This document shows, one piece after another, positions 1-64,000 of a stretch of DNA of 64,000 bases. Origin of the DNA: a virus; the IMG/VR virus record IMGVR_UViG_3300042869_000672, positions 1 through 64,000 of that record; one strand, written 5' to 3'. Each line of letters starts with the position of its first letter. Position 1 is the first letter of the stretch. The position numbers and the translations under genes are program-made. Below the pieces are notes generated by a model that had not been told where the DNA came from, made no database searches, and saw only the letters and a list, made by a program, of their open reading frames with translations.

Positions 1-4
1 TATT

Positions 5-241
5 ATGAAAAAGTTTTTAATCGCATTAAACATTGTAATTTGGAGTTTTGTAGGATATCAAGCAACAGCTTTGGCTGCTGCCGAAGAACCAAAGACAAAA
101 CAAATTTGTGTAGATCTGCAAGGCAAGGACGGCAAGCCCGTAATTGACCCTAAGACTAAGAAGCCCAAGCAAGATTGCAAAACTGTCAAAATACACAAGA
201 AACACGAAGGCACCAAGCCCGAGGATGTTAAGAAAAAATAA
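5..241 (+). CDS. Small secreted Lys-rich protein, unknown function
   Basis: A 78-residue protein. Residues 1-25 look like a signal peptide: MKK, then a hydrophobic stretch, then an Ala-rich end (ALAAA) suitable for signal peptidase I. The mature part is short, rich in Lys, Pro and Asp, and has two cysteines about 22 residues apart (ICVDL and QDCKTV) that could form a disulfide in the periplasm. I do not recognise a family. No ribosome-binding site can be judged because the start is four bases from the window edge. A terminator-like hairpin follows it, so it probably closes an operon lying mostly outside the window. Confidence 0.6.
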   Translation: MKKFLIALNIVIWSFVGYQATALAAAEEPKTKQICVDLQGKDGKPVIDPKTKKPKQDCKTVKIHKKHEGTKPEDVKKK

Positions 242-267
242 TAGCAATCTAGTTTAGGTATTAAATA

Positions 268-295
268 TAAGGCTGCTTGACGCAGCCTTACTTTT
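268..295 (+). terminator. Terminator hairpin between the secreted protein and dnaJ
   Basis: A perfect 9-bp stem (268-276 with 282-290), loop TTGAC (277-281), followed by C and four T. The T run is short, so termination may be partial. The loop also supplies the -35 box of the next promoter. Confidence 0.6.
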
Positions 296-305
296 CGTAT
301 ATAAT
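277..305 (+). promoter_or_regulatory. Sigma70-like promoter of dnaJ
   Basis: TTGACG at 277-282, a 17-bp spacer, TATAAT at 300-305. The expected start point, about 7 bp after the -10 box, falls on the ATG at 312, so the dnaJ transcript would be leaderless. No Shine-Dalgarno sequence is visible before the ATG. Confidence 0.6.
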
Positions 306-311
306 ATAAAC

Positions 312-1169
312 ATGGACTACTATTCAACTCTCGGTTTACAAAGAAACGCCTCCGAAGACGATATCAAAAAAGCATATCGCAAAATGGCTATGAAACATCA
401 CCCCGATCGTGGAGGTGATGAAAAACAATTCAAACAGGTTTCCGAAGCCTACGAAATACTCAGCGATCCACAGAAAAAACAAATGGTGGACATGGGTGTT
501 GATCCTAAGGCTCAACAGGCCGGAGGACACAGACATCAACAAGGACCATTTGAGTTCCACTTCAATACAGGAAATTTTGAAGATGTCTTTAGCAATTTTG
601 GATTCGGCGGAGGTGGTCCGTTTGGATTCGGCGGAAGGCAACCGCAAAGAAACAAGACTATCAACATCACTGTGGATCTTTCGTTGGAAGACGTTTTGAA
701 AGGCAAAGATCTAGATGCAGAACTTGCCGTGCCCGGGGGTAGAAAAAAAATAATTAATATAAGTATTCCTTCTGGGATTGAGGGTGGTCAGCAGATCAGA
801 TATCAAGGCATGGGAGATGCCAGCATTCAAGGCATACCGCCGGGCGATCTAATCGTTAACATACGTGTGGCACCACATCCCATATTCAGGCGAGAAGGCG
901 ATGCACTAATCATCGAGAAAAATATTTCAGTGTGGGAAGCCATTCTAGGTTGTACCCTAGACCTACAAACCTTAGACGGAAAAAAATTAACTATCACGGT
1001 GCCGCCAGGCACACAGCCAGAAACTGTGTTGAGCTGTCGCAATGAGGGCTTGCCAAATATGCGAAATAGACAAAGAGGAAATCTATTGATAAACATCAAA
1101 GTGGTTATACCTAGAAATTTAACTGCTGCACAAATTGCTGCTGTCGAAAATTGTAAAAATGGATTTTAA
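312..1169 (+). CDS. dnaJ: DnaJ-like Hsp40 co-chaperone without zinc finger
   Basis: 285 residues. It has an N-terminal J domain (about 1-65) with the HPD motif at residues 30-32, which stimulates the ATPase of DnaK/Hsp70. A Gly/Phe-rich linker follows (about 85-110, GFGGGGPFGFGG), then the two-part C-terminal substrate-binding region (about 115-275). The four CxxCxGxG zinc motifs of DnaJ itself are absent, so this is a type II (CbpA-like) co-chaperone. It probably recruits host DnaK for phage protein folding or replication. It overlaps the deformylase gene and is followed by clpA, giving a proteostasis block. Some cyanophage and pelagiphage genomes carry related chaperone genes (from memory). 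Confidence 0.9.
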   Translation: MDYYSTLGLQRNASEDDIKKAYRKMAMKHHPDRGGDEKQFKQVSEAYEILSDPQKKQMVDMGVDPKAQQAGGHRHQQGPFEFHFNTGNFEDVFSNFGFGGGGPFGFGGRQPQRNKTINITVDLSLEDVLKGKDLDAELAVPGGRKKIINISIPSGIEGGQQIRYQGMGDASIQGIPPGDLIVNIRVAPHPIFRREGDALIIEKNISVWEAILGCTLDLQTLDGKKLTITVPPGTQPETVLSCRNEGLPNMRNRQRGNLLINIKVVIPRNLTAAQIAAVENCKNGF

Positions 1170-1662
1170 ACTAGATGCTCATGAGAGCTTGATGCAGGTG
1201 AGTGAGCCTTGGGATTTTACCACCCAAGATTCTAAAATGCATGCCAAGCATTTAGCCGATGCCATGATTGAATTCATGACTGCTCAAAAAGGAATAGGAC
1301 TAGCTGCCAATCAAATCGGTATTGCACAACGTGTGTTTACCATGGGCAGTTATAACATCGAAGGATTTCCCATTCCTTTTGCTGTGTTTAATCCCAAGAT
1401 TATAAGTACAAGTAACACACAAGAACTTGCAGAAGAAGGATGTTTAAGTTATCCTAATTTATGGTTGAAGGTTACCCGACCTTGCAGTATTGTAGCAGAA
1501 TATCAAGACAGCGACAGCAACACGCATACCGTGGAAATGTCTGGACTTATTGCAAGATGCTTTCAACATGAATTAGATCACTTGAACGGTGTATGTTTTG
1601 TTGACAAAGTCTCTCCTATGAGACTACAATTAGCTATGAAGAAACTTAGGAAAAGGAAATAA
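1159..1662 (+). CDS. def: Peptide deformylase
   Basis: 167 residues from the ATG at 1159, which overlaps the end of dnaJ by 11 bases. An in-frame start at 1135 would add eight residues and is less likely. All three deformylase signatures are present: GIGLAANQ (45-52), EEGCLS with the metal ligand Cys95, and HELDH (137-141) with two His ligands and the catalytic Glu. The enzyme removes the formyl group from nascent proteins, using Fe(II) or another divalent metal. Phage deformylases are known in marine T4-like phages and are thought to sustain processing of phage or photosystem proteins. All key residues are intact, so activity is likely. Confidence 0.93.
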   Translation: MDFKLDAHESLMQVSEPWDFTTQDSKMHAKHLADAMIEFMTAQKGIGLAANQIGIAQRVFTMGSYNIEGFPIPFAVFNPKIISTSNTQELAEEGCLSYPNLWLKVTRPCSIVAEYQDSDSNTHTVEMSGLIARCFQHELDHLNGVCFVDKVSPMRLQLAMKKLRKRK

Positions 1663-3996
1663 ATGATCGAGCCAAGTCAGAACTTACAGCGTATATTCGA
1701 TAATGCTGTGCAAGTTGCCAAACAATTGCAACATGAATATATCACCATAGAACATTTAGTCTACAGTATCATATGTGACGAGGAGTCATTTAAGATAGTA
1801 GAAAACTATGGCGCCGATGCTAACTTTATCAAAAGCAATCTAGATCATTATATCAAAAATAATCTCAAAGAAATTGTTGTTGTAGAAACAGAGTATAAGC
1901 CCAAAAAGACTAGTTCAGTTGAACGTGTGTTAAATCGTTGTTTTACCCAAGTATTGTTTAGTGGACGCCAACGCATGGAAGTGGCTGACATCATAATCAG
2001 TGTGCTCAGTGAAAAAAATAGTTTCAGTTTTTACTTCCTGACCAAAGGTGGGTTAACCAAAGACAAATTTGTCAAATACTTTCAAGAAAATATTGTTGTA
2101 GAAGAAGAAGAACAACCCATGCAGATAGTTAATAATAATCAGGTAGAAAGAATTCTCAATCAATTCTGTACCAATCTCAGTCTACATGCCAAACAACGCA
2201 AGATCGATCCTGTTATTGGTCGAGATGAAGAACTAGAAAAAATACAATTGATACTGGCTCGCCGTAGCAAATCTAATGTGTTAATGGTAGGTGATCCAGG
2301 GGTTGGCAAGACTGCCATAGCTGAAGGATTGGCTCGCAAGATCTTTGAAAAGAAAGTTCCCAAGTTCATCCAGGATCATCAAGTATACACTCTTGATATC
2401 AGTGCGTTACTAGCTGGATCAAAATATCGTGGGGATTTCGAAGAAAGAATCAAGGCCGTGTTATCTGCACTAGAAAAGAAAGGCAAGATCATTCTTTTTA
2501 TTGATGAGGCGCACATGATGCAGGGTGCTGGTGCTGCTAATCAAAGTTCCAACGACATGGCCAATATGTTGAAACCTATACTTACCAAAGGTGTTCTCAA
2601 ACTGATAGCATCAACAACATGGGAAGAATATCGCAAGCACTTTGAAAAAGATCGTGCATTGATGCGCAGATTCCAACGTGTTACAGTTGACGAGCCAAGT
2701 CCGGAAATGTCAGTAAAGATTCTCAAGGGCATTCGCAAATACTATGAGAAACATCACAACGTTAAGATTACAGATGCCGCAGTAGAACAGGCTGTTAAAC
2801 TTTCTATTAAGTATATGGCAGACAAAAAGTTGCCCGACAAGGCCATAGACATCATAGACTGTGCGGCTGCAAGATACAAACTCAAAGATGACGAAACCAT
2901 GGATGGTGTTGAACAACTTGTAGATGTTGAGCAGGTGGTATACGAACTTAGTAAAATGATCAACATGCCTTTAGAAAGTGTGGCACAAAAAGAAAGTAAA
3001 AATCTTGCAGATCTAGAAGGCGGCATGAAAGCCGCAGTCTATGGACAGGATGGTGCTGTTGATACCCTGTTAGACAAAATATTTGTAGCGCAGGCCGGAA
3101 TGAAATCACCAAACAAACCTATAGGAAGTTTTTTATTCTTGGGACCCACGGGCTGCGGTAAAACAGAAACTGCCAAGCAATTGGCTGATAAGATGTCAAT
3201 GACATTGGTAAGATTTGACATGGGTGAGTATCAAGAAAAACATTCTGTGGCTCGATTGATAGGTGCACCTCCGGGCTATGTAGGCTACGAAGACAATGCC
3301 GGACAATTGATTACAAAACTACAGGAAACACCCAACTGCATACTGTTATTGGATGAAATTGAAAAAGCTCATCCTGATGTCACAAACATCTTGTTGGCAT
3401 TCATGGACAATGGCTTTGTCACAGGATCTAATGGCAAAGTGGCCGATGGCAGAAATTGTATTCTAATTATGACATCAAATCTTGGTGCCAGAGACAACGA
3501 AAACAACACTATTGGTTTTGGAGAACTAGAAAAAGATGGTGAAGATGACAAAGCAGTGAAAAAATTCTTTGCGCCGGAGTTTCGTAATAGACTAGATGCT
3601 GTAATAAAGTTCTCTAAATTATCTCAGACTGTGGTTATACAGATTGTTAAAAAGTTTGTGGCAGAGCTCAATGATCAGTTAAAAGACAAAAACATTGAGA
3701 TAGTTTTGAACAATGAAGCTGTAAAGTGGCTGGCAGATCAAGGCTTTGATTCTAAAATGGGTGCAAGACCGCTGGCTCGTTTAATCGACAACAAGTTGAA
3801 ATCGCCGTTGAGTCGTAAGGTATTATTCGGTGACCTTCAGAACGGTGGTAGGGTAAATGTGCAGTTACAAGATTCAGATTTAGTATTTGAAATTACGGAA
3901 CTGCCTAAGCCACTGTCTAAAGAAGAAAGAAAAGCTCTTAAAAGAACACAGCCAGTGGTAGAGGTCATTAAAGATGTTGAAAAGCAAGACAACTAG
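1663..3996 (+). CDS. clpA: ClpA-type AAA+ unfoldase
   Basis: 777 residues, close to the length of bacterial ClpA (about 758). It has an N-terminal Clp repeat domain (about 1-150), a first AAA+ module with Walker A GDPGVGKT (about 210) and Walker B LFIDEAH (about 278), and a second module with Walker A GPTGCGKT (about 493) and Walker B LLLDEIEKAHPDV. The loop NNTIGFGELEKD (about 617) matches the IGL/IGF loop by which ClpA docks onto ClpP, so it should feed substrates to a protease rather than act as a ClpB-like disaggregase. No ClpP or adaptor ClpS is in the window, so host ClpP is the probable partner. It directly follows def (no gap) and overlaps the next gene by 23 bases. Confidence 0.92.
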   Translation: MIEPSQNLQRIFDNAVQVAKQLQHEYITIEHLVYSIICDEESFKIVENYGADANFIKSNLDHYIKNNLKEIVVVETEYKPKKTSSVERVLNRCFTQVLFSGRQRMEVADIIISVLSEKNSFSFYFLTKGGLTKDKFVKYFQENIVVEEEEQPMQIVNNNQVERILNQFCTNLSLHAKQRKIDPVIGRDEELEKIQLILARRSKSNVLMVGDPGVGKTAIAEGLARKIFEKKVPKFIQDHQVYTLDISALLAGSKYRGDFEERIKAVLSALEKKGKIILFIDEAHMMQGAGAANQSSNDMANMLKPILTKGVLKLIASTTWEEYRKHFEKDRALMRRFQRVTVDEPSPEMSVKILKGIRKYYEKHHNVKITDAAVEQAVKLSIKYMADKKLPDKAIDIIDCAAARYKLKDDETMDGVEQLVDVEQVVYELSKMINMPLESVAQKESKNLADLEGGMKAAVYGQDGAVDTLLDKIFVAQAGMKSPNKPIGSFLFLGPTGCGKTETAKQLADKMSMTLVRFDMGEYQEKHSVARLIGAPPGYVGYEDNAGQLITKLQETPNCILLLDEIEKAHPDVTNILLAFMDNGFVTGSNGKVADGRNCILIMTSNLGARDNENNTIGFGELEKDGEDDKAVKKFFAPEFRNRLDAVIKFSKLSQTVVIQIVKKFVAELNDQLKDKNIEIVLNNEAVKWLADQGFDSKMGARPLARLIDNKLKSPLSRKVLFGDLQNGGRVNVQLQDSDLVFEITELPKPLSKEERKALKRTQPVVEVIKDVEKQDN

Positions 3997-4651
3997 TAGA
4001 AAATTCTACGGTAAATGGTTATACAAGGCATCTATCAATATTCCAGGTGTTGCAATTCTACGTTCAAAATCTTTAGATGATATTATTGATTTTTTGATAA
4101 AACCTTTACCCCAAACTACAAATTATAGGCATAGTCTCAATGTCAAAGCACATACCAATGCTATATATTTGACCAAGTTATGCAAATTTTTAAAACCACT
4201 TGAAATTCAACTATGGACAAAACGTATCGAAACCAATCAATTGGATTTCTATACCAACGACCAATCGATATACAATGATTTCTGTAAGAAATTTAGTTTG
4301 ATTCTTACGCAAAAATTTGAACCTGCAGCTGATGATCTAGAATTACTTAATAATCAATATACAATTATAACTAAAAAATTACCGCACAACAGGTATAGAT
4401 ACAGAGCATTTCTTAGACCACATAAAATGAAAAGTGATCTAGATGCCAAACAGAAATACATAGAGTGGATCGAGCTGCAAGGTGATAAAGTGCGCCTAAG
4501 TAAGAGAGTCAAAGAGTGGTTTATTAAAACTGATTGGAATTGGGATCGTAGATACCTATTGGTAGAAGACACTCCAACCTTGCTAATGCTGCAAATGCGT
4601 AGTGGAGAGGCTATAGGCAAGGTATACGAATACGTGGTAGTCGATAAATAA
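3974..4651 (+). CDS. Conserved phage protein, unknown function
   Basis: 225 residues, basic and without signal peptide or membrane segment. The N-terminal part (FYGKWLYKASI) and the C-terminal part (EWFIKTDWNWDRRYLLVED, about 180-200) are rich in Trp and Tyr. The overall pattern resembles uncharacterised proteins in other T4-like marine phages (from memory). It begins inside the end of clpA (23-base overlap), so it may be translationally coupled to it. No catalytic motif is recognised. Confidence 0.65.
   Translation: MLKSKTTSRKFYGKWLYKASINIPGVAILRSKSLDDIIDFLIKPLPQTTNYRHSLNVKAHTNAIYLTKLCKFLKPLEIQLWTKRIETNQLDFYTNDQSIYNDFCKKFSLILTQKFEPAADDLELLNNQYTIITKKLPHNRYRYRAFLRPHKMKSDLDAKQKYIEWIELQGDKVRLSKRVKEWFIKTDWNWDRRYLLVEDTPTLLMLQMRSGEAIGKVYEYVVVDK
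4643..4650 (+). promoter_or_regulatory. T4-type late promoter (GATAAATA)
   Basis: GATAAATA four bases before the ATG at 4655. It matches the NATAAATA late promoter of T4-like marine phages (T4: TATAAATA). The predicted start lies at the start codon. Confidence 0.55.
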
Positions 4652-4654
4652 CTG

Positions 4655-5011
4655 ATGTCCACTGAAAATCAAGTATTATTATCAAATATCACTGCCGAAG
4701 CAGCTGATTCTACCTATGTGTATGGCTCTAAACAGCCAGGTGCAGGCTATCATAAACGTAGCGATAGCATGCATACAGCCACATATTCAGTGAATTCATT
4801 TGTCGGAGCAATCAAACTCCAGGCCACATTGGCGTTGTATCCGGCAGATTCTGATTGGTTTGACATAGATGGCACAGATATAGGACTTGGTTCTGATAGT
4901 TCTGCATGGACCATTACAAATTCTATTAATTTTACCGGGAATTTTGTATGGCTACGTGCTGCATACAATCTACAGAACGGTACTATTATAGAAATCCGAT
5001 ATAATTATTAA
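4655..5011 (+). CDS. Probable small virion protein, beta-rich
   Basis: 118 residues. The sequence alternates short hydrophobic strands with Gly, Asp and Ser turns (for example FVGAIKLQATLALYP and NFTGNFVWLRAAY), which suggests a beta-sandwich. No family is recognised. The late-promoter motif immediately upstream supports a virion or assembly role, as does the resemblance in style to small structural proteins of cyanophages, but this is inference. A second late promoter follows the gene. Confidence 0.6.
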   Translation: MSTENQVLLSNITAEAADSTYVYGSKQPGAGYHKRSDSMHTATYSVNSFVGAIKLQATLALYPADSDWFDIDGTDIGLGSDSSAWTITNSINFTGNFVWLRAAYNLQNGTIIEIRYNY

Positions 5012-5023
5012 CTCCTAACATTC

Positions 5024-5031
5024 GATAAATA
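5024..5031 (+). promoter_or_regulatory. T4-type late promoter (GATAAATA)
   Basis: The 15-base context GATAAATATAGTATG (5024-5038) is repeated exactly at 9132-9146. Here the ATG at the predicted start point opens only a 10-codon reading frame (5036-5068) that overlaps the start of the gene at 5059. Confidence 0.55.
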
Positions 5032-5058
5032 TAGTATGACCTTACGGAATCATATTAT

Positions 5059-5397
5059 ATGCTATTGAAAGAAATGTTTAGCCCAGTTGGCGCACCTAAA
5101 GACGAGCAGCCTGACATAGATTGGATCGGCGATCTTAAATTCTATATGGACAATAACGATCAAATGCTGAACAAGCATTTCTTCCCTGCGGTTAAACGAC
5201 ATAAAGAACACCGTGGCAATCCTAACGCATATAAAATTTATATTCGTACACTAGAAGGCTGCTTAGAAAGCTATTGCGAAAAGTACGAAGTTGAAGATCG
5301 TGAAGAAAAGTTCCCTAAAGAAAAACTAGAAGAGTTAGCAAAGCAAATAGCAACTCAACAAGAAAAGTTTATGGAAAAAGGCGACTACGATAAATGA
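5059..5397 (+). CDS. Hypothetical protein, capsid-targeting-like N-terminus
   Basis: 112 residues, charged and mostly helical. The first residues, MLLKEMFSPVG, resemble the MK..E(F/L) starts of the following genes and the T4 capsid-targeting peptide MKTYQEFIAE. No Shine-Dalgarno sequence precedes the ATG. A 10-codon frame starting at 5036 overlaps it and could couple translation. It overlaps the next gene by ATGA. Function unknown; a packaged internal protein is possible. Confidence 0.6.
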   Translation: MLLKEMFSPVGAPKDEQPDIDWIGDLKFYMDNNDQMLNKHFFPAVKRHKEHRGNPNAYKIYIRTLEGCLESYCEKYEVEDREEKFPKEKLEELAKQIATQQEKFMEKGDYDK

Positions 5398-6575
5398 AAC
5401 TCCTAGAACTTTTTGAACAATCAGGCAAAACTGCTGCTGTTGCATTTGGCAGGATGAACCCTCCTACAATTGGCCATCAGAAGGTGGTTGCTGCTATCTT
5501 GAAACAGAAAGCCGATGCTCATTTTCTATTTGTGTCGCAAACTCACAAACCAACTGGCAAGAACAAAACAAGATATGAAAACCCATTGCCGTTTGATGTT
5601 AAACTGGGATTTATAGAAAAGGCATTTCCCGATATTGATATTGGTGATACTTCAGTGAGTACTGCTATCGGTCTACTGCAATTTTTAGAAAAACAGGGAT
5701 TTGACAACGTTATCTTTGTAGGCGGTTCGGATCGTGTAGCTAGTTTTACTGAACTGTTTAACAATCAAAACGGTGTTGATTACAATTTAAAATCAATTAA
5801 AGTTGTGTCTAGTGGTGCTAGAGATCCTGATGCTGAAGGTGCTGAAGGTATGAGTGCAAGCAAGATGAGAGCCGCTGCTATTGCCAATGACTTTGAATCA
5901 TTTAAGACAGGATTGCCAGCAGGACTGAGTGGCGATGCTGAAGAAGTGTTTGCTGCGGTTAGACAAGGACTCGAGCCTTGGCTAGAATATGCAGAAAGTT
6001 TAGATGAAGTTAGTTGGCAAGGAATTAAAAAAGGTGCTGCTGCTGCTGGACTTGCTGGGGCAATGGCTTTCGGTGCTTCTGGGGCCAATGCTCGAGTTAC
6101 TCCTGGCGATGATCCCAATATCAATCGATTAACAGGCAAACCAATCGCTACGCAACAGGCAACTGATACCGCACCTGCAAAAGCAGAAGCACCAAAAGGT
6201 TTCAGTAAAGAATATCTACAGGCTGTAGTAGATGGTAAACATCCGAGACCTATGGTCAGTGTTGAAAAAGCAAAAGAATTATTAAAAAATATGACAGAAA
6301 AAGAATCTGTTGAAATTACAGAACTTGCTGATGACGATGCCTACTACAAATATATTGTAGCAAAAGTAAAAACCTCTAGACCTTTAAGTAATCGAGAAAA
6401 AGAGTTTTTAAAAACCTATACACTACTCAATAAAAAAACCGAGAGTTCAAAGATTCCCTTTGCTGGTGCCAAGGTAGGACATAAGGAAGGTCCTGCAGGT
6501 CAATGGCGTAATAAAGGCCCTAAGGCAAACAAGCCAGCAAAAGTTGGAGACCTAGTAGGCGGATCGGCATCTTAA
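5394..6575 (+). CDS. Cytidylyltransferase-like nucleotidyltransferase with C-terminal extension
   Basis: 393 residues. Residues about 13-190 form an HxGH-type nucleotidyltransferase domain: GRMNPPTIGHQ is the nucleotide-binding (T/H)xGH motif and GMSASKMR replaces the ISSTxxR motif near the end of the domain. Such enzymes (NMN adenylyltransferase, pantetheine-phosphate adenylyltransferase and relatives) join an NTP to a phosphorylated substrate. The substrate here cannot be told; NAD metabolism is one option. A hydrophobic Ala/Gly segment (about 206-225) and a basic tail ending in GDLVGGSAS follow. The N-terminus MKLLELFEQS resembles a capsid-targeting peptide, so the enzyme may be packaged and injected. 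It starts within the stop of the preceding gene (ATGA). Confidence 0.8.
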   Translation: MKLLELFEQSGKTAAVAFGRMNPPTIGHQKVVAAILKQKADAHFLFVSQTHKPTGKNKTRYENPLPFDVKLGFIEKAFPDIDIGDTSVSTAIGLLQFLEKQGFDNVIFVGGSDRVASFTELFNNQNGVDYNLKSIKVVSSGARDPDAEGAEGMSASKMRAAAIANDFESFKTGLPAGLSGDAEEVFAAVRQGLEPWLEYAESLDEVSWQGIKKGAAAAGLAGAMAFGASGANARVTPGDDPNINRLTGKPIATQQATDTAPAKAEAPKGFSKEYLQAVVDGKHPRPMVSVEKAKELLKNMTEKESVEITELADDDAYYKYIVAKVKTSRPLSNREKEFLKTYTLLNKKTESSKIPFAGAKVGHKEGPAGQWRNKGPKANKPAKVGDLVGGSAS

Positions 6576-6593
6576 GGTGTTAAGGAAAATTAA

Positions 6594-7451
6594 ATGAAAG
6601 CAAAAGAATTTATACCAGCAACTAAGCCTAGAAACTTTGTGGCAAAAAATCAAAAGACCGCAGGTGCTGGCCCACACAAAGATAAGAAACGGGCCGGGGC
6701 GCGGGGCGATATTAAACATAAGGCTAAACAGTACGAGGAAGGTGTGGCGGAAGGTGACTATCCGGATGGATCATCTGTTAAAACACCAGATTCATCTGAA
6801 TGGCAACAGCAGTATCAACAAGCAGTTGACAAAGTGAATAATGCCAAGACTCAACAAGAATACGAAGCCGCAAGTGAAAGAGCTGGCAAGATTAAAGATT
6901 TTCTAGCAAGCAAAGGAATTAAAGTAGGACCAGTATTAGGAAAAGGCATGGCGGAAGGTACGCCTGGTAATGACTTCCGTGTCGGACAACGAGTAATCTA
7001 TACTACAGGCAGGGGAGAAAAGTTTCCTTCTATAGTTACTGCTGTTGATTTTGACGAAGACGCTGTTAAAATTAAAAGTGCAAACAACAAACCGTTCCCC
7101 AATAGTGGCGGCGATATTGAAATAGTAGTCGATCCAGGTTGGAAGTTTTTAACTCCGGAACCAGGTGTTGACCCTAATTCTGTTATTGCTGTGTCACCAA
7201 GTATGAGAAAAACTACAGAACGAGTGCGAGATCCAGAAGATTGGGACGAAGGCAACACCGAACCTCCAAACAACTTCGCTGTATATATTAACGGCAAGAA
7301 ATGGAAAGTATTCAAAGGTCGTGGACAGTATGCAGACGACGATCGTGAACAAGCTCACTATGAACAGCTAAAAGGTTGGGCTCGTAAGAAATCAGAAGAG
7401 ACTGGCAAGAAGTGGGAGATTTCTATTACAGGCGAAGGTCCAACTGCATAA
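6594..7451 (+). CDS. Candidate internal virion protein, unknown function
   Basis: 285 residues, preceded by an AAGGA ribosome-binding site. It starts MKAKEFIPAT, nearly the same as the gene at 8057 ([10 protein letters not shown]). A Lys- and Gly-rich basic segment lies at about 15-45, and two AEG sites (EEGVAEGDYP and GKGMAEGTPG) resemble the x-x-E cleavage sites of T4 prohead protease. The middle (about 125-175) looks like a small beta-barrel, and the end (NNFAVYINGKKWKVFKG) is a domain I have seen in other marine phages without assigned function. It ends TAATG into the next gene. Confidence 0.65.
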   Translation: MKAKEFIPATKPRNFVAKNQKTAGAGPHKDKKRAGARGDIKHKAKQYEEGVAEGDYPDGSSVKTPDSSEWQQQYQQAVDKVNNAKTQQEYEAASERAGKIKDFLASKGIKVGPVLGKGMAEGTPGNDFRVGQRVIYTTGRGEKFPSIVTAVDFDEDAVKIKSANNKPFPNSGGDIEIVVDPGWKFLTPEPGVDPNSVIAVSPSMRKTTERVRDPEDWDEGNTEPPNNFAVYINGKKWKVFKGRGQYADDDREQAHYEQLKGWARKKSEETGKKWEISITGEGPTA

Positions 7452-7672
7452 TGGATGAACTTGCTGACATCAAACGCCTAGCAGGCATTACTGAGTTCAA
7501 AGGTTTAAAGCCTTACGGCGGTAGCAATATCAGTGTTACAGGAATGACCAATCAAGAACTTGAACGCAAGCACGATATTAGACCAGGAACACCAGAATGG
7601 TTCCAATTATGGTTTAGTTTGCCTTACCTAACCGGCGAAAAGAAAATAGGGGATACCAAATGGTTGAGATAA
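7451..7672 (+). CDS. Small hypothetical phage protein
   Basis: 73 residues from the ATG at 7451, which shares bases with the previous stop (TAATG). An earlier in-frame start at 7412 lies inside the upstream gene and is not favoured. The N-terminus [13 protein letters not shown] is a short amphipathic helix of the kind seen at the start of packaged phage proteins. The rest is Gly- and aromatic-rich. It overlaps the Fe-S carrier gene by 13 bases. Function unknown. Confidence 0.55.
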
Positions 7673-7986
7673 CAGAATCAGCAAAATCAAAGATTATGGA
7701 TTTGCTGCTAGAAGAAGATAATCCAAAACTGGCATTACGTACCTTTGTACAAGGTGGCGGATGCAGTGGCTTTAGCTATGGCTTTACATTCGATGAAGAA
7801 AAGAATGAAGATGATTTTGAATTTCCTATCAACGAACAATACAATGTGCTAGTGGATGCAATGAGCATGCAATATCTACAAGGTGCTGTTATTGATTACA
7901 AAGAAGAAGTTATGGGTAGTCAATTTGTTATTACTAATCCCAATGCACAATCAACTTGTGGTTGTGGATCAAGTTTTTCAGTATGA
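7660..7986 (+). CDS. A-type iron-sulfur carrier (IscA/ErpA/HesB family)
   Basis: 108 residues, the usual length. The three conserved cysteines are present: one in GGGCSGF and two in the C-terminal STCGCGSSF. These bind iron or a [2Fe-2S]/[4Fe-4S] cluster and pass it to client proteins. The start at 7660 has an AGGGG ribosome-binding site. In this phage, possible clients are the five radical SAM enzymes (QueE and the quartet at 30.6-35.7 kb). HesB/IscA-like genes are known from marine T4-like phages (from memory). ErpA and IscA cannot be told apart here. Confidence 0.92.
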
Positions 7987-8060
7987 ACCCAGATCAATAT
8001 CCAGTGTATCCAGAAGATGACGGCCACGATAGATTTCGTAATCCCTATTCACCAGTATGA
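7983..8060 (+). CDS. 25-residue coupled small protein
   Basis: A short reading frame that starts in the stop of the Fe-S carrier (ATGA at 7983) and ends in the start of the next gene (ATGA at 8057). It encodes [20 protein letters not shown] plus five residues, rich in Pro, Tyr and Asp. Exact ATGA junctions on both sides suggest that it is translated. No family known. Confidence 0.45.
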
Positions 8061-8395
8061 AAGCCAAAGAATTTATCATTGAAAGAAAAAAATCTAAACG
8101 TAGATCAAGAAGTGCTGCTTGGGGTCCTGATCCCTACGGTGGCTATGGTTATTATGCAGGATATAGCGGAGATTCAAGCGGTGAAGGTGGTGGTGAAGGT
8201 GGTGGTGAAAGCGTAGAACACGAAAACTTTGCTGACGGAAAGCGTCCACAGGACAAAGGCGATAGCAAGCGCCATGGGATAAATACCAAAGCATCAGTAA
8301 GTTCGCTTCGTAAAACTGCTAAACAGGGCGGTCGCAAAGGACAACTTGCACATTGGTTAGCTAATATGAAAGCTGGTAGGGCTAAGAAAAAATGA
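8057..8395 (+). CDS. Basic Gly-rich protein, candidate packaged protein
   Basis: 112 residues. The start [12 protein letters not shown] matches the capsid-targeting-like pattern. A Gly/Tyr/Ser-rich low-complexity stretch follows (about 28-55, including GEGGGEGGGE), then a very basic C-terminal part (about 60-112) ending in KAGRAKKK. The C-terminal part resembles a conserved segment of other marine phage proteins (from memory). A DNA-binding or condensing role in the capsid is a guess. It starts and ends in ATGA overlaps. Confidence 0.6.
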   Translation: MKAKEFIIERKKSKRRSRSAAWGPDPYGGYGYYAGYSGDSSGEGGGEGGGESVEHENFADGKRPQDKGDSKRHGINTKASVSSLRKTAKQGGRKGQLAHWLANMKAGRAKKK

Positions 8396-8949
8396 AATTA
8401 TACGAAATTTTAACAGAAGGTGTGGCAGGACCAAAAAACTGCTGGCCAGGCCATCGTAAAGTTGGTACACAGCCCGGTACTGGTAAGAACAAAGGCAAAC
8501 GTGTCAACGACTGCGAAGAGATTAAAAAAGAAGATGTCGAAGAAGAATTTGACACTATTGAAGAAACAATCAATTACATAGCAGAAGCAAATGGCGTTGA
8601 TCCTGAAGTTGTTTGGGAAGACTTAGAAACACTCACAGATGACGAGCTGTATGTATTTGCGTTCACACATGAGCCTGTTAACGAAGATTGGCAAAAGGCC
8701 AACAAGCGAGACAAGACTGATGGTATGAGCAAGAAGGCTGTTAATGCCTATCGTCGCGAGAATCCAGGTAGCAAACTAAAGACTGCTGTGACTACCAAGC
8801 CAAGTAAGTTAAAGAAAGGTTCTAAAGCCAGTAAACGCAGATCAAGCTATTGCTCACGCAGCCGTGGACAAATGAAAATGCATAGCATTAGCTGTGCTAA
8901 AACTCCCGATAAAGCAATTTGTAAAGCCCGTAGACGCTGGAACTGCTAA
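8392..8949 (+). CDS. Candidate packaged protein with basic Cys-containing C-terminal domain
   Basis: 185 residues. MKLYEILTEG closely resembles the T4 capsid-targeting peptide MKTYQEFIAE, with LTE|G as a possible prohead-protease cut. After an acidic middle (about 42-95) comes a basic domain (about 100-185) with four cysteines. It contains DGMSKKAVNAYRRENPGSKL and resembles an uncharacterised phage domain (I think DUF6321, from memory). The basic tail could bind DNA. A late promoter overlaps its stop codon. Confidence 0.65.
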   Translation: MKLYEILTEGVAGPKNCWPGHRKVGTQPGTGKNKGKRVNDCEEIKKEDVEEEFDTIEETINYIAEANGVDPEVVWEDLETLTDDELYVFAFTHEPVNEDWQKANKRDKTDGMSKKAVNAYRRENPGSKLKTAVTTKPSKLKKGSKASKRRSSYCSRSRGQMKMHSISCAKTPDKAICKARRRWNC

Positions 8950-8955
8950 TAAATA
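8948..8955 (+). promoter_or_regulatory. T4-type late promoter (AATAAATA)
   Basis: AATAAATA four bases before the ATG at 8960, the same geometry as at 4643 and 9132. It overlaps the stop codon of the previous gene. Confidence 0.5.
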
Positions 8956-8959
8956 CATT

Positions 8960-9136
8960 ATGAAAATTAAAGAGTTGTTTGAAACAGCATCTAGCATGGG
9001 TGCTGGCGATGTTGCTACATTTATCAAGGGTGGTTCTGGAACAGATGTAGGCACACTCTTTGGGGGTAGTTATCAGCAAAAAACTGTTAAAAAACCCAAG
9101 TCTAAGAAGCCTCGCGAAAGTATATTAAGAAGATAA
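8960..9136 (+). CDS. Small protein with capsid-targeting-like N-terminus
   Basis: 58 residues from the ATG at 8960. A longer in-frame reading from 8894 would lie inside the previous gene and ignore the promoter. The start MKIKELFETAS fits the pattern of its neighbours. A Gly/Ala/Thr-rich middle and a Lys/Arg/Ser tail (KKPKSKKPRES) follow. A late promoter lies just upstream and another overlaps its end. Unknown function. Confidence 0.55.
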   Translation: MKIKELFETASSMGAGDVATFIKGGSGTDVGTLFGGSYQQKTVKKPKSKKPRESILRR

Positions 9137-9139
9137 ATA
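9132..9139 (+). promoter_or_regulatory. T4-type late promoter (GATAAATA)
   Basis: GATAAATA four bases before the ATG at 9144, in the same 15-base context as at 5024. Confidence 0.5.
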
Positions 9140-9143
9140 TAGT

Positions 9144-9446
9144 ATGGACTTTAAAAAACACGATCACGAAGCAAGTATGGCAAAAGCAGAGCTAGCTCAA
9201 ATAGCTAAAAATGCCATGGCTGTTTATCGTATGATCAAAGAAGGCGACAATTTAGATGGTTGGATCAGCAGTTATATCTCTGTGGCCAATGATCATTTGA
9301 ATTCTGTTCATGAAAAGATGGATTACGAATCTCAAGCACAAGGAGCCGTTAATCAGGGTCCTCGAGAATTTGAAGAAACAGTGCAGTACGAAATTAAAAG
9401 CAATCTGTGCGAGCAGTGGCTAGCGAAAAAATATCAAGGAAGATAA
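9144..9446 (+). CDS. Small helical hypothetical protein
   Basis: 100 residues, predicted mostly helical, acidic and basic residues mixed. It is four bases from the next gene. Its own late-promoter motif suggests late expression with the flanking candidate virion proteins. No motif is recognised; no Shine-Dalgarno sequence is visible, which is consistent with a leaderless transcript. Confidence 0.6.
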   Translation: MDFKKHDHEASMAKAELAQIAKNAMAVYRMIKEGDNLDGWISSYISVANDHLNSVHEKMDYESQAQGAVNQGPREFEETVQYEIKSNLCEQWLAKKYQGR

Positions 9447-9449
9447 AAA

Positions 9450-10436
9450 ATGGATTTCAAATCATTACTTAACAAATTAGACAGCATGGAAGCTCCTCCA
9501 CAGACACCGGCTGCACCAGTTTTAGAAAAAGCTGTTCAACTAAACGAAGATGCACAATTACGTGTTCTAAGTGGACGTTCTACATATGTTGCTGAAGCTA
9601 AGAAAAAAGCCGAAGAAGATGTTAAAGAAGAAAAATCTTCAACTGGTGGCACTATTGATCGTTCTACAAAAGGTGTTACCAAACACAAAGAAAATCCCAA
9701 TCGTTTCAGTGATGAGCCACACACTGAACCAAAGTCAGGGGCCAAATCACAAAGTGCAGCAGACAAAGCAGATGACAAAGCTGCTGACAAAGCTGCCGCT
9801 AAAGATTCTAAAGATTACGAAAAGAAAAATCCAGGCACAGTAACTCGTGTTAAAGATGGCAAGAAAGTAGAAAGCATCGAACCACAATTCAAAAGCAAAT
9901 TCATGAAGATGGTGGAAGCAGCTAAAGAACAAAGCGAAGCTGAAAAAGCAGAGGCCAAGAGAAAGAAAGAGCAAGAGAAAGAAGATAAGAAAAAGAAAAT
10001 AGCCAAGATCATGGACGAAGCAATGGATCCGGTTGGCAAGGAAGATGACGACGTCAACAACGATGGTGAGAAAAATAAGACCGATGACTATTTAAAGAAT
10101 CGTCGTGCCGCAGTCAGCAAGGCTATTGGCGGCAAGAAAGAAGGCGGCAAGACAGGAATGAGTGCAAAGCAAGAAAAATTCTTTGGAAAAAAGAAGACTG
10201 TTAAAGAGTCAATTGAAAATATCCTATCATTCAAAGACATGATCAAACTTGTGCAAGAGAGTGGCGGTCAACAACAAATTGATGCAGTTGATCAAGAACT
10301 GTTTGCATGGGCTCAACGTGTTGCAAAACAAAAAATTGGTGAAGGCCTAAAAGCTGATGTGTATGCAGGTATGGTATACGAGCGCATGGGTGGTGTATTT
10401 GAAATGTACGATGTACTAAGCGAAGACCAAAAGTAA
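9450..10436 (+). CDS. Lys/Glu-rich coiled-coil protein, candidate internal protein
   Basis: 328 residues preceded by AAGGAAG. It opens with MDFKSLLNKLDSMEA, an amphipathic helix, then has very charged Ala/Lys/Glu/Asp repeats (about 50-200) likely to be disordered or coiled coil. A compact C-terminal helical region follows (about 250-328, with LFAWAQRVAKQ). The composition recalls scaffold or internal head proteins, but no homologue is named. It ends the block; a strong terminator follows. Confidence 0.6.
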   Translation: MDFKSLLNKLDSMEAPPQTPAAPVLEKAVQLNEDAQLRVLSGRSTYVAEAKKKAEEDVKEEKSSTGGTIDRSTKGVTKHKENPNRFSDEPHTEPKSGAKSQSAADKADDKAADKAAAKDSKDYEKKNPGTVTRVKDGKKVESIEPQFKSKFMKMVEAAKEQSEAEKAEAKRKKEQEKEDKKKKIAKIMDEAMDPVGKEDDDVNNDGEKNKTDDYLKNRRAAVSKAIGGKKEGGKTGMSAKQEKFFGKKKTVKESIENILSFKDMIKLVQESGGQQQIDAVDQELFAWAQRVAKQKIGEGLKADVYAGMVYERMGGVFEMYDVLSEDQK

Positions 10437-10453
10437 TTTAACCAATCGCACTC

Positions 10454-10485
10454 AAAAGCCGGCAATTTAGTTGACCGGCTTTTTT
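10454..10485 (+). terminator. Rho-independent terminator
   Basis: A 9-bp stem AAAAGCCGG / CCGGCTTTT (10454-10462 with 10475-10483), 12-base loop, and a run of seven T in total. It ends the internal-protein block. The loop and 3' arm contain the -35 box of the next promoter. Confidence 0.9.
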
Positions 10486-10499
10486 GTTGACTATATAAT
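10471..10499 (+). promoter_or_regulatory. Sigma70-like promoter of the DsbA-like gene
   Basis: TTGACC at 10471-10476, a 17-bp spacer, TATAAT at 10494-10499. The expected start near 10506 gives a short leader; the SD AGGAG (10508-10512) lies close to the 5' end. Confidence 0.7.
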
Positions 10500-10518
10500 A
10501 GCTATATAGGAGAAAATT

Positions 10519-10782
10519 ATGTCAACTAGAATGTACGGTCCCGAAGAAAAAGCAAAACTAGAACGTCTTATTAACGAAGGCGGAAATGTACTACGTGAAG
10601 TAGAAGATCTTAAAGAGGGACTTAAAGAAACTGTTAAAGCTGTTGCAGAAGAACTACAGATCAAGCCATCAGTTATTAACAAAGCAATTTCTATTGCACA
10701 TAAAGACAACTGGAAAGATCACGAACAAGAATGGAATGACATTGAAATGATTCTTGGTGTCACTAAACGTCTACCAGAATGA
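10519..10782 (+). CDS. dsbA: DsbA-like double-stranded DNA-binding protein
   Basis: 87 residues with a good AGGAG ribosome-binding site. The C-terminal two thirds (about 35-85, with VINKAISIAHKDNW) resemble T4 DsbA, an 89-residue dsDNA-binding protein that associates with late promoters. Length and the spacing of the conserved HKDN motif agree, from memory of the T4 protein. The N-terminal half is coiled-coil-like. It is unrelated to the thiol oxidase also called DsbA. It overlaps the next gene by ATGA. Confidence 0.65.
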   Translation: MSTRMYGPEEKAKLERLINEGGNVLREVEDLKEGLKETVKAVAEELQIKPSVINKAISIAHKDNWKDHEQEWNDIEMILGVTKRLPE

Positions 10783-11072
10783 TTGACAAAATCTTTGCGC
10801 CAACTCTACAATGGATAAAAGATGACTTTAAATCCCATCGAGTTCGCTTTGTTGTTGAGTTGCTTGCTTGGGCTATCAGTATTGGCTGTTCAATTACTAT
10901 GGCACTTACCGTACCCACACCTCCGTTACTTACTCTTTACCCTGTGTGGATCCTTGGTTGTGCTATGTATGCTTGGGCTAGTTGGACTAGGAAATCTTTT
11001 GGCATGCTGGCTAACTATATACTGTTGACCACAATTGATAGTGTTGGACTAGCAAGAATGCTAATTAATTAA
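10779..11072 (+). CDS. Small membrane protein
   Basis: 97 residues with about three hydrophobic segments (about 24-46, 49-67 and 72-92). The Trp-rich C-terminal half (YPVWILGCAMYAWASWTRKS) resembles uncharacterised membrane proteins in cyanophages and is faintly like part of a PnuC transporter; this similarity is from memory and weak. It starts in the stop of the DsbA-like gene. It probably inserts into the inner membrane. Confidence 0.6.
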   Translation: MIDKIFAPTLQWIKDDFKSHRVRFVVELLAWAISIGCSITMALTVPTPPLLTLYPVWILGCAMYAWASWTRKSFGMLANYILLTTIDSVGLARMLIN

Positions 11073-11147
11073 ATAAAGTAAGAAGGTAGGCGTGGCCATA
11101 AACCGCACATTGGTATTTGCAAGCCCTAAATTGCATAGGAGAAAAAT

Positions 11148-13817
11148 TTGAGTTACGTAGACGCTTTCTATAATAGAGAGCAGGATATCATCAATGTTGT
11201 TGAACGCAATGATAAAGGCGAACGACATTACAAAGAATATCCTGCACGACATGTTTTTTATTACCCGGATGCCAAGGGTAAATTTACAAGTATTTTTGGA
11301 CAGTCATTGTCCAGAGTAAGTTCCAAAAATGTCAAAGAACATCGCAAAGAACTTGCAATTCATTCAAACAAAAAACTGTTTGAAAGTGATATCAACCCAA
11401 TCTATCGTTGTCTAGAAGACAACTATCTTAATCAAGACGCACCAAAATTAAATGTAGCGTTCTTTGACATTGAGGTGGACTTTGATCCAGAACGTGGCTA
11501 TGCATCACCTGAAGATGCGTTTATGCCAATCACTGCTATTGCTGTCTACCTACAATGGATGCAGACTATGGTCTGTTTAGCAATTCCCCCTAAGACATTG
11601 TCAATGGAAGAAGCTACTAAACAGGTAGCAGAATTTCCTAACACTATGCTGTTTGACAACGAAGCAGATATGTTAGACACATTCTTAGATCTAATACAAG
11701 ATGCAGATGTACTGAGTGGTTGGAACAGTGAGGGCTTTGATATTCCTTACACAGTTAATCGTGTGACCAAAGTTTTGAGCAAAGAGGACACACGCAGATT
11801 CTGCTTGTGGGATCAATTCCCCAAGAAACGAGAGTATGAAAAATACGGCAAGGCCGCTGTCACATACGATCTAATTGGCCGTGTACACCTAGACAGTCTT
11901 GAACTATATCGCAAGTACACATACGAAGAACGCCATACCTATCGACTGGATGCTATTGGAGAGATGGAGATCGGTGAAAACAAGACTGTGTACGAAGGCA
12001 CACTGGATCAATTGTACAACAACGATTTCCGTAGATTTATCGAATACAACAGACAAGACTGTATGCTGTTAGAAAAACTAGACAAGAAGCTAAAGTTCTT
12101 GGATCTTGCTAACACACTGGCACATGAATGTACTGTGCTGTTGCAGACCACAATGGGTGCGGTAGCTGTTACTGAGCAGGCCATTATTAACGAAGCTCAC
12201 AAGCGTGGAATGATTGTTCCTAATAGAATATCTCGTGAAGAAGGCTTTAGTAATCAGGCTGCTGGTGCGTATGTTGCCTATCCTAAGAAAGGTATTCATG
12301 AGTGGATCGGTTCACTAGATATTAACTCGCTGTATCCGTCAGCAATTCGTGCGCTCAACATGGGTCCAGAAACTATTATTGGGCAGTTGCGTCAAGATGG
12401 CACCAAGGCATTCATTGACGGTGAGATTGCCAAAGGCAAAAGTTTTGCATCAGCATGGGAAGGCATCTTTGGTTCATTAGAATATGCAGCCGTACTAGAA
12501 AAAAATGTTGGTCGTGAAATCGTTATTGACTGGGAAGACGGTGGCTCTGATACACTAAGTGCTGCTCAGGCCTATGATCTAATCTTTGAAAGTAATCAGC
12601 CGTGGATGGTTAGTGCCAACGGAACTATTTTCACTTATGAAAAAGAAGGTATTATTCCGGGCTTGCTCAAGCGTTGGTATGCAGAACGTAAAGACATGCA
12701 GGCCAAACTCAAAGACTGCATTGCAGCTGGCAACAAGATTGAAGAAGAATACTGGGACAAGCGTCAGTTGGTCAAGAAGATTAACTTAAACAGTTTGTAT
12801 GGTGCTATTTTGAATCCAGGTTGCCGCTTCTTTGATAACCGTATTGGACAAAGTACCACGCTAACAGGTCGTGCCATTGCCAAGCATATGGCTGGCAAAG
12901 TCAATGAGATCATTACCGGCGAAAACAATCACACAGGTAAAGCAATTATCTATGGTGATACAGACTCTTGTTATTTTTCGGCTTACACCACCCTTAAGAA
13001 AGAAATAGATCGAGGAGCTCTGCCGTGGACAAAAGAAAGTGTTGTTGAACTCTATGACACCATCGGTGAAGAAGTAAACTCAACATTTCCTAAGTTCATG
13101 CAGGATGCGTTTCACTGTCCTAAGACTCGTGGTGAAGTTATTAAAGCTGGTCGTGAAATTGTTGCCAGTCGTGGCTTATTCATTACTAAGAAACGATATG
13201 CTGTGCTTTACTATGACAAAGAAGGCAAACGTGCAGACGTAGACGGTAAGCCGGGCAAGATCAAGGCCATGGGTTTAGATCTGAAGCGCAGTGATACTCC
13301 TGTGATTATCCAAGACTTCTTAAGTGAAGTCTTGACCAAGGTTTTAAATAACGGCACCAAAGAAGATGTGCTGGAATATATCACTAACTTTCGAACTGAG
13401 TTCAAGACTAGACCAGGTTGGGAGAAAGGATCACCTAAACGTGCCAACAACATTACAGAGTACGCTGCTAAAGAAAAGAAAGCAGGTAAGACTAACATGC
13501 CCGGACACGTTCGTGCAAGTCTTAACTGGAATACACTAAAACGTATGATGGATGACAAATACTCTGTGGCAATTACCGACGGTGCTAAAGTGATCGTTTG
13601 TAAGGTCAAAGATAATCCAATGGGGTATACATCAGTAGCCTACCCCGTAGATGAACTTAGACTACCTCAATGGTTTAAGGACTTGCCTTTCAACGATGCT
13701 GAAATGGAAAATGCAGTTATCGATGAAAAGTTAGAAAACTTGATTGGTGTTTTGGAATGGGACATCAGTTCAACTCGCAGTGATAATACATTCGCAAAAT
13801 TGTTTGACTTTGAGTAA
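11148..13817 (+). CDS. 43: Family B DNA polymerase (T4 gp43 type)
   Basis: 889 residues, close to T4 gp43 (898). The start is TTG at 11148, eight bases behind an AGGAG site. 3'-5' exonuclease motifs: FDIEVDF (about 106), GWNSEGFDIPYT and YNRQDCMLLEKL. Polymerase motifs: A, DINSLYPSAIRALNMG (about 391); B, KKINLNSLYGAILN; C, IYGDTDSCYF (about 601). It replicates the phage genome with the clamp encoded next. If guanines are replaced by 7-deazaguanines after synthesis, the enzyme must also read modified template. Confidence 0.96.
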   Translation: MSYVDAFYNREQDIINVVERNDKGERHYKEYPARHVFYYPDAKGKFTSIFGQSLSRVSSKNVKEHRKELAIHSNKKLFESDINPIYRCLEDNYLNQDAPKLNVAFFDIEVDFDPERGYASPEDAFMPITAIAVYLQWMQTMVCLAIPPKTLSMEEATKQVAEFPNTMLFDNEADMLDTFLDLIQDADVLSGWNSEGFDIPYTVNRVTKVLSKEDTRRFCLWDQFPKKREYEKYGKAAVTYDLIGRVHLDSLELYRKYTYEERHTYRLDAIGEMEIGENKTVYEGTLDQLYNNDFRRFIEYNRQDCMLLEKLDKKLKFLDLANTLAHECTVLLQTTMGAVAVTEQAIINEAHKRGMIVPNRISREEGFSNQAAGAYVAYPKKGIHEWIGSLDINSLYPSAIRALNMGPETIIGQLRQDGTKAFIDGEIAKGKSFASAWEGIFGSLEYAAVLEKNVGREIVIDWEDGGSDTLSAAQAYDLIFESNQPWMVSANGTIFTYEKEGIIPGLLKRWYAERKDMQAKLKDCIAAGNKIEEEYWDKRQLVKKINLNSLYGAILNPGCRFFDNRIGQSTTLTGRAIAKHMAGKVNEIITGENNHTGKAIIYGDTDSCYFSAYTTLKKEIDRGALPWTKESVVELYDTIGEEVNSTFPKFMQDAFHCPKTRGEVIKAGREIVASRGLFITKKRYAVLYYDKEGKRADVDGKPGKIKAMGLDLKRSDTPVIIQDFLSEVLTKVLNNGTKEDVLEYITNFRTEFKTRPGWEKGSPKRANNITEYAAKEKKAGKTNMPGHVRASLNWNTLKRMMDDKYSVAITDGAKVIVCKVKDNPMGYTSVAYPVDELRLPQWFKDLPFNDAEMENAVIDEKLENLIGVLEWDISSTRSDNTFAKLFDFE

Positions 13818-13824
13818 ATTGCGG

Positions 13825-13853
13825 TTGCTTTTTACTCTAGATCTAAATATAAT
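13825..13853 (+). promoter_or_regulatory. Promoter of the sliding clamp gene
   Basis: TTGCTT at 13825-13830, a 17-bp spacer, TATAAT at 13848-13853. The same place also contains CTAAATA (13843-13849), a late-like motif, so the clamp may be expressed early and late. A short leader with AGGAG follows. Confidence 0.55.
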
Positions 13854-13876
13854 CTTAATATACAGGAGAACTTTCA

Positions 13877-14614
13877 ATGAAAGATATTTTACAAGACATC
13901 GTGTCACACACACAAAACCTAGGCTTCTTAACCACAGTTAAAGTCACAGGCACAGACAAAGGCACAACTATCAACTCAATGGCCGATGACCGTTCAGTGA
14001 TTATGGAGGCAGAAACTGCTAATCCGTACCCAGACATGATTGGTGTGTTTGGCATGCCACAATTAAACAAATTAAAATATTTGTTAGATGGTGCTGAATA
14101 CAAAGAAAATGCTAAAATTTCTATTACCACAGCAGATCGCAATGGTGAAACAATTCCAACAGGCTTACACTTTGAAAACAAAGACGGCGATTTTAAAAAC
14201 GACTATCGTTTTATGAATGCTGAAATTATCAACGAAAAGATGAAGACTGTCAAGTTCCGTGGAGTTAAGTGGGATGTAGAACTAGAGCCAACTGTATCCG
14301 CAGTTCAACGTTTTAACTTCCAAGCAGGTGCTCATAACGAACATCCAACATTCTTGGCAAAGACAGACGGTGGCAACCTAAAGTTTATCTTTGGTGATGC
14401 ATCAACACACGCAGGTGAGTTTATATTTGCACAAAACGTTGTAGGCAAACTTGATCGTGGTTGGACTTGGCCTGTTATGCCAATCTTAAGTATTCTTAAG
14501 ATTGCAGATGTCAACAACACCAAGATGTCGTTGAGCAATGAAGGTGCTATTCAAATTACTCTTGACAGCGGCCTAGCATCATACAAATATATCATTCCAG
14601 CACAAGCGGCCTAA
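13877..14614 (+). CDS. 45: Sliding clamp (T4 gp45 type)
   Basis: 245 residues (T4 gp45: 228). It has an AGGAG ribosome-binding site. The two-domain beta/alpha pattern, the position next to gp43 and the C-terminal TLDSGLASYKYIIPAQ fit gp45. The protein forms a trimeric ring that tethers the polymerase. In T4 it also activates late transcription through gp33/gp55, which fits the NATAAATA promoters in this genome. gp44/62 loader genes are not in the window. Confidence 0.85.
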   Translation: MKDILQDIVSHTQNLGFLTTVKVTGTDKGTTINSMADDRSVIMEAETANPYPDMIGVFGMPQLNKLKYLLDGAEYKENAKISITTADRNGETIPTGLHFENKDGDFKNDYRFMNAEIINEKMKTVKFRGVKWDVELEPTVSAVQRFNFQAGAHNEHPTFLAKTDGGNLKFIFGDASTHAGEFIFAQNVVGKLDRGWTWPVMPILSILKIADVNNTKMSLSNEGAIQITLDSGLASYKYIIPAQAA

Positions 14615-14615
14615 T

Positions 14616-16160
14616 ATGAAAGAACCAGTCAATTTAACTCCACTACAAAAAGACTATGCGGTATACTTACCTGCTATTAGTTCTTTTTATAGTACCTACG
14701 TTGCTAAACAGCGATTAGAAGAATTTGTACCCAACGATCGTATTCCTGCAGGATTCGATCGTGGCATTGAAGGTATGAACTTTTTAAATCCCGAACAAGG
14801 CTACTTTACCTACAAGTATGCTTTATATTCAGCAGGTCATGCACAATTAGATTTGAATAAGAGCATGACACAGGAGTCGATGATTCAACAGAGAGATCGT
14901 GCTAACACAATGATCTTGGGCGACTCCGGTGGATACCAAATTGGTAAGGGTGTGTTAAAGTTTGATTGGCTCAACTTCGAAGGCCCCGCTGCAAACAAGA
15001 CACGACAAAATATTTTAGAGTGGCTTGAACTAACTGCTGATTGGTCCATGATGCTAGACGTTCCAACATGGGCATGTGATCACATTCACAGTCCCAAGAC
15101 TGGATTGAAAACATTTGAAGATTGTCTAGAAAAGACACGATTCAATAACGATTACTTCTTGCAAAATCGTCTAGGCCAGACCAAATGGCTCAACGTACTG
15201 CAAGGCGGAGACTGGGATACTGCTGAAAAGTGGTATAACGGCGTGAAAGAATTTAGTGATCCCAAAGGCAAATATGCCGGTAAGGAAGCAGAAGGTTGGG
15301 CAATGGGTGGCGCTAATATGTGCAAGATGCCCATTACACTAAAGAGGTTGATAACATTGAGAGACGAAGGTCTCTTAGAAGGCAAGGACTGGATGCACTT
15401 TTTAGGTACAGCACAGCTTGACTGGTCGTGTTATCTTACATTAATTCAACGTGAAATTAAAAAGCACATAAATGAAAACTTTACCATCTCTTTTGATTGC
15501 GCCTCACCGTTCATTGCAACAGCACACGGACTTGTCTACACCAACGCCCAGCACACCAACAAACGGTGGAGTGTTATCATGGACAAAGCCCCAGACACAA
15601 AAACCCTTAGCCAGAATTTTAACATCCCCTTCCCATTTGAAAGTGAATTCGGAAGTAGATTATCAATAGGCGATATCTGTTGGTACAAGCCTGGAATGCT
15701 TAACAAGATCAACAAAGAAGGTAAAACTTCTTGGGATAGCTTCAGCTATGCACTAATGATGGGGCATAATGTTGAATGTCATATTAAGGCCGTACAACGT
15801 GCTCAACAATTCATGGATATTGAATGTGCTAAACATAAGCCTGACTGGCGTATGTGGGGCGTTGAAGGCAAGAAAGAAATTGAATTCAGCGAATGGGTTC
15901 CACGCAAGATCCTTTACTTTGCCACATTCATTGAAGAATTGTTCAATACTAAAACTAAAGCCGAAGCATTTACATTGATCGACAATGCCAATCAATTCTT
16001 GACCAGTCTCGAAGGTGCTCGACTACAAGGCGGGCCAGTTGCCTATGGCAATAAAGATCTGTTTGATTGGGGTGATGCCAAGAAAGTTAAAGAAGAAGAA
16101 TTTGATCAACAAGATGATGATGAGCTACGTGCATTGGAAGAAATCGTTCAAGGAGCATAA
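14616..16160 (+). CDS. dpdA: DpdA-like DNA 7-deazaguanine transglycosylase (TGT fold)
   Basis: 514 residues. The tRNA-guanine transglycosylase barrel signatures are present: GDSGGYQIG (about 102-110), where the Asp is the general acid; MLDVP (about 146); NVLQGG; GWAMGGANM; and SFDCASP. The enzyme exchanges guanine for a 7-deazaguanine base. The zinc-binding CxCxxC motif of bacterial TGT is not seen in the usual place, and the size matches phage DpdA proteins that act on DNA. FolE (20.1 kb) and QueE (25.3 kb) in the same strand supply precursor steps. It follows gp45 by one base. A tRNA target is a less likely alternative. Confidence 0.82.
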   Translation: MKEPVNLTPLQKDYAVYLPAISSFYSTYVAKQRLEEFVPNDRIPAGFDRGIEGMNFLNPEQGYFTYKYALYSAGHAQLDLNKSMTQESMIQQRDRANTMILGDSGGYQIGKGVLKFDWLNFEGPAANKTRQNILEWLELTADWSMMLDVPTWACDHIHSPKTGLKTFEDCLEKTRFNNDYFLQNRLGQTKWLNVLQGGDWDTAEKWYNGVKEFSDPKGKYAGKEAEGWAMGGANMCKMPITLKRLITLRDEGLLEGKDWMHFLGTAQLDWSCYLTLIQREIKKHINENFTISFDCASPFIATAHGLVYTNAQHTNKRWSVIMDKAPDTKTLSQNFNIPFPFESEFGSRLSIGDICWYKPGMLNKINKEGKTSWDSFSYALMMGHNVECHIKAVQRAQQFMDIECAKHKPDWRMWGVEGKKEIEFSEWVPRKILYFATFIEELFNTKTKAEAFTLIDNANQFLTSLEGARLQGGPVAYGNKDLFDWGDAKKVKEEEFDQQDDDELRALEEIVQGA

Positions 16161-16163
16161 TTT

Positions 16164-16349
16164 ATGTACGAACAGAGAATTAAACATTTGGAAGAAGCAC
16201 ATCATGCTTTGGACAAACAAGTTGACACTTTGGAAAGAACAGGCCTGTTTGAAGACCTAAAATTAGAGCAATTGAAAAAAGAAAGGTTGCTCTTAAAGGA
16301 TAAAATTGCTATACTAAAGCATAAGCAACAACTTCACACACAGGCATAA
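16164..16349 (+). CDS. YdcH-like (DUF465) coiled-coil protein
   Basis: 61 residues, two helices forming an antiparallel coiled coil. The pattern HLEEAHHALDKQVDTLE followed by LKKERLLLKDKI fits the DUF465/YdcH family of small proteins with no known function. It directly follows dpdA. Confidence 0.75.
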   Translation: MYEQRIKHLEEAHHALDKQVDTLERTGLFEDLKLEQLKKERLLLKDKIAILKHKQQLHTQA

Positions 16350-16350
16350 C

Positions 16351-16542
16351 ATGGTCCAACTGAACATATTTGAATTGAACAAAATTAAAACAATCTGCGA
16401 AGCTGTTGGCACAGAGTATTTTACTCTTGAGCAAACAAATAGTTCAGGCATTGGTAGGGTATTAACAATGATTTATGATACAGAAATAGCAGACTATCCT
16501 GCTAGTGTTCGTGTCGAAGTATCTGGCGTGGAGACGTGGTAA
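16351..16542 (+). CDS. Small hypothetical phage protein
   Basis: 63 residues, alpha/beta in appearance (for example EAVGTEYFTLEQ and RVLTMIYDTEI). It follows the coiled-coil gene by one base and ends TAATG into the next. It resembles small proteins of other marine T4-like phages. No function. Confidence 0.55.
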   Translation: MVQLNIFELNKIKTICEAVGTEYFTLEQTNSSGIGRVLTMIYDTEIADYPASVRVEVSGVETW

Positions 16543-17027
16543 TGAAACAAGAACTAGATAAGTTGTTGTGTGAGAAGTATCCTAAGATGATGGTGAACCG
16601 CAACAAGAACATGCAGGAAACTTGTATGTGTTGGGGGTTCGAATGTGGCGATGGTTGGTTTAATATCCTAGATCAGCTTATGAGCAATATCCAACATCAT
16701 ATTGATTGGAATAATCAAAATTTTGACAAAGGTTACAAGCAATACAAACAAGTTGCGCAGGTAACTCTGGATCAGGTTAAGGAAAAGTTTGGTACACTAC
16801 GTTTTTACTACACAGGTGGTGATGACATTATTGACGGTATGGTACGTATGGCAGAAAGCATGAGTGGATGTACCTGTGAGGAATGTGGCAATATCGGAAA
16901 AAGTCGCGGCGGCGGTTGGATCCATACTTACTGTGATCCTTGCGAAGAAGCACGTGAACTAGCACGTAAAAAGGCAGCTGATGAATACGAATTTAAAAAA
17001 CTTCTCAAAGAAGGCAGTGAACAATGA
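16542..17027 (+). CDS. Zinc-finger-containing hypothetical protein
   Basis: 161 residues from the ATG at 16542, which shares a base with the previous stop; a GTG two codons earlier is possible. A CEECG ... YCDPCEE pattern at about 122-145 should bind one zinc ion. KEKFGTLRFYYTGG and MVRMAESMSG precede it. Similar proteins occur in other phages, without assigned role. A nucleic-acid-binding role is possible. Confidence 0.65.
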   Translation: MKQELDKLLCEKYPKMMVNRNKNMQETCMCWGFECGDGWFNILDQLMSNIQHHIDWNNQNFDKGYKQYKQVAQVTLDQVKEKFGTLRFYYTGGDDIIDGMVRMAESMSGCTCEECGNIGKSRGGGWIHTYCDPCEEARELARKKAADEYEFKKLLKEGSEQ

Positions 17028-17179
17028 AATGTACAACCTGTGGTCAAGCTATTTCAGAAACTTGTTCTTGGAACCAAGGACGATGCCCGCATCTGCCTAG
17101 TCTTGCAGAACAAATCATAAACAATCCCTACAAGGCACGTTTTCTTAATCTACTTAAATTTTTTAAAATCATAAAATGA
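17024..17179 (+). CDS. 51-residue zinc-ribbon-like protein
   Basis: A short gene starting in the previous stop (ATGA at 17024) and ending in the start of the next (ATGA at 17176). Cysteines at 3, 6, 14 and 21 (MKCTTCG ... ETCSWNQGRCPHLP) suggest a small zinc site. The C-terminal half is helical with Phe and Leu. Very similar short proteins are known to me from cyanophages, without function. Confidence 0.7.
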   Translation: MKCTTCGQAISETCSWNQGRCPHLPSLAEQIINNPYKARFLNLLKFFKIIK

Positions 17180-17703
17180 AAAGAAATTATTCCACTGGTA
17201 TAGAAACTGCTATAGAGTTTTTTACAGGCATTGAGATCGAAAAGACTCCTGCACATGGCATGAAAACACTGTTTGTTGTAGGAGTGCATGACGATCAAAT
17301 TATTACCACCATGGCCAAGAACAATGATTGCACACACATCTATTTTGGTGCTAATCAAAGTTTTAAAACCGATGGCGTTAATGATGCACACAATTGGCGC
17401 ATGTGGGAAGACATGATCTATGTCTGCTTGGAAGAGGGCTACTGGTGTACACTAGACTTAGATGTCAGTGAAGTTGAAGGACTTCTTGAAAGCGGGCTTG
17501 TTGAGAAACAGCAGTTTATTCCGCAGATTTCGGTTAAACTGCCCTATTTACAACAGCTGGGATATAATGCTACAATAAAGATAGACGACAAAGATTTTAA
17601 GGCAACAAATCCTGGAGTGTGGTGCCATAACCTCCATGACCTACTTGGTAGAGACAAGTTTACCAGTTGGGATCAATATGGCAAAGATGAGATTATAAAA
17701 TGA
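17176..17703 (+). CDS. Conserved hypothetical phage protein
   Basis: 175 residues. Features: FFTGIEIEKTPAHGMKTLFV near the N-terminus, THIYFGANQSF, and a C-terminal LGYNATIKIDDKDFKATNPG. The high aromatic content and regular alternation suggest an alpha/beta enzyme, possibly related to the 7-deazaguanine cluster around it, but no motif proves this. ATGA overlaps bind it to both neighbours. Confidence 0.65.
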   Translation: MKRNYSTGIETAIEFFTGIEIEKTPAHGMKTLFVVGVHDDQIITTMAKNNDCTHIYFGANQSFKTDGVNDAHNWRMWEDMIYVCLEEGYWCTLDLDVSEVEGLLESGLVEKQQFIPQISVKLPYLQQLGYNATIKIDDKDFKATNPGVWCHNLHDLLGRDKFTSWDQYGKDEIIK

Positions 17704-18080
17704 GTGGTGGATATGCAGTAGCATCAACAGCAAAGCAGAGACGGGTTCCGCGAATGACCGGCTCTAATCAAGTAAATCGTGCAAGACAATATATACAACA
17801 AAAACCTATGAAATTATCAATTAGAGAACGAATTCGAAACTGGCTGTTAAAAGACGTTGACGACGCCGAGCTAGTATACGCTGAGGATTGCGACGGCGTT
17901 GACCTACATTCTCAAGGTTTCCGTTTACAAGTTTATGGTGCTAGCGGTGGTACTATTGTAGAGACAACTAAGTACGACCAAAAGAAAGATGAGAATCGTC
18001 ACAGTCTATACGTGGTCACTGAAGACAAAGATCTCGGTCAAGAATTAGCAAAAATTATAACCATGGAGCAACTGCGATGA
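17700..18080 (+). CDS. Conserved hypothetical phage protein
   Basis: 126 residues. The N-terminal 35 residues are basic and likely disordered; the folded part starts at MKLSIRERIRNWLLKD (about 37). The C-terminal domain (GFRLQVYGASGGTIVETTKY ... LYVVTEDKDLGQELAKIITM) resembles a small protein common in marine T4-like phages. Function unknown. An internal ATG at about 17808 could be an alternative start. Confidence 0.6.
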   Translation: MSGGYAVASTAKQRRVPRMTGSNQVNRARQYIQQKPMKLSIRERIRNWLLKDVDDAELVYAEDCDGVDLHSQGFRLQVYGASGGTIVETTKYDQKKDENRHSLYVVTEDKDLGQELAKIITMEQLR

Positions 18081-18304
18081 AACATCCCAATCTAGATGTA
18101 AAAAAAATCACGATAAAAGAAACTGATGCATACAGAGTTCGTGTTGAAAGTTGGGAAAGTATAAGTCCACAAGGACTGTTTGCAGTAGATATCATTCAAG
18201 AATGTTTAGACACTGAGAAAAATATCACTGAATCCAGTACCTACAATTTTCACATGACTAGAGAAGAAATTAAAACGCTGTGCGAAGGACTGTTGTCATT
18301 ATGA
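18077..18304 (+). CDS. Small hypothetical protein
   Basis: 75 residues, coupled on both sides by ATGA. Alternating beta strands (TIKETDAYRVRVESWE) and a C-terminal helix. No family recognised. Confidence 0.5.
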   Translation: MKHPNLDVKKITIKETDAYRVRVESWESISPQGLFAVDIIQECLDTEKNITESSTYNFHMTREEIKTLCEGLLSL

Positions 18305-18690
18305 TTATCAAACAAGACATTAGACCCAACAAAATGATTTGGGTTACCTTTCAGAAAGAAGGTATGCACAAATATCCAGCGGCGCTGACAGACCCAGCAC
18401 TTGCTACAGGAGATGAATATGATGTAAGTTTCCTAGGCTATCCGCATCGGCATATCTTCCACTTTAAAGTTTGGATTGGTGTTACCCACGATGATCGAGA
18501 TATTGAGTTTATTCAGTTTAAACGATGGTTGCTAAATCTTTATAAAGATGCTACACTTAGTTTAGACTACAAGAGTTGTGAAATGATGTCAGGCGATTTG
18601 TATGACGTCATTAACAAAAAGTATCCAGGTCGTGAGGTTTGGATTGAGGTCTCCGAAGACGGAGAAAATGGTTCATTTATTAAGTACTAA
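18301..18690 (+). CDS. Hypothetical protein
   Basis: 129 residues from the ATG at 18301 in the previous stop; an earlier in-frame start at 18280 is not favoured. Rich in Tyr, Trp and Phe (HRHIFHFKVWIGVTHDDRDI). No motif recognised; compact alpha/beta appearance. Confidence 0.5.
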   Translation: MIIKQDIRPNKMIWVTFQKEGMHKYPAALTDPALATGDEYDVSFLGYPHRHIFHFKVWIGVTHDDRDIEFIQFKRWLLNLYKDATLSLDYKSCEMMSGDLYDVINKKYPGREVWIEVSEDGENGSFIKY

Positions 18691-18703
18691 AAGGAAAGCT
18701 ATA

Positions 18704-18961
18704 ATGGCTAAGAATTACAGAGATTATTCCTATTTTGAAAATCGTCCCGACGTTGTTCGGATCTTTGATGACTTGGATACATATCTAGATTGGTGTAGAT
18801 TAGAACTGCAACCATTTAATCCTGCAGATCTCTATAAGAGAGATTCTGTAACTTATCAGTCTTACCTGGCAAGTCGTCGTCCAGCAAGACGCCCATATTT
18901 AGGCAACAAGCCTCGTTGGGACAATAACGGTCGTCGCAATGAGCAGAATTTTTCTCGTTGA
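18704..18961 (+). CDS. Small hypothetical phage protein with basic tail
   Basis: 85 residues from the ATG at 18704, chosen because AAGGA precedes it by eight bases; a longer reading from 18602 lies inside the upstream gene. The first half (YSYFENRPDVVRIFDDLD) is conserved in T4-like marine phages as I recall. The end is Arg/Asn-rich (RRPARRPYLGNKPRW). It overlaps the glycosyltransferase gene by 23 bases. Confidence 0.6.
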   Translation: MAKNYRDYSYFENRPDVVRIFDDLDTYLDWCRLELQPFNPADLYKRDSVTYQSYLASRRPARRPYLGNKPRWDNNGRRNEQNFSR

Positions 18962-20042
18962 TCTAGAAGCAGTTGAGACAAGGTACACGGGTCAATGGAA
19001 GACTCATGTACCTGCACTCTTACGAAAGGCAGGACACAATGTCAACATTATATCAGGTCCTACGGACATTCCTAGTGCTACCACTCCTGGGGCATTTCTC
19101 AACTTTGGCGGCACTAATATCTACAAGGCTAGTCAAGTTGAGCAGATGGGCCGTTTATTTTGTTCCGGAGCAGTTAAGCCTGGCGATCATTTTTTGTTTA
19201 CTGACGCTTGGCATCCTGGTATCATAAACTTAAAGTATATGAGCGAGTTGCTGGGCATTCCAATAACAACACATGGCTTATGGCATGCTGGTTCATATGA
19301 TCCGCAAGACTTCCTAGGACGTCTTGTTGGCAACAAGCCTTGGGTGCGTAATGCAGAGAAATCGTTCTTTTCTGCCTTTGATCACAACTACTTTGCCACT
19401 GACTTTCATATTGAATTGTTTAATAGAGAATTACTGAACAATGGGCATACTGTAGAAAATCCTTGGTACGAGGAAGAACTTAAAGAAATACTTGCAGGCG
19501 AGTATCCTAAGTTTGTACGCACAGGTTGGCCTATGGAGTATATGCAGGACACTTTGCTAATGTATAAGAACATGAAGAAGCGTGATCTTATTCTATTCCC
19601 GCATCGTGTTGCTCCAGAGAAACAGGTTGAAATATTCCGTGATCTAAAACATCAGTTGCCGCAATATGAATTTGTTGTTTGTCAAGATCAACAGTTGACC
19701 AAAAATGAATATCACAATTTGTTAGGTGAAGCAAAAATGGTATTCAGTGCCAATCTACAAGAAACACTGGGTATCAGTTGGTACGAAGGTGCTATTGTGG
19801 ATGCTATTCCAATGGTGCCGGATCGCCTAAGCTATAGCGAAATGGCTCTTGATACATTTAAGTATCCTAGCAAATGGACTGAAAGTTTTGAAGCATATAC
19901 TGTATATCGTCCAGACATCTGTAAAACAATTATAGAACATATGGAAAATTACAGAACTCGTATATCTAGCCTAAATAAACAGGTAGATATACTAAAAGAA
20001 AACTTTTTTAGTTGCAATAAACTATTAGAGATGTTAAAATAA
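18939..20042 (+). CDS. GT-B fold glycosyltransferase
   Basis: 367 residues. The C-terminal half holds the sugar-nucleotide-binding part: LILFPHRVAPEKQVEIFRDL, then EAKMVFSANLQETLGISWYE (about 265-290), where the E-x7-E-like segment is typical of retaining GT4-like enzymes. The N-terminal half contains a Rossmann-like start and a HGLWHAGSYD segment. It could modify phage DNA bases, as T4 glucosyltransferases do, or the host surface; its place between modification genes fits the first but does not prove it. Confidence 0.75.
   Translation: MSRIFLVDLEAVETRYTGQWKTHVPALLRKAGHNVNIISGPTDIPSATTPGAFLNFGGTNIYKASQVEQMGRLFCSGAVKPGDHFLFTDAWHPGIINLKYMSELLGIPITTHGLWHAGSYDPQDFLGRLVGNKPWVRNAEKSFFSAFDHNYFATDFHIELFNRELLNNGHTVENPWYEEELKEILAGEYPKFVRTGWPMEYMQDTLLMYKNMKKRDLILFPHRVAPEKQVEIFRDLKHQLPQYEFVVCQDQQLTKNEYHNLLGEAKMVFSANLQETLGISWYEGAIVDAIPMVPDRLSYSEMALDTFKYPSKWTESFEAYTVYRPDICKTIIEHMENYRTRISSLNKQVDILKENFFSCNKLLEMLK
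20012..20040 (+). promoter_or_regulatory. Possible promoter of folE
   Basis: TTGCAA (20012-20017), a 17-bp spacer, TAAAAT (20035-20040), lying in the end of the glycosyltransferase gene. The predicted leader of about 38 bases contains a short hairpin (20050-20055 with 20062-20067) and GGAG before the TTG start. Confidence 0.35.
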
Positions 20043-20084
20043 TATAACAAATGTCATCCACGACATTAACTCGGAGAAATAAAA

Positions 20085-20828
20085 TTGACAAGTAAAGAAA
20101 CAGGCTTGGACGCAATGGCAGGCGATGGCGGATATGAAGAAGCATACCTATCAGATGTACTTCGCTTTAAAATGAAGCGTGAAGGAAAACGCTTTTGGGC
20201 AGGCGATAACATCAGCGACTATCTGTATGAAGGCGATATAGAACGACTAATTGACGAAGCAACGCCCGCATTTGAACAAGTGCTAGACAAGTTGCTCATT
20301 GATCGCGAGAACGATCCTAACAGTAAAGGTACAGCCCGTCGACTGGCTAAAATGTACTTCAATGAAATCATGGAAGGTAGATATCAAGCTGCTCCAGATT
20401 GTACTGCTTTTCCCAACGATAGTGAGGATAGATATGAGGGTATGTTGGTTGTTCGCAGTGAGCTTCGTAGCATGTGCAGTCACCATCACCAGCCTGTGGC
20501 TGGCGTCGCGTATATCGGTATCATCGCCGCACAAAAACTTATCGGCTTGTCAAAGTACACAAGAATAGCACAGTGGTGTGCTAGACGTGGTACTCTGCAA
20601 GAAGAACTATGTAACGACATTGCCCGTGAGATTAGCAAGGCAACTGATAGCGACAATGTAGCAGTCTATATACAGGCCACACATGGTTGCTGTGAGAATC
20701 GTGGCATCATGGCACACTCTAGTCTAACACAGACTACAGTACTTAAAGGTTCGTTTAAAGATGATCCTCACACAAAGAAAGAGTTTTTTGATAACATCAA
20801 ACTACAACAAGAGTTTGCACCACGATAA
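20085..20828 (+). CDS. folE: GTP cyclohydrolase I
   Basis: 247 residues with a TTG start at 20085 after GGAG; ATG at 20115 is an alternative. The zinc ligands are in place: Cys131 and His134 in MCSHHHQP, and Cys202 in HGCCENRG. LIGLSKYTRIAQWCARR is the conserved substrate-site segment. The enzyme converts GTP to dihydroneopterin triphosphate, the first step to both folate and 7-deazaguanines. With QueE and DpdA in the same region the second use is favoured. Confidence 0.92.
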   Translation: MTSKETGLDAMAGDGGYEEAYLSDVLRFKMKREGKRFWAGDNISDYLYEGDIERLIDEATPAFEQVLDKLLIDRENDPNSKGTARRLAKMYFNEIMEGRYQAAPDCTAFPNDSEDRYEGMLVVRSELRSMCSHHHQPVAGVAYIGIIAAQKLIGLSKYTRIAQWCARRGTLQEELCNDIAREISKATDSDNVAVYIQATHGCCENRGIMAHSSLTQTTVLKGSFKDDPHTKKEFFDNIKLQQEFAPR

Positions 20829-20836
20829 GGAATATC

Positions 20837-21340
20837 ATGAGCCAAGTATATGTAATTAAACCTCTAGAGAAGAAAAGCATTGTCTACCATGTAGAAATGT
20901 ATCGTAATAATCCAGACGGTAGCGTCGGTTGGTTTAACCTCGACGAAACATATCGTTGGGGGCAAGGCTTTGTAGAAGGCGACCTAGATTGCAATCTTCC
21001 TTGGGAAGGTGACGATGTTGCCTATGCCAGAGCAGATGTGGGCTGGGGTTGCGAGTTCGATGATAGTTGTAGCATCGAATTTGAATTCAGCGATGATATC
21101 GACGAGGCTGAACAAGAATCTATTCGTGAAGCCTATTACGAAGGCGGCGCTGGCTGGCTGTTTGACGGTGAGCATGAATGGCTGGAAGAAGACACTGCTG
21201 TACACATCATTGCGCCTTATCAGGTAGATCTGTGCGAAGATGATGGTACAGTCATTGAAGAAAATGTTAAACTTAAACCAAGGCCTGATCCAAGAACTTC
21301 TTGGCCGTGGAGTGTAGATAATCCTAAACCAGAAGAATAG
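20837..21340 (+). CDS. Acidic conserved phage protein
   Basis: 167 residues, very acidic, rich in Trp and Gly (GGAGWLFDGEHEWLEED). It has an AAGGA-like ribosome-binding site. Similar proteins occur in cyanophages (from memory). No catalytic motif; an acidic DNA-mimic role would be speculation. Confidence 0.6.
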   Translation: MSQVYVIKPLEKKSIVYHVEMYRNNPDGSVGWFNLDETYRWGQGFVEGDLDCNLPWEGDDVAYARADVGWGCEFDDSCSIEFEFSDDIDEAEQESIREAYYEGGAGWLFDGEHEWLEEDTAVHIIAPYQVDLCEDDGTVIEENVKLKPRPDPRTSWPWSVDNPKPEE

Positions 21341-21344
21341 CATT

Positions 21345-21563
21345 ATGACTACCGCAAAAGAACTAACCGATAATTTAATTAATCGTGCAAAAAACTTGCA
21401 GGAGTTTGTTGTAGAACGAGACTGGGATTTAATTCCCGCTGGTGTAATCAAATATAACATACAGCACACTGTGGGCCAACCTGCACGTATCTTTGTACAC
21501 GCAATGACACAACAAGAAGCAGAGCGTCAAGTAGATGATTGGTTTGGTGAAGGTGTAGAATGA
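21345..21563 (+). CDS. Small hypothetical protein
   Basis: 72 residues, helical N-terminus and a beta-hairpin-like middle (GVIKYNIQHTVGQPARIFVH). It overlaps the glycosylase gene by ATGA. No family recognised. Confidence 0.5.
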   Translation: MTTAKELTDNLINRAKNLQEFVVERDWDLIPAGVIKYNIQHTVGQPARIFVHAMTQQEAERQVDDWFGEGVE

Positions 21564-21979
21564 TTAAACCTCTACGTAATGACCTAATGGTACAACAACA
21601 GGTAGACGATGCTTGGCAGCATTTTGTCGGTGTAATCATGCTGAATCAAACTGGACGCAAAGCTGTAAAGACCACGCTACCAGAATTCCTATATTGGTTT
21701 CCTACAGCACTATCTTTGTTACACGCAGACGAAGAGTTTGTCAAAAGCATTATCCAACCCTTGGGAATGGTTAATGTTCGCTATAGTCGTTTGATTAGAA
21801 TGAGTCAAGACTATTTGACTTGGGACGGAAATGATGCTACAAAGTTATATGGCATTGGAAAATACGGCAGCGACAGCTATGAAATTTTTTACAAGAACAA
21901 TTATGGCGTAATGCCTACGGACAAAGAATTAATAAGATACCTCAAGGAAGAAGTTGAAAATGTTTTTGAAACTGCTTGA
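21560..21979 (+). CDS. MBD4-like HhH-GPD DNA glycosylase
   Basis: 139 residues, a single HhH-GPD domain. It follows the glycosylase domain of the eukaryotic MBD4 almost throughout: VIMLNQTGRKA (MBD4: LNRTSGKMA), IQPLGMVNVR (LLKPLGLYDLR), MSQDYLTWD, the helix-hairpin-helix LYGIGKYGSDSYEIF (LHGIGKYGNDSYRIF) and VMPTDKELIRYL, where Asp121 aligns with the catalytic Asp of MBD4 (VHPEDHKLNKY). The comparison is from memory. Such enzymes excise thymine or uracil from mismatches with G. It is monofunctional-looking and lacks an Fe-S cluster. Its place among DNA-modification genes is notable. Confidence 0.78.
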   Translation: MIKPLRNDLMVQQQVDDAWQHFVGVIMLNQTGRKAVKTTLPEFLYWFPTALSLLHADEEFVKSIIQPLGMVNVRYSRLIRMSQDYLTWDGNDATKLYGIGKYGSDSYEIFYKNNYGVMPTDKELIRYLKEEVENVFETA

Positions 21980-22412
21980 ACAGTTAGGTCGCAAACGTAT
22001 CATTTTTGATCGTGTTTGCAACGAGCCTTACCTAGAACGCTACTATGTGTTTTTAAAAGATCGAACGCACTTTCCATTCAACATATTCTTACACAAATTC
22101 CTAAAAGGTGATCCCGATGATGTACATGATCATCCGTGGCCTTACGCCACTCTAATTTTAAAAGGAGGTTACTACGAATACACTCCTAATTTTGAATATG
22201 GCAAAATGGTCGGAGAAACTAAGCATTGGCGCGGGCCTGGACACTTTCGAATCTGTAGTTCTAATAGCTATCATCGTATCGAATTAAAACAAGGAGTCAC
22301 TGCTTGGACTCTGTTCATGCCCGGCCCACACAAACGCGATTGGGGATTTTTAGTCAACAACAAATGGATTCAACACGAGCAGTATCTTAAGGAGCGTCAT
22401 GGAAAAGCGTAA
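21954..22412 (+). CDS. Cupin-like protein
   Basis: 152 residues; ATG at 21954, or at 21960 two codons later, within the glycosylase gene end. The segment DDVHDHPWPYATLILKGGYYEYTP (about 59-82) has the cupin motif 1 look with an HxH pair, and GPGHFRICSSNSYHRIEL resembles motif 2. Possible metal-binding oxygenase, isomerase or sugar-modifying enzyme; the substrate is unknown. Confidence 0.6.
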   Translation: MKMFLKLLEQLGRKRIIFDRVCNEPYLERYYVFLKDRTHFPFNIFLHKFLKGDPDDVHDHPWPYATLILKGGYYEYTPNFEYGKMVGETKHWRGPGHFRICSSNSYHRIELKQGVTAWTLFMPGPHKRDWGFLVNNKWIQHEQYLKERHGKA

Positions 22413-22944
22413 AGTAAGTTGGCAAGAGTTTCAAGGCCTAGTGGCAAAGATTTGTAGAGATATTTCTCTAAATAAATGGCGCCCAGATTACGTAGTAGGC
22501 ATTACCCGAGGCGGGCTATTGCCTGCTGTCATGATCAGTCAGTATTTTAATATTCCCTGCGAAACACTGAAAGTAAGTCTACGAGACAACGGCGGTGATC
22601 ATGCCACTGAAAGCAATCTTTGGATGTCTGAAGATGCATTCGGTTATCCTATATACGACCTTATGGTGTCAGGCGGTGAAAAAAAGAATATACTGGTAGT
22701 AGACGATATCAACGATACAGGTGCAACTATTAACTGGATTTTAAACGATTGGCAATCTGGATGTTTACCCGATGACGAAAGATGGCTTGACGAAATATGG
22801 AATCAAAATGTAAAGTTTGCCACAATATTCGATAACCTTGCCAGCGAGTCCAAAGTCAAAATGGACTATGTTGGGGAAGAGATCAACAAAGCAGAAAATC
22901 CTGTATGGATTGAATTTCCCTTTGAAGAGTGGTGGACTAAATGA
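22399..22944 (+). CDS. Type I phosphoribosyltransferase
   Basis: 181 residues. The PRPP-binding motif VVDDINDTGAT lies at about 100-110, and VVGITRGGLLPAV near 32 is the usual beta-strand/loop of hypoxanthine-type phosphoribosyltransferases. The enzyme probably salvages a purine, or acts on a 7-deazapurine. Overlaps both neighbours (ATGA to the HIT gene). Confidence 0.85.
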   Translation: MEKRKVSWQEFQGLVAKICRDISLNKWRPDYVVGITRGGLLPAVMISQYFNIPCETLKVSLRDNGGDHATESNLWMSEDAFGYPIYDLMVSGGEKKNILVVDDINDTGATINWILNDWQSGCLPDDERWLDEIWNQNVKFATIFDNLASESKVKMDYVGEEINKAENPVWIEFPFEEWWTK

Positions 22945-23321
22945 GAAAAGAAGATTACATACTAGCAGATGCAGAGAAGGAAGGTATTGCACCGTGGAAG
23001 GACTTGGTCCGGGAAGACTTCCATGTCAAGGTCTTTAAAGATAAGTACCCTGTATCCGAAGGTCATTTGTTGTTTGTGCCGCAGTATGCAGCCGATGGAG
23101 TGATTGTCGACTGCTTTAGTGATGCACTAACACACGGCAAAGATATGGTAGAGAAAGGTGAGTGGGATGGATTTAATATTGGAATCAATTGGGGTGAGGC
23201 AGCGGGTCAGACCGTAATGTACCCGCATATACATCTAATTCCAAGACGCAAAGGAGACATGGCGGATCCTCGTGGCGGTGTTAGACATGTTATTCCAGAA
23301 AAAGGAAATTATAAAAAATGA
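22941..23321 (+). CDS. HIT-family nucleotide hydrolase
   Basis: 126 residues. VSEGHLLFVP and QTVMYPHIHLIPRRKGD show the HIT fold. In the HxHxHxx triad the first His is replaced by Tyr; the middle (nucleophilic) and last His remain. The tail DPRGGVRHVIP is typical of the phage-type subgroup known to me. Substrates in the family are dinucleoside polyphosphates or AMP-conjugates. Confidence 0.85.
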   Translation: MRKEDYILADAEKEGIAPWKDLVREDFHVKVFKDKYPVSEGHLLFVPQYAADGVIVDCFSDALTHGKDMVEKGEWDGFNIGINWGEAAGQTVMYPHIHLIPRRKGDMADPRGGVRHVIPEKGNYKK

Positions 23322-24136
23322 GCAGAGCTTTATTCATAGGTGATAGTCAAACTTGTGGCTACTGGAGTCACCCGACTAAAGTAGGGCCGGGTAGTTATTC
23401 TTATTGGAACGACAACAACTATGCAGAAATCTACGGAGAAGATAATAACAAACCCGTAGCTATATATGCAATGGCAGGTGTTTGTAATCGAGTCTACACT
23501 GATTGGCTAGCTAACATGTTTAAAAAATATGATGATATAGACGAAGTGTTTATATGTCTAGCACCATTCAATAGATTTAGACTGGCTTTTGACGGTGAGT
23601 TGTCTGACGAAATTATACCCATTGACTACTTTACCGAAAAGATGAGTGCGTCCGATGGTGTCGTTGATAGGTATTGTGATCAAACTATACAAAATGAAAA
23701 AATACAACTATTTCAGAAATCACGCGATAAAGACTACAGTAATTTTCCCGGGCTAGATATTGACATGGGCAAAGGACTGGCATCACCAAATCTTCGTAAA
23801 AACACCTATATGGAAGTTAAGTTATTTTTTGAACTTAATACATTTTTAGAAAAACGTGATTTTTTACTAGATGTCTATGTATGGGATCGCATGTGTGCGG
23901 AACATGGTGCCAAACTTTATCTTTTTAATTTTACAGAACGATTAAAATTTCCTAGTAATTTTGAATATTATGGAAAATTAAACAATACTGTGATTGCTAC
24001 TAAAACCGTTGAAGCCTATCTCGCTGACAAACTAATAGACCATACAAAATTCTATCTAGAAGACAACGAACATTATAATCGTGAATATCACAAGTATATC
24101 TCGGATAAATATCTGCCCTGGTTAAAGACACAATGA
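23318..24136 (+). CDS. SGNH-like hydrolase
   Basis: 272 residues. The N-terminal FIGDSQTCG holds the GDS motif with the nucleophilic Ser. DNEHYN near the C-terminus (about 248-253) fits the catalytic Asp-x-x-His block. Family members cleave esters, often acetyl or lipid groups on glycans. The substrate is unknown. It overlaps the next SGNH-like gene by ATGA, suggesting a pair. Confidence 0.65.
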   Translation: MSRALFIGDSQTCGYWSHPTKVGPGSYSYWNDNNYAEIYGEDNNKPVAIYAMAGVCNRVYTDWLANMFKKYDDIDEVFICLAPFNRFRLAFDGELSDEIIPIDYFTEKMSASDGVVDRYCDQTIQNEKIQLFQKSRDKDYSNFPGLDIDMGKGLASPNLRKNTYMEVKLFFELNTFLEKRDFLLDVYVWDRMCAEHGAKLYLFNFTERLKFPSNFEYYGKLNNTVIATKTVEAYLADKLIDHTKFYLEDNEHYNREYHKYISDKYLPWLKTQ

Positions 24137-24708
24137 AAATATTGATTGCGGGAGACAGTTTTGCTACTGTATGGCCGAATGCCGAGTTGGGTTGGCCTAC
24201 ACTGCTCGCTGCAAAATACAATGTGGTTAATCTAGCACAGGCGGGCATAGGAGAATACAAGATTCTAAAACAAATCGAATCTCAGCATGTTGCAAGTTTT
24301 GACATGGTGATTGTGAGTCATACCAGTCCCAGTCGACTGCATACCCCGCAACATCCCATACATAAACAAGGGCTGCATAAAGATTGTGATTTGATTTTAA
24401 ATGATCTGCTCGATAGGTCTTCATTTAGAAATCCCAGTCTTAAGGCCGCACAAGAATATTTCAAATATCATTATGATGATCAATATCAAATAGACATTTA
24501 TAATTTAATTAGAAAACAGATCAAACTGTTGATCACTGTGCCATATATCAGCATGAGTCATATTGATATTGTTAATCAACTTGCAGTAGAAAACAATCAT
24601 ATTGATTTTAGTGGCCTTTGGTCTAAGGAGCGAGGAAATATAAATCATTATACCATTGAAGGCAATTCTAAAATATTTGAAACATTAAAGGACATCATCA
24701 GTGCATGA
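24133..24708 (+). CDS. SGNH-like hydrolase
   Basis: 191 residues. IAGDSFATVWP contains the GDSF motif, AQAGIGEY is the Gly block, and the C-terminal NINHYTIEGNSKI may give the catalytic His. It is shorter than the preceding gene and divergent from it. Confidence 0.65.
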   Translation: MKILIAGDSFATVWPNAELGWPTLLAAKYNVVNLAQAGIGEYKILKQIESQHVASFDMVIVSHTSPSRLHTPQHPIHKQGLHKDCDLILNDLLDRSSFRNPSLKAAQEYFKYHYDDQYQIDIYNLIRKQIKLLITVPYISMSHIDIVNQLAVENNHIDFSGLWSKERGNINHYTIEGNSKIFETLKDIISA

Positions 24709-24898
24709 AATTCTGGTTCCGTGGAATAAAGAACAAACTGGGTTTTGGTGGAATGAAACTTGTGCTATGGTATTGGAACACTTTGGCCTGCCAGGCGATC
24801 GATATACCAGTCATCCAGAGACCGATCAGATGACATTTAAATTTCATAACGAACACGATGCTATGATGTGCAAAATATTGTTAAGCGACAGAATATGA
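24701..24898 (+). CDS. Small conserved phage protein
   Basis: 65 residues with a GTG start at 24701. MHEILVPWNKEQTGFWWNET and MTFKFHNEHDAMMCKILLSD resemble a small cyanophage protein (from memory). An ATG at 24705 opens a different 42-codon frame with an ATGA junction, but its product shows no resemblance to anything. Function unknown. Confidence 0.6.
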   Translation: MHEILVPWNKEQTGFWWNETCAMVLEHFGLPGDRYTSHPETDQMTFKFHNEHDAMMCKILLSDRI

Positions 24899-25092
24899 TC
24901 AAATACATTGTTGGATTTATTGTTGCTTGCGTCCTTTGGATAATTGTACTTTCTCGAGTAGAGCTTCCCGAATATCGAGTGTACGATTGTAGTATGGCTG
25001 AATGGCATCCTGATATTCCCATCGATGTAAAAGAAGAATGTCGTAAGCGTAGATATCAAGATTGGAAACATAAAAACGACAATGCCATTTAA
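24895..25092 (+). CDS. Small single-span membrane protein
   Basis: 65 residues from the ATG at 24895 in the previous stop (ATGA). One transmembrane helix (about 4-21), then a soluble charged part with YDCSMAEWHPDIPIDVKEEC (two Cys). Similar short proteins are common in cyanophages. Unknown function. Confidence 0.6.
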   Translation: MIKYIVGFIVACVLWIIVLSRVELPEYRVYDCSMAEWHPDIPIDVKEECRKRRYQDWKHKNDNAI

Positions 25093-25105
25093 TTAGGAGT
25101 TGAAA

Positions 25106-25288
25106 TTGAAAAATTGGACAGTTACCGTTGAAGAAGATCTCGACACAGGTGATCTTGTTTTGCCGTTACCTCAAGATATGCTCAATCTACAAGGTTGGGT
25201 AGAAGGCGACACATTAGAATGGATAGATCAAAAAGATGGTAGTTGGCAACTCAAAAAGGTTGACACAACTAGTGAAAAGAGTGTATAA
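25106..25288 (+). CDS. AbrB-like small protein
   Basis: 60 residues. TTG at 25106 is preferred because AGGAG (25095-25099) lies six bases upstream; the TTG at 25100 touches the SD. The sequence NWTVTVEEDLDTGDLVLPLP and WVEGDTLEWID looks like an AbrB/MazE-type swapped-hairpin fold, which often binds DNA. No toxin gene is adjacent. It holds the promoter of queE at its 3' end. Confidence 0.5.
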   Translation: MKNWTVTVEEDLDTGDLVLPLPQDMLNLQGWVEGDTLEWIDQKDGSWQLKKVDTTSEKSV

Positions 25289-25289
25289 T
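25260..25289 (+). promoter_or_regulatory. Consensus sigma70 promoter of queE
   Basis: TTGACA (25260-25265), an 18-bp spacer, TATAAT (25284-25289): both boxes match the consensus. The ATG of queE at 25295 is at the expected start point, and no SD is visible, so a leaderless transcript is predicted. Confidence 0.65.
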
Positions 25290-25294
25290 ATACT

Positions 25295-26158
25295 ATGAGC
25301 AAAATTAAAATCGCAGAGCTGTTTTACAGCATACAAGGTGAAGGTAGATACATGGGTGTGCCTAGTGTATTCTTACGCACATTCGGGTGTAACTTTAAAT
25401 GTGCCGGCTTCGGTATGCCTCGTGGGGAAGTAAGTCACGAAGCTACTGACATTGCGGCTACACATAAAATGATTACGCCTTTTACAAAGTATGAAGATTT
25501 ACCATTAGTTAGTACTGGATGTGACAGCTACGCTAGTTGGCATCCTGACTTTAAAGAGTTGTCGCCTATGCTTACTAGCGAAGCAATCGTAGAACGAATT
25601 ATGGAAATTATTCCGTTTGAAGAATGGCGTGATGAACATCTGGTTATCACAGGTGGCGAACCTTTGCTAGGTTGGCAACGTGCTTATCCTGATTTGTTGA
25701 ATCATCCAAAGATGGGCAAGTTAAAAGAAATTACTTTTGAAACAAATGGTACTCAGAAACTAACTCCAGAGTTTAAACAGTATCTAAAACAATGGGCACA
25801 GAATCCGCCATTTGCCTCTAGAGAAATTACATTCTCAGTAAGTGCTAAACTTCCTTGCAGTGGCGAAAAGTGGGAAGAAGCTATCCTTCCAGAAGTCGTT
25901 TGCGAGTACGAAGAAGTTGGTACAGCATATTTGAAGTTTGTTATTGCTACAGAACAAGACTTTGCTGATGCCGAGTGTGCGATTGCCGCATATCGTAAAG
26001 TAGGCTTTACAGGTCATGTATATCTAATGCCGGTAGGCGGCGTGGAAAGTGTCTACGCATTAAACAATAAGAATGTAGCATTGCTAGCAATGAAAAACGG
26101 ACTACGTTATAGTGACCGTTTACAAGTGCCGCTGTTTAAAAATGAGTGGGGTACCTAA
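25295..26158 (+). CDS. queE: 7-carboxy-7-deazaguanine synthase QueE, phage type
   Basis: 287 residues. YSIQGEGRYMG near the N-terminus and VITGGEPLL are QueE hallmarks; HVYLMPVGG is near the C-terminus. The radical SAM cysteines are unusual: Cys32 and Cys36 (CNFKC), but the third canonical position is Phe39, and a Cys at 76 (STGCDSYASW) lies after an insertion, giving CX3CX39C. I recall the same arrangement from other phage QueE proteins, so it is probably a functional variant. The enzyme makes 7-carboxy-7-deazaguanine from carboxytetrahydropterin. It ends TAATG into the next gene. Confidence 0.85.
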   Translation: MSKIKIAELFYSIQGEGRYMGVPSVFLRTFGCNFKCAGFGMPRGEVSHEATDIAATHKMITPFTKYEDLPLVSTGCDSYASWHPDFKELSPMLTSEAIVERIMEIIPFEEWRDEHLVITGGEPLLGWQRAYPDLLNHPKMGKLKEITFETNGTQKLTPEFKQYLKQWAQNPPFASREITFSVSAKLPCSGEKWEEAILPEVVCEYEEVGTAYLKFVIATEQDFADAECAIAAYRKVGFTGHVYLMPVGGVESVYALNNKNVALLAMKNGLRYSDRLQVPLFKNEWGT

Positions 26159-26598
26159 TGAAGAAGTTTATAGAAAAACTGTTTGGCATTGACAAGATCA
26201 AGGCCGAAACTGCGGCAGCAGTACAACTGGCCGAGGCCTCAACAAAAATTGCCAAAGATGCAGTCGAGGCTGCGGAACGTGCTGTAGAAGCAGAAGAAAC
26301 TGCTAAACTAAGTCCAAAAGATCGTGCTACCAAACTAAAGGAACCTTGGGTAGGTGTACTTAACACTCACGTTAATAAAGATAATATCCGCAATGGCTTT
26401 TTTGAGCTTGACTGGAACGAGCAGTTTGTGTTAAAATTAAAGCAAGAAGGATATGGTTTCGACGGCGATAAAGACGAAGAGATTGTAGATCGTTGGTTCC
26501 GTGAACTATGTGCTAATGTAGTAGTTGACGGAGATTTTGGCGGCGCTGTAAACACTGGCGTTATTGATATTAATGAAGTTCGAAAGAAGAATCTATGA
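26158..26598 (+). CDS. Conserved phage protein with N-terminal coiled coil
   Basis: 146 residues from the ATG at 26158. An Ala/Glu-rich helix (about 14-50) is followed by a conserved part with EPWVGVLNTHVNKDNIRNG and FFELDWNEQFVLKLKQ. I recall close relatives in cyanophage genomes, uncharacterised. It sits between queE and the exonuclease, so a DNA-metabolism role is possible. Confidence 0.65.
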   Translation: MKKFIEKLFGIDKIKAETAAAVQLAEASTKIAKDAVEAAERAVEAEETAKLSPKDRATKLKEPWVGVLNTHVNKDNIRNGFFELDWNEQFVLKLKQEGYGFDGDKDEEIVDRWFRELCANVVVDGDFGGAVNTGVIDINEVRKKNL

Positions 26599-27581
26599 CA
26601 TATATTTTAGTTGATACTGCAAACACCTTTTTTCGTGCAAGACACGTTATCAACGGTGACGCTGATATCAAACTAGGCATGGCATTTCATATCACACTTA
26701 ACAGTATTAAGAAAGCATGGCAAGACTTTGATGGGAAACATGTGGTATTCTTCTTAGAGGGGCGCAGCTGGCGTAAAGATTTTTACAAACCCTACAAGGC
26801 ACAACGCACTGCGGCTCGGGCGGCACATACAGAGCGAGAAGCAGAAGAAGAACGTGTATTTTGGGAAGCCTTTGACACATTTAAAGATTTTGTTACAGAA
26901 AAAACTAACTGCACAGTACTACAACATCCACGCCTAGAAGCTGATGATTTAATTGCAGGTTGGATACAAAGTCATCCTAGCGATAATCATGTGATCATTT
27001 CAACAGATACAGATTTCGTACAACTAATTTCACCTAATGTAAAACAATATAATGGCGTCACAGAAACCACAATCACGCACGAAGGCTACTTTGATAAAAA
27101 AAATAAGCCCATCATTGATAAAAAAACTCAAGAAGTCAAAGCGGCTCCGGATCCACAATGGCTACTTTTTGAAAAGTGCATGCGAGGCGATACCTCAGAC
27201 AATGTATTCTCTGCATATCCGGGAGTACGTGAAAAAGGCACAAAGAATAAGGTTGGTCTCCGTGAAGCCTACGGTGATAGAGACTCAAAAGGCTATGCGT
27301 GGAACAATCTCATGCTTCAACGCTGGTCCGACCACAACGGTCAAGAACATCGTGTGCTAGATGACTACGAACGCAATCGTCAATTGATTGATCTGGCTGC
27401 ACAACCAGCCGAGATTAAACAAATTATGGTTGACACAATTACAACAGCAACGCAGGCAAATAAAAACGTCAGCCAAGTTGGTATTAGATTAATGAAATTT
27501 TGCAATCTGTATGATCTTAAAAAGATTGCCGATCAGGCACAAGCCTATGCTGAGCCACTGAATGCGAGATATATACTATGA
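26595..27581 (+). CDS. rnh: 5'-3' exonuclease / RNase H (FEN family, T4 Rnh type)
   Basis: 328 residues (T4 Rnh: 305). Conserved acidic metal ligands are in DTANTFFRA (start), LEADDLIA (about 115), STDTDFVQL (about 135) and GDTSDNV (about 200), the signature of PIN/FEN 5' nucleases. It removes RNA primers and adjacent DNA from Okazaki fragments. The start overlaps the previous stop (ATGA). Confidence 0.88.
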   Translation: MTYILVDTANTFFRARHVINGDADIKLGMAFHITLNSIKKAWQDFDGKHVVFFLEGRSWRKDFYKPYKAQRTAARAAHTEREAEEERVFWEAFDTFKDFVTEKTNCTVLQHPRLEADDLIAGWIQSHPSDNHVIISTDTDFVQLISPNVKQYNGVTETTITHEGYFDKKNKPIIDKKTQEVKAAPDPQWLLFEKCMRGDTSDNVFSAYPGVREKGTKNKVGLREAYGDRDSKGYAWNNLMLQRWSDHNGQEHRVLDDYERNRQLIDLAAQPAEIKQIMVDTITTATQANKNVSQVGIRLMKFCNLYDLKKIADQAQAYAEPLNARYIL

Positions 27582-28054
27582 CAGATTTACACGCAAAACC
27601 AATCATTGAAAATAAATTCTGGATTGTTGAACGAGATGGTACAAAATTTGCCACTTTAAGAAAGAACGAAGACAATCGTTTTGTTCTTAGCAACGAATTA
27701 GGAATTAAAATCTATGACACCAAAGAAAGTCTAACTCGTCAATTTGGTAAAGATTTCTTTGTTGCAAAAATTATTAAAGAAGCAGACAATGCACTGCCAA
27801 ACGAAATTCATGGATACTCAACAAGTACTGAACCGCACAATGCAATGTTTGATATCAAACGTAAATTACCTTTGTTTACAAAAAGCATTGATTCAAAAAG
27901 TTTGTATTGTGCAGGTTACTATGTAATTAAATTTGACAAAGGATGGGTTAAATCATTTTGCCCTAAGTTAATTACCCTGCAAAGATATACCTATCAAGGT
28001 CCCTTTAAAACTGAACTAGAAATGCGGCAGGTTCTGGCAAATGTCTCAAAGTAA
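27578..28054 (+). CDS. Hypothetical protein
   Basis: 158 residues, coupled by ATGA to the exonuclease gene. Mixed alpha/beta with KFWIVERDGTKFATLRKNE near the start and ALPNEIHGYSTST in the middle. It is reminiscent of uncharacterised proteins of T4-like phages. Function unknown. Confidence 0.55.
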   Translation: MTDLHAKPIIENKFWIVERDGTKFATLRKNEDNRFVLSNELGIKIYDTKESLTRQFGKDFFVAKIIKEADNALPNEIHGYSTSTEPHNAMFDIKRKLPLFTKSIDSKSLYCAGYYVIKFDKGWVKSFCPKLITLQRYTYQGPFKTELEMRQVLANVSK

Positions 28055-28295
28055 TTTACCTACAAATTTACCTAGTGTTGAAAGATTGCTGGCCAGAGTA
28101 GCTGCCGCTGAACGTAGTCAACAAAAAGACATTAGAATATCAATACAAGAAGCCAAAGACTTAACCGCTGAATTAGCGGTATTAACATCTAAGTTAGGTC
28201 GTACAGTTCAAGAAATACATGCTATGCTAGCGGAAATACGTGAATCGACCACTAAAATTGACGTTAAGTTCGATGGAGGCGGGTTCGGTTCTTGA
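28041..28295 (+). CDS. Small helical protein
   Basis: 84 residues, predicted as one long amphipathic helix (about 12-72), Ala/Glu/Leu-rich, probably a coiled coil. It overlaps the previous gene by 14 bases. No family. A late promoter overlaps its stop codon. Confidence 0.5.
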   Translation: MSQSNLPTNLPSVERLLARVAAAERSQQKDIRISIQEAKDLTAELAVLTSKLGRTVQEIHAMLAEIRESTTKIDVKFDGGGFGS

Positions 28296-28301
28296 TAAAT
28301 A
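28294..28301 (+). promoter_or_regulatory. T4-type late promoter (GATAAATA)
   Basis: GATAAATA 30 bases before the ATG at 28332; expected start about 28307, inside the 5' arm of a hairpin that encloses the ribosome-binding site. Confidence 0.55.
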
Positions 28302-28302
28302 T

Positions 28303-28329
28303 ATACGTGGTTAATTAGGAAACACGTAT
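28303..28329 (+). other. RNA hairpin around the ribosome-binding site
   Basis: ATACGTG (28303-28309) pairs with CACGTAT (28323-28329); the 13-base loop carries AGGA. Possible translational control of the gene at 28332. Confidence 0.4.
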
Positions 28330-28331
28330 TA

Positions 28332-28616
28332 ATGAGTAGACCAAAACCCAAAGTTATATTAGAACATGCTAATAAGGACACTTTTAAGATTGAACAAATT
28401 CTTGAGAGCGATGCCATCTGGGCTGTGTTTTATAAAGGCGAGCCATTCAATCTAAAGAGTGGTAGTCTAGTGGCTAGCTATCCCGGTCCTAAATACAAAA
28501 AAGTTTCATTTAGCAATCCTGGCCATGCACACAACCTTGCAAAAAAACTTAATCGACTTTTCAAGACTCAAGACTTTGCAGTTTATAAACTCAGTCAAGG
28601 TGAAAAGATAGAGTAA
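28332..28616 (+). CDS. Small conserved phage protein
   Basis: 94 residues. The C-terminal YPGPKYKKVSFSNPGHAHNL resembles an uncharacterised protein of cyanophages. It may be expressed both by read-through and from its late promoter (see the hairpin at 28303). Function unknown. Confidence 0.6.
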   Translation: MSRPKPKVILEHANKDTFKIEQILESDAIWAVFYKGEPFNLKSGSLVASYPGPKYKKVSFSNPGHAHNLAKKLNRLFKTQDFAVYKLSQGEKIE

Positions 28617-28619
28617 GAT

Positions 28620-29018
28620 ATGGACCGTAAGGATACCTATACTTCGGTATTCCTCAAAGCTGCGGGACAACCGCATGATGCTGAATACGTCAAAAAATTT
28701 CGTGCCGTTTGGTGGTTAAGTACTCGAGGCAAAGACGTAGGTGGATTACGAATGACCGATCAATGCCTAGAGTTTGTAGAAACCAAATCAGAAATTAAAA
28801 CTTATAAAATAGAACTTCCAAAAGATCTAACAATAGGACCGCAAGTTTTAGTTTGGATGGATCAATATCTAGATTCGCCCTTCCATTTACAAAAACGATA
28901 TATTAAAGTCTTATCAGAAAAAGCAGCCTTTGAACTGTATCTATTTGCTGGCGATGTTAGAAAAATGGGTGCTGCTAAGGCGTTGAATAAAAGGCTAAGC
29001 CAAGAATCATCTCAATAA
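28620..29018 (+). CDS. Conserved phage protein
   Basis: 132 residues. KFRAVWWLSTRGKDVGGLRM and FHLQKRYIKVLSEKAAFELY look like conserved blocks of an uncharacterised family in T4-like marine phages. No catalytic motif. Confidence 0.6.
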   Translation: MDRKDTYTSVFLKAAGQPHDAEYVKKFRAVWWLSTRGKDVGGLRMTDQCLEFVETKSEIKTYKIELPKDLTIGPQVLVWMDQYLDSPFHLQKRYIKVLSEKAAFELYLFAGDVRKMGAAKALNKRLSQESSQ

Positions 29019-29029
29019 ATTATCTTTGA

Positions 29030-29037
29030 ATTAAATA
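29030..29037 (+). promoter_or_regulatory. Possible late promoter variant (ATTAAATA)
   Basis: ATTAAATA five bases before the ATG at 29043, one mismatch from NATAAATA, with the same spacing to the ATG as the 52049 gene. Confidence 0.35.
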
Positions 29038-29042
29038 TCACT

Positions 29043-29318
29043 ATGTTAAAACTAAACGCTCTTGACATCTTAAATCATAGACAGGTTGATTCAGTAGCTC
29101 CACATTTTGCTAAAATAAAACTGGCTGATGTAGACCTATTTGGGTCAGATGTTGAAACTTGGATCAGATCCAAATTGGTAGGAAGATTCTACATAAAAAG
29201 ACAGCCTGGCATTTCACAAGATGGAAAACTTAAGACTGCCACATATGTAGGATTTGAAGATCACAAAGAGCTGACTTATTTTATGCTAGCATGTCCACAT
29301 ATAAGGAGAAACACATGA
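29043..29318 (+). CDS. Small hypothetical protein
   Basis: 91 residues. KIKLADVDLFGSDVETWIRS and a basic middle part (RFYIKRQPGIS). No SD, but a late-like motif directly upstream. Overlaps the next gene by ATGA. Unknown. Confidence 0.55.
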   Translation: MLKLNALDILNHRQVDSVAPHFAKIKLADVDLFGSDVETWIRSKLVGRFYIKRQPGISQDGKLKTATYVGFEDHKELTYFMLACPHIRRNT

Positions 29319-29533
29319 CCGAAGAAGTTAAAGCACCAGAAGCAGCAGCCGCTGCCCCAGAGACACAACCAGCAGCACCCGATTTGAATATCAACGACTT
29401 GTCCGCACTGAGAAGCATATTAGATGTGGCTAGTCAACGAGGAGCGTTCAAAGCAGCCGAACTAGAAGCAGTTGGTAAGATTTATAACAAACTTAACTCA
29501 TTCTTGGAAGCTGTTACTAAAAAGGAACAGTGA
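29315..29533 (+). CDS. Small Ala/Pro-rich phage protein
   Basis: 72 residues from the ATG at 29315, chosen for its AAGGAG site; a start at 29291 would lie further inside the previous gene. An Ala/Pro/Glu-rich N-terminus is followed by a conserved helix pair (INDLSALRSILDVASQRGAF). A related protein is present in cyanophages (from memory). Unknown function. Confidence 0.6.
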   Translation: MTEEVKAPEAAAAAPETQPAAPDLNINDLSALRSILDVASQRGAFKAAELEAVGKIYNKLNSFLEAVTKKEQ

Positions 29534-30174
29534 TGAAATCATTAAAACATGTAGGAAAAATGAAAAAAGCAGGCTCTAAGGTTCTAGTGGCTTTTAGAAC
29601 ATTACCCGGCGAATCCAATCAAGCATTAGTTATTCCAGTATCCAGTCTGTCAGACAACTATCATGACGATATCATGAAGTTGGTTGAGACCACCGAAGCA
29701 CAATCTGCTTTTGAATTTGGTGAAGTATTATTTACAAGATCATTTTCCGACGGCCGTCCAATGTTACAAGCTCTGAGAGCTGATAACAGAATGGTTAAGG
29801 TTCCTACAGACGATGTGTTGATGATGCCATCGCCTGGCAGCGAAATTGCTCTGCACCAGCTTAATACACTTATTGCTGAACAAAAAAACTGTGCAGTGGA
29901 TGACTTATGTACATTTGTTTCCGGTTCTAAGAAAGACACTCCGGAAGTTCAAGAACTTGTAACGGTTAAAGACCTTGCTCCTCCGTCAACACCTGCAGTG
30001 GCACCTCTCAAGGCAGCCGCTAATGAAGTTTTATCTGATAAAGATATTGCTAAAAGTTATCGCAGTCAAGCTGATTCGATGTACAAAGAAGCTGCCCGTC
30101 TACGTAAAGAAGCAGATGACTTAGATCCGCCGGTAAAGAAAGCGGCAAAGGCCAAAGAAGCCGAAAGTGCCTAA
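29533..30174 (+). CDS. Conserved phage protein
   Basis: 213 residues, start at 29533 in TGATG; a GTG one codon earlier is possible. HVGKMKKAGSKVLVAFRTLP and DGRPMLQALRADNRMVKVPT resemble a protein common in cyanophages, without known function. The C-terminal third is Ala/Lys-rich coiled coil. Confidence 0.65.
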   Translation: MKSLKHVGKMKKAGSKVLVAFRTLPGESNQALVIPVSSLSDNYHDDIMKLVETTEAQSAFEFGEVLFTRSFSDGRPMLQALRADNRMVKVPTDDVLMMPSPGSEIALHQLNTLIAEQKNCAVDDLCTFVSGSKKDTPEVQELVTVKDLAPPSTPAVAPLKAAANEVLSDKDIAKSYRSQADSMYKEAARLRKEADDLDPPVKKAAKAKEAESA

Positions 30175-30475
30175 ACCGTTATTTAAACCGCCAAAGCATC
30201 TTGTTCAGGAATGGCCAGAAGTCTTTGAAGATCTTTATATGAATACCATGCCGGTTCACTACCTAGAATCAATTAGGTTGGAATTCGGTAATGGTAGGAT
30301 ATGGGAAATTAATATTGCTGAACAGCTGTCTAGCAGTCACAGTGATATAATTGCCAATAGATTGGTAGAAACATTTGCTGAATACAAAGAAGATATTAAA
30401 AAAATTGATTTTAAAATTGATGTTGAAAAATTAAAAAAAGATATACAAAATCAATCTAATGACTTTTTTAAATAA
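30167..30475 (+). CDS. Conserved phage protein, GTG start
   Basis: 102 residues with a GTG start overlapping the previous stop. KHLVQEWPEVFEDL and LEFGNGRIWEINI are recognisable blocks seen in cyanophage homologues (from memory). Last gene of the replication block; a gap of 122 bases follows. Confidence 0.6.
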   Translation: MPKPLFKPPKHLVQEWPEVFEDLYMNTMPVHYLESIRLEFGNGRIWEINIAEQLSSSHSDIIANRLVETFAEYKEDIKKIDFKIDVEKLKKDIQNQSNDFFK

Positions 30476-30498
30476 AACGGTTGAAACAAAAAGAATAC

Positions 30499-30528
30499 TT
30501 TTTTAGGAATTTCGAATCACCTAAAAAA
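30499..30528 (+). other. Hairpin in the gap before the radical SAM operon
   Basis: TTTTTTAGG / CCTAAAAAA (30499-30507 with 30520-30528), a 9-bp AT-rich stem with 12-base loop. There is no T run after it. May be a weak terminator or an RNA processing element. Confidence 0.35.
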
Positions 30529-30571
30529 ATTAATTGATGATATTAGTCTCACTCAATTTACGTGACCAAGT

Positions 30572-30577
30572 TATAAT
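30572..30577 (+). promoter_or_regulatory. Possible -10 box of the radical SAM operon
   Basis: TATAAT 20 bases before the ATG at 30598; no good -35 box at 16-18 bp. An unknown activator could be needed. Confidence 0.35.
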
Positions 30578-30597
30578 AAGATGAAAACAATTATCAT

Positions 30598-31932
30598 ATG
30601 AGTGAACACGAAAAATTTCAAAAAGTTATTCCAATCCTAAATGCTGTTAGTCCTAGTTTTTGTTTAGCCAAATGGTATCAACTAACATTATATCTCCAAA
30701 ACGGTTTTAACCATAGTTGCCACCATCCATCACCTCATAAGATTCCATTAGACGAGTTAGAGCAAAATCACAAGGCTCTACATAATACTAATTTTAAAAA
30801 AGAACAAATGCAAAAAATGCTCGATGGCGTTAGACCCGCCGAGTGTGACTATTGTTGGACCGCTGAAGATAACGGGCATGTAAGTGATAGAAGTTATAAA
30901 AGTGCAACATCTTGGGCCTATCCTCACATTGGCGAAGTTGTTAAAAATAAAACAGCTGATGTTGAACCTACATACGTTGAAATTAGTTTTAGCAATGTGT
31001 GTAATTTTAAATGCGCTTATTGTAGTCCAGATCTTAGTAGTCAATGGTATGAAGAAATAGACAAGCACGGTGGGTATCCTACTAGTCAAAACTTTAATGG
31101 GTTTGATTGGTTTAAACAAGTTGGAAAGATGCCTATCAAGCATAGCGATCACAATCCTTATGTCGATGCGTTTTGGAAATGGTGGCCGGAACTTTATCCT
31201 AAATTAAACACGCTAAGACTAACAGGCGGGGAACCACTGTTGAGCAAAGATGTCTGGCGTATGTTAGATGCTATAGAAGCTGATCCCAAACCAGAGTTTT
31301 GCTTTGCTATTAACACTAACTTAGGAATCCCAGACGAGTTAATTAATCGTATGATTATAAAGCTCAATAGTATTTCTAGTAAAATTAAAGAAGTACAAAT
31401 CTTTACCAGCGGAGAAGCAGTTGGCGCTCCTGCTGAATATATTAGATATGGATTAGATTATTCAGCATGGACTAAAAACTTAGAAAAAGTTTTAAATAAT
31501 ACCAATAACATTGTTGCTGTAATGACTACTGTTAATTTAACTAGCATTACAACCTATTGTAGTTTTATACGATACTTGTTAGACTTGCGTAAGCATTATA
31601 ATAAGAATGCCACATTTAATAAAGTTCAGTTTATGACTAACTTTTTACGGTATCCAGAATTTCTGTCATTACCTATTTTAGACTCTGCTAGCAAACAAAG
31701 ATTTACAAAAGAAGTAGCAAAATTAATTTTAGAAAGACCTGACTTATCAGAAAGTGAAATAGATCAGTTGCGTCGTATGATTGACTATATGAACAGCACT
31801 GATATCAAGGAATTACAATTAAGAAAAGACTTTGCATCTTTTATCACTGAATATGATATTAGACGGGGAACCAACTTTAATAAAACATTCCCTGAACTTA
31901 CAGAATTTTATCAACTATGTCAACAAATGTAA
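30598..31932 (+). CDS. Radical SAM enzyme 1 of 4
   Basis: 444 residues. The CX3CX2C motif for the SAM-binding [4Fe-4S] cluster is CNFKCAYC (Cys135, 139 and 142), and RLTGGEPLL follows at about 204. The N-terminal region has extra cysteines (SFCLAKW, SCHHP and ECDYCW) resembling a twitch/SPASM-like auxiliary cluster segment. Its closest relative is the next gene. No substrate can be inferred. It opens a translationally coupled six-gene operon. Confidence 0.85.
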   Translation: MSEHEKFQKVIPILNAVSPSFCLAKWYQLTLYLQNGFNHSCHHPSPHKIPLDELEQNHKALHNTNFKKEQMQKMLDGVRPAECDYCWTAEDNGHVSDRSYKSATSWAYPHIGEVVKNKTADVEPTYVEISFSNVCNFKCAYCSPDLSSQWYEEIDKHGGYPTSQNFNGFDWFKQVGKMPIKHSDHNPYVDAFWKWWPELYPKLNTLRLTGGEPLLSKDVWRMLDAIEADPKPEFCFAINTNLGIPDELINRMIIKLNSISSKIKEVQIFTSGEAVGAPAEYIRYGLDYSAWTKNLEKVLNNTNNIVAVMTTVNLTSITTYCSFIRYLLDLRKHYNKNATFNKVQFMTNFLRYPEFLSLPILDSASKQRFTKEVAKLILERPDLSESEIDQLRRMIDYMNSTDIKELQLRKDFASFITEYDIRRGTNFNKTFPELTEFYQLCQQM

Positions 31933-33245
31933 AACGCACAATAGAAATTATTAACGAAATAAGTCCTAGCTTTTGTGCCGCAAAGTGGTACAATGCTACT
32001 ATATGGTTAGGCAACGGACGAACAGCCAGCTGTCATTTGCCACCTGCTCATACTATACCCATAGCTGAAATCAAACGAAACCCGTCTGCTCTACACAATA
32101 CCGTCTTTAAGAAGGACCGCCGATTAGAAATGCTAATAGGTGAGCGATGTGACGAGTGCGCTTATTGCTGGACTGTTGAGGATAATGCAGCACCTGATGT
32201 ATATAGTGATCGAGTTTATAAGACTAGGATTTATGAAGAAGAAGAAATACTTCAGCTGGCTAAATTAGATCCTGGATCAGATGTTGACCCAAAAACTTTA
32301 GAGATCAGTTTTGATAATTTATGTAATTTAAGTTGTAGTTATTGTAATGCAGAGTTCAGTACTACTTGGGCTAGTGATATTAAGGTTAATGGTCCGTACA
32401 TTGAATTAAAAACATCAGGTGGTGGTGCGTTTCAAAATGCCGGGGAACATGCGTTACCTTACGGGATTAAAAATGAAAACAATCCCTACATCGAAGCGTT
32501 CTTTACATGGTTTCATGCTAGCCTTAAAAATAATTTACAAGAACTAAGAATCACCGGGGGTGAGCCTACTCGTAGTCCATCATTTTGGAAATTGTTAGAC
32601 GAATGCGAAGGTACAAATTTTGATTTTGCTGTTAACAGTAATCTTATAATGGATCAAGTAAAGTTAAATCAACTTATTAGTGCTAGTAAAAAGTTTAAGA
32701 AATTTGATCTATATACCAGCGGTGAAGGCTACGGGGCCCACGGAGAGTTTATTCGTCATGGGTTAGACTATACATTATGGCGTAACAACTTAATACAATT
32801 TGCCAAAGAAGGTCAATATAATATGATACATGTTATGATGACTATTAGTGCTCTAAGCATTTGGACCGTAACAGAGTTTATGACAGATATGTTAGAGCTA
32901 CGTAAACAATTTGGTGGCCATCAGTTCCATATGAGTCTTAATTTAGTACGCTTTCCTAGTTTTCAAAACTTAAACGTATTACCTGAACACTTAAAACAAA
33001 CACAAGCGGCCAAGATTGAAACTTGGCTAAGTAGTGTTGTTGGGCTAAGTCCTGCCGAAGCTAATCAAATAGAGAGAATAGCTGTGTATCTTCGAAACGT
33101 TGATCGTAGTCAAGAAGATACCGACAGCCAAAACAATAAGGTGCATGATTTAAAAAGTTTTACACAACAATATGCTGATAGAAAAAATATCACATTAGCT
33201 AGGGTATTCCCAACAGAATTTATAGAATGGTTTAACACAATATGA
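31917..33245 (+). CDS. Radical SAM enzyme 2 of 4
   Basis: 442 residues, paralogue of the preceding gene (same N-terminal EISPSFCAAKWYNAT pattern, ECAYCWT block and RITGGEP). CNLSCSYC gives Cys136, 140 and 143. Overlaps its upstream neighbour by 16 bases. Two diverged copies side by side suggest two successive reactions or a heterodimer. Confidence 0.85.
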   Translation: MSTNVKRTIEIINEISPSFCAAKWYNATIWLGNGRTASCHLPPAHTIPIAEIKRNPSALHNTVFKKDRRLEMLIGERCDECAYCWTVEDNAAPDVYSDRVYKTRIYEEEEILQLAKLDPGSDVDPKTLEISFDNLCNLSCSYCNAEFSTTWASDIKVNGPYIELKTSGGGAFQNAGEHALPYGIKNENNPYIEAFFTWFHASLKNNLQELRITGGEPTRSPSFWKLLDECEGTNFDFAVNSNLIMDQVKLNQLISASKKFKKFDLYTSGEGYGAHGEFIRHGLDYTLWRNNLIQFAKEGQYNMIHVMMTISALSIWTVTEFMTDMLELRKQFGGHQFHMSLNLVRFPSFQNLNVLPEHLKQTQAAKIETWLSSVVGLSPAEANQIERIAVYLRNVDRSQEDTDSQNNKVHDLKSFTQQYADRKNITLARVFPTEFIEWFNTI

Positions 33246-34456
33246 GCGAAGACAAATTTTGTATAGTGCCATGGATACATCTTAATACAGAACCTAACGG
33301 TCGTGTTAAGCCTTGTTGTGCGTATCTTGGACAAGATTTTGGAAACTTAAAAGATACTACACTAGAAGAAATATGGAATAACGAACATACTAAATCTATG
33401 CGTAGAAGCTTTTTAGAAAATAAAATTCCAGAAGGATGTCTAACCTGTACTAAAAAAGAAGACAGCGGTGGTGTAAGCTATAGAATGGCGGTTACTGAAA
33501 GATTCAGCCATCATATTGAAAAAGCTAAAAGTAACACATTGCCCGACGGTACTTATGAAACGTTTGAAATAATTTTTTGGGATTTTAGATTCAGCAATAT
33601 CTGTAACTTTAAATGTCGTATGTGCGGACATGGTAGTAGTAGTTCTTGGTTTGACGACTTTACACCTGAAGAAAAGAAAACTAAGGTAAAGTTCCTTGAC
33701 AGTGCGTATTATGGAACTAATTTAATGAAATATGTTGATCAGTTTATTGACGATGTTGAAGAAATCTATTTTGCTGGCGGTGAACCATTACTTATGGCCG
33801 AACACTATCAGATACTAGATAAGCTAATTGCCAAAGAACGATATGATGTATTTTTGCGTTACAACACCAATATGAGTACTATCAAGTATAAAGATTACGA
33901 CCTGGTTGATATCTGGAAACGATTCAAAGATGTTAGAATTTTTGCAAGTATTGACGGCATTGATGAAAATGCAGAGTACAGTAGATCTGGAACTGACTGG
34001 CCTAGAGTAGAAGAAAACTTAGTCCGTTTATCACAATCAAATGTTGATTATGTAGTATCAACTACTATAAACATTCTCACAGTTTTTAATTTTACTAAAC
34101 TAGTTGATCGACTAATAGAATTAAAAATGTCGACTAGGAAAGTACTAGTAAGTCACGTTAACTGGCCTAAGCACTATATGTCGTCAATTTTGCCCGAAGA
34201 GCTAAAAGATCAAATACGTTTACAACTGGATCAACATTTAGAAAAAATAACGCTGGCCGTAACCGAAGAAGAAAGTCGATGGTTAGCTAACCTATACAAC
34301 GAAATTAAATTTTATTTAATCTCAACAACATCAACAGAAGAAACCACGACCTTACAACAGCGATTTAAAAGAGATACTATTAAGTTAGACCGTATTAGAA
34401 AAGAAGATATAAGAACGGCTGTACCAGAATTAGCCGAATGGTTTGATACATTATGA
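33242..34456 (+). CDS. Radical SAM enzyme 3 of 4 (twitch/SPASM-like)
   Basis: 404 residues. The N-terminal FCIVPWIHLNTEPNGRVKPC is an auxiliary-cluster type segment (CxxPW.HL...G...PCC), then CLTC, then the core CNFKCRMC (Cys121, 125 and 128) and YFAGGEPLL. This is the style of the twitch-domain radical SAM proteins seen in marine phages (from memory). ATGA overlaps on both sides. Confidence 0.85.
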   Translation: MSEDKFCIVPWIHLNTEPNGRVKPCCAYLGQDFGNLKDTTLEEIWNNEHTKSMRRSFLENKIPEGCLTCTKKEDSGGVSYRMAVTERFSHHIEKAKSNTLPDGTYETFEIIFWDFRFSNICNFKCRMCGHGSSSSWFDDFTPEEKKTKVKFLDSAYYGTNLMKYVDQFIDDVEEIYFAGGEPLLMAEHYQILDKLIAKERYDVFLRYNTNMSTIKYKDYDLVDIWKRFKDVRIFASIDGIDENAEYSRSGTDWPRVEENLVRLSQSNVDYVVSTTINILTVFNFTKLVDRLIELKMSTRKVLVSHVNWPKHYMSSILPEELKDQIRLQLDQHLEKITLAVTEEESRWLANLYNEIKFYLISTTSTEETTTLQQRFKRDTIKLDRIRKEDIRTAVPELAEWFDTL

Positions 34457-35661
34457 GTGATAAATTTATTTGTGATTTTCCCTGGATTCATTTAAGTGTG
34501 TTTCCACAGGGCAACTGTACTGTATGCTGTGTGGCTAAACATTCGGGTAAGGGCAACGGACATAGTTGGAACAGAGTCAGTGAGGATAAAACTAAAACTA
34601 TAACAGTTATGAATAGTTCTATACCAGAGATTGTTAACTGCGATAATTATAAAACTATTAGACTAGATATGTTAGCAGGCAAGGTACCGACTGCATGTGA
34701 GGGGTGCCATCAAATTGAACAGGCTGGTGGAAAAAGTAAACGACAGCAAGAAACTACTCGAAATTTAGATCATGCGGCATTGACCTCAGTTGACGGTTCT
34801 ATCAAGACAGATCTTCGTCACATTGAATTACGATTAGGAAATTTTTGTAATTTAAAATGTCGAAGCTGTAACGCAGACTCTAGTACAAGCTGGATTCAAG
34901 ATTACTATAAATTAAAAGATACAGTCAAGTTAGCTAGTGGTTATCATTGGATTAAAAGTAATCCTGATTTTAGTTTTGATTGGGTAGACGATGAATCTTT
35001 TTACAACAGATTAACAGAATTTGCTCCTAATCTAGAACAAATACATATAAGTGGTGGCGAACCATTCCTTGTACCTACTCACTTTAAACTATTAGAAAAA
35101 TTAGTGCGAGATGGTAAAACAGATATCGCTATTCACTACCATACAAATTTAAATTATAAATGGGATAAAATTACTCCAGCATTGGATCTATTGACTAAAT
35201 TTAAAGAAGTACATATTAGTTTCAGCATTGATGATGTTGGAGAGCGCAACACTTATATTAGAAGTTTAAGCGATTGGGATTTAACCATTAGTAACTTAAA
35301 ATTATTTTTAAATAATTACAAATTCATTTATCGTGTAACTCAAACTGTCAGCGTCTATAATTTTATGTATGTTGAAGAATTAGAAAGGTATTTAGCCAAC
35401 AATAAAATACGTATTAGAGTAGGTTTAAATCATGTTCAGAGCCCAGACTACTTATCAGCTAATATATTATCTAAACAAATGCGACAAGATAAAATTAATT
35501 CACTATACGGTATTATTGATCGACGCAATTGGGAAGATCTTTATGGCCATTACTATACTCCAAAAGACAACGGACAGTGGGAATACTTTAAATATTTTAC
35601 AGAAAAAATTGATACTGTGCGTAACGAAGATTTAAATAGTATTTTTCCAAAACTAGCATGA
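34453..35661 (+). CDS. Radical SAM enzyme 4 of 4 (twitch/SPASM-like)
   Basis: 402 residues, paralogue of the third gene. CDFPWIHLSVFPQGNCTVCC opens it, CEGC follows, then CNLKCRSC (Cys132, 136 and 139) and HISGGEPFL. ATGA overlaps on both sides. The base composition here is clearly more AT-rich than in the replication genes. Confidence 0.85.
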   Translation: MSDKFICDFPWIHLSVFPQGNCTVCCVAKHSGKGNGHSWNRVSEDKTKTITVMNSSIPEIVNCDNYKTIRLDMLAGKVPTACEGCHQIEQAGGKSKRQQETTRNLDHAALTSVDGSIKTDLRHIELRLGNFCNLKCRSCNADSSTSWIQDYYKLKDTVKLASGYHWIKSNPDFSFDWVDDESFYNRLTEFAPNLEQIHISGGEPFLVPTHFKLLEKLVRDGKTDIAIHYHTNLNYKWDKITPALDLLTKFKEVHISFSIDDVGERNTYIRSLSDWDLTISNLKLFLNNYKFIYRVTQTVSVYNFMYVEELERYLANNKIRIRVGLNHVQSPDYLSANILSKQMRQDKINSLYGIIDRRNWEDLYGHYYTPKDNGQWEYFKYFTEKIDTVRNEDLNSIFPKLA

Positions 35662-36458
35662 AATTTATTTTTTTAAAATCGGGCGACTATTTAGAATTAG
35701 AACCCAACAACACTCCTATAGCATCTGTTTGGTTTGAAAGCATTTTTTCTAAAAAAATGAATATGAGTTATTTTGCTAGAGATACTTCGTTTATAACTCG
35801 TTCTAACGAGACTATTAATAATCTAAATACTGCAATTGATATAGTTAATAAGTTTGCTGTAGAAAAAAATCTACCTCAAATCATGTTTGATAAAATTGTT
35901 GGTATTGATCAACAATGGCTCAATGCGTCACATAAAAAATGGGTATTGCACACTGACAGATTAAAGAATATAGTTAATGGCGACGATACAAAACAAAACT
36001 ATCCCGGCTTTGTGAAATCTTGGCAAAATATCAATTTATACATTCATTCTTTAGAATATTATTATTCTGTTTATTTTACTAATACAAAAGGAGCATATTT
36101 AGAAAATATTGATATTAAAATACAGCCGGAAGATTGCGAATACTCACAACACGATCTAATTTTAAGATTTGACGATTTAGGAAAACATCAGTATGACCAA
36201 TGGATTACTGGAAGCGCAGTTGATGAAGAAACTAGCAATTACAAAACAATTTCGGCTAGATTTGAATATGCATTTAATCCGCAATTAAATAAAGGAATTC
36301 TTCCTAATCCAGCATATATAGAGTGGTGTAATCAAAATAATTTACAAGTTATGCCACCGTGGATTATTTTAGGAAACTTTAAAAAGAATAAATGGGAAAT
36401 TAAACAACTCATACATCAAAATTTATCTCGAGGATTAGAAGTAGGATTTGAATTATGA
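35658..36458 (+). CDS. Unknown protein of the radical SAM operon
   Basis: 266 residues, no signal peptide or membrane segment, rich in Asn, Tyr and Trp. Blocks such as MFDKIVGIDQQWLNASHKKW and LHTDRLKNIVNGDD are not recognised. Coupled by ATGA on both sides, so probably part of the same pathway; it could be the substrate-binding or a partner protein. Confidence 0.55.
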   Translation: MKFIFLKSGDYLELEPNNTPIASVWFESIFSKKMNMSYFARDTSFITRSNETINNLNTAIDIVNKFAVEKNLPQIMFDKIVGIDQQWLNASHKKWVLHTDRLKNIVNGDDTKQNYPGFVKSWQNINLYIHSLEYYYSVYFTNTKGAYLENIDIKIQPEDCEYSQHDLILRFDDLGKHQYDQWITGSAVDEETSNYKTISARFEYAFNPQLNKGILPNPAYIEWCNQNNLQVMPPWIILGNFKKNKWEIKQLIHQNLSRGLEVGFEL

Positions 36459-37318
36459 AAATTTATGTAAATGGAGATAGTTTTACTGCTGGCGACGGAT
36501 TGTCTGATCCAGAAGTTTTTCCAGATTTGTATCCAGGGCATCATTCTTGCGACATAGAATTTGACGTAGCATGGTGTAATAAAAGGCATGCAATGCTAGA
36601 TAAAAATCTTGATTTACACAATCACTGGCAAATTAATAATAAGAAATATGTGTGGTCTACAATATTAGGAGAGCTAGTTAATACTATGTTAGTTAATGAC
36701 AGCGTTACTGTAGTTAATGGTGCCATTGGCGGATCATGTATGACAGGCATATCAACTAGAACTATTGCCTATCTTGAATCATTAAGAAGTCGAGCAGACT
36801 TGCCAGATCATGTTTTCATAGGCTTAACAAGCATTGGAAGATTAGGTTGGTATCACGAAGATACACAAGATATTGGTAAAATTTTTAATTGGGTTAAATC
36901 GACTATTCCAGGATTTCATTATCGAGGACATGAAAGTAAACATAAAAAATTGTTTGAAACTATTTGGACAACACTCAGTGATGAAGAACTGCTTATTAAT
37001 TATCTAAAAGAATGTTTACAAATTAAAAATTATGTCAAGAGAAGAATTGGACGAGATCCTATTTTCTTAAACACTGTGGGTGAATTTTGGCAATACAAAG
37101 AAATAGTCAATAACTCTAAAAATCAATGGCTTCGAATGCTTTGGTTTGATTTATTAGAATTTGATAAGATTAACAATCGATGGTTCAATAAAGGAGCGTT
37201 TGAACAAATGACTGCGTGTGGACACGTACTTCCGCCTGGTCATGCTGAATATGCTAGAGATTTAGCAAGAGAACATTTTGGATGGGGTAAAAATCCGGAT
37301 GATAGGGATGCCAATTAA
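36455..37318 (+). CDS. SGNH-like hydrolase of the radical SAM operon
   Basis: 287 residues. NGDSFTAGDG (residues 6-15) holds the GDSF motif, GAIGGSCMTG is the Gly block, and PPGHAEYARD near the C-terminus could carry the catalytic His. The third SGNH-like gene in the window. It ends the rightward transcription; the convergent gene starts its stop 18 bases later. Confidence 0.65.
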   Translation: MKIYVNGDSFTAGDGLSDPEVFPDLYPGHHSCDIEFDVAWCNKRHAMLDKNLDLHNHWQINNKKYVWSTILGELVNTMLVNDSVTVVNGAIGGSCMTGISTRTIAYLESLRSRADLPDHVFIGLTSIGRLGWYHEDTQDIGKIFNWVKSTIPGFHYRGHESKHKKLFETIWTTLSDEELLINYLKECLQIKNYVKRRIGRDPIFLNTVGEFWQYKEIVNNSKNQWLRMLWFDLLEFDKINNRWFNKGAFEQMTACGHVLPPGHAEYARDLAREHFGWGKNPDDRDAN

Positions 37319-37335
37319 GTATCTAGTATAGATTA

Positions 37336-39321
37336 TTATTTTTTTACTAAGGATTGAAATGTATTAAATTGCTTTTGCAACCATTCAAAATCGTTAATTT
37401 TTCTTAACTGATCGGCATCAGCAATATTCAATAATCCGTACTGTTTTCCAGCTCGAGCTCCTGCTATACTATATTCTCCATAAAGTTTATCAGATCCAAT
37501 ACTACACCAAGTAATTAATCGATCTTCAGTTTCTTCTTGATATCCAGAATCAACAGGACGGCTGGCTAATTTTACACACTCTCTAAACGCAGATTTCCAA
37601 GTATTAAACGGATCGGTATTAAAAACTGTTAGATTACTAACTTCTTTTATAACTTTAAATTTTTTGCTTATTGCCATAGTCATGTCAACACTAGACATGT
37701 CCATATTAATAGTTAAGTTTTTAGGCAATAATTTAACACCGCCATAGCCGTATGTTAATCCGTTGATAGGATTTTTGCTTAACCAAACATGAACAATATC
37801 TGTATCGTGTTTAGGTAGTAGTAGGTCAAATTGAAAATCATCTTCTATTATTGCATCACCGTCTACTACCCAAAACATTGGAGTTGTTGCTAATTTTGCG
37901 GCTGCAATGTGTGCTTGGTGAATACCTTTTACGCCGTGTACACGTTTGGCTCTCGGAAATTGATCAATTAATTTAGCAAAATTTTCATCTGCATTAGGTT
38001 CGTTATAAGATATAAACACAATATCGTATAATTTTAATTTACTTGCCACAAGGTCATATTCTTTTTTTTCAATCAAATATCTATATTCAACTTCTCTTGC
38101 AGAAATAAGTCTTTTCTTCGATAATAACATTATACCGTTGTACTTAATTTCTTCAACATCAATATTTTTAAAGACGTGATTTATACTAAGCTCATACTTA
38201 TTTTGGTATGGAAATTGAAGATCAAATTTAAAATCTGGCGCAGGTTCAACTTCCGGAGGAATCGCCCAAAACATATCTGTATCAGCTGTGTTAAGAGCAT
38301 GTTCGTAATCACTAAACGTATCGATTACAAATTTGTCGTACGGTTTATATTTGCTGGCCACTAGATCGTGTTCTTTTTTATCTATAAAAAATCTATGTTC
38401 AATCTCTTTCTTAGATACTGGCTTATTTGTAGAAAATAACACAACACCGTTAACGAACGATTCCTGATCGTTAGATATATTTTTAAACACGTGATTTTCG
38501 TTTCGATCATAGGAATTATGGTGACTAAAATAAGTTTCAAAAATTTGATCATTAATTATTTCAATATTTGGCCATACTCCCCAAAACATTGTTAAAGGTG
38601 AATTTTCTAATGCAGATCGATATTCTTCATAATTGTTAATAATAAAAATAGGATATGTTTTAGGTTTACTAGCTACTATATCAATTTCTTTTTTGTTAAC
38701 ATAAAATCTATGATCAAATTCTTTTTTACTAATTTCTTTGTATTTTGAAAACAACGCTATTCCGTCAAAAAATTCTCCGTTTTTAAATACATGAGTTATG
38801 TTTCGATGAAATGCATCGTATGTTGGAACATAATAATCAAAAAGAAAATTTTCGGCTACAACAACATCATCCCATACTGCCCAGAACATCGCTGTTGAAG
38901 ATTGCTCTTTTGCATTTAAATAATCGTTGTATGTTTTTATATTATGAATTTCAAATTTCTTAGGAGTTGATGCAATTACATCCATCTCCTTTTTGTTCAT
39001 AAAAAATCTATGATCAAATTCTTTTTGTGTAGTATTGGCTGTTTTAGGAAATAGATTTATTCCGTCAAATGTTGTTCCGTTTAACCAAACGTGGGTATAT
39101 TCTTCGTCCCACTTAGATACTCTGTATTCAAAATTAAAATCGTCAGCTACAACAACATCATCCCATACGACCCAAAAGAATTTTGTAAATGCTTTCTTTT
39201 TAATGTCATCGAACGATTTTACATTATCAATTTTTTGAGAAGATGGAAATTTAGAACGAAATTGTTTCCAATTTTGTTCATCAATAATATTTTTACTTAC
39301 ATAAAAAATATCATAGACCAT
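37336..39321 (-). CDS. Multi-repeat protein ending in a GT-A-like domain
   Basis: 661 residues. A unit of about 100 residues is repeated: FFWVVWDDVVVADDF (about 47), MFWAVWDDVVVAENF (about 147), MFWGVWPNIEI (about 245), MFWAIPPEVEPAPDF (about 350), then MFWVVDGDAIIEDDF (about 482). Units 1-4 also share EFDHRF and NKKE.D..AS segments. The last part (about 420-640) matches the GT-A-like neighbour at 39311 (RVHGVKG, then the DGD metal motif). The earlier units look like copies of the glycosyltransferase core without the DxD acid pattern. Probably a binding or scaffolding glycan-related protein. Confidence 0.75.
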   Translation of the reverse strand: MVYDIFYVSKNIIDEQNWKQFRSKFPSSQKIDNVKSFDDIKKKAFTKFFWVVWDDVVVADDFNFEYRVSKWDEEYTHVWLNGTTFDGINLFPKTANTTQKEFDHRFFMNKKEMDVIASTPKKFEIHNIKTYNDYLNAKEQSSTAMFWAVWDDVVVAENFLFDYYVPTYDAFHRNITHVFKNGEFFDGIALFSKYKEISKKEFDHRFYVNKKEIDIVASKPKTYPIFIINNYEEYRSALENSPLTMFWGVWPNIEIINDQIFETYFSHHNSYDRNENHVFKNISNDQESFVNGVVLFSTNKPVSKKEIEHRFFIDKKEHDLVASKYKPYDKFVIDTFSDYEHALNTADTDMFWAIPPEVEPAPDFKFDLQFPYQNKYELSINHVFKNIDVEEIKYNGIMLLSKKRLISAREVEYRYLIEKKEYDLVASKLKLYDIVFISYNEPNADENFAKLIDQFPRAKRVHGVKGIHQAHIAAAKLATTPMFWVVDGDAIIEDDFQFDLLLPKHDTDIVHVWLSKNPINGLTYGYGGVKLLPKNLTINMDMSSVDMTMAISKKFKVIKEVSNLTVFNTDPFNTWKSAFRECVKLASRPVDSGYQEETEDRLITWCSIGSDKLYGEYSIAGARAGKQYGLLNIADADQLRKINDFEWLQKQFNTFQSLVKK

Positions 39322-40222
39322 CAGTGGTCCTCATATATGTATTTGTTAATTTAATAGTTTCTTCGTACAAATCTAAAGTATATTTGCTCTGTTGACTATC
39401 TAGATAGGGATAATCAAAACCTAGTTCTAATTTAATTTTTTCACCTAATGATTTAATTTCATCATCTAGACCATCACCGCCTACTTCTTCAAATGGGCGG
39501 CCATATTGATTCCAAATACCTTTAAGGATTTCAAAGTCTCGAACCTCTACATAATTCCAGTCGGTACAGTTTGCTAACCAAGTGCCTAATCTAGCACCAT
39601 ATATAGCATAAAGTCCGTTTTCTTCATGAGCACCAACTGTTGACCACATACGTAATCTATGCAAATTGTGCCACCAAACACGTTCGCTAATCTCTTGTGG
39701 TGACACTTTAACTCCATCGAGTAAGGTCATTTTAACGCCTTCACGAAATCCTGCTCTCCATGCTTGAAAAGGACTTCCGGTAATATCAGTATCACTATAA
39801 CATTCTTTAAATTGACGATACCCATCTTCCCAACAAAAGTCTACTTGAGCGCGATCGCTTTCACTAGCTTCATGGGTTTTCATATTGAGAATAAAATCTC
39901 GTTTCCATATTTTAAGCCCGCCATTACCGTAGAGTAAGCCATTAAGTTTGTTTTTTCCTAGCCAACTATATACCTGTATCTTAGGATTACTTGTATCGAT
40001 GTCTAGATTAAAAAATTTAGGATTAACTATATTATCAGCGTCAACCGTAATAACCCATTCAGTTTCACTTAACTCAGCTGCTGCCTTATGTGCAGCATCA
40101 CTACCCTTCACCCCGTGAACTCGTTTAGCCCAAGGAAGTTTATTACATAAATCAGCATAATGCTTATCTGCATTGGGTTCGTCATAACTTAAAAATACAA
40201 TGTCAAGTTCTATTGTTTTCAT
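39311..40222 (-). CDS. GT-A-like glycosyltransferase
   Basis: 303 residues. VDADNIVNP (about 57) is a DxD-type metal and sugar-nucleotide motif, and the preceding RVHGVKGSDAAHKAA segment is shared with the C-terminal part of the multi-repeat protein. LLYGNGGLKIW follows. The overlap with the next gene is 11 bases. It may add sugars to virion proteins or host surface. Confidence 0.65.
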   Translation of the reverse strand: MKTIELDIVFLSYDEPNADKHYADLCNKLPWAKRVHGVKGSDAAHKAAAELSETEWVITVDADNIVNPKFFNLDIDTSNPKIQVYSWLGKNKLNGLLYGNGGLKIWKRDFILNMKTHEASESDRAQVDFCWEDGYRQFKECYSDTDITGSPFQAWRAGFREGVKMTLLDGVKVSPQEISERVWWHNLHRLRMWSTVGAHEENGLYAIYGARLGTWLANCTDWNYVEVRDFEILKGIWNQYGRPFEEVGGDGLDDEIKSLGEKIKLELGFDYPYLDSQQSKYTLDLYEETIKLTNTYMRTTDGL

Positions 40223-40812
40223 ATTGTTTCAAATATATATTTGTCAAAAATTCGCCTTGTATAAACACTAAATCTATTTGGCAAATCTAATGTAAATAAT
40301 TTTGTATTTTCTGTAATGTCGCCTGCCCTAATGCTTAACATATGAAGGAGGACATTGGGGTCGTTGTAATCAGTTACTAAAAAAATCATTTCAGTTGCAC
40401 CGTCCCAAATAATATTATTTGAGTATTTGTCGCTCATTGAAAATATTAATGTACTATTTTTTGTATCATGTGAAATTGTGATATCAGGATCTTGCATATT
40501 TGACCACTTTTTATCTATTATTCTATGCAAGATGTCATCGATCTTTATTAGACTATGGGTGGAAAATTTGTTTAATTTAACTAATTTCTTAGTTGGTAAA
40601 TCAACCCTATAAGAAAATAGATTTTCCTCTCCTGTAGAAACTGCTGTGGCAATTTCTTCATCAATTTTTATATTATTTGTATTATCAAATACCGCATGAG
40701 AAGGATATATTCCAATTAAAGATCCGTCATCTTTAAATGTTGCATAGTATTCGACGGTTTGATTGACTGGTAATTTAATCCACTCGTCAAAGTCCATTAA
40801 TTCTTGTTCCAT
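40219..40812 (-). CDS. Hypothetical protein
   Basis: 197 residues; many beta strands predicted and no clear motif (EYYATFKDDGSLIGIYPSHA). Overlaps both neighbouring glycosyltransferase-like genes. It may be a virion-associated or assembly protein; not recognised. Confidence 0.5.
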   Translation of the reverse strand: MEQELMDFDEWIKLPVNQTVEYYATFKDDGSLIGIYPSHAVFDNTNNIKIDEEIATAVSTGEENLFSYRVDLPTKKLVKLNKFSTHSLIKIDDILHRIIDKKWSNMQDPDITISHDTKNSTLIFSMSDKYSNNIIWDGATEMIFLVTDYNDPNVLLHMLSIRAGDITENTKLFTLDLPNRFSVYTRRIFDKYIFETI

Positions 40813-41639
40813 GCAATCTCCTCTAACATACTAACTATTTCGTCATTAACTAGATCTTTTTCAACATAATGCACAATATTATATTGCTGATAATTTCCAA
40901 TTTTTAAATTTCCCTGTGTATTAAAATAAAAACCTGCATGTTCAGTGACCCTTTCGGCAGTCCAGGGCCAATTTTGAATCATCGGTTTCATATGTACTAT
41001 ATTAGGAAACGCTAAATCATAACTTATAATATCACTTATATCTAAAATCTTTGCGCTTAGAGCGAATGCTTCATCTGTTCCAACAACTTTTGGTTTATGT
41101 TTAGTAAGATATAAATTACTAAACTCTAAAGGGTTTTTTATAATATATCTACCTAAATTGAAAAATTCTGTTGCAAGCTCGGATCCTTGTTTAAAAAAAG
41201 TAAACATGGAATATAAATTAGGAAGATTGTTTTTTGTAAATGTTTTTCTATAAAAATCATTTATGATTGTTTCACCTCTATAGGTTAAGGCCTTTGGAGG
41301 AATGTATAATTCACAATTTTCAATAAAGTAATCAATCCAATGGCTATGATCCCTAAGAAAAAGCATGTCTGCATCAAGGCATACTGTATTTTCAAAAGGA
41401 GATAGTTGATCCATCCAGCTACGGCCATCCCAATGTGTTTCTTTATCCCAGGTAATTACATGATCAAAAACCCAAGGACTTTTTAAATTATTAACTAGCT
41501 GAGGTTTATCGATTACTAAAGCAACTTTATTGTATCCTGGTTTCTGAGTATTTTTAATACTTAATGCAAGAGCATAGGCCAGTTTAAGATAGTCTATATT
41601 ATCATTCGAAGCAACAAAAATTAAGTAACCAAAGTTCAT
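40797..41639 (-). CDS. GT8-like glycosyltransferase
   Basis: 280 residues. VCLDADMLFLRD (about 90-101) contains the DxD motif of GT-A enzymes. KLAYALALSIK near the start fits the nucleotide-binding beginning of GT8-type proteins, and NIVHY near the end resembles the C-terminal His motif. Overlaps its neighbours. Confidence 0.7.
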   Translation of the reverse strand: MNFGYLIFVASNDNIDYLKLAYALALSIKNTQKPGYNKVALVIDKPQLVNNLKSPWVFDHVITWDKETHWDGRSWMDQLSPFENTVCLDADMLFLRDHSHWIDYFIENCELYIPPKALTYRGETIINDFYRKTFTKNNLPNLYSMFTFFKQGSELATEFFNLGRYIIKNPLEFSNLYLTKHKPKVVGTDEAFALSAKILDISDIISYDLAFPNIVHMKPMIQNWPWTAERVTEHAGFYFNTQGNLKIGNYQQYNIVHYVEKDLVNDEIVSMLEEIAWNKN

Positions 41640-42496
41640 ATTAACTCCAGTAGTTTTTCTTTATTTCTAATAATACTTTGTTTGTTCATAACGTGAACAT
41701 CAGAACCTTGTGTAGTTGCAGCCCAAAAATCTCCGCAATTAAGTGGTTTGTCAATTAGGAACGTTAGCCGATCTCCATTTACATCATGTAAAATATCTTT
41801 ATCAAATACTGTTAGAATAGGAGGTAATGTATAAACAAACTCAGTTTCAAACCCGTTCATGATATGTTTGGCAACGCTAAATGAAATGTCGTTTCGATAT
41901 TGCCTTGGGTCAAATCTAAATAGGTCGGCATAATATCTATAATTGTCTTTAATATAATCAACTAATTTAAAAAAGAATCTACTTTCTTCGTTTTTAGTAA
42001 ACATTACAGTAGTGGCCCAAAACATATGAACTCCGGTTTCACTTACACGTTGATCTAATATACCGCTGCGGTCACCTGTTATATCATTCATAGAATGTCC
42101 TAACATCACACTACTATCTGTGTTCCAGTACTCATTTAGTTTGTTAGAAAAGATTAAATAATCACTGTCAACTAACAGGGTTTGATCGTAAGGACTTAAA
42201 TCCCAAACTGAAAATCTATTTGAATTTACAAAAGGAATTGTCTGGCTGTAAAAACCATCATGAAGTTTTCTTGTATTTTTTGTTCTAGGCTTTTCAATTT
42301 CAATAATCTTATCAAAAATAGATTCGGCTCTAGCATACATCTCTGATTCTTTTAACCAAGCAATTGTCCATTTGTCTGTTATTAAACTAACTGGTAATCC
42401 CAAATGTTTTTTTGCTAGGCCGCCAGAAATTATACCCATTACACCATAATCTACTTCTGGGCCATTATGAGCAAAAATTAATACGCCTTTAGTCAT
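41636..42496 (-). CDS. GT-A-like glycosyltransferase
   Basis: 286 residues. LLVDSDYLIF (about 107-116) is a DxD-type motif. ILIFAHNGPEVDYGV opens the protein and DVHVMNKQSI closes it. It is distantly like the preceding GT8-like gene. Coupled to the gene upstream by an ATGA-type overlap. Confidence 0.65.
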   Translation of the reverse strand: MTKGVLIFAHNGPEVDYGVMGIISGGLAKKHLGLPVSLITDKWTIAWLKESEMYARAESIFDKIIEIEKPRTKNTRKLHDGFYSQTIPFVNSNRFSVWDLSPYDQTLLVDSDYLIFSNKLNEYWNTDSSVMLGHSMNDITGDRSGILDQRVSETGVHMFWATTVMFTKNEESRFFFKLVDYIKDNYRYYADLFRFDPRQYRNDISFSVAKHIMNGFETEFVYTLPPILTVFDKDILHDVNGDRLTFLIDKPLNCGDFWAATTQGSDVHVMNKQSIIRNKEKLLELI

Positions 42497-42843
42497 ATAT
42501 TCAATAATTTTTCTACGGTTCTGCTAGATTTAATTTTTTCGTATTCTTCGTGATATTCGTAGGTGGCAGTAAAATACCTATCTAGAATTTCATCTCGAAA
42601 TATTTGTAGGTCTGGAATTAAAATTGGGTTTTCATTTTGATCAATTAAGGGAACATTTTCTGTTCTGTCTTGATCAATTAGCATTTGAACAAAAACTAAT
42701 AGTGTTCTATCAATCTTAAATATACCGCCGGAGTGGCCGTAAGTCAATTTACCCTCAATTTTTTCTTTAAGGGTTTTTCTTTGAATTGCTAGGGTTTGTC
42801 TATAATTAGAAAAATCTAAGGCAGCTTTTAGACGGTCGTCCAT
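42493..42843 (-). CDS. Small hypothetical late protein
   Basis: 116 residues, helical, with AGGAG before the ATG and a perfect TATAAATA late promoter upstream. KLTYGHSGGIFKIDRTLLVF is a distinctive block resembling small proteins near tail genes in cyanophages. A structural or assembly role is inferred. Confidence 0.6.
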   Translation of the reverse strand: MDDRLKAALDFSNYRQTLAIQRKTLKEKIEGKLTYGHSGGIFKIDRTLLVFVQMLIDQDRTENVPLIDQNENPILIPDLQIFRDEILDRYFTATYEYHEEYEKIKSSRTVEKLLNI

Positions 42844-42868
42844 GGTATCTCCTATAAAACACGCACAT

Positions 42869-42876
42869 TATTTATA
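42869..42876 (-). promoter_or_regulatory. T4 consensus late promoter (TATAAATA)
   Basis: Exact TATAAATA on the minus strand, about 20 bases of leader with AGGAG before the ATG at 42843. The best late promoter in the window. Confidence 0.75.
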
Positions 42877-42900
42877 TGGCGTCTTATAGAGGATTAAAAT

Positions 42901-43812
42901 TTATGAACCAGAAATTGCGCTCAAAGAAGACGACGAGGGGCCTACAGTGGTAAATGTCCCACTTGGTTGTAAAAATCCAGAAGGACGAACCTGATCAACT
43001 GTTAGAGTAAGCGTACCGTCAACTAAATCTCCAGGAGGAATTGCCGGTGTTCCGCCTCCTGGCACTGGATCAGTGTATGCATCTAACCACGTTATTCTAA
43101 AATTAACAATGTTTGCTGTTCCTAACAAGTTATTAGAAACATTACAAGACGCTTCTAACCGCCATTTATTATTAGAATATGCCGAGCTACCTGAAATTTC
43201 AGCAAAAGTTTGAAAACTACTAGTTAAAGAAAAGAAATTAATTCCAGAGGGGCCACCTACAAATGCTTGAGCTCCTGCAGAATTCAATAAATTACTCCAC
43301 GATGTATTTTGTGCTTCACCGTTGCCGCCAGTTCTAGTACTAGCGAATCGAATTTTTCCGCCGGCATTAAAGAAGAATCTTGCCTGTTCTGCTGTAGAAA
43401 ATGTAACTGATGCTGTAGCACTAACTGATTGATACCACGAAGAAGTAAATGATGTGCTGTTGATTGCTTCTGTAACAAATTGTCCTGTACCTAGGTCAAA
43501 TCTATTTGTAGTTGCTGTATCTGCAAAGGTATTGTATTGAAAATTAGGTTGGCTGGCACCAAATCTCACCACATCGCCTACAGCCACTGTGGTCAATGCG
43601 GCAGCTGATCCTGTTTGATGTAACAGCGCATTATAGATATCATATCTCAAGGCATCCCATTGAGTCTTTGTTACTGAATTTCCTGCTGCTACTAAAGAAC
43701 TGAATGTGTTTTGTCCGTAACCAGAATTACCAGCTCCCGTGGCCATTACATTGAATATTTTTGTTCTGATTGTGTTATAATCAGTTGCAGAAATAAAATC
43801 ACCGATTGCCAT
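42901..43812 (-). CDS. Virion structural protein, fibre-like
   Basis: 303 residues, rich in Ser, Thr, Ala, Gly and Asn, beta-structure-prone. It starts MAIGDFISATDYNTIRTKIF and has a Pro-rich hinge at about 248-260 (DPVPGGGTPAIPPGD). Similar to structural proteins next to tail fibres in cyanophages (from memory). AAGGA precedes the start. Confidence 0.65.
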   Translation of the reverse strand: MAIGDFISATDYNTIRTKIFNVMATGAGNSGYGQNTFSSLVAAGNSVTKTQWDALRYDIYNALLHQTGSAAALTTVAVGDVVRFGASQPNFQYNTFADTATTNRFDLGTGQFVTEAINSTSFTSSWYQSVSATASVTFSTAEQARFFFNAGGKIRFASTRTGGNGEAQNTSWSNLLNSAGAQAFVGGPSGINFFSLTSSFQTFAEISGSSAYSNNKWRLEASCNVSNNLLGTANIVNFRITWLDAYTDPVPGGGTPAIPPGDLVDGTLTLTVDQVRPSGFLQPSGTFTTVGPSSSSLSAISGS

Positions 43813-43821
43813 AAATTTTCC

Positions 43822-45576
43822 TTATAATACCAATGCTTCAACTAGTTTGCGATCTAGGTCTGTGTTTGATTCTAATGCAATAGCAAACACATCGTTGTCC
43901 TGCGGTTCGGCTGCCACGGCATTGCCATTATTTGCAGCTACAAGACGTTGACCTTTTTTCACTGCTCCTGTAACATACACAGGCACACGCCCTTTGAGAG
44001 CAATATATGTTCCGCCTTCAAGATCTTTGTTCATCATAAATCCAGGATTGGCCGATACCACTCCTACAGCTCGGTCGCCATACTGTGCAGCGGTGACTTC
44101 TTTGTCTCCGCCTACTGCTACCACTGTGCCTACTTCATATTCTTTATCTGCTAGATATTTTTCAGCAAGATCTGCATATTGCGCTGCGGTTGCTGTGCCG
44201 TCGAAGGTATTGGCCAATAAATTTCCTGAACCATCTCTAGCTGCAATTGTGTTGGCTGTTTTTGTAGTCTTAGCAGACCTGTAATCGGGATCTGTGTCTA
44301 CTGCTGCATCATTTATCCTAGTTCTATCTGATTTATCTACAACCCCAATAAATCTAGTAGCAGTAATATTACCACTGCCATCTCTCAAAGCCACAGAAGT
44401 TGCCACTGCGCCAAGTTCTCCAACTAGACTGTTCAAAGTCAAAGCGTTGGTGGCTGTACCTGTGACTGAACCTATCACGTTGCCTGTGAGTGTTCCCGAG
44501 AAGCTGCCTGAGAATATTTTTGTAACCGCGGTATAGGCCACAGAATTGTCGTCAGCAAGTATATTACCTTTGTGTACACCTGTGGTATTTCCGGTTACAT
44601 TACCAGTTAACGCACCTGTAAATGTGGTTGAATGCACGTTGGCCCATTTGGAAACAGCAGAACCAAGAGTAAAGAAATTGTCTGTACCTGGAATCATGCC
44701 GGTTGCGGTTATAATGCCAACATTGCGAAGATCACTATCCGATACTCTTATTCTCAAGGTTATAGTGTTGCCTAATCTGTTTTCAATAATAGGTTCATCG
44801 CCGTTTTCAACACGGATTCTTAAATCATTTTGATCGCCTACTGTAAGACCGGCATCGGCGAAAGCAATTGCATTGGTAAAGGATACCTCACCCAGTCTAA
44901 CATATTCACTAGCAGGAAAGCCGCCTAATCTCAACGCATTACTTGCTGATCCCCAGAAATAATGATCTGTGGTTGTTACTCCGGTAGTTCCGTTAGTGTT
45001 AACTAAGTTGACACCTTTTTTGATCACCGAAAATCCTGTTATAGGATTTAAAACGCTGTTTAAGGTAAATGCATCTTTGCTGACGATTGATATTACATCA
45101 CCGCCAGATTGAAATTTTACTATGGTATGATTGTTGTTGAGAGTGTCTTTGACTACCTGTGCTTGTACTGCTGATGCACCTAGATCTGGCAAGGTTTCAG
45201 GGCCAATTAATACAAATTCAGTGCCAGTATAGGCATACAGTTGTTCGGCTCCGGTATCAAACCAAAAATCTCCGGCCTGCAATCCGCTAGGAGGAGTAGG
45301 TCCTATCTCTGCGCCGCTGGCTGTTCTAAATTTTGTGCCGTCGTAAAATCGTAGTTTTTTTAGGCCACTGTCATACCAAATTTGACCAGTTACTCTTTTT
45401 GGAGGGGCTGATGTATTGGCAAAGTTTTCCAGCAAATGTAGGAAATTCTCGTTCTGTACTTCGCCGTAGCCAGCGTAATTTTTACCTACAAAACGCAAAT
45501 CAGTGGTGGTATCAATGGTACCGTCGTCGACAGAGACTAAGAACGTTCCATTAAATTTGTCTACTTGATATGCCAT
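43822..45576 (-). CDS. Tail fibre protein, paralogue 4
   Basis: 584 residues. Begins with the shared head module (MAYQVDKFNGTFLVSVDDGT, YAGYGEVQNENFLHLLENFA, GQIWYD). Middle: repeated Thr/Gly/Asn strands (GNVTGNTTGVHKGN). C-terminal domain: ATAAQYADLAEKYLADKEYE and GRVPVYVTGAVKKGQ, shared with paralogue 3. An SD (GGAG) and a late promoter precede it. Host-binding fibre. Confidence 0.85.
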   Translation of the reverse strand: MAYQVDKFNGTFLVSVDDGTIDTTTDLRFVGKNYAGYGEVQNENFLHLLENFANTSAPPKRVTGQIWYDSGLKKLRFYDGTKFRTASGAEIGPTPPSGLQAGDFWFDTGAEQLYAYTGTEFVLIGPETLPDLGASAVQAQVVKDTLNNNHTIVKFQSGGDVISIVSKDAFTLNSVLNPITGFSVIKKGVNLVNTNGTTGVTTTDHYFWGSASNALRLGGFPASEYVRLGEVSFTNAIAFADAGLTVGDQNDLRIRVENGDEPIIENRLGNTITLRIRVSDSDLRNVGIITATGMIPGTDNFFTLGSAVSKWANVHSTTFTGALTGNVTGNTTGVHKGNILADDNSVAYTAVTKIFSGSFSGTLTGNVIGSVTGTATNALTLNSLVGELGAVATSVALRDGSGNITATRFIGVVDKSDRTRINDAAVDTDPDYRSAKTTKTANTIAARDGSGNLLANTFDGTATAAQYADLAEKYLADKEYEVGTVVAVGGDKEVTAAQYGDRAVGVVSANPGFMMNKDLEGGTYIALKGRVPVYVTGAVKKGQRLVAANNGNAVAAEPQDNDVFAIALESNTDLDRKLVEALVL

Positions 45577-45598
45577 TGATCAACTCCGTTGTAACTAT

Positions 45599-45606
45599 TA
45601 TTTATC
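45599..45606 (-). promoter_or_regulatory. T4-type late promoter (GATAAATA)
   Basis: Minus-strand GATAAATA, leader about 17 bases with GGAG before the ATG at 45576. Confidence 0.6.
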
Positions 45607-45620
45607 GTAAATACACCCAT

Positions 45621-47438
45621 TTAAACTCTGCCCACTGCTACTTCTATAACACCACTTACACCATCAAAATCAACTAGAGCTTTACCTATAATTGTACCTA
45701 TTTGAGGATTAATTGCTTTTCTAGCATATCCTTCGCCTGCACTCATTAGCATATCACCTTTAGATATTTTACCGCGGACCTTACAAGGGGCTCTACCCTG
45801 TAATGCAATGGCAACTACATAGTTACCACTACATTCGCTGTTCATTAGGTATGCAGGATCTGTTGAGACAATACCCGCTAGTCTATTTGTGCCGTCTTCT
45901 GCTAGAGTTACTTCAAACTCACCACCAAATTCAAGTACTGTACCTGGCTCATAATCTTGATCTGCTACATATTTTTCAGCAAGATCTGCGTATTGTGCAG
46001 CAGTGGCTGTACCTACAAAAAAGTTGGCATGCACGTTGTTCCATTTTGCAGTGGATATTCCTAGATCGGTAGTAGCAGTATTTACTGGGATCATAGCTGG
46101 AGCATTGAGTCCCCCTAACGCCAATGCGGTAGCTGCATTTACCATAGAGATTGCAGCCGTACTTGACGGTTGCGTTGGATCAAGAATTGTGAAATGTATT
46201 CCAGAATTACGTGAATGTAATGTTGGTATTGTGGATGCGTCTAAATATATTCTCAAAGGCGCCACACTGGTGCTAGGTCCTCCGAGTGTAATGCCGGTTG
46301 CGCCAGCGACATCTAGAGAAGATAGAGTTCCTACATTAGTAAGGTCGGAATCTACTATGTTGGTTGCCAATTGAGTGCCAGTCAATGTGTTGCCGTCTGC
46401 AGGTACTGTGATATTTGCACTACCGTCAAACAGTACTGTGTTGATTGTTCTTGCTGTTTGTAATTTTGTAGCTGTGAATGCATTACCGGATAAAGTGGCC
46501 CCTATAAATTCGTTGGCTGATACTATGTTAAAAGTACTAGTTCCACTGGCAGTGGTCACGTTACCTGAGACATTGCCAAGTAGATTAGCAGTGATTGTTC
46601 CTGCTGAAAAATCTCCGGCACTATCTCTAGCCACAATTTTACCTATGACATTACTGGGGCTAGCATCCACACTCCAAGTAGTGGCTGTTGATCCATTAAA
46701 ATTTGCACCTGTAAGATACGTGCCTCTTGATAATGTGTTTGTGGTGTTGGATGTTATGGTTATGTCTGTTTGGCCATCGAAATACACCCCGTTAATGAGT
46801 CTACCAGGATTCAATTTACTGGCAGATTCTGCATTTCCCACCAGTGAGCCTATTACTGGCCTAGCTGTTGAGATATTGGTTCCTGCCTGCAGGATTGAAA
46901 ATCCAGGTATAGCGTTGGCATCATCAATGGTAAAGGCATCATCGACACATACCGCCAACACTGTGCCATCTACTACCACCTTGATAGCTGCATGTTCAGT
47001 GCCATTGCTATCCATAATTTTTTCAGCTAGAACTTTGGTTGTATCAAAACCTTCAATAGCTTCAGGTCCTATCAATTTCCAAAATCCAGAATCATATACA
47101 AAAAGTTGATCTGTGATATCTTTGTACCAAATGCCGCCGTCGAATCCTTCTGGTTCAGTGTCACTAATAACAGCAGATCCCACAGGAGTCCAGGCTGTAC
47201 CATTATAAACATTCAGTGCGCCAACATCGGTGTTATACCATGTTTGTCCTGTGATTGGTCTAGACGGTGGATTTTCATTGGCAAAATTTTCAAGCAAAAA
47301 CAAAAAATTTTCATTTTGTGTTTCACCATAGCCAGTGTAGTTTCTGCCAAGCAATCCTAGACTGGTTGAGGTATCTAGTGTGCCATCTTCTAGCACTACT
47401 AATTGCTGACCGCTAAATCTGTTTATGATATATGCCAT
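45621..47438 (-). CDS. Tail fibre protein, paralogue 3
   Basis: 605 residues. Shared head module at 1-125 (GRNYTGYGETQNENFLFLLE, GQTWYN). Beta-rich Thr/Ser/Gly middle. C-terminal domain with ATAAQYADLAEKYVADQDYE, GIVSTDPAYLMN and GRAPCKVRGKISKGD, also present in paralogue 4. The head module likely anchors the fibre to the baseplate. GGAG upstream. Confidence 0.85.
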   Translation of the reverse strand: MAYIINRFSGQQLVVLEDGTLDTSTSLGLLGRNYTGYGETQNENFLFLLENFANENPPSRPITGQTWYNTDVGALNVYNGTAWTPVGSAVISDTEPEGFDGGIWYKDITDQLFVYDSGFWKLIGPEAIEGFDTTKVLAEKIMDSNGTEHAAIKVVVDGTVLAVCVDDAFTIDDANAIPGFSILQAGTNISTARPVIGSLVGNAESASKLNPGRLINGVYFDGQTDITITSNTTNTLSRGTYLTGANFNGSTATTWSVDASPSNVIGKIVARDSAGDFSAGTITANLLGNVSGNVTTASGTSTFNIVSANEFIGATLSGNAFTATKLQTARTINTVLFDGSANITVPADGNTLTGTQLATNIVDSDLTNVGTLSSLDVAGATGITLGGPSTSVAPLRIYLDASTIPTLHSRNSGIHFTILDPTQPSSTAAISMVNAATALALGGLNAPAMIPVNTATTDLGISTAKWNNVHANFFVGTATAAQYADLAEKYVADQDYEPGTVLEFGGEFEVTLAEDGTNRLAGIVSTDPAYLMNSECSGNYVVAIALQGRAPCKVRGKISKGDMLMSAGEGYARKAINPQIGTIIGKALVDFDGVSGVIEVAVGRV

Positions 47439-47464
47439 TTATCGCTCCGTTACATATTTAACCA

Positions 47465-49303
47465 TTAAGATACAAATACCCATGCTCCAGAAATAATCTG
47501 GAATGTTTTAACTATCCTTGAAACCACCAAGCCAGGCGCTGCCACTGTAGCAGTGGTAAAACTAACGTTGTTTATACCAAACGCTGTGCCTGTTGGAGTC
47601 ACAAATTCAGTTGAAGAAGTTGATAACAATGGATTAATATCAAGATTGGTAGTACTGTTGATCAACAGTGAACACAGCACTCTAGCAATGGTGCCATTGT
47701 TGTATTCTGCTACCGGTGATATTTGTTCTAATAGTGTGGCAATACCTGCATTAGAAATACCGTCGGATATGTCTAGGCTGAGCACAATACTTCTAGCTTT
47801 GATGGTATTATCAACATAATTTTTTGTGGCAGCATCTTGTGCAGAAGTTGGGTCTGCTACTGATTTGATCTTTTTGCTGCCTAGGTTAAGGCCACCTGTG
47901 CCGTCAATAAGCAATGACAGATCAGTGTTTGATGTTGTTACTTGTATAGCTGCATCATTGAGATATAGACTATCCACAGATAATTGTGTTTGTACACCGA
48001 AGCTGGTTACACCTGGAATGCTGGTAATTCCAGGACCCAGTGATGTACCCGACAACACAGTCACTCCGTCAATTTTAAATTCTTTGCCTGTGGCTAAATT
48101 TATGTGTTCTGAACTAGTCCATGCAGCACTGGCCAATGCAGGTAGAGCATCATTGTAGCCTTCGGCAGTTGCAGTACCGCTGGTAGCCTGTGCTGCTTGA
48201 CCTACATCATGCCATAAAAATACATGGCTAGCAGCTCCTTGTAGTACCACTCCGCCGCTAGCCGCATTTGCATCTGTGGGCACAATACCGGTTTGTTTGG
48301 CCAACACTATGTTTTTGTCTTCAATAGTCACAGTACTGGTATTCACTGTGACTACATCTCCATTCACAGTTAGGTCTCCCTGCACTGTGAGACTTCCACC
48401 TATTTGTACTTCACTAGTAGGAAAGCCATCATATAAACTAATTCGACGAGCATCAGCTTCTATGGTGACTGCTGATTCTGCGATAACATCTCGTCTAACG
48501 TTGAAAGTCATCTGCTTGTTTGAAGCAATGTTGGCAATGATTAAATTACCGTCTTGAACTTGAAATTGTCCTTGGTTGGCATCTCCAATAATCAAACCTA
48601 AATTTGATGAAATAATAATCTGTCCGTTAACAATATTACTTGTATCGTTTCTAACATATAGGCTTGCAGGTTGTCCTCCAAGTTTTTCACTGTTTGTCAC
48701 AGTGACGTTGAATTTAAGATTAGTCAATGTTCCTGCGCTGAATCCAGGTATGATGCTGCCACTGAATCCATCAATGGGAAGTTTGGGAGTGAATGCGTCT
48801 TTGGAAAAAATACCCAGCAATATACCGTTGGCATAGAGATATACCACCACTCGATTTTGATTTAGTGAGTCTAGAATATTCACTACCTTTAAACCACTAA
48901 TACCTTGAGTTACAGAATAATCTGGCCCTAATAATATTGTGTTTGTGCCGTCAAAGAAATACAACTGCTTAGCCACATCATTGAACCATAGATCTCCCAC
49001 ACCCAGATTCAAGGGTTGTTGACTGGATATTGTAGCAGAGCTTACTGGTACAAAGCCGGTTCCGCTGTAGACTTTTAATTTTAATTCACTTACATCGAAC
49101 CAAATCTGTCCTCTAATAGGACTTGTAGGTTGGCTAGAGCTGGAAAAATTTTCCAACAGTTTGACAAAATTTTCATTAATTGATTCACCAAAGCCACTGT
49201 AGTTTTTTCCTACCAGTGTAAGATCTGTTGATAACTCATCTATCTGACCATCTGCCACTGTGGCTAAAATTGTTCCGTCAGTTTTGTTAATTGTATATGC
49301 CAT
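47465..49303 (-). CDS. Tail fibre protein, paralogue 2
   Basis: 612 residues. Shared head module (YSGFGESINENFVKLLENFS, GQIWFD). Middle segment GDLTVNGDVVTVNTSTVTIE and a DPTSAQDAATKNYVD helix-turn block are typical of T4-like fibre proteins. It lacks the AAQYADLAEKY domain of paralogues 3 and 4; the C-terminal part is different. Confidence 0.82.
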   Translation of the reverse strand: MAYTINKTDGTILATVADGQIDELSTDLTLVGKNYSGFGESINENFVKLLENFSSSSQPTSPIRGQIWFDVSELKLKVYSGTGFVPVSSATISSQQPLNLGVGDLWFNDVAKQLYFFDGTNTILLGPDYSVTQGISGLKVVNILDSLNQNRVVVYLYANGILLGIFSKDAFTPKLPIDGFSGSIIPGFSAGTLTNLKFNVTVTNSEKLGGQPASLYVRNDTSNIVNGQIIISSNLGLIIGDANQGQFQVQDGNLIIANIASNKQMTFNVRRDVIAESAVTIEADARRISLYDGFPTSEVQIGGSLTVQGDLTVNGDVVTVNTSTVTIEDKNIVLAKQTGIVPTDANAASGGVVLQGAASHVFLWHDVGQAAQATSGTATAEGYNDALPALASAAWTSSEHINLATGKEFKIDGVTVLSGTSLGPGITSIPGVTSFGVQTQLSVDSLYLNDAAIQVTTSNTDLSLLIDGTGGLNLGSKKIKSVADPTSAQDAATKNYVDNTIKARSIVLSLDISDGISNAGIATLLEQISPVAEYNNGTIARVLCSLLINSTTNLDINPLLSTSSTEFVTPTGTAFGINNVSFTTATVAAPGLVVSRIVKTFQIISGAWVFVS

Positions 49304-49314
49304 TTGTTTTTACC

Positions 49315-51387
49315 TTAGAATGCTGGCGGACCAGAATGAATAATATAATTCAATGTCAAAAACGGATTTATAACTGAAAATTCTTGCCCCAGTGTTCCGG
49401 ATGTTTTAATGCCTCCCGAACTGGGGATATATTGACTTTGTCCCACAGTGGTTGGACCTTTTTCTGAGAAAGATCCCACATCACTAGGTATGGCACTATC
49501 TACTCTAGTTGCAAAGTATTGTTGTCCAGTTGATCCTTTCATGTTGTGTTCATGATCTGGTAAATTCAATACAGTAAGCGTGTTGGCACTTTGTCCACCG
49601 CTGTCACCGAGATTGTCGGGAGCGGTGCCGGATACTCTATCTACATTTCCGCCACCTGCATCAATAAAGCCACCTGTGCTATTAGGCACAGTAAAAGCAT
49701 TATCCATATTGTCTTTGCCAAGAGGAAATCTACCTCTGAGATCCGGTACCTTAAACGTATTGATACCGTTAAGAGCTGCCGCTCCATTGTAGGTTGTGCC
49801 AATAACATCATATAAATCAGAATATTTTGTCTGTTCAAGTTCGCTGCCGTCGCATAAGATATAACCATATGGAGCTTCTGCCCCGGCATACGGCAATATA
49901 GCTCCAATCGGCACAGCTAAATCAGCAACAAAGGTGTTTCGTGTTTCTTTGATCAGACCAATACTAGGTCGAAAAACCAATACAGTATCTTGCGGGGTCG
50001 ATATTAAAGGAAAAGGTTCGTCTTTGCTACTGATTAATGCAGAGGTCAAGGTAGTAGTAAATGTTTTAGTATTTCCGCCCACCTGTCCATCGAATATAAA
50101 AGATGGAGCTGTTACGTCTCCTTCCATTTTAAATGTTGATGTAAATTTTAAGTTTGTTGCCGTAGATGCATTGCCGACAATGTTTCCGGTCAAAACTCCT
50201 TCAATAGTTTCAGCTATTAAATTTTTAGTTCTAACATTTTTCCAACGTTTCAACACCGTACCACTGTCATAAAAATCTGTAGCAGACGGCTGTATATTAT
50301 CAAATTCGCTGACTCCGGTAACTTTGAGCCCATCTCCAATAATTAGATTCTTTGTAATAGCTGCGCCGCCGGCAGTTCTAAATGTACCGTTATTGAAATT
50401 AGAACTTGCTGTGGTGCCTGTTAGAATTAGTGAACCATTGGTTTTAATATTGCCATCAACATGTAGGGCCTCATCTGGCGATAACACATTGATACCCACG
50501 GTGTTGCCAATTACTCGTAGTACTGTGGATGGAATACCATCATTATTAATTTGCAAATCGATACTGCCGCCGGGAGTTGAATCATAAATCCTAGAAGCTA
50601 CATCTGAAGTGGTAAGACTAAATGTACCATTGACTCCGATAGTAACACCTTGATTATTTCTAACATTGATGCCAAATTCGGTGGTATTGACAATATCAGA
50701 GCGCAAGAATTTGGCTGCAGGAATTTCAACATCTGAAACAATCAGTGACTCGGCAGATGTTGCAGCTCCATATATTTTGGTATCAAATCCGCCAAGACCA
50801 ATATTGTTTTCTGTAATGTTTAGTCCAGACTTGATGGTAATAAATCCTGAAAGAGATAATTTTGGAGTAAAACTATCCTTGCTGAATATAATTACTGGAA
50901 TATCTTCAATGTAAAATATCAATATCACTCTAGATACGTTATCTGAATCTGTAATAGATTCCACTATAGGACCGCTTCGTAGTCCTGTTGAAAAGTTAGG
51001 TCCTACTAGAATCCAGCGTGTGCCACTGTAGACATATAGCTGTTGATTGGTGGTGTCTACCCATAGTTCTCCAACTTTTGACTGTTCAGTAGAAGGTTCA
51101 ACTCCACCTTTCTGGATGTTGCTGGCTGCCTTCCAGGCTGTACTGTCCCACAACTGAAGTACACCGTCAGTTGTGTTATACCACAGTTGACCTTCAACAG
51201 GATTTACTGGTTGTGTTTCTTTGGCAAAATTTTCTAACAGTGCTAAAAAATTTTCAGCTATTGTCTGACCGTATCCTGTTACGTTTCTACCAGGGAATGT
51301 TAAACTGGTGTCTGTGCTGGAAGTATTGTCGTATACCGTGATTGGTAACTTGTTGTCTTTGTCTGTAAAATTAACAATATATGGCAT
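49315..51387 (-). CDS. Tail fibre protein with collar domain, paralogue 1
   Basis: 690 residues. Shared head module (VTGYGQTIAENFLALLENFA, GQLWYN), long beta-rich shaft, and a phage tail collar domain at about 490-620: PIGAILPYAGAEAPYGYILC, then VPDLRGRFPLG and LNLPDHEHNM. That domain is common at receptor-binding tips. GAGG precedes the start. Confidence 0.88.
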   Translation of the reverse strand: MPYIVNFTDKDNKLPITVYDNTSSTDTSLTFPGRNVTGYGQTIAENFLALLENFAKETQPVNPVEGQLWYNTTDGVLQLWDSTAWKAASNIQKGGVEPSTEQSKVGELWVDTTNQQLYVYSGTRWILVGPNFSTGLRSGPIVESITDSDNVSRVILIFYIEDIPVIIFSKDSFTPKLSLSGFITIKSGLNITENNIGLGGFDTKIYGAATSAESLIVSDVEIPAAKFLRSDIVNTTEFGINVRNNQGVTIGVNGTFSLTTSDVASRIYDSTPGGSIDLQINNDGIPSTVLRVIGNTVGINVLSPDEALHVDGNIKTNGSLILTGTTASSNFNNGTFRTAGGAAITKNLIIGDGLKVTGVSEFDNIQPSATDFYDSGTVLKRWKNVRTKNLIAETIEGVLTGNIVGNASTATNLKFTSTFKMEGDVTAPSFIFDGQVGGNTKTFTTTLTSALISSKDEPFPLISTPQDTVLVFRPSIGLIKETRNTFVADLAVPIGAILPYAGAEAPYGYILCDGSELEQTKYSDLYDVIGTTYNGAAALNGINTFKVPDLRGRFPLGKDNMDNAFTVPNSTGGFIDAGGGNVDRVSGTAPDNLGDSGGQSANTLTVLNLPDHEHNMKGSTGQQYFATRVDSAIPSDVGSFSEKGPTTVGQSQYIPSSGGIKTSGTLGQEFSVINPFLTLNYIIHSGPPAF

Positions 51388-51389
51388 TT

Positions 51390-52049
51390 TTAGACCTCAG
51401 TGAAACTGGTTAAACTTTGAATACGTATCGTGTAGTCAATTTGTAACAGTCTATTTAATGACTTTTGCACAGGATGGAATATCACATGCGTTAACAGCTT
51501 TCCGGTTCCCAATGGGTCAAAGGATACTAATCCTAATTCATCAAACACAAAATTGCCACTCATATCCACACTGTTGTCAAATGCTTCCTGACCGTCTGGC
51601 TCACCGTAGTCTAATATGCAACTGATGATGATATCACTATAGGTAGCTCCGCTGACATGGCGAATCTGCATTTTATTTCTTATAGGATCTACGTTTTCTA
51701 TAGCAGTTTGATCTATGACTTTTTGGAATGTTTGATTATATAGGCTGGTGTTTATGCCCACTGTATTGGGTGTTAGATACGTGATAAGACCTGTGGGATC
51801 AACGTTTGTGCCACCATTGCCAAACACCATTTGATATAGCGTGCCTTGGCCTTGATTGCTAAGACTGTTTACCATGGCCACACTCATATTTTCATAATGA
51901 ATTGCGTTTCTTTTGTCGATTAAAACTTCACCGCTGGTTGGATCAAATATCTTTATATGACCTTCAAAATGAAATCCACCGGTTTCATTAGGCAGTTTTT
52001 CAGGTTTTTCGCTATTGTTTGGCATGATGTTTTCTTGTTGGTTATTCAT
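51390..52049 (-). CDS. Baseplate or virion structural protein
   Basis: 219 residues. An N-terminal polar segment is followed by FHFEGHIKIFDPTSGEVLID and a beta-rich body (QIRHVSGATYSDIIISCIL). A late promoter precedes the ATG at 52049; a second in-frame ATG at 52025 is an alternative. Resembles structural proteins encoded between the large tail protein and fibres in T4-like marine phages. Confidence 0.65.
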   Translation of the reverse strand: MNNQQENIMPNNSEKPEKLPNETGGFHFEGHIKIFDPTSGEVLIDKRNAIHYENMSVAMVNSLSNQGQGTLYQMVFGNGGTNVDPTGLITYLTPNTVGINTSLYNQTFQKVIDQTAIENVDPIRNKMQIRHVSGATYSDIIISCILDYGEPDGQEAFDNSVDMSGNFVFDELGLVSFDPLGTGKLLTHVIFHPVQKSLNRLLQIDYTIRIQSLTSFTEV

Positions 52050-52054
52050 AGTAG

Positions 52055-52062
52055 TATTTATT
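52055..52062 (-). promoter_or_regulatory. T4-type late promoter (AATAAATA)
   Basis: Minus-strand AATAAATACTACT followed at once by the ATG at 52049. By T4 numbering, the ATG would be at +1. It overlaps the end of the giant gene. Confidence 0.6.
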
Positions 52063-55000
52063 CGGGCAATTCAGAGGTCTTGGCAGCAATGAATTCTGCA
52101 ATAGGAGTGCGATTAGACAACAGTGTTACACCCTTGCTAGCAGAAAACTCACTTCTTTCATACCATATTCTTCCCAATTTCCTTATAATTGTAATTTTAG
52201 CTCCCACTGCTACAGGTTCGGTCAATCTAATGTATGGAGTAGTTCCATTCACTGAAAATTCAGCTTCTACAATCTCGTCGGCCGATGGACTGCTGGCTCC
52301 ATTAGATTCCATGTATATATCTAAAGGATTTTTACGTAATCGTCTGCCTGAAACAAACACCTCCACTTGATCGCAGGCACCATAGCTAGAAGGAATAGAA
52401 TGTCTGTACCAACTGGTTCGAACTGCCTGAGTTGGTGTAAAATCTAAAGGGCCAATTAACAATGTACTACCGTCACTGATAAAATTAGATTTTTCTTGAT
52501 TCTCTGTATAGGGCAGAGTATCATCGGCACCTGCATTAATAACATAACTGCCTGCGGCATGAATTTCTGCAATACCTGTGCCAAAACAACCACGACGTAT
52601 CTGTGACAAAATATTGCCATTCTTTTCAAAATAGTCAATACGCTCATTATTGATGATAACCACTCCGGGAATTCTTCTACTCGGTATAGGATCAGATAAT
52701 TCACTGCTGTCAGTGACTTCAATTTCTGTGTCATAGTAAGTCAGTGCTTTGGCCAGGCTAATAGAGTTAGATATTGAATGCCGTTTGTAATGATAGTTGT
52801 TAAGCATATCTTTGAAAATTTCAAATGCACGATTTGGTTTGTATATAATGTTGCCAAACTGCACTATTTTTATAAGATCATCAACTGTTGAATCTTCTGT
52901 GAGATATATCACTGATCTTGGAGCATCTAATCTGTAGTCTGCATCTTTGGTCAGTCGTTGACCATTTTTATACACCCAAACAAAATTCTCATCTATGGGT
53001 TGTCTTGGCAATTGAAACTGTACCCGACCTCCGGTATATTCATCTGTAATCATATTCAGTGTGGGATACTCACTAAAACAGATTATCTGTATATCATCAT
53101 TGAGAGACAGATTTACTGTGGCAGGAATTACTAGATTATTTCCAACTATAGAATATTCGGCTCTCACATTAGTTTCTATTCTTATAATATCTCCTAGTGT
53201 GAGATTTTCTGTGGGAATGTTGATTAAATTTGCGTTTCCGTTATAGGTAAAATCAATCACAAACTGCTGTAGTACTTCGTTGATATAGACCTTTATACCA
53301 CCTGACGTAATAGTTCCAATAGACTCTGCAGGATCTACTCCCAAGGTGATATTATTGTTTGTGCCATCGTATACGAGATAGGTGGTATCGATTCCCTGCA
53401 AGAAAGTTCCATTGACATTGACTAGCACCGAAGATATTTCAGATGACCTTTGTAAATTAACAAATTGATCTACAGGAATACTACGAGTGCTGCCGTCAAA
53501 TGGCACAGTCTGTTGATTTATTCTAACAAAACTGAGATTATTAGAATTGGCATATTCGCTGGATTCAAAGCATATTATTTTTATCACTTGCCTGAATCCC
53601 GGAGCTATTCCAAATTGAACCATGGTTTTATTTTCAACGCTGATAAAATCAGAGCTGTTTACAAATCCGGTATCTATTTCTTCGCCATCTAATGTGACCA
53701 GTACTGCTGAAGTCTGCGCATACTGAGCATTGGTTAAAAATAAGTTTGTTGTGCCATCTGCTACAAATTCTTGATAGTCAATTATTCCAATACCGCCTAT
53801 GCCTATAGATACAATTTCTATTATATCGCTGATTGCAGGAGCAAGATTGAATTCAATTTCATTAGCCACAAAATCAATACTGAAATTAATGGTGCTGTCT
53901 CCAATATATTCCTGTTTGATTTTATTCACATACACTGTGACTGCTTTAGATTCTACTATAGTAAGTCCAATTTTAAATCTACGAGTGGACCCATCACCTA
54001 TGTATCCACGATGTTGCAAAGGAGCGGCTCCTGGATCAGTTTTGTTAAAAACTTTTATACTCACACTGTCTAGAATTTGACCTGGAACATTTTCCTCAGG
54101 TGCTGGTACCTGGTCCGGACTGACAAATTTTTCACCATCTATGACTATTTCTTCTGGAGTCATTCCAGATGCTGAAACATAAGCACCGCCTATATTGGAC
54201 AGTGTACCTCCACTAATCCTAGTGTCTAGAAGATTTACATCACTGATTGTTACAGATCCGTCACTGTCTAATTTCCTAAAGATCAAGGTGTCGCCAGGCT
54301 GAGTACTCAGGTATCTGTGTATTTCTATAATTTTTGTAGAACCATCGCCGATAAATGTTGGCATTTCTGCGTTGGCATTTGTGCGCACACTAGAATCTAA
54401 ACTAGGATCGTATAATGGATCGTCAATTCTAATAGGTCGACTAGTTCCTAACCGTTGGATATAGATTGATATTAGCTGATTGTTTTCTGGAGTATAGGGC
54501 AAAGATACGAATGTGGTGCTGCCGTCTGCAACATAATAAAAATCGTTGCTGGATTCTACACTGTCCCAACTGTCAGTGAACCATGGAAGAGCATCCCAAC
54601 CTCCAGTAACTTCAAAGGTTGTACCCTGAACTTGTACACCTCCAAAATCTATACCGGTCATTAGCTGGACTAATTCTTGTCCTTTCATGCCACTTGTAGG
54701 AGCATAGTATTTGTTGATTCTATCAATGCTGTCTAATAATAGATCATTCTTTTCATAGGTAATAACAATTATATCTCCAGCCAATGGCGGTATATAGAAT
54801 TTTATTTTTCCTTTTAATAAACCATAGGTGTCCGTGCTGGATGTGTAAAGATTTATTTCATAGTCTGTGTTCAACACTGTTTGATTGTTTTTTGTTACTG
54901 AAATCTTGGTTTTATCTCTAGTAGGTGCATAGATTAAATCGAAGATTGCACTCGAACCAGTGGCTGTAAACGATTGAGTATTTGACAGTTGACTATATGT

Positions 55001-58000
55001 TCCTGTTTTGTTAGTTCTGTCAAATCTCATAGTAATGTCAAAAGATCTTACCTTGCTGTTACCCAGCACTGCTGCTGCTTTTGCAATGTTGACTGATGCT
55101 CCATTACCGCCAACAAGACTAACTACAGGAATATCTGTGTACCCAGATCCTTGAGTGATGACCTGTATGCCTGATACTTTGCCGCTGGAAACGTATGCCT
55201 GTGCTGTGGCTCCTGATCCGTTGCCTTGAATTAATACCGTAGGAGGGGATGTGTAGTCACCACCACCATAGGACACAGAGATAGCAGTGATAGAATATCC
55301 GTTGTTTTCTTGCCAAGACTTCCAAGGATATTCATCAAATCTATTGTAGTATTGATTTACGGGCAGTATCTTTCCATCTCTAACCGAATATGCTGGTGGC
55401 AGATCAAAGTCAGAAGTTGCAGCTCCGTTAACATCAAGATTAGTGTATCTGCTAGTATATTCTCTAATGCTAGTTCTATACGGTTTTACTTCTTCTATGT
55501 ATTGTTGAAAACTTTGTAGATTATCATTTTTATAATTTTTAGGTTGCTCTAATGCGCCAACGTTATGTATAGCATTTAAGAAGCTGGTCTTGAATGCCCA
55601 ATCAATGTAGGTCTGTTCTGAGAAAGCATACTTGATGGATGAGAAAAACAATTTGTTCCATTCCACCGTGAGATCATCAACAAAAATATTTTCTTTGGCG
55701 GCCTTGAGAATAAATCTTAGTTCTTTGGTTGGTTGAAGATCGTACAGAGCAGCGTCATAGGATCCCACATTGTCGTAACCCAAGCTATTGACCATTCTAT
55801 TGTACAATATATCTTTGATTTTTATTGTGCCACGCTGTTTACCCACAAGATTGTAGTTGTCCAACAGGGTTCCTTGACCCTCTTCTGTTTTCGCCAATAC
55901 GGCCCACCCGCCGTTAGAATATTCTTTTATTCTAATTAGATCTCCCACTTGGGCTTCTATAGAAGGTTCTTGATAGATATTGCCAATTTCTTTGATTATT
56001 CGTGAGCTTGGAGAATATCCTTGATCCCACCAATCTATAAATTCCCAATAGACCGTGGTATCGTAACCCTGAGATTTGCTACGGTAAAAAATTCTGCGTT
56101 GTTGGTCCCAACCATAAATGCTCCAAAATCCATTGGCTGTGCTGTCACTGACCAGCAGCACTGAAAATGGTCTAATTTTCACTATGGCTGTGGAGTATTT
56201 TCTTCCTTTTGATGTTACTGTTATAGAGTTAACCTTGCCCTGAGTGTTAAGTGTTATCACTGCTGTGGCGCCAAATCCATCTCCTTGGATTTCTACATAT
56301 GGCACAGTTCTATATCCAAATCCTGGATCTACAATATCAATGGTATCAATTTCGCCGTTGATGATATTTGCAGAAAACTCTGCTTGGCGCACTTTTACAG
56401 TGCCCACTTGTTCGAGATCAATATTAGAATCAACAATAACATCGTACTGATTTAATAACTCTCCAGGAATAGGATCTAATTTATTAAGATTTTCAAAGTT
56501 GATAGTATCTGCAAACGGTCTAGTCAATAAAATATCATTGATATTGTCTATGGCAATTTTCAATGCTTTGTCTCTGTTCACAAACATGCTTTGACGGGGT
56601 CTTACGCTAAGTCCATATTTTTTCTTTGCAGGAAGTTTTGGATCTGGGACTGTATTGCCGGCGCGATCCTCACCCACAAGACTATCTAACCATTTTTCTT
56701 CAAGCGTAGCCGTAGGCAGGCTGTCAGCAACACCGTTGGTCAACAATTGGTATTCTCTGTGAACTGCATTCAATTGCTTACGATTTTTAATGTATTCAAA
56801 ATTAATTAAAGCGGTATCAGTGCTTATCACCGTAGGCAAATTATAGGCCAGGAATTTGTCCTCACCAATCACTGCCATAAATGCAGCACCCGAACCTATG
56901 GGATTTTCAATGGCCAACTGTATATCTCTGGCGGAAATTTTTCGCTGAGCTAATGACGGCACGATAGTTTTAGATTTTACCCAATAATAGTGTAGTGTGC
57001 CTGTAGCAAGACCAGTATTGGGGTTGAAAAATACTTTAGTGTTGTACACCGTATCATCTATGAATTTTGGCTGACCAGATATACCCTCTGCAAGACCTTC
57101 TACGGTATCTGCTAAGATGCTCCATTCTGATGGCAGTAACGGACTTGCCACCCATTCATAGATATCTATAGAAGACCCCACTACCTGTGAATTCCAATTG
57201 CCAATTCTGTAGGCAAAATCATCTTGTTCATAATTCAAATATTTTACCGTGCTAAGGTCCCACCATATCTGTCCCACAGGTTTTTCAAACCATGCCTGAG
57301 TTTCATCTATAACTTGTTCTTCTGTGGCAGTGATATAGATCGCAGGATCATACACAGTTTTAAAGCTGATTTCCTGTTCGGCCTGACCCAATATTTTTAG
57401 TTTATATCCATCTACAATGTCCAGATCGGTGATTTTTATGTTGTTAACATTGTCAAATAATTCAATGTTTTGCAGTAGATCAATATCTGTAAGTTTGCTT
57501 TGTTGACCAATAGTTTTGAAACTATCTGTATCGGCGGATGTTTTAAACAGTCTTACTCGTCCCGCTGGAGCACCGTCAACTTGATAAGTGGGTGATCCCA
57601 CCACAATGATTGAGCTGGTAGTGTCGATAGAGTACCCAAACGATTCTCCTGACTGAAACTCTGCTTCTAGTTTTTCTACCAAGAAATAACCTGTGTCTTT
57701 TCTTTGGTAGACATAGACCTGTCCAGGAAAACCTCTTGGATCGGAAAATGTAGTTCTACGTTTGTCAAAGGTTGTAAAATTAAATTGCGTGGTAATGGAG
57801 TATCCTGCATTCTTGGCAGCCACTACAATTTTTTCTGTGGATGGACTTATAGATATGCTAGAACCAAAATATTCATTGGTAAAATATTCAAAACTTTGTA
57901 ATTTTTGTTTCAATCTAAATTGACGCACAGAAGAATCGCTGTCAAATTTAAACACATAGGCAGCGCCTTGATTCTGCTTGGTAATATCTGCCAACGGGCT

Positions 58001-61000
58001 GCTGGCCACAATGGTAGTAGCAGCAGCGTCTATGTCTATGGCAAATCCAAATTGATCTCCAGATGCTATGATTCCACCATTGCTAGTGTCGTTGATATCT
58101 GACAGTGAATCTGCAGTTATGGTCTGTAACAGGGAATATCGGTTACCGGCATCTCTTTCATATATAAAAATCTTGCCGGTGGAGGGTGACGCACTATCTC
58201 CTACATTTGACCAAGGCAATCCCGCATCTGGATACTGTGCTAGACTAGTTATAGATGATGTAGTTGCGTCTATCAACCTGTGATATCCGCCCTGCCATTT
58301 GACTACATCGCCTTCTGTGTATTCCTGGTACAGATTCCAATTACCCTTGTAATTAGAAAAATACTGTCCGTCTGAATTAGGTGCTCCTACAACTAGAACC
58401 GCACCATCTCGACTCATGGTCAAACTTATACCAAATTGATCTCCGTCCTTGACTAGTTCTGCCAACTGACTTGAACTCAACAGGCCTTCTGCAAGTGTTG
58501 ATCCGTCATCATCCATAGCCACATTTGTTGGCAATGAACATTGTGTGGACACAGGATCTAATTTTCTCCAATTAGTTGGCACGGTAGGCAATATTATGCC
58601 GCCTTGATTGTCAACTACAGATTCATACAAATCTCCCTGATACCATACTATCGATTCAGCTGGATAAAATACTAGAGACGATGATTGATATAATCCTAGA
58701 TACTTGGTATTTTCTAAATGCTGCCATTCTGTACCGTTGTAGAAATATAGATATACTCGACCTCGACCTGTATTAGCGCCTAGTGCTGGATCGCACAACG
58801 ACCCCACTGCTGACACTGCCATATAATAGGTATTGCCGGACACACCAATTGAAATAGCACTACCAAATTGTTCAAACGCTGCTTGGCGGGGACTTACAAA
58901 ACTATGAGCAATTTCCCACTGTCCTTGAGAATATCTATACAAAGAGATCATGCCCTGATCTGTAAAGCCATTTCCTCTGGCTGCTGGATTGGCATTCACT
59001 ATAGTAGCTGGTTTCCAATCTTCACTGTTGAAATTTATAGAACTGCCATCTCCTGCACTGATATTATTCACGGCTTCCCAAAGTTTGCCCTGATACAATA
59101 CAGTTTCGCCTACAAGATAACTGACAAACTGATTTAACTCTCCTAGATAGCCACTTTTTACACCGCTGGCATTTGGTGAGCCAACTGCTAACCATCTATG
59201 ATCAGGACTTACTGCCAATACCTTACCAAATGATCCTAGTACTGCTGTATCAAAACCGTCAGGTGGGGGTACTATCTGTTTCAATATCAATTGTGATCCA
59301 GCAGTCTGTGCTGTATAAATCATCACGTATCCAGAGTCCGGTATGCTGGTGGCAATTTGTTTGAGGCTGTCTAGATACAACACCGCGGTACCTGTGCCGA
59401 GAGGGGCGGTAATTCCGTATTCAGCAAATTCAAAAGTTGAATATTGTTTGGTTTTTTCTATGACTTCCCACTTGTTGTCGCCATTGTTGTCCACCCATAG
59501 TTTTGATCCAAGACCAAGCAGTGCAGTTTTTTGGTCATCTAATTGTGCGTATGTTGCGAATCTCACTGTGGTGAAAATTCCTACCACTGCCGAGGTGCTG
59601 TCTTCTATTTCTGGATCATCTGTAGACGACGGTGCTATAATAATGGTGTTGCGTGTTACCGCAGTAATCTTAAAGAATCCATTGAGATTTAGCACATAGG
59701 TGATGCCTACAATATCGTTAACTGAAAAATTATGCAGTCTTTCAAAAGTTAGTTCTATTTCAGTTTCGGATAATTTTTCAACTCTGCTGATTCTCAACGC
59801 TAATTCTTCATTGTAACGTAGCACAGTCCATGACGATTTATCAAACGTGATCCAAAAATGAGTGTTGTTGAACACTGTTCTAATATCTAAATCAAGAATG
59901 TCATCCTTGTTTTTAAGAATAAAATCCACATGTTTTTTGTTAACATACCCTGCAGACCTAGAGACCCCATCATAGTCAATTAACGGGTTAAGATTGGTAG
60001 TAAAGGGAGTGTCAGCTATAGAAAAATTAGATGATTTTATTCTTAGATATTGATCTAAAACAACACCCGCATCTTCACTATAGGTTATTAATATAGGTTG
60101 TGGATTAATAGCAAAGGCATCTTTTTTGATTTCAAATTCGAATTCTTTGGTTTGATCTGTGCCGCCATATTGGGCTATTTTAAATGCCCACTCTTCTTTC
60201 AATACCACACTGTCATCATCTGTTCGACTGATTTTATCAAACACTTTGACAATAGCGTTGGCTGTGCCTTTTTCTCTAATGAATCCTTGATAAATTCTAA
60301 ACTGTGTAATTTCGTCTTCGGCTAAATTTTCAAGATATTCTCTAGGTTGATATCCCACGGCATGTCTTGCAAGGTTTCGCTGGCTAGACCCAACACCGTC
60401 AGTGTTTACTTCATAATAGTCTTCAAATTGATTTATTCTATAATCAAAATTTGGAACCAATGATTTAGTTGGGGTAGAGTCAAGTTTAGTCCACCCGGCA
60501 TCTTGAAATTCTGCTGTGCCTAGTTGACTATACTTGCTAGTCCAATTGTACGATTTGTAAGCGACAATATCACCTAATTTGTAGTCTACAAAAGGTTGCC
60601 AGGCCTGTATGTTAACATTGTCAAACAAAAATCCAGGGCTGGTATAATCGCCATCCCAATCAACTGTACGGAATCCTCGACTCTTAATACGTTCTTGACG
60701 ATAGCCTGTTGGCTTATCATAGATAACATCATTGAAAACTGTACGATCATCAAACACAACTACGTGTTCTTTGAGCACAAAATGCAATTTTAAAAAATAT
60801 ACGCCTTCATTGGTATCTGTGGTTGATATAGTAATAGTTTGAAAATCTCTATTGACATTGATATTTCGTGGTGACAACGTGGCTCCGTCATTCTTTAAAA
60901 CCTGATAATCATAAAAACCATCTAGTATATTGTCTGCTACTCCCACGGCGAAATTAATTTTCAACAATGATGCTGCCGGACTTAGTGTCAGCAAAGATCC

Positions 61001-64000
61001 TTCGGCCCAATTATGCTGACTCCAAAACATGAATTCTTTAGCAGATGTAAACCAATCTCTGGCTGCTTGATACTGCGGATCATAAAAATCAAAAACAAAC
61101 CCCACGCTTTTGAGATATTCTTGATAGCCTAGAAGAAAATCTATCACCTGTTGAATATCAGTCACCACTGCGCCGTAGAATAATTTTCTTATTTTTAGTT
61201 TGTTGAAATTTCTTCTTCTAAAAGCAGTAATTCCGCCAGTGATCGGAGCTCCTGCTAATTTTCGCCATGTTGCGGTGCCGTTGGGAGTTTCTTCAAACTC
61301 AATACCGCTAGTATGGCTGCGTATGCTGCGATAAAATTGATTTTGATATCGTATGACTATTCCATTGCCATAGAATTTTTCACTTTCCCAATCAAAGAAA
61401 TTCTCACTGACTCCACCTACTTGGATAACAGGATCGCGCTGAGATTGCACGGCGGCATAATAATTAAAAAAAGCATTGGAATTATCATAACCGCTGATTT
61501 TGTATCCTTGGTTCGTTTTTTCTATAATTACTCCGCTATACACAAGGTTTGTGATCGGTGCGCTAACATTAAAAATTATGTCATAATTCTCTGGCGGGAT
61601 AAAAATACTGCTAGAAGTTGATTTTGGATTCTTACTGTCTAGTACATATTTTTGTTGTGCCTGGTCGACAAAACCTGCCAATCGATTAGATAATTTAACA
61701 TTAATATTTGACAATTTGTCTTCTAGATTGGCAGAGTCGGTAGCTGTGCTTTTTAAATAATTTACAATATAAATTACCAATCCTGACACCGGCTGATCTA
61801 CAGTAGATTCATAAATTAAATCATCTATAGTCAAAAACATCTGCGTATTTGTATTAACTGTTTGTCCAAGAATATTTGTGGTTACTGCGCTTCGGTTAAA
61901 ACCGTCTGCAATAAATTCCATGGGTTTTAACAATGATAATACTGACATGATAGCAAATGGCCATTCACTGCTGGATCTCCATGCAAATTCTACAGGGGCT
62001 AGATCTCCAAGTTGAAAAGCTCCTTGATTATTCACCAATGAAAAATTTCCAGCAAGCCCAGAATCTAAAGGACTCAACAATTGACCATCTCCGTCTACAG
62101 GAATGTGCTGCATGATTGAAGGGCGCTTGTACCTGTCTCGTATACCAGCACGATCACCTTGACGAATTATGCCATCTCTTAGATCTTCCCACAGAATTAA
62201 ATTATTTGAAGTATAAGGTGCTGGACCGTATTCACTTTCCCACCATGTGGGTTTTTCTGAAAATCCCAGCATTTCCCACGGGCATTGGTGTGGCCTTGTT
62301 GTGTCATAGAACCATTGATAGACTCCTCTCCAATAGCCTGGTAGATTCACTGCGCCCGTAGGGTCAGTCATGTTGCTGTAGGTATAAGTGAAAGAATTTT
62401 GAGAATCATAATAACTGTTTTTTACGTAGTCAATGCTGGTGCCTTGAATCCATTTTAAAAATTCAGCATTTACAATATTGTCAACTTGAAGTTTGTTATA
62501 CTGTGAGTTTCCGTAATACCCGCCAAGTATAAGATCAATGTCAAATACATTTTCTTTATATTCTTGTTTGATATTGTTGTAGATTCTGTATTCAAGTTCA
62601 AGTAGAACATCATCTCTAAAATCACCATAGGCCACAGTGATGCTACCGTCGTGTCCTTGTATGACTTCTTGTGGCTCAGCATAGGTATCGTCTAAGAATC
62701 TTCTAGGTAGATATTTTTTATATAATCCCATCTTGGTAGGAGTTGGTGGAATAAAATTCACAGCCGTAGACACATACTCTCTAATTTGAATTTTATCGTT
62801 TTCAGAAAGCTGTATTTTTAAATTTACAAAACCAAAAGTTGAATTAAACTCATAGTCTTTGTTATGTAAAAGTTGTTGATTGTTGTAATACACGTAGACT
62901 GCTCGAGAACTAAGTGTAGCAAGATCAAATTTTTCAGACAGTGCGAATGTTTTAATCCCCGTGTCTTCTACTGTGTAATCTATTGTAGAATATGCTCCAC
63001 TACCAATCATGTCTGATCCAGCAAAGGGTCTGGTTGAATTTTGTGATCTACTGATTTCTTCTAGTATAGAATCCACAAAATCTTTTGGGGTTTGATCATA
63101 GTACAGTTCATTAGCTAGCGTGATGAAACTGTTTTTAAAATCTGTATAGGTTTTCTTGGCATACTGTATAGACTTGATGATATTGATTTCTTTATCGCAT
63201 AACAATGCTATCGACAGCGGGGCAGGGCTAGAATGTTTTAGAAATCGTCTAGTGAGATTTTGAAATCCACTGATATCACGTAGATTATTACTGCCAGGAT
63301 ATCGTCCAACAAAATTATCTAGCATTTCTAATCCGCTAGAAATATGATCAGATGCTTGTCCCAGTGTGAATGTTTTTATTCTTTCATTTAGGGGATTTTT
63401 TTCCAGACCCATTGGTATTTCATAATATCCTAGATCAGGCACAGTATCTGCAAATATTTTAATTGTGATAACATCACCAACAGCAAAATTATTTGTGAAA
63501 GTAAATGTGTCGATGTTTCTTGTATAGGTGTCACGTAGTTGTACACCGTTGAGATAAAATAAAATCTTTGCTATTTTGTCATCTGTAAGTGTGGTCCAAT
63601 CGACCACTGCCGTGACAATTTCATTGGTAATAGAATTTACAGTAATTGTGTCTATTATAGGTTGTACAACATTAGGATCTAATTTTAACCAACCATTGTC
63701 ATACTGTTCATCTATATTAAATTTGTAAAATCCTGTGGCTAGATTTTGATAATAAAGTTTTTTATCAAGTGTGTAGTTAAAAACATCACTGTCTAGATTC
63801 CAGGTAAACTGTATATCTCCAACATTATCTATATTAAGATAACTGATAGCAAAGCCTAGCTCTTTGTCAAGACCGCCTATGCCTTGTTTGTAGCTGATAA
63901 TCGGACTGCCAACAAACGAGCTCACTGGGTAAGAGTCAGCATCACTAAAACTTACAGCATTAGCATCGAACATGTCAAATAATGGGGTTTGATTGACCCC
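52058..64000 (-). CDS. Giant virion tail/baseplate protein (N-terminus outside window)
   Basis: At least 3980 residues. The ATG at 63973 is not certain to be the start: the frame stays open to the window edge, and the upstream codons (GVNQTPLFD) continue the sequence naturally. Regions in order: a structural N-terminus (FSDADSYPVSSFVG); five CBM5/12-like segments near residues 870, 1130, 1620, 1770 and 1890; an FG-GAP-like beta-propeller at about 1578-2145; two Gly-rich motif pairs (GFGYRTVPYVEIQG at about 2555, GGGDYTSPPTVLIQG at about 2905); at least six DGST-type beta modules (about 3150-3840); and an ERIDYFEK ... RRGCFGTG block near the C-terminus. Likely an extended tail or fibre protein that contacts the host surface. 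Unusually long, intact, no frameshift. Confidence 0.85.
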   Translation of the reverse strand, partial: GVNQTPLFDMFDANAVSFSDADSYPVSSFVGSPIISYKQGIGGLDKELGFAISYLNIDNVGDIQFTWNLDSDVFNYTLDKKLYYQNLATGFYKFNIDEQYDNGWLKLDPNVVQPIIDTITVNSITNEIVTAVVDWTTLTDDKIAKILFYLNGVQLRDTYTRNIDTFTFTNNFAVGDVITIKIFADTVPDLGYYEIPMGLEKNPLNERIKTFTLGQASDHISSGLEMLDNFVGRYPGSNNLRDISGFQNLTRRFLKHSSPAPLSIALLCDKEINIIKSIQYAKKTYTDFKNSFITLANELYYDQTPKDFVDSILEEISRSQNSTRPFAGSDMIGSGAYSTIDYTVEDTGIKTFALSEKFDLATLSSRAVYVYYNNQQLLHNKDYEFNSTFGFVNLKIQLSENDKIQIREYVSTAVNFIPPTPTKMGLYKKYLPRRFLDDTYAEPQEVIQGHDGSITVAYGDFRDDVLLELEYRIYNNIKQEYKENVFDIDLILGGYYGNSQYNKLQVDNIVNAEFLKWIQGTSIDYVKNSYYDSQNSFTYTYSNMTDPTGAVNLPGYWRGVYQWFYDTTRPHQCPWEMLGFSEKPTWWESEYGPAPYTSNNLILWEDLRDGIIRQGDRAGIRDRYKRPSIMQHIPVDGDGQLLSPLDSGLAGNFSLVNNQGAFQLGDLAPVEFAWRSSSEWPFAIMSVLSLLKPMEFIADGFNRSAVTTNILGQTVNTNTQMFLTIDDLIYESTVDQPVSGLVIYIVNYLKSTATDSANLEDKLSNINVKLSNRLAGFVDQAQQKYVLDSKNPKSTSSSIFIPPENYDIIFNVSAPITNLVYSGVIIEKTNQGYKISGYDNSNAFFNYYAAVQSQRDPVIQVGGVSENFFDWESEKFYGNGIVIRYQNQFYRSIRSHTSGIEFEETPNGTATWRKLAGAPITGGITAFRRRNFNKLKIRKLFYGAVVTDIQQVIDFLLGYQEYLKSVGFVFDFYDPQYQAARDWFTSAKEFMFWSQHNWAEGSLLTLSPAASLLKINFAVGVADNILDGFYDYQVLKNDGATLSPRNINVNRDFQTITISTTDTNEGVYFLKLHFVLKEHVVVFDDRTVFNDVIYDKPTGYRQERIKSRGFRTVDWDGDYTSPGFLFDNVNIQAWQPFVDYKLGDIVAYKSYNWTSKYSQLGTAEFQDAGWTKLDSTPTKSLVPNFDYRINQFEDYYEVNTDGVGSSQRNLARHAVGYQPREYLENLAEDEITQFRIYQGFIREKGTANAIVKVFDKISRTDDDSVVLKEEWAFKIAQYGGTDQTKEFEFEIKKDAFAINPQPILITYSEDAGVVLDQYLRIKSSNFSIADTPFTTNLNPLIDYDGVSRSAGYVNKKHVDFILKNKDDILDLDIRTVFNNTHFWITFDKSSWTVLRYNEELALRISRVEKLSETEIELTFERLHNFSVNDIVGITYVLNLNGFFKITAVTRNTIIIAPSSTDDPEIEDSTSAVVGIFTTVRFATYAQLDDQKTALLGLGSKLWVDNNGDNKWEVIEKTKQYSTFEFAEYGITAPLGTGTAVLYLDSLKQIATSIPDSGYVMIYTAQTAGSQLILKQIVPPPDGFDTAVLGSFGKVLAVSPDHRWLAVGSPNASGVKSGYLGELNQFVSYLVGETVLYQGKLWEAVNNISAGDGSSINFNSEDWKPATIVNANPAARGNGFTDQGMISLYRYSQGQWEIAHSFVSPRQAAFEQFGSAISIGVSGNTYYMAVSAVGSLCDPALGANTGRGRVYLYFYNGTEWQHLENTKYLGLYQSSSLVFYPAESIVWYQGDLYESVVDNQGGIILPTVPTNWRKLDPVSTQCSLPTNVAMDDDGSTLAEGLLSSSQLAELVKDGDQFGISLTMSRDGAVLVVGAPNSDGQYFSNYKGNWNLYQEYTEGDVVKWQGGYHRLIDATTSSITSLAQYPDAGLPWSNVGDSASPSTGKIFIYERDAGNRYSLLQTITADSLSDINDTSNGGIIASGDQFGFAIDIDAAATTIVASSPLADITKQNQGAAYVFKFDSDSSVRQFRLKQKLQSFEYFTNEYFGSSISISPSTEKIVVAAKNAGYSITTQFNFTTFDKRRTTFSDPRGFPGQVYVYQRKDTGYFLVEKLEAEFQSGESFGYSIDTTSSIIVVGSPTYQVDGAPAGRVRLFKTSADTDSFKTIGQQSKLTDIDLLQNIELFDNVNNIKITDLDIVDGYKLKILGQAEQEISFKTVYDPAIYITATEEQVIDETQAWFEKPVGQIWWDLSTVKYLNYEQDDFAYRIGNWNSQVVGSSIDIYEWVASPLLPSEWSILADTVEGLAEGISGQPKFIDDTVYNTKVFFNPNTGLATGTLHYYWVKSKTIVPSLAQRKISARDIQLAIENPIGSGAAFMAVIGEDKFLAYNLPTVISTDTALINFEYIKNRKQLNAVHREYQLLTNGVADSLPTATLEEKWLDSLVGEDRAGNTVPDPKLPAKKKYGLSVRPRQSMFVNRDKALKIAIDNINDILLTRPFADTINFENLNKLDPIPGELLNQYDVIVDSNIDLEQVGTVKVRQAEFSANIINGEIDTIDIVDPGFGYRTVPYVEIQGDGFGATAVITLNTQGKVNSITVTSKGRKYSTAIVKIRPFSVLLVSDSTANGFWSIYGWDQQRRIFYRSKSQGYDTTVYWEFIDWWDQGYSPSSRIIKEIGNIYQEPSIEAQVGDLIRIKEYSNGGWAVLAKTEEGQGTLLDNYNLVGKQRGTIKIKDILYNRMVNSLGYDNVGSYDAALYDLQPTKELRFILKAAKENIFVDDLTVEWNKLFFSSIKYAFSEQTYIDWAFKTSFLNAIHNVGALEQPKNYKNDNLQSFQQYIEEVKPYRTSIREYTSRYTNLDVNGAATSDFDLPPAYSVRDGKILPVNQYYNRFDEYPWKSWQENNGYSITAISVSYGGGDYTSPPTVLIQGNGSGATAQAYVSSGKVSGIQVITQGSGYTDIPVVSLVGGNGASVNIAKAAAVLGNSKVRSFDITMRFDRTNKTGTYSQLSNTQSFTATGSSAIFDLIYAPTRDKTKISVTKNNQTVLNTDYEINLYTSSTDTYGLLKGKIKFYIPPLAGDIIVITYEKNDLLLDSIDRINKYYAPTSGMKGQELVQLMTGIDFGGVQVQGTTFEVTGGWDALPWFTDSWDSVESSNDFYYVADGSTTFVSLPYTPENNQLISIYIQRLGTSRPIRIDDPLYDPSLDSSVRTNANAEMPTFIGDGSTKIIEIHRYLSTQPGDTLIFRKLDSDGSVTISDVNLLDTRISGGTLSNIGGAYVSASGMTPEEIVIDGEKFVSPDQVPAPEENVPGQILDSVSIKVFNKTDPGAAPLQHRGYIGDGSTRRFKIGLTIVESKAVTVYVNKIKQEYIGDSTINFSIDFVANEIEFNLAPAISDIIEIVSIGIGGIGIIDYQEFVADGTTNLFLTNAQYAQTSAVLVTLDGEEIDTGFVNSSDFISVENKTMVQFGIAPGFRQVIKIICFESSEYANSNNLSFVRINQQTVPFDGSTRSIPVDQFVNLQRSSEISSVLVNVNGTFLQGIDTTYLVYDGTNNNITLGVDPAESIGTITSGGIKVYINEVLQQFVIDFTYNGNANLINIPTENLTLGDIIRIETNVRAEYSIVGNNLVIPATVNLSLNDDIQIICFSEYPTLNMITDEYTGGRVQFQLPRQPIDENFVWVYKNGQRLTKDADYRLDAPRSVIYLTEDSTVDDLIKIVQFGNIIYKPNRAFEIFKDMLNNYHYKRHSISNSISLAKALTYYDTEIEVTDSSELSDPIPSRRIPGVVIINNERIDYFEKNGNILSQIRRGCFGTGIAEIHAAGSYVINAGADDTLPYTENQEKSNFISDGSTLLIGPLDFTPTQAVRTSWYRHSIPSSYGACDQVEVFVSGRRLRKNPLDIYMESNGASSPSADEIVEAEFSVNGTTPYIRLTEPVAVGAKITIIRKLGRIWYERSEFSASKGVTLLSNRTPIAEFIAAKTSELPE
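57540..59240 (-). other. FG-GAP-like beta-propeller region in the giant protein
   Basis: Six blade-like segments: VLAVSPDHRWLAVGSPNAS, FGSAISIGVSGNTYYMAVSA, FGISLTMSRDGAVLVVGAPN, FGFAIDIDAAATTIVASSP, FGSSISISPSTEKIVVAA and FGYSIDTTSSIIVVGSP. The pattern FG.(S/A)(I/L)..(S/D)......(V/I)(V/A)... is that of integrin-type propellers. Confidence 0.7.

Follow-up and report, generated by a model that had tools for sequence, protein, structure and literature searches.

Four radical SAM genes form one overlapping operon

The window (the whole 64,000-nt stretch analysed, part of a 187,679-base virus record) contains a run of four radical SAM genes followed by two further genes, with a single gap before the first of them:

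30476..30597, no strand: gap 5' of r1, in which a hairpin resembling a terminator (TTTTTTAGG...CCTAAAAAA) and a TATAATA-like box were read by eye
30598..31932, + strand: r1, N-terminal-twitch radical SAM enzyme, 444 aa; NF033640, 344.5 bits
31917..33245, + strand: r2, N-terminal-twitch radical SAM enzyme, 442 aa, paralogue of r1; NF033640, 272.9 bits
33242..34456, + strand: r3, N-terminal-twitch radical SAM enzyme, 404 aa; NF033640, 382.7 bits
34453..35661, + strand: r4, N-terminal-twitch radical SAM enzyme, 402 aa, paralogue of r3; NF033640, 326.3 bits
35658..36458, + strand: g5, 266 aa, radical-SAM-associated family, function not assigned; 4-nt overlap with r4
36455..37318, + strand: SGNH/GDSL-hydrolase-like protein, 287 aa; 4-nt overlap with g5

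As a preliminary description of this DNA had proposed, r1-r4 are consecutive, intact and coupled in one operon, their ORFs overlapping successively by 16, 4 and 4 nt. Each product matches NF033640 (N_Twi_rSAM) above its curated cut-off of 170 bits and over nearly the full length of the model, and these are the only matches to it in the entire virus record. A GGEP SAM motif and a CX3CX2C motif (at C135, C136, C121 and C132 in r1 to r4) place all four in the radical SAM superfamily. The proposed grouping into two pairs of paralogues also holds, with 37.1% identity between r1 and r2 and 30.8% between r3 and r4, compared with 21-24% across the pairs. A fifth, unrelated radical SAM gene, which is QueE-like, lies at 25295-26158.

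All four proteins carry additional N-terminal cysteines, at positions 22/41/83/86 in r1, 20/39/81/84 (plus C78) in r2, 7/25-26/66/69 in r3 and 7/25-26/82/85 in r4. Judged from the sequences, these correspond to a four-cysteine N-terminal twitch and predict auxiliary clusters of the twitch/SPASM type, as previously suggested. The four cysteines are invariant among 51 r1-type sequences; Pfam SPASM is matched in r3 (residues 7-70, plus Radical_SAM) and in r4, and the r3/r4 profile matches the twitch domain of BtrN (E=0.0012). HMMs recognised no substrate-binding domain beyond the twitch in any of the four enzymes. In the AF2 model of r1 (pLDDT 95.7) the leading Foldseek matches are radical SAM enzymes, the nearest being SkfB, a RiPP maturase, and the barrel is structurally like those of viperin, QueE, MoaA and NifB. 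The PDB matches are weak, none is full-length (TMq at most 0.36), and they include SkfB, SuiB and sugar enzymes.

Assignment to viperin was rejected (r1-r4 score 16.9-26.1 bits with NF038283, against a cut-off of 180 bits), as was assignment to MoaA, where the scores fall far under the model cut-off. HMMs thus give a family and no pathway, and none is known for r1-r4, in agreement with the preliminary description.

The genes are under strong purifying selection: dN/dS against close relatives, where calculable, is about 0.02-0.08 (0.018-0.077; 0.05-0.08 for r1), and the four-gene set is therefore not a product of chance. The CX3CX2C motif is intact in 143 of 143 representative homologues.

The stretch upstream of r1 is the sole intergenic gap, the other genes overlapping, and it contains no ORF longer than 18 codons. 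The earlier remark that no short RiPP precursor-like gene is present is thereby borne out, and a precursor in cis was rejected. HMM searches found no RRE-type domain in r1-r4, g5 or the SGNH-like protein, so that the phage locus has neither the short cis precursor nor the RRE/PqqD component of a RiPP biosynthetic cluster. A T4-type late promoter was likewise rejected, since TATAAATA occurs once in the window, below chance, and not at r1.

By hhalign, g5 is related to a family (prob 90.6, E=1.3e-6) whose genes, in five distant phages, stand one to three positions away from arrays of radical SAM genes. The SGNH-like protein has N-terminal GDSFTAG and GGS...GLTSIGR motifs, read from its sequence; its hhalign matches to GDS-motif proteins of other radical SAM loci are weak (prob 72-77), and a Pfam search gave no match. 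Neither protein has a convincing relative among solved structures, and the six-gene block includes no NDP-sugar gene.

The operon lies in a host-recognition island

Downstream of the block lie glycosyltransferase-related genes and a large set of structural genes:

37336..39321, - strand: gA, 661 aa, with domain(s) homologous to gB
39311..40222, - strand: gB, predicted GT-A-fold glycosyltransferase, constant neighbour of r1 in relatives
43822..52049, - strand: tail-fibre/virion structural genes (host-recognition module; PHROGs)
52058..63973, - strand: giant virion structural/baseplate-related protein, 3971 aa (PHROGs)

The AF2 model of gB (pLDDT 91.5) has glycosyltransferases as its leading Foldseek matches (prob 0.96-1.00); those to WrtF and others reach prob 1.00 at a TM of only 0.35. 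This modelled fold, combined with the invariant D61/D63 (DxD), indicates a GT-A glycosyltransferase. The relation of gA to gB is clear by hhalign (prob 100, E=1.6e-49), and repeated WDDVVV-type blocks can be read in the gA sequence. In 48 of 88 phage contigs gA/gB lie at most three genes from r1, always on the same strand as r1.

Within 43822..52049, four ORFs match tail fibre, tail collar and virion structural PHROGs, and the ORF at 51390-52049 matches phrog_11259 (function not assigned). The 3971-aa protein matches phrog_10938 (virion structural, 822 bits) and also phrog_438 (baseplate wedge). The position of the cassette, in a tail-fibre island adjoining baseplate genes and accompanied by glycosyltransferases, fits a host recognition cluster (HRC) of the pelagimyophage type. 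Glycan-type or related enzymes, among them NDP-sugar epimerase, dTDP-4-dehydrorhamnose 3,5-epimerase, UDP-Glc dehydrogenase and Glyco_transf_7, occur at most ten genes away in 27 of the 88 contigs, a count made without a control region.

Conservation and rearrangement across phages

The six-gene order, including the genes at 35658 and 36455, is conserved in close relatives as had been predicted, being kept in 15 contigs, some of which may represent one viral population. On whether the four genes are scattered in relatives the outcome is mixed: distant relatives retain r1(-r2) and have r3/r4 swapped, lost or multiplied, yet the order r1-r2-r3-r4 persists at about 50-55% identity (loci L028, L029, L033, L040 and L057). 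The r2 clade is present in 22 loci of r1-bearing phages, and relative loci carry between 1 and 10 radical SAM genes. Searches of 50,697 catalogued phage records with r1 and g5 gave no match. Contigs of this phage type were binned with several phyla. In part of the analysis, some contigs were called phage-like from their neighbours and MAG name alone.

Between lineages the six-gene block is inverted relative to both flanks. The inverted repeats that we found are imperfect, and they do not flank the block on its two sides; we therefore rejected programmed cassette inversion and read the inversion as historical. Five phage contigs encode S74-domain proteins at a distance of 6-10 genes from radical SAM genes, and a Bdellovibrionota PqqD HMM detected no PqqD-like genes in the phage loci.

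Chromosomal homologues in predatory bacteria

Cellular homologues were found in 27 of 94 Bdellovibrionota genomes, compared with 2 of 299 Pseudomonadota, and the closest chromosomal relatives of r1-r4 are almost confined to predatory Bdellovibrio-type bacteria. They occur with GT4, GT2, DegT, ABC-2 exporter and carbamoyltransferase genes, in comparison with a control (for GT2, 7 versus at most 1 per 100, in a small test). A simple count of neighbouring domains gave modest enrichment only, and a genome-wide co-localisation test was far sharper: 11 of 17 PqqD/RRE genes lie within 10 kb of a homologue (0.27 expected), as do 9 of 54 ABC2 genes (0.85 expected), the exporters beside the homologues being of the polysaccharide type. 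The PqqD/RRE association points to peptide substrates. Short S74 proteins also co-localise with the homologues (5 of 9, versus 0 of 36 long S74 proteins); they have an invariant leader ending in YLDVFAG, followed by an SDxxxK self-cleavage motif. A StrB-like amidinotransferase adjoins chromosomal radical SAM genes in three loci only, and we therefore claim no aminocyclitol pathway.

Relation to known systems

Earlier work has already recorded cassettes of radical SAM genes in T4-like aquatic phages, within the tail-fibre/host-recognition island, the pelagimyophage HRC locus being a known hypervariable island (PMC7029224), and the T4-like marine genome TARA_ERS488813_N000010 has 12 radical SAM genes (PMC5332604). 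Given these records and the NF033640 model, the cassette is not undescribed as a kind; of the initial view that it is an undescribed system, what stands is that its function is not on record. NF033640, matched end to end by r1-r4, is itself a family without assigned function, and compared with the family at large, four diverged members here stand in order in a single block, next to a GT-A gene.

Like our locus, the pelagimyophage HRC is hypervariable, neighbours baseplate genes and combines radical SAM cassettes with glycosyltransferases and tail fibres, but in the main text of PMC7029224 the individual enzymes and the order in which they occur are not worked out, nor are inversion of the cassette and the homologues in cells. 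The TARA genome likewise has many radical SAM genes, which were treated as Fe-S metabolism (PMC5332604). BtrN (twitch; 2-deoxy-scyllo-inosamine dehydrogenase) and the SPASM maturases SkfB and SuiB likewise combine a radical SAM barrel with an auxiliary cluster domain; unlike theirs, the twitch of r1-r4 is N-terminal, and no structural match is full-length. KVP40-like Vibrio phages, which are T4-like, have up to three radical SAM genes distantly related to r3, at only 22-26% identity.

Discussion

The near confinement of their cellular relatives to Bdellovibrio-type predators suggests that r1-r4 probably decorate a surface structure serving cell recognition or entry. As to its nature, we tentatively propose a surface glycoconjugate linked to the tail fibres, which r1-r4 would tailor in several radical steps, the cassette belonging to the host-recognition island of an aquatic T4-like phage. 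Each enzyme would bind one radical-SAM [4Fe-4S] cluster and hold one auxiliary cluster in its circularly permuted N-terminal twitch domain, and would generate a 5'-deoxyadenosyl radical for a different hydrogen-abstraction-driven oxidation, epimerisation or deoxygenation. The four would work sequentially on one glycoconjugate, assembled with the help of the neighbouring GT-A glycosyltransferase(s); this would most likely be a decoration of the receptor-binding apparatus of the phage or of the host surface glycan, and the SGNH-like enzyme may add or remove acyl groups. Consistent with glycoconjugate tailoring are the family and its cysteines, the selection on r1-r4, gA/gB near r1 and the confident gB model, the recurring glycan-type enzymes, the adjoining tail fibre and baseplate genes, the sugar-related chromosomal context, and a predicted twitch like that of BtrN, a cyclitol dehydrogenase. 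Against it stand a six-gene block free of NDP-sugar genes, the strong chromosomal association with PqqD/RRE genes, and the peptide maturases SkfB and SuiB among the weak PDB matches.

It is also possible, if somewhat doubtful, that the targets of r1-r4 are instead proteins of the tail fibre or of other parts of the virion. The enzymes would then act as RiPP or sulfatase maturases do, introducing oxidations, epimerised residues, or links of the C-C or thioether type by radical chemistry, and a short precursor would not be needed because the fibre itself would be the substrate. The PqqD/RRE genes and leader-bearing S74 proteins beside the chromosomal homologues, the tail fibres adjoining the cassette, the S74 proteins in five phage contigs and the resemblance of r1 to SkfB fit such maturation, but the phage loci have no RRE or precursor, sugar-nucleotide and glycosyltransferase genes recur instead, and the enzymes show no recognisable substrate-binding domain besides the twitch. 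An improbable alternative is auxiliary metabolism, the supply of a cofactor or modified nucleotide, as by QueE or viperin, that aids replication or blocks rival phages. The likeness of the barrel to viperin, QueE, MoaA and NifB and the QueE-like gene in the same window would suit it; the low viperin and MoaA scores, neighbours that are tail fibres and glycosyltransferases rather than nucleotide genes, and a gene number ranging from 1 to 10 argue against it. Inversion of the block, variable copy number and a hypervariable location could also indicate hitch-hiking cassettes with no selected function in the present phage, which is very unlikely given the low dN/dS, a result that largely refutes it, and the intact CX3CX2C motif of the homologues.

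A broader and rather speculative idea, which we consider unlikely as it stands, is that these enzymes belong to a never-described peptide/glycopeptide maturation of fibres and adhesins that aquatic T4-like phages and predatory Bdellovibrionota have exchanged and that equips the recognition structures of both; in its bacterial version an RRE and an exporter would take part, together with an S74 leader protein that cleaves itself.

Islands of aquatic phages repeatedly carry radical SAM genes, and the substrate of none is known. One family is now seen to be concentrated in such phages and in Bdellovibrionota, in the company of a GT-A glycosyltransferase and tail fibres in the phages and of PqqD, exporter and S74 genes in the chromosomes, which allows the question to be tested in Bdellovibrionota cultures. 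Should radical modification of fibres or surface glycans be confirmed, phages and predators would have a new kind of tailoring chemistry in common for recognition.

Four radical SAM genes form one coupled operon

The preliminary description proposed four consecutive radical SAM genes in one coupled operon, and this is confirmed by their overlapping reading frames and by their membership in a single family. The genes discussed here are:

30598-35661, +: r1 to r4, four radical SAM genes (30598-31932, 31917-33245, 33242-34456, 34453-35661), overlapping by 16, 4 and 4 nt
35658-36458, +: g5, overlapping r4 by 4 nt
36455-37318, +: SGNH/GDSL-hydrolase-like gene, overlapping g5 by 4 nt and closing the six-gene block
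37336-39321, -: gA, with homology to gB
39311-40222, -: gB, GT-A-fold glycosyltransferase
40797-42496: gD and gE, tandem paralogues

All four radical SAM products are complete and belong to NCBIfam family NF033640 (N_Twi_rSAM), of which they are the only members in the 187,679-base IMG/VR virus record. Each carries CX3CX2C, GGEP and four N-terminal cysteines with twitch-domain spacing, and the N-termini of r3 and r4 match Pfam SPASM. In a profile comparison, r3/r4-type sequences hit the twitch domain at the C-terminus of BtrN (E=0.0012); since this region is N-terminal in r1-r4, their twitch lies at the opposite end from that of BtrN. Identity reaches 37% between r1 and r2 and 31% between r3 and r4, against 21-24% across pairs, so that the two paralogue pairs suggested earlier are real. 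For all four genes dN/dS against relatives is 0.02-0.08, two comparisons, both with one more distant relative, being saturated. From family, motifs and selection we predict that each of the four proteins is a functional radical SAM enzyme holding one auxiliary cluster. Their divergence, together with the conserved order, suggests a separate reaction for each enzyme on a single product, and not a dosage effect. Apart from the cassette, a QueE-like radical SAM gene (25295-26158) suggests 7-deazaguanine chemistry in the phage.

The cassette in phage genomes

Scanning IMG/VR with r1 and r3 yielded 102 loci, with 1 to 10 radical SAM genes per phage locus. All six genes occur in order in 15 contigs, some probably of the same population. 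Five phage loci (L028, L029, L033, L040 and L057) keep the r1-r2-r3-r4 order at ~50-55% identity, interrupted by additional genes or by duplicated copies of radical SAM genes; other phage relatives retain r1 alone or r1-r2 alone. The block is turned round with respect to both flanks when the window's own lineage (the window and contig L018) is compared with contigs L096 and L098, where a 101-102-aa gene and gA swap sides around it. We looked for long inverted repeats at the block borders and found none. In the window (30598-37318) the block is co-oriented with the replication-side genes, in L096 and L098 with the tail-fibre genes.

The block abuts gA/gB and a run of tail-fibre/virion genes, along with a 3971-aa virion/baseplate protein. 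This arrangement is that of the pelagimyophage host recognition cluster, where radical SAM cassettes and glycosyltransferases have been noted (PMC7029224); one T4-like marine genome was counted to hold 12 radical SAM genes (PMC5332604). The earlier claim of an undescribed system is partly supported: cassettes of this kind are on record, their chemistry is not.

In 48 contigs gA/gB lie at most three genes from r1, all on the same strand and nearly always upstream. Family searches gave no assignment for gB. Its AlphaFold2 model (pLDDT 91.5) matches GT-A glycosyltransferases, first the fucosyltransferase WrtF and the S-glycosyltransferases SunS and ThuS, at TM-scores so low (~0.35) that donor and acceptor are not inferable from them; D61 and D63 are invariant. 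The gB-related part of gA comprises several degenerate tandem copies, and in two of three relatives gA (dN/dS 0.14-0.29) evolves faster than any other gene in the comparison. We consider that g5 probably belongs to the radical SAM system, because five other phages encode distantly related proteins (hhalign probability 90.6, E=1.3e-6) one to three genes away from their radical SAM arrays. NDP-sugar, sugar-dehydrogenase, glycosyltransferase, methyltransferase or related genes lie within ten genes of a radical SAM gene in 27 of 88 phage contigs, a count made with no control region. The paralogues gD and gE (hhalign probability 99.8) are kept after the tail fibres across many phages.

Homologues in Bdellovibrionota

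When 84,980 species genomes were searched with the r1/r2 alignment, 77 loci were recovered, almost all of them from Bdellovibrionota MAGs and some lying on contigs 0.6-3.3 Mb long. Of 94 genomes drawn from across Bdellovibrionota, 27 have an NF033640 score above cut-off, as against 2 of 299 Pseudomonadota (one the seed genome), 1 of 147 from the order of a Pelagibacterales MAG (the seed itself, possibly a binned phage contig) and none of 14 named control genomes. One genome holds 33 matches, ~14 of them within 30 kb. At L184-L185 (G003:C1:738000-777999) on a Bdellovibrionota chromosome, 30 kb hold ~14 N_Twi radical SAM genes, and among these stand two aspartyl/asparaginyl hydroxylases and one amidinotransferase-like gene. 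Such amidinotransferase-like genes adjoin N_Twi radical SAM genes at L196:11318-12406, L199:14089-15177 and L185:11167-12243, the best solved match of the L196 protein being the inosamine-phosphate amidinotransferase StrB (E=3.7e-49). In another genome eight radical SAM genes, including r1-, r2-, r3- and r4-like members, form a run adjoining obg and rpmA (names taken from a Pfam GTP1_OBG hit on a relative and from reading by eye). Phage and bacterial sequences are intermixed in the r1/r2 tree, with 11 changes, so transfer between phages and bacteria has happened repeatedly.

Chromosomal r1-type genes adjoin genes for GT4, an ABC-2 exporter with its ATPase, DegT aminotransferase, carbamoyltransferase and GT2. 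In a balanced sample GT2 made up 7 in 100 neighbours versus at most 1 in 100 control genes, taken from evenly spaced regions in four of the same genomes. A genome-wide co-localisation test is sharper; its 19 genomes were selected for holding r1-type genes, but where a gene lies in each of them still carries information. Regions at most 10 kb from an NF033640 gene that scores above cut-off make up 1.57% of the sequence. They contain 11 of 17 PqqD (RRE) genes, 9 of 54 ABC2_membrane genes and, among S74 proteins, 5 of 9 short ones versus none of 36 long fibre proteins. Many Bdellovibrionota loci (for example L127:12743-13705 and L108:11402-12379) also have, close to r1-type genes, a ~320-aa family that carries a DLDLT-like motif and matches nothing in Pfam; the motif was found in 17 loci, and 11 copies lie no more than two genes away.

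The short S74 proteins (142-173 aa) have an almost invariant N-terminus, FGGI-EFNLEEIE-E-LNDSVYLDVFAG (Bdellovibrionota consensus FGGIxEFNLEEIExExLNDSVYLDVFAG), directly before SDxxxK, the self-cleavage motif established for Bdellovibrio S74 fibres (PMC10769870). They resemble leader proteins from which a ~40-residue peptide would be set free. Their genes stand one to four genes from radical SAM genes in Bdellovibrionota (L165:9968-12198, L171, L176, L178, L195, L199), commonly with a PqqD-like RRE, an SxSMxP-like peptidase (S24/S26-type, read by eye) and ABC exporters. These loci may represent an undescribed RiPP-like cluster whose carrier cleaves itself.

Candidate substrates of the cassette

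Our leading, if tentative, proposal is that r1-r4 would tailor a surface glycoconjugate, because their phage neighbours are tail-fibre, GT-A and sugar genes. The PqqD and S74 neighbours of the chromosomal homologues speak for modification of a peptide or fibre protein instead, which we rank second, as a real possibility. New in this work are the anatomy as resolved above, the GT-A neighbour, the association with g5, the inverted block and the link to Bdellovibrionota and their PqqD/S74 clusters; among the open-licence papers searched we found none making this last link. The glycoconjugate and the peptide or fibre-protein readings predict different substrates and are experimentally separable, and both would be accommodated by a glycosylated fibre protein.
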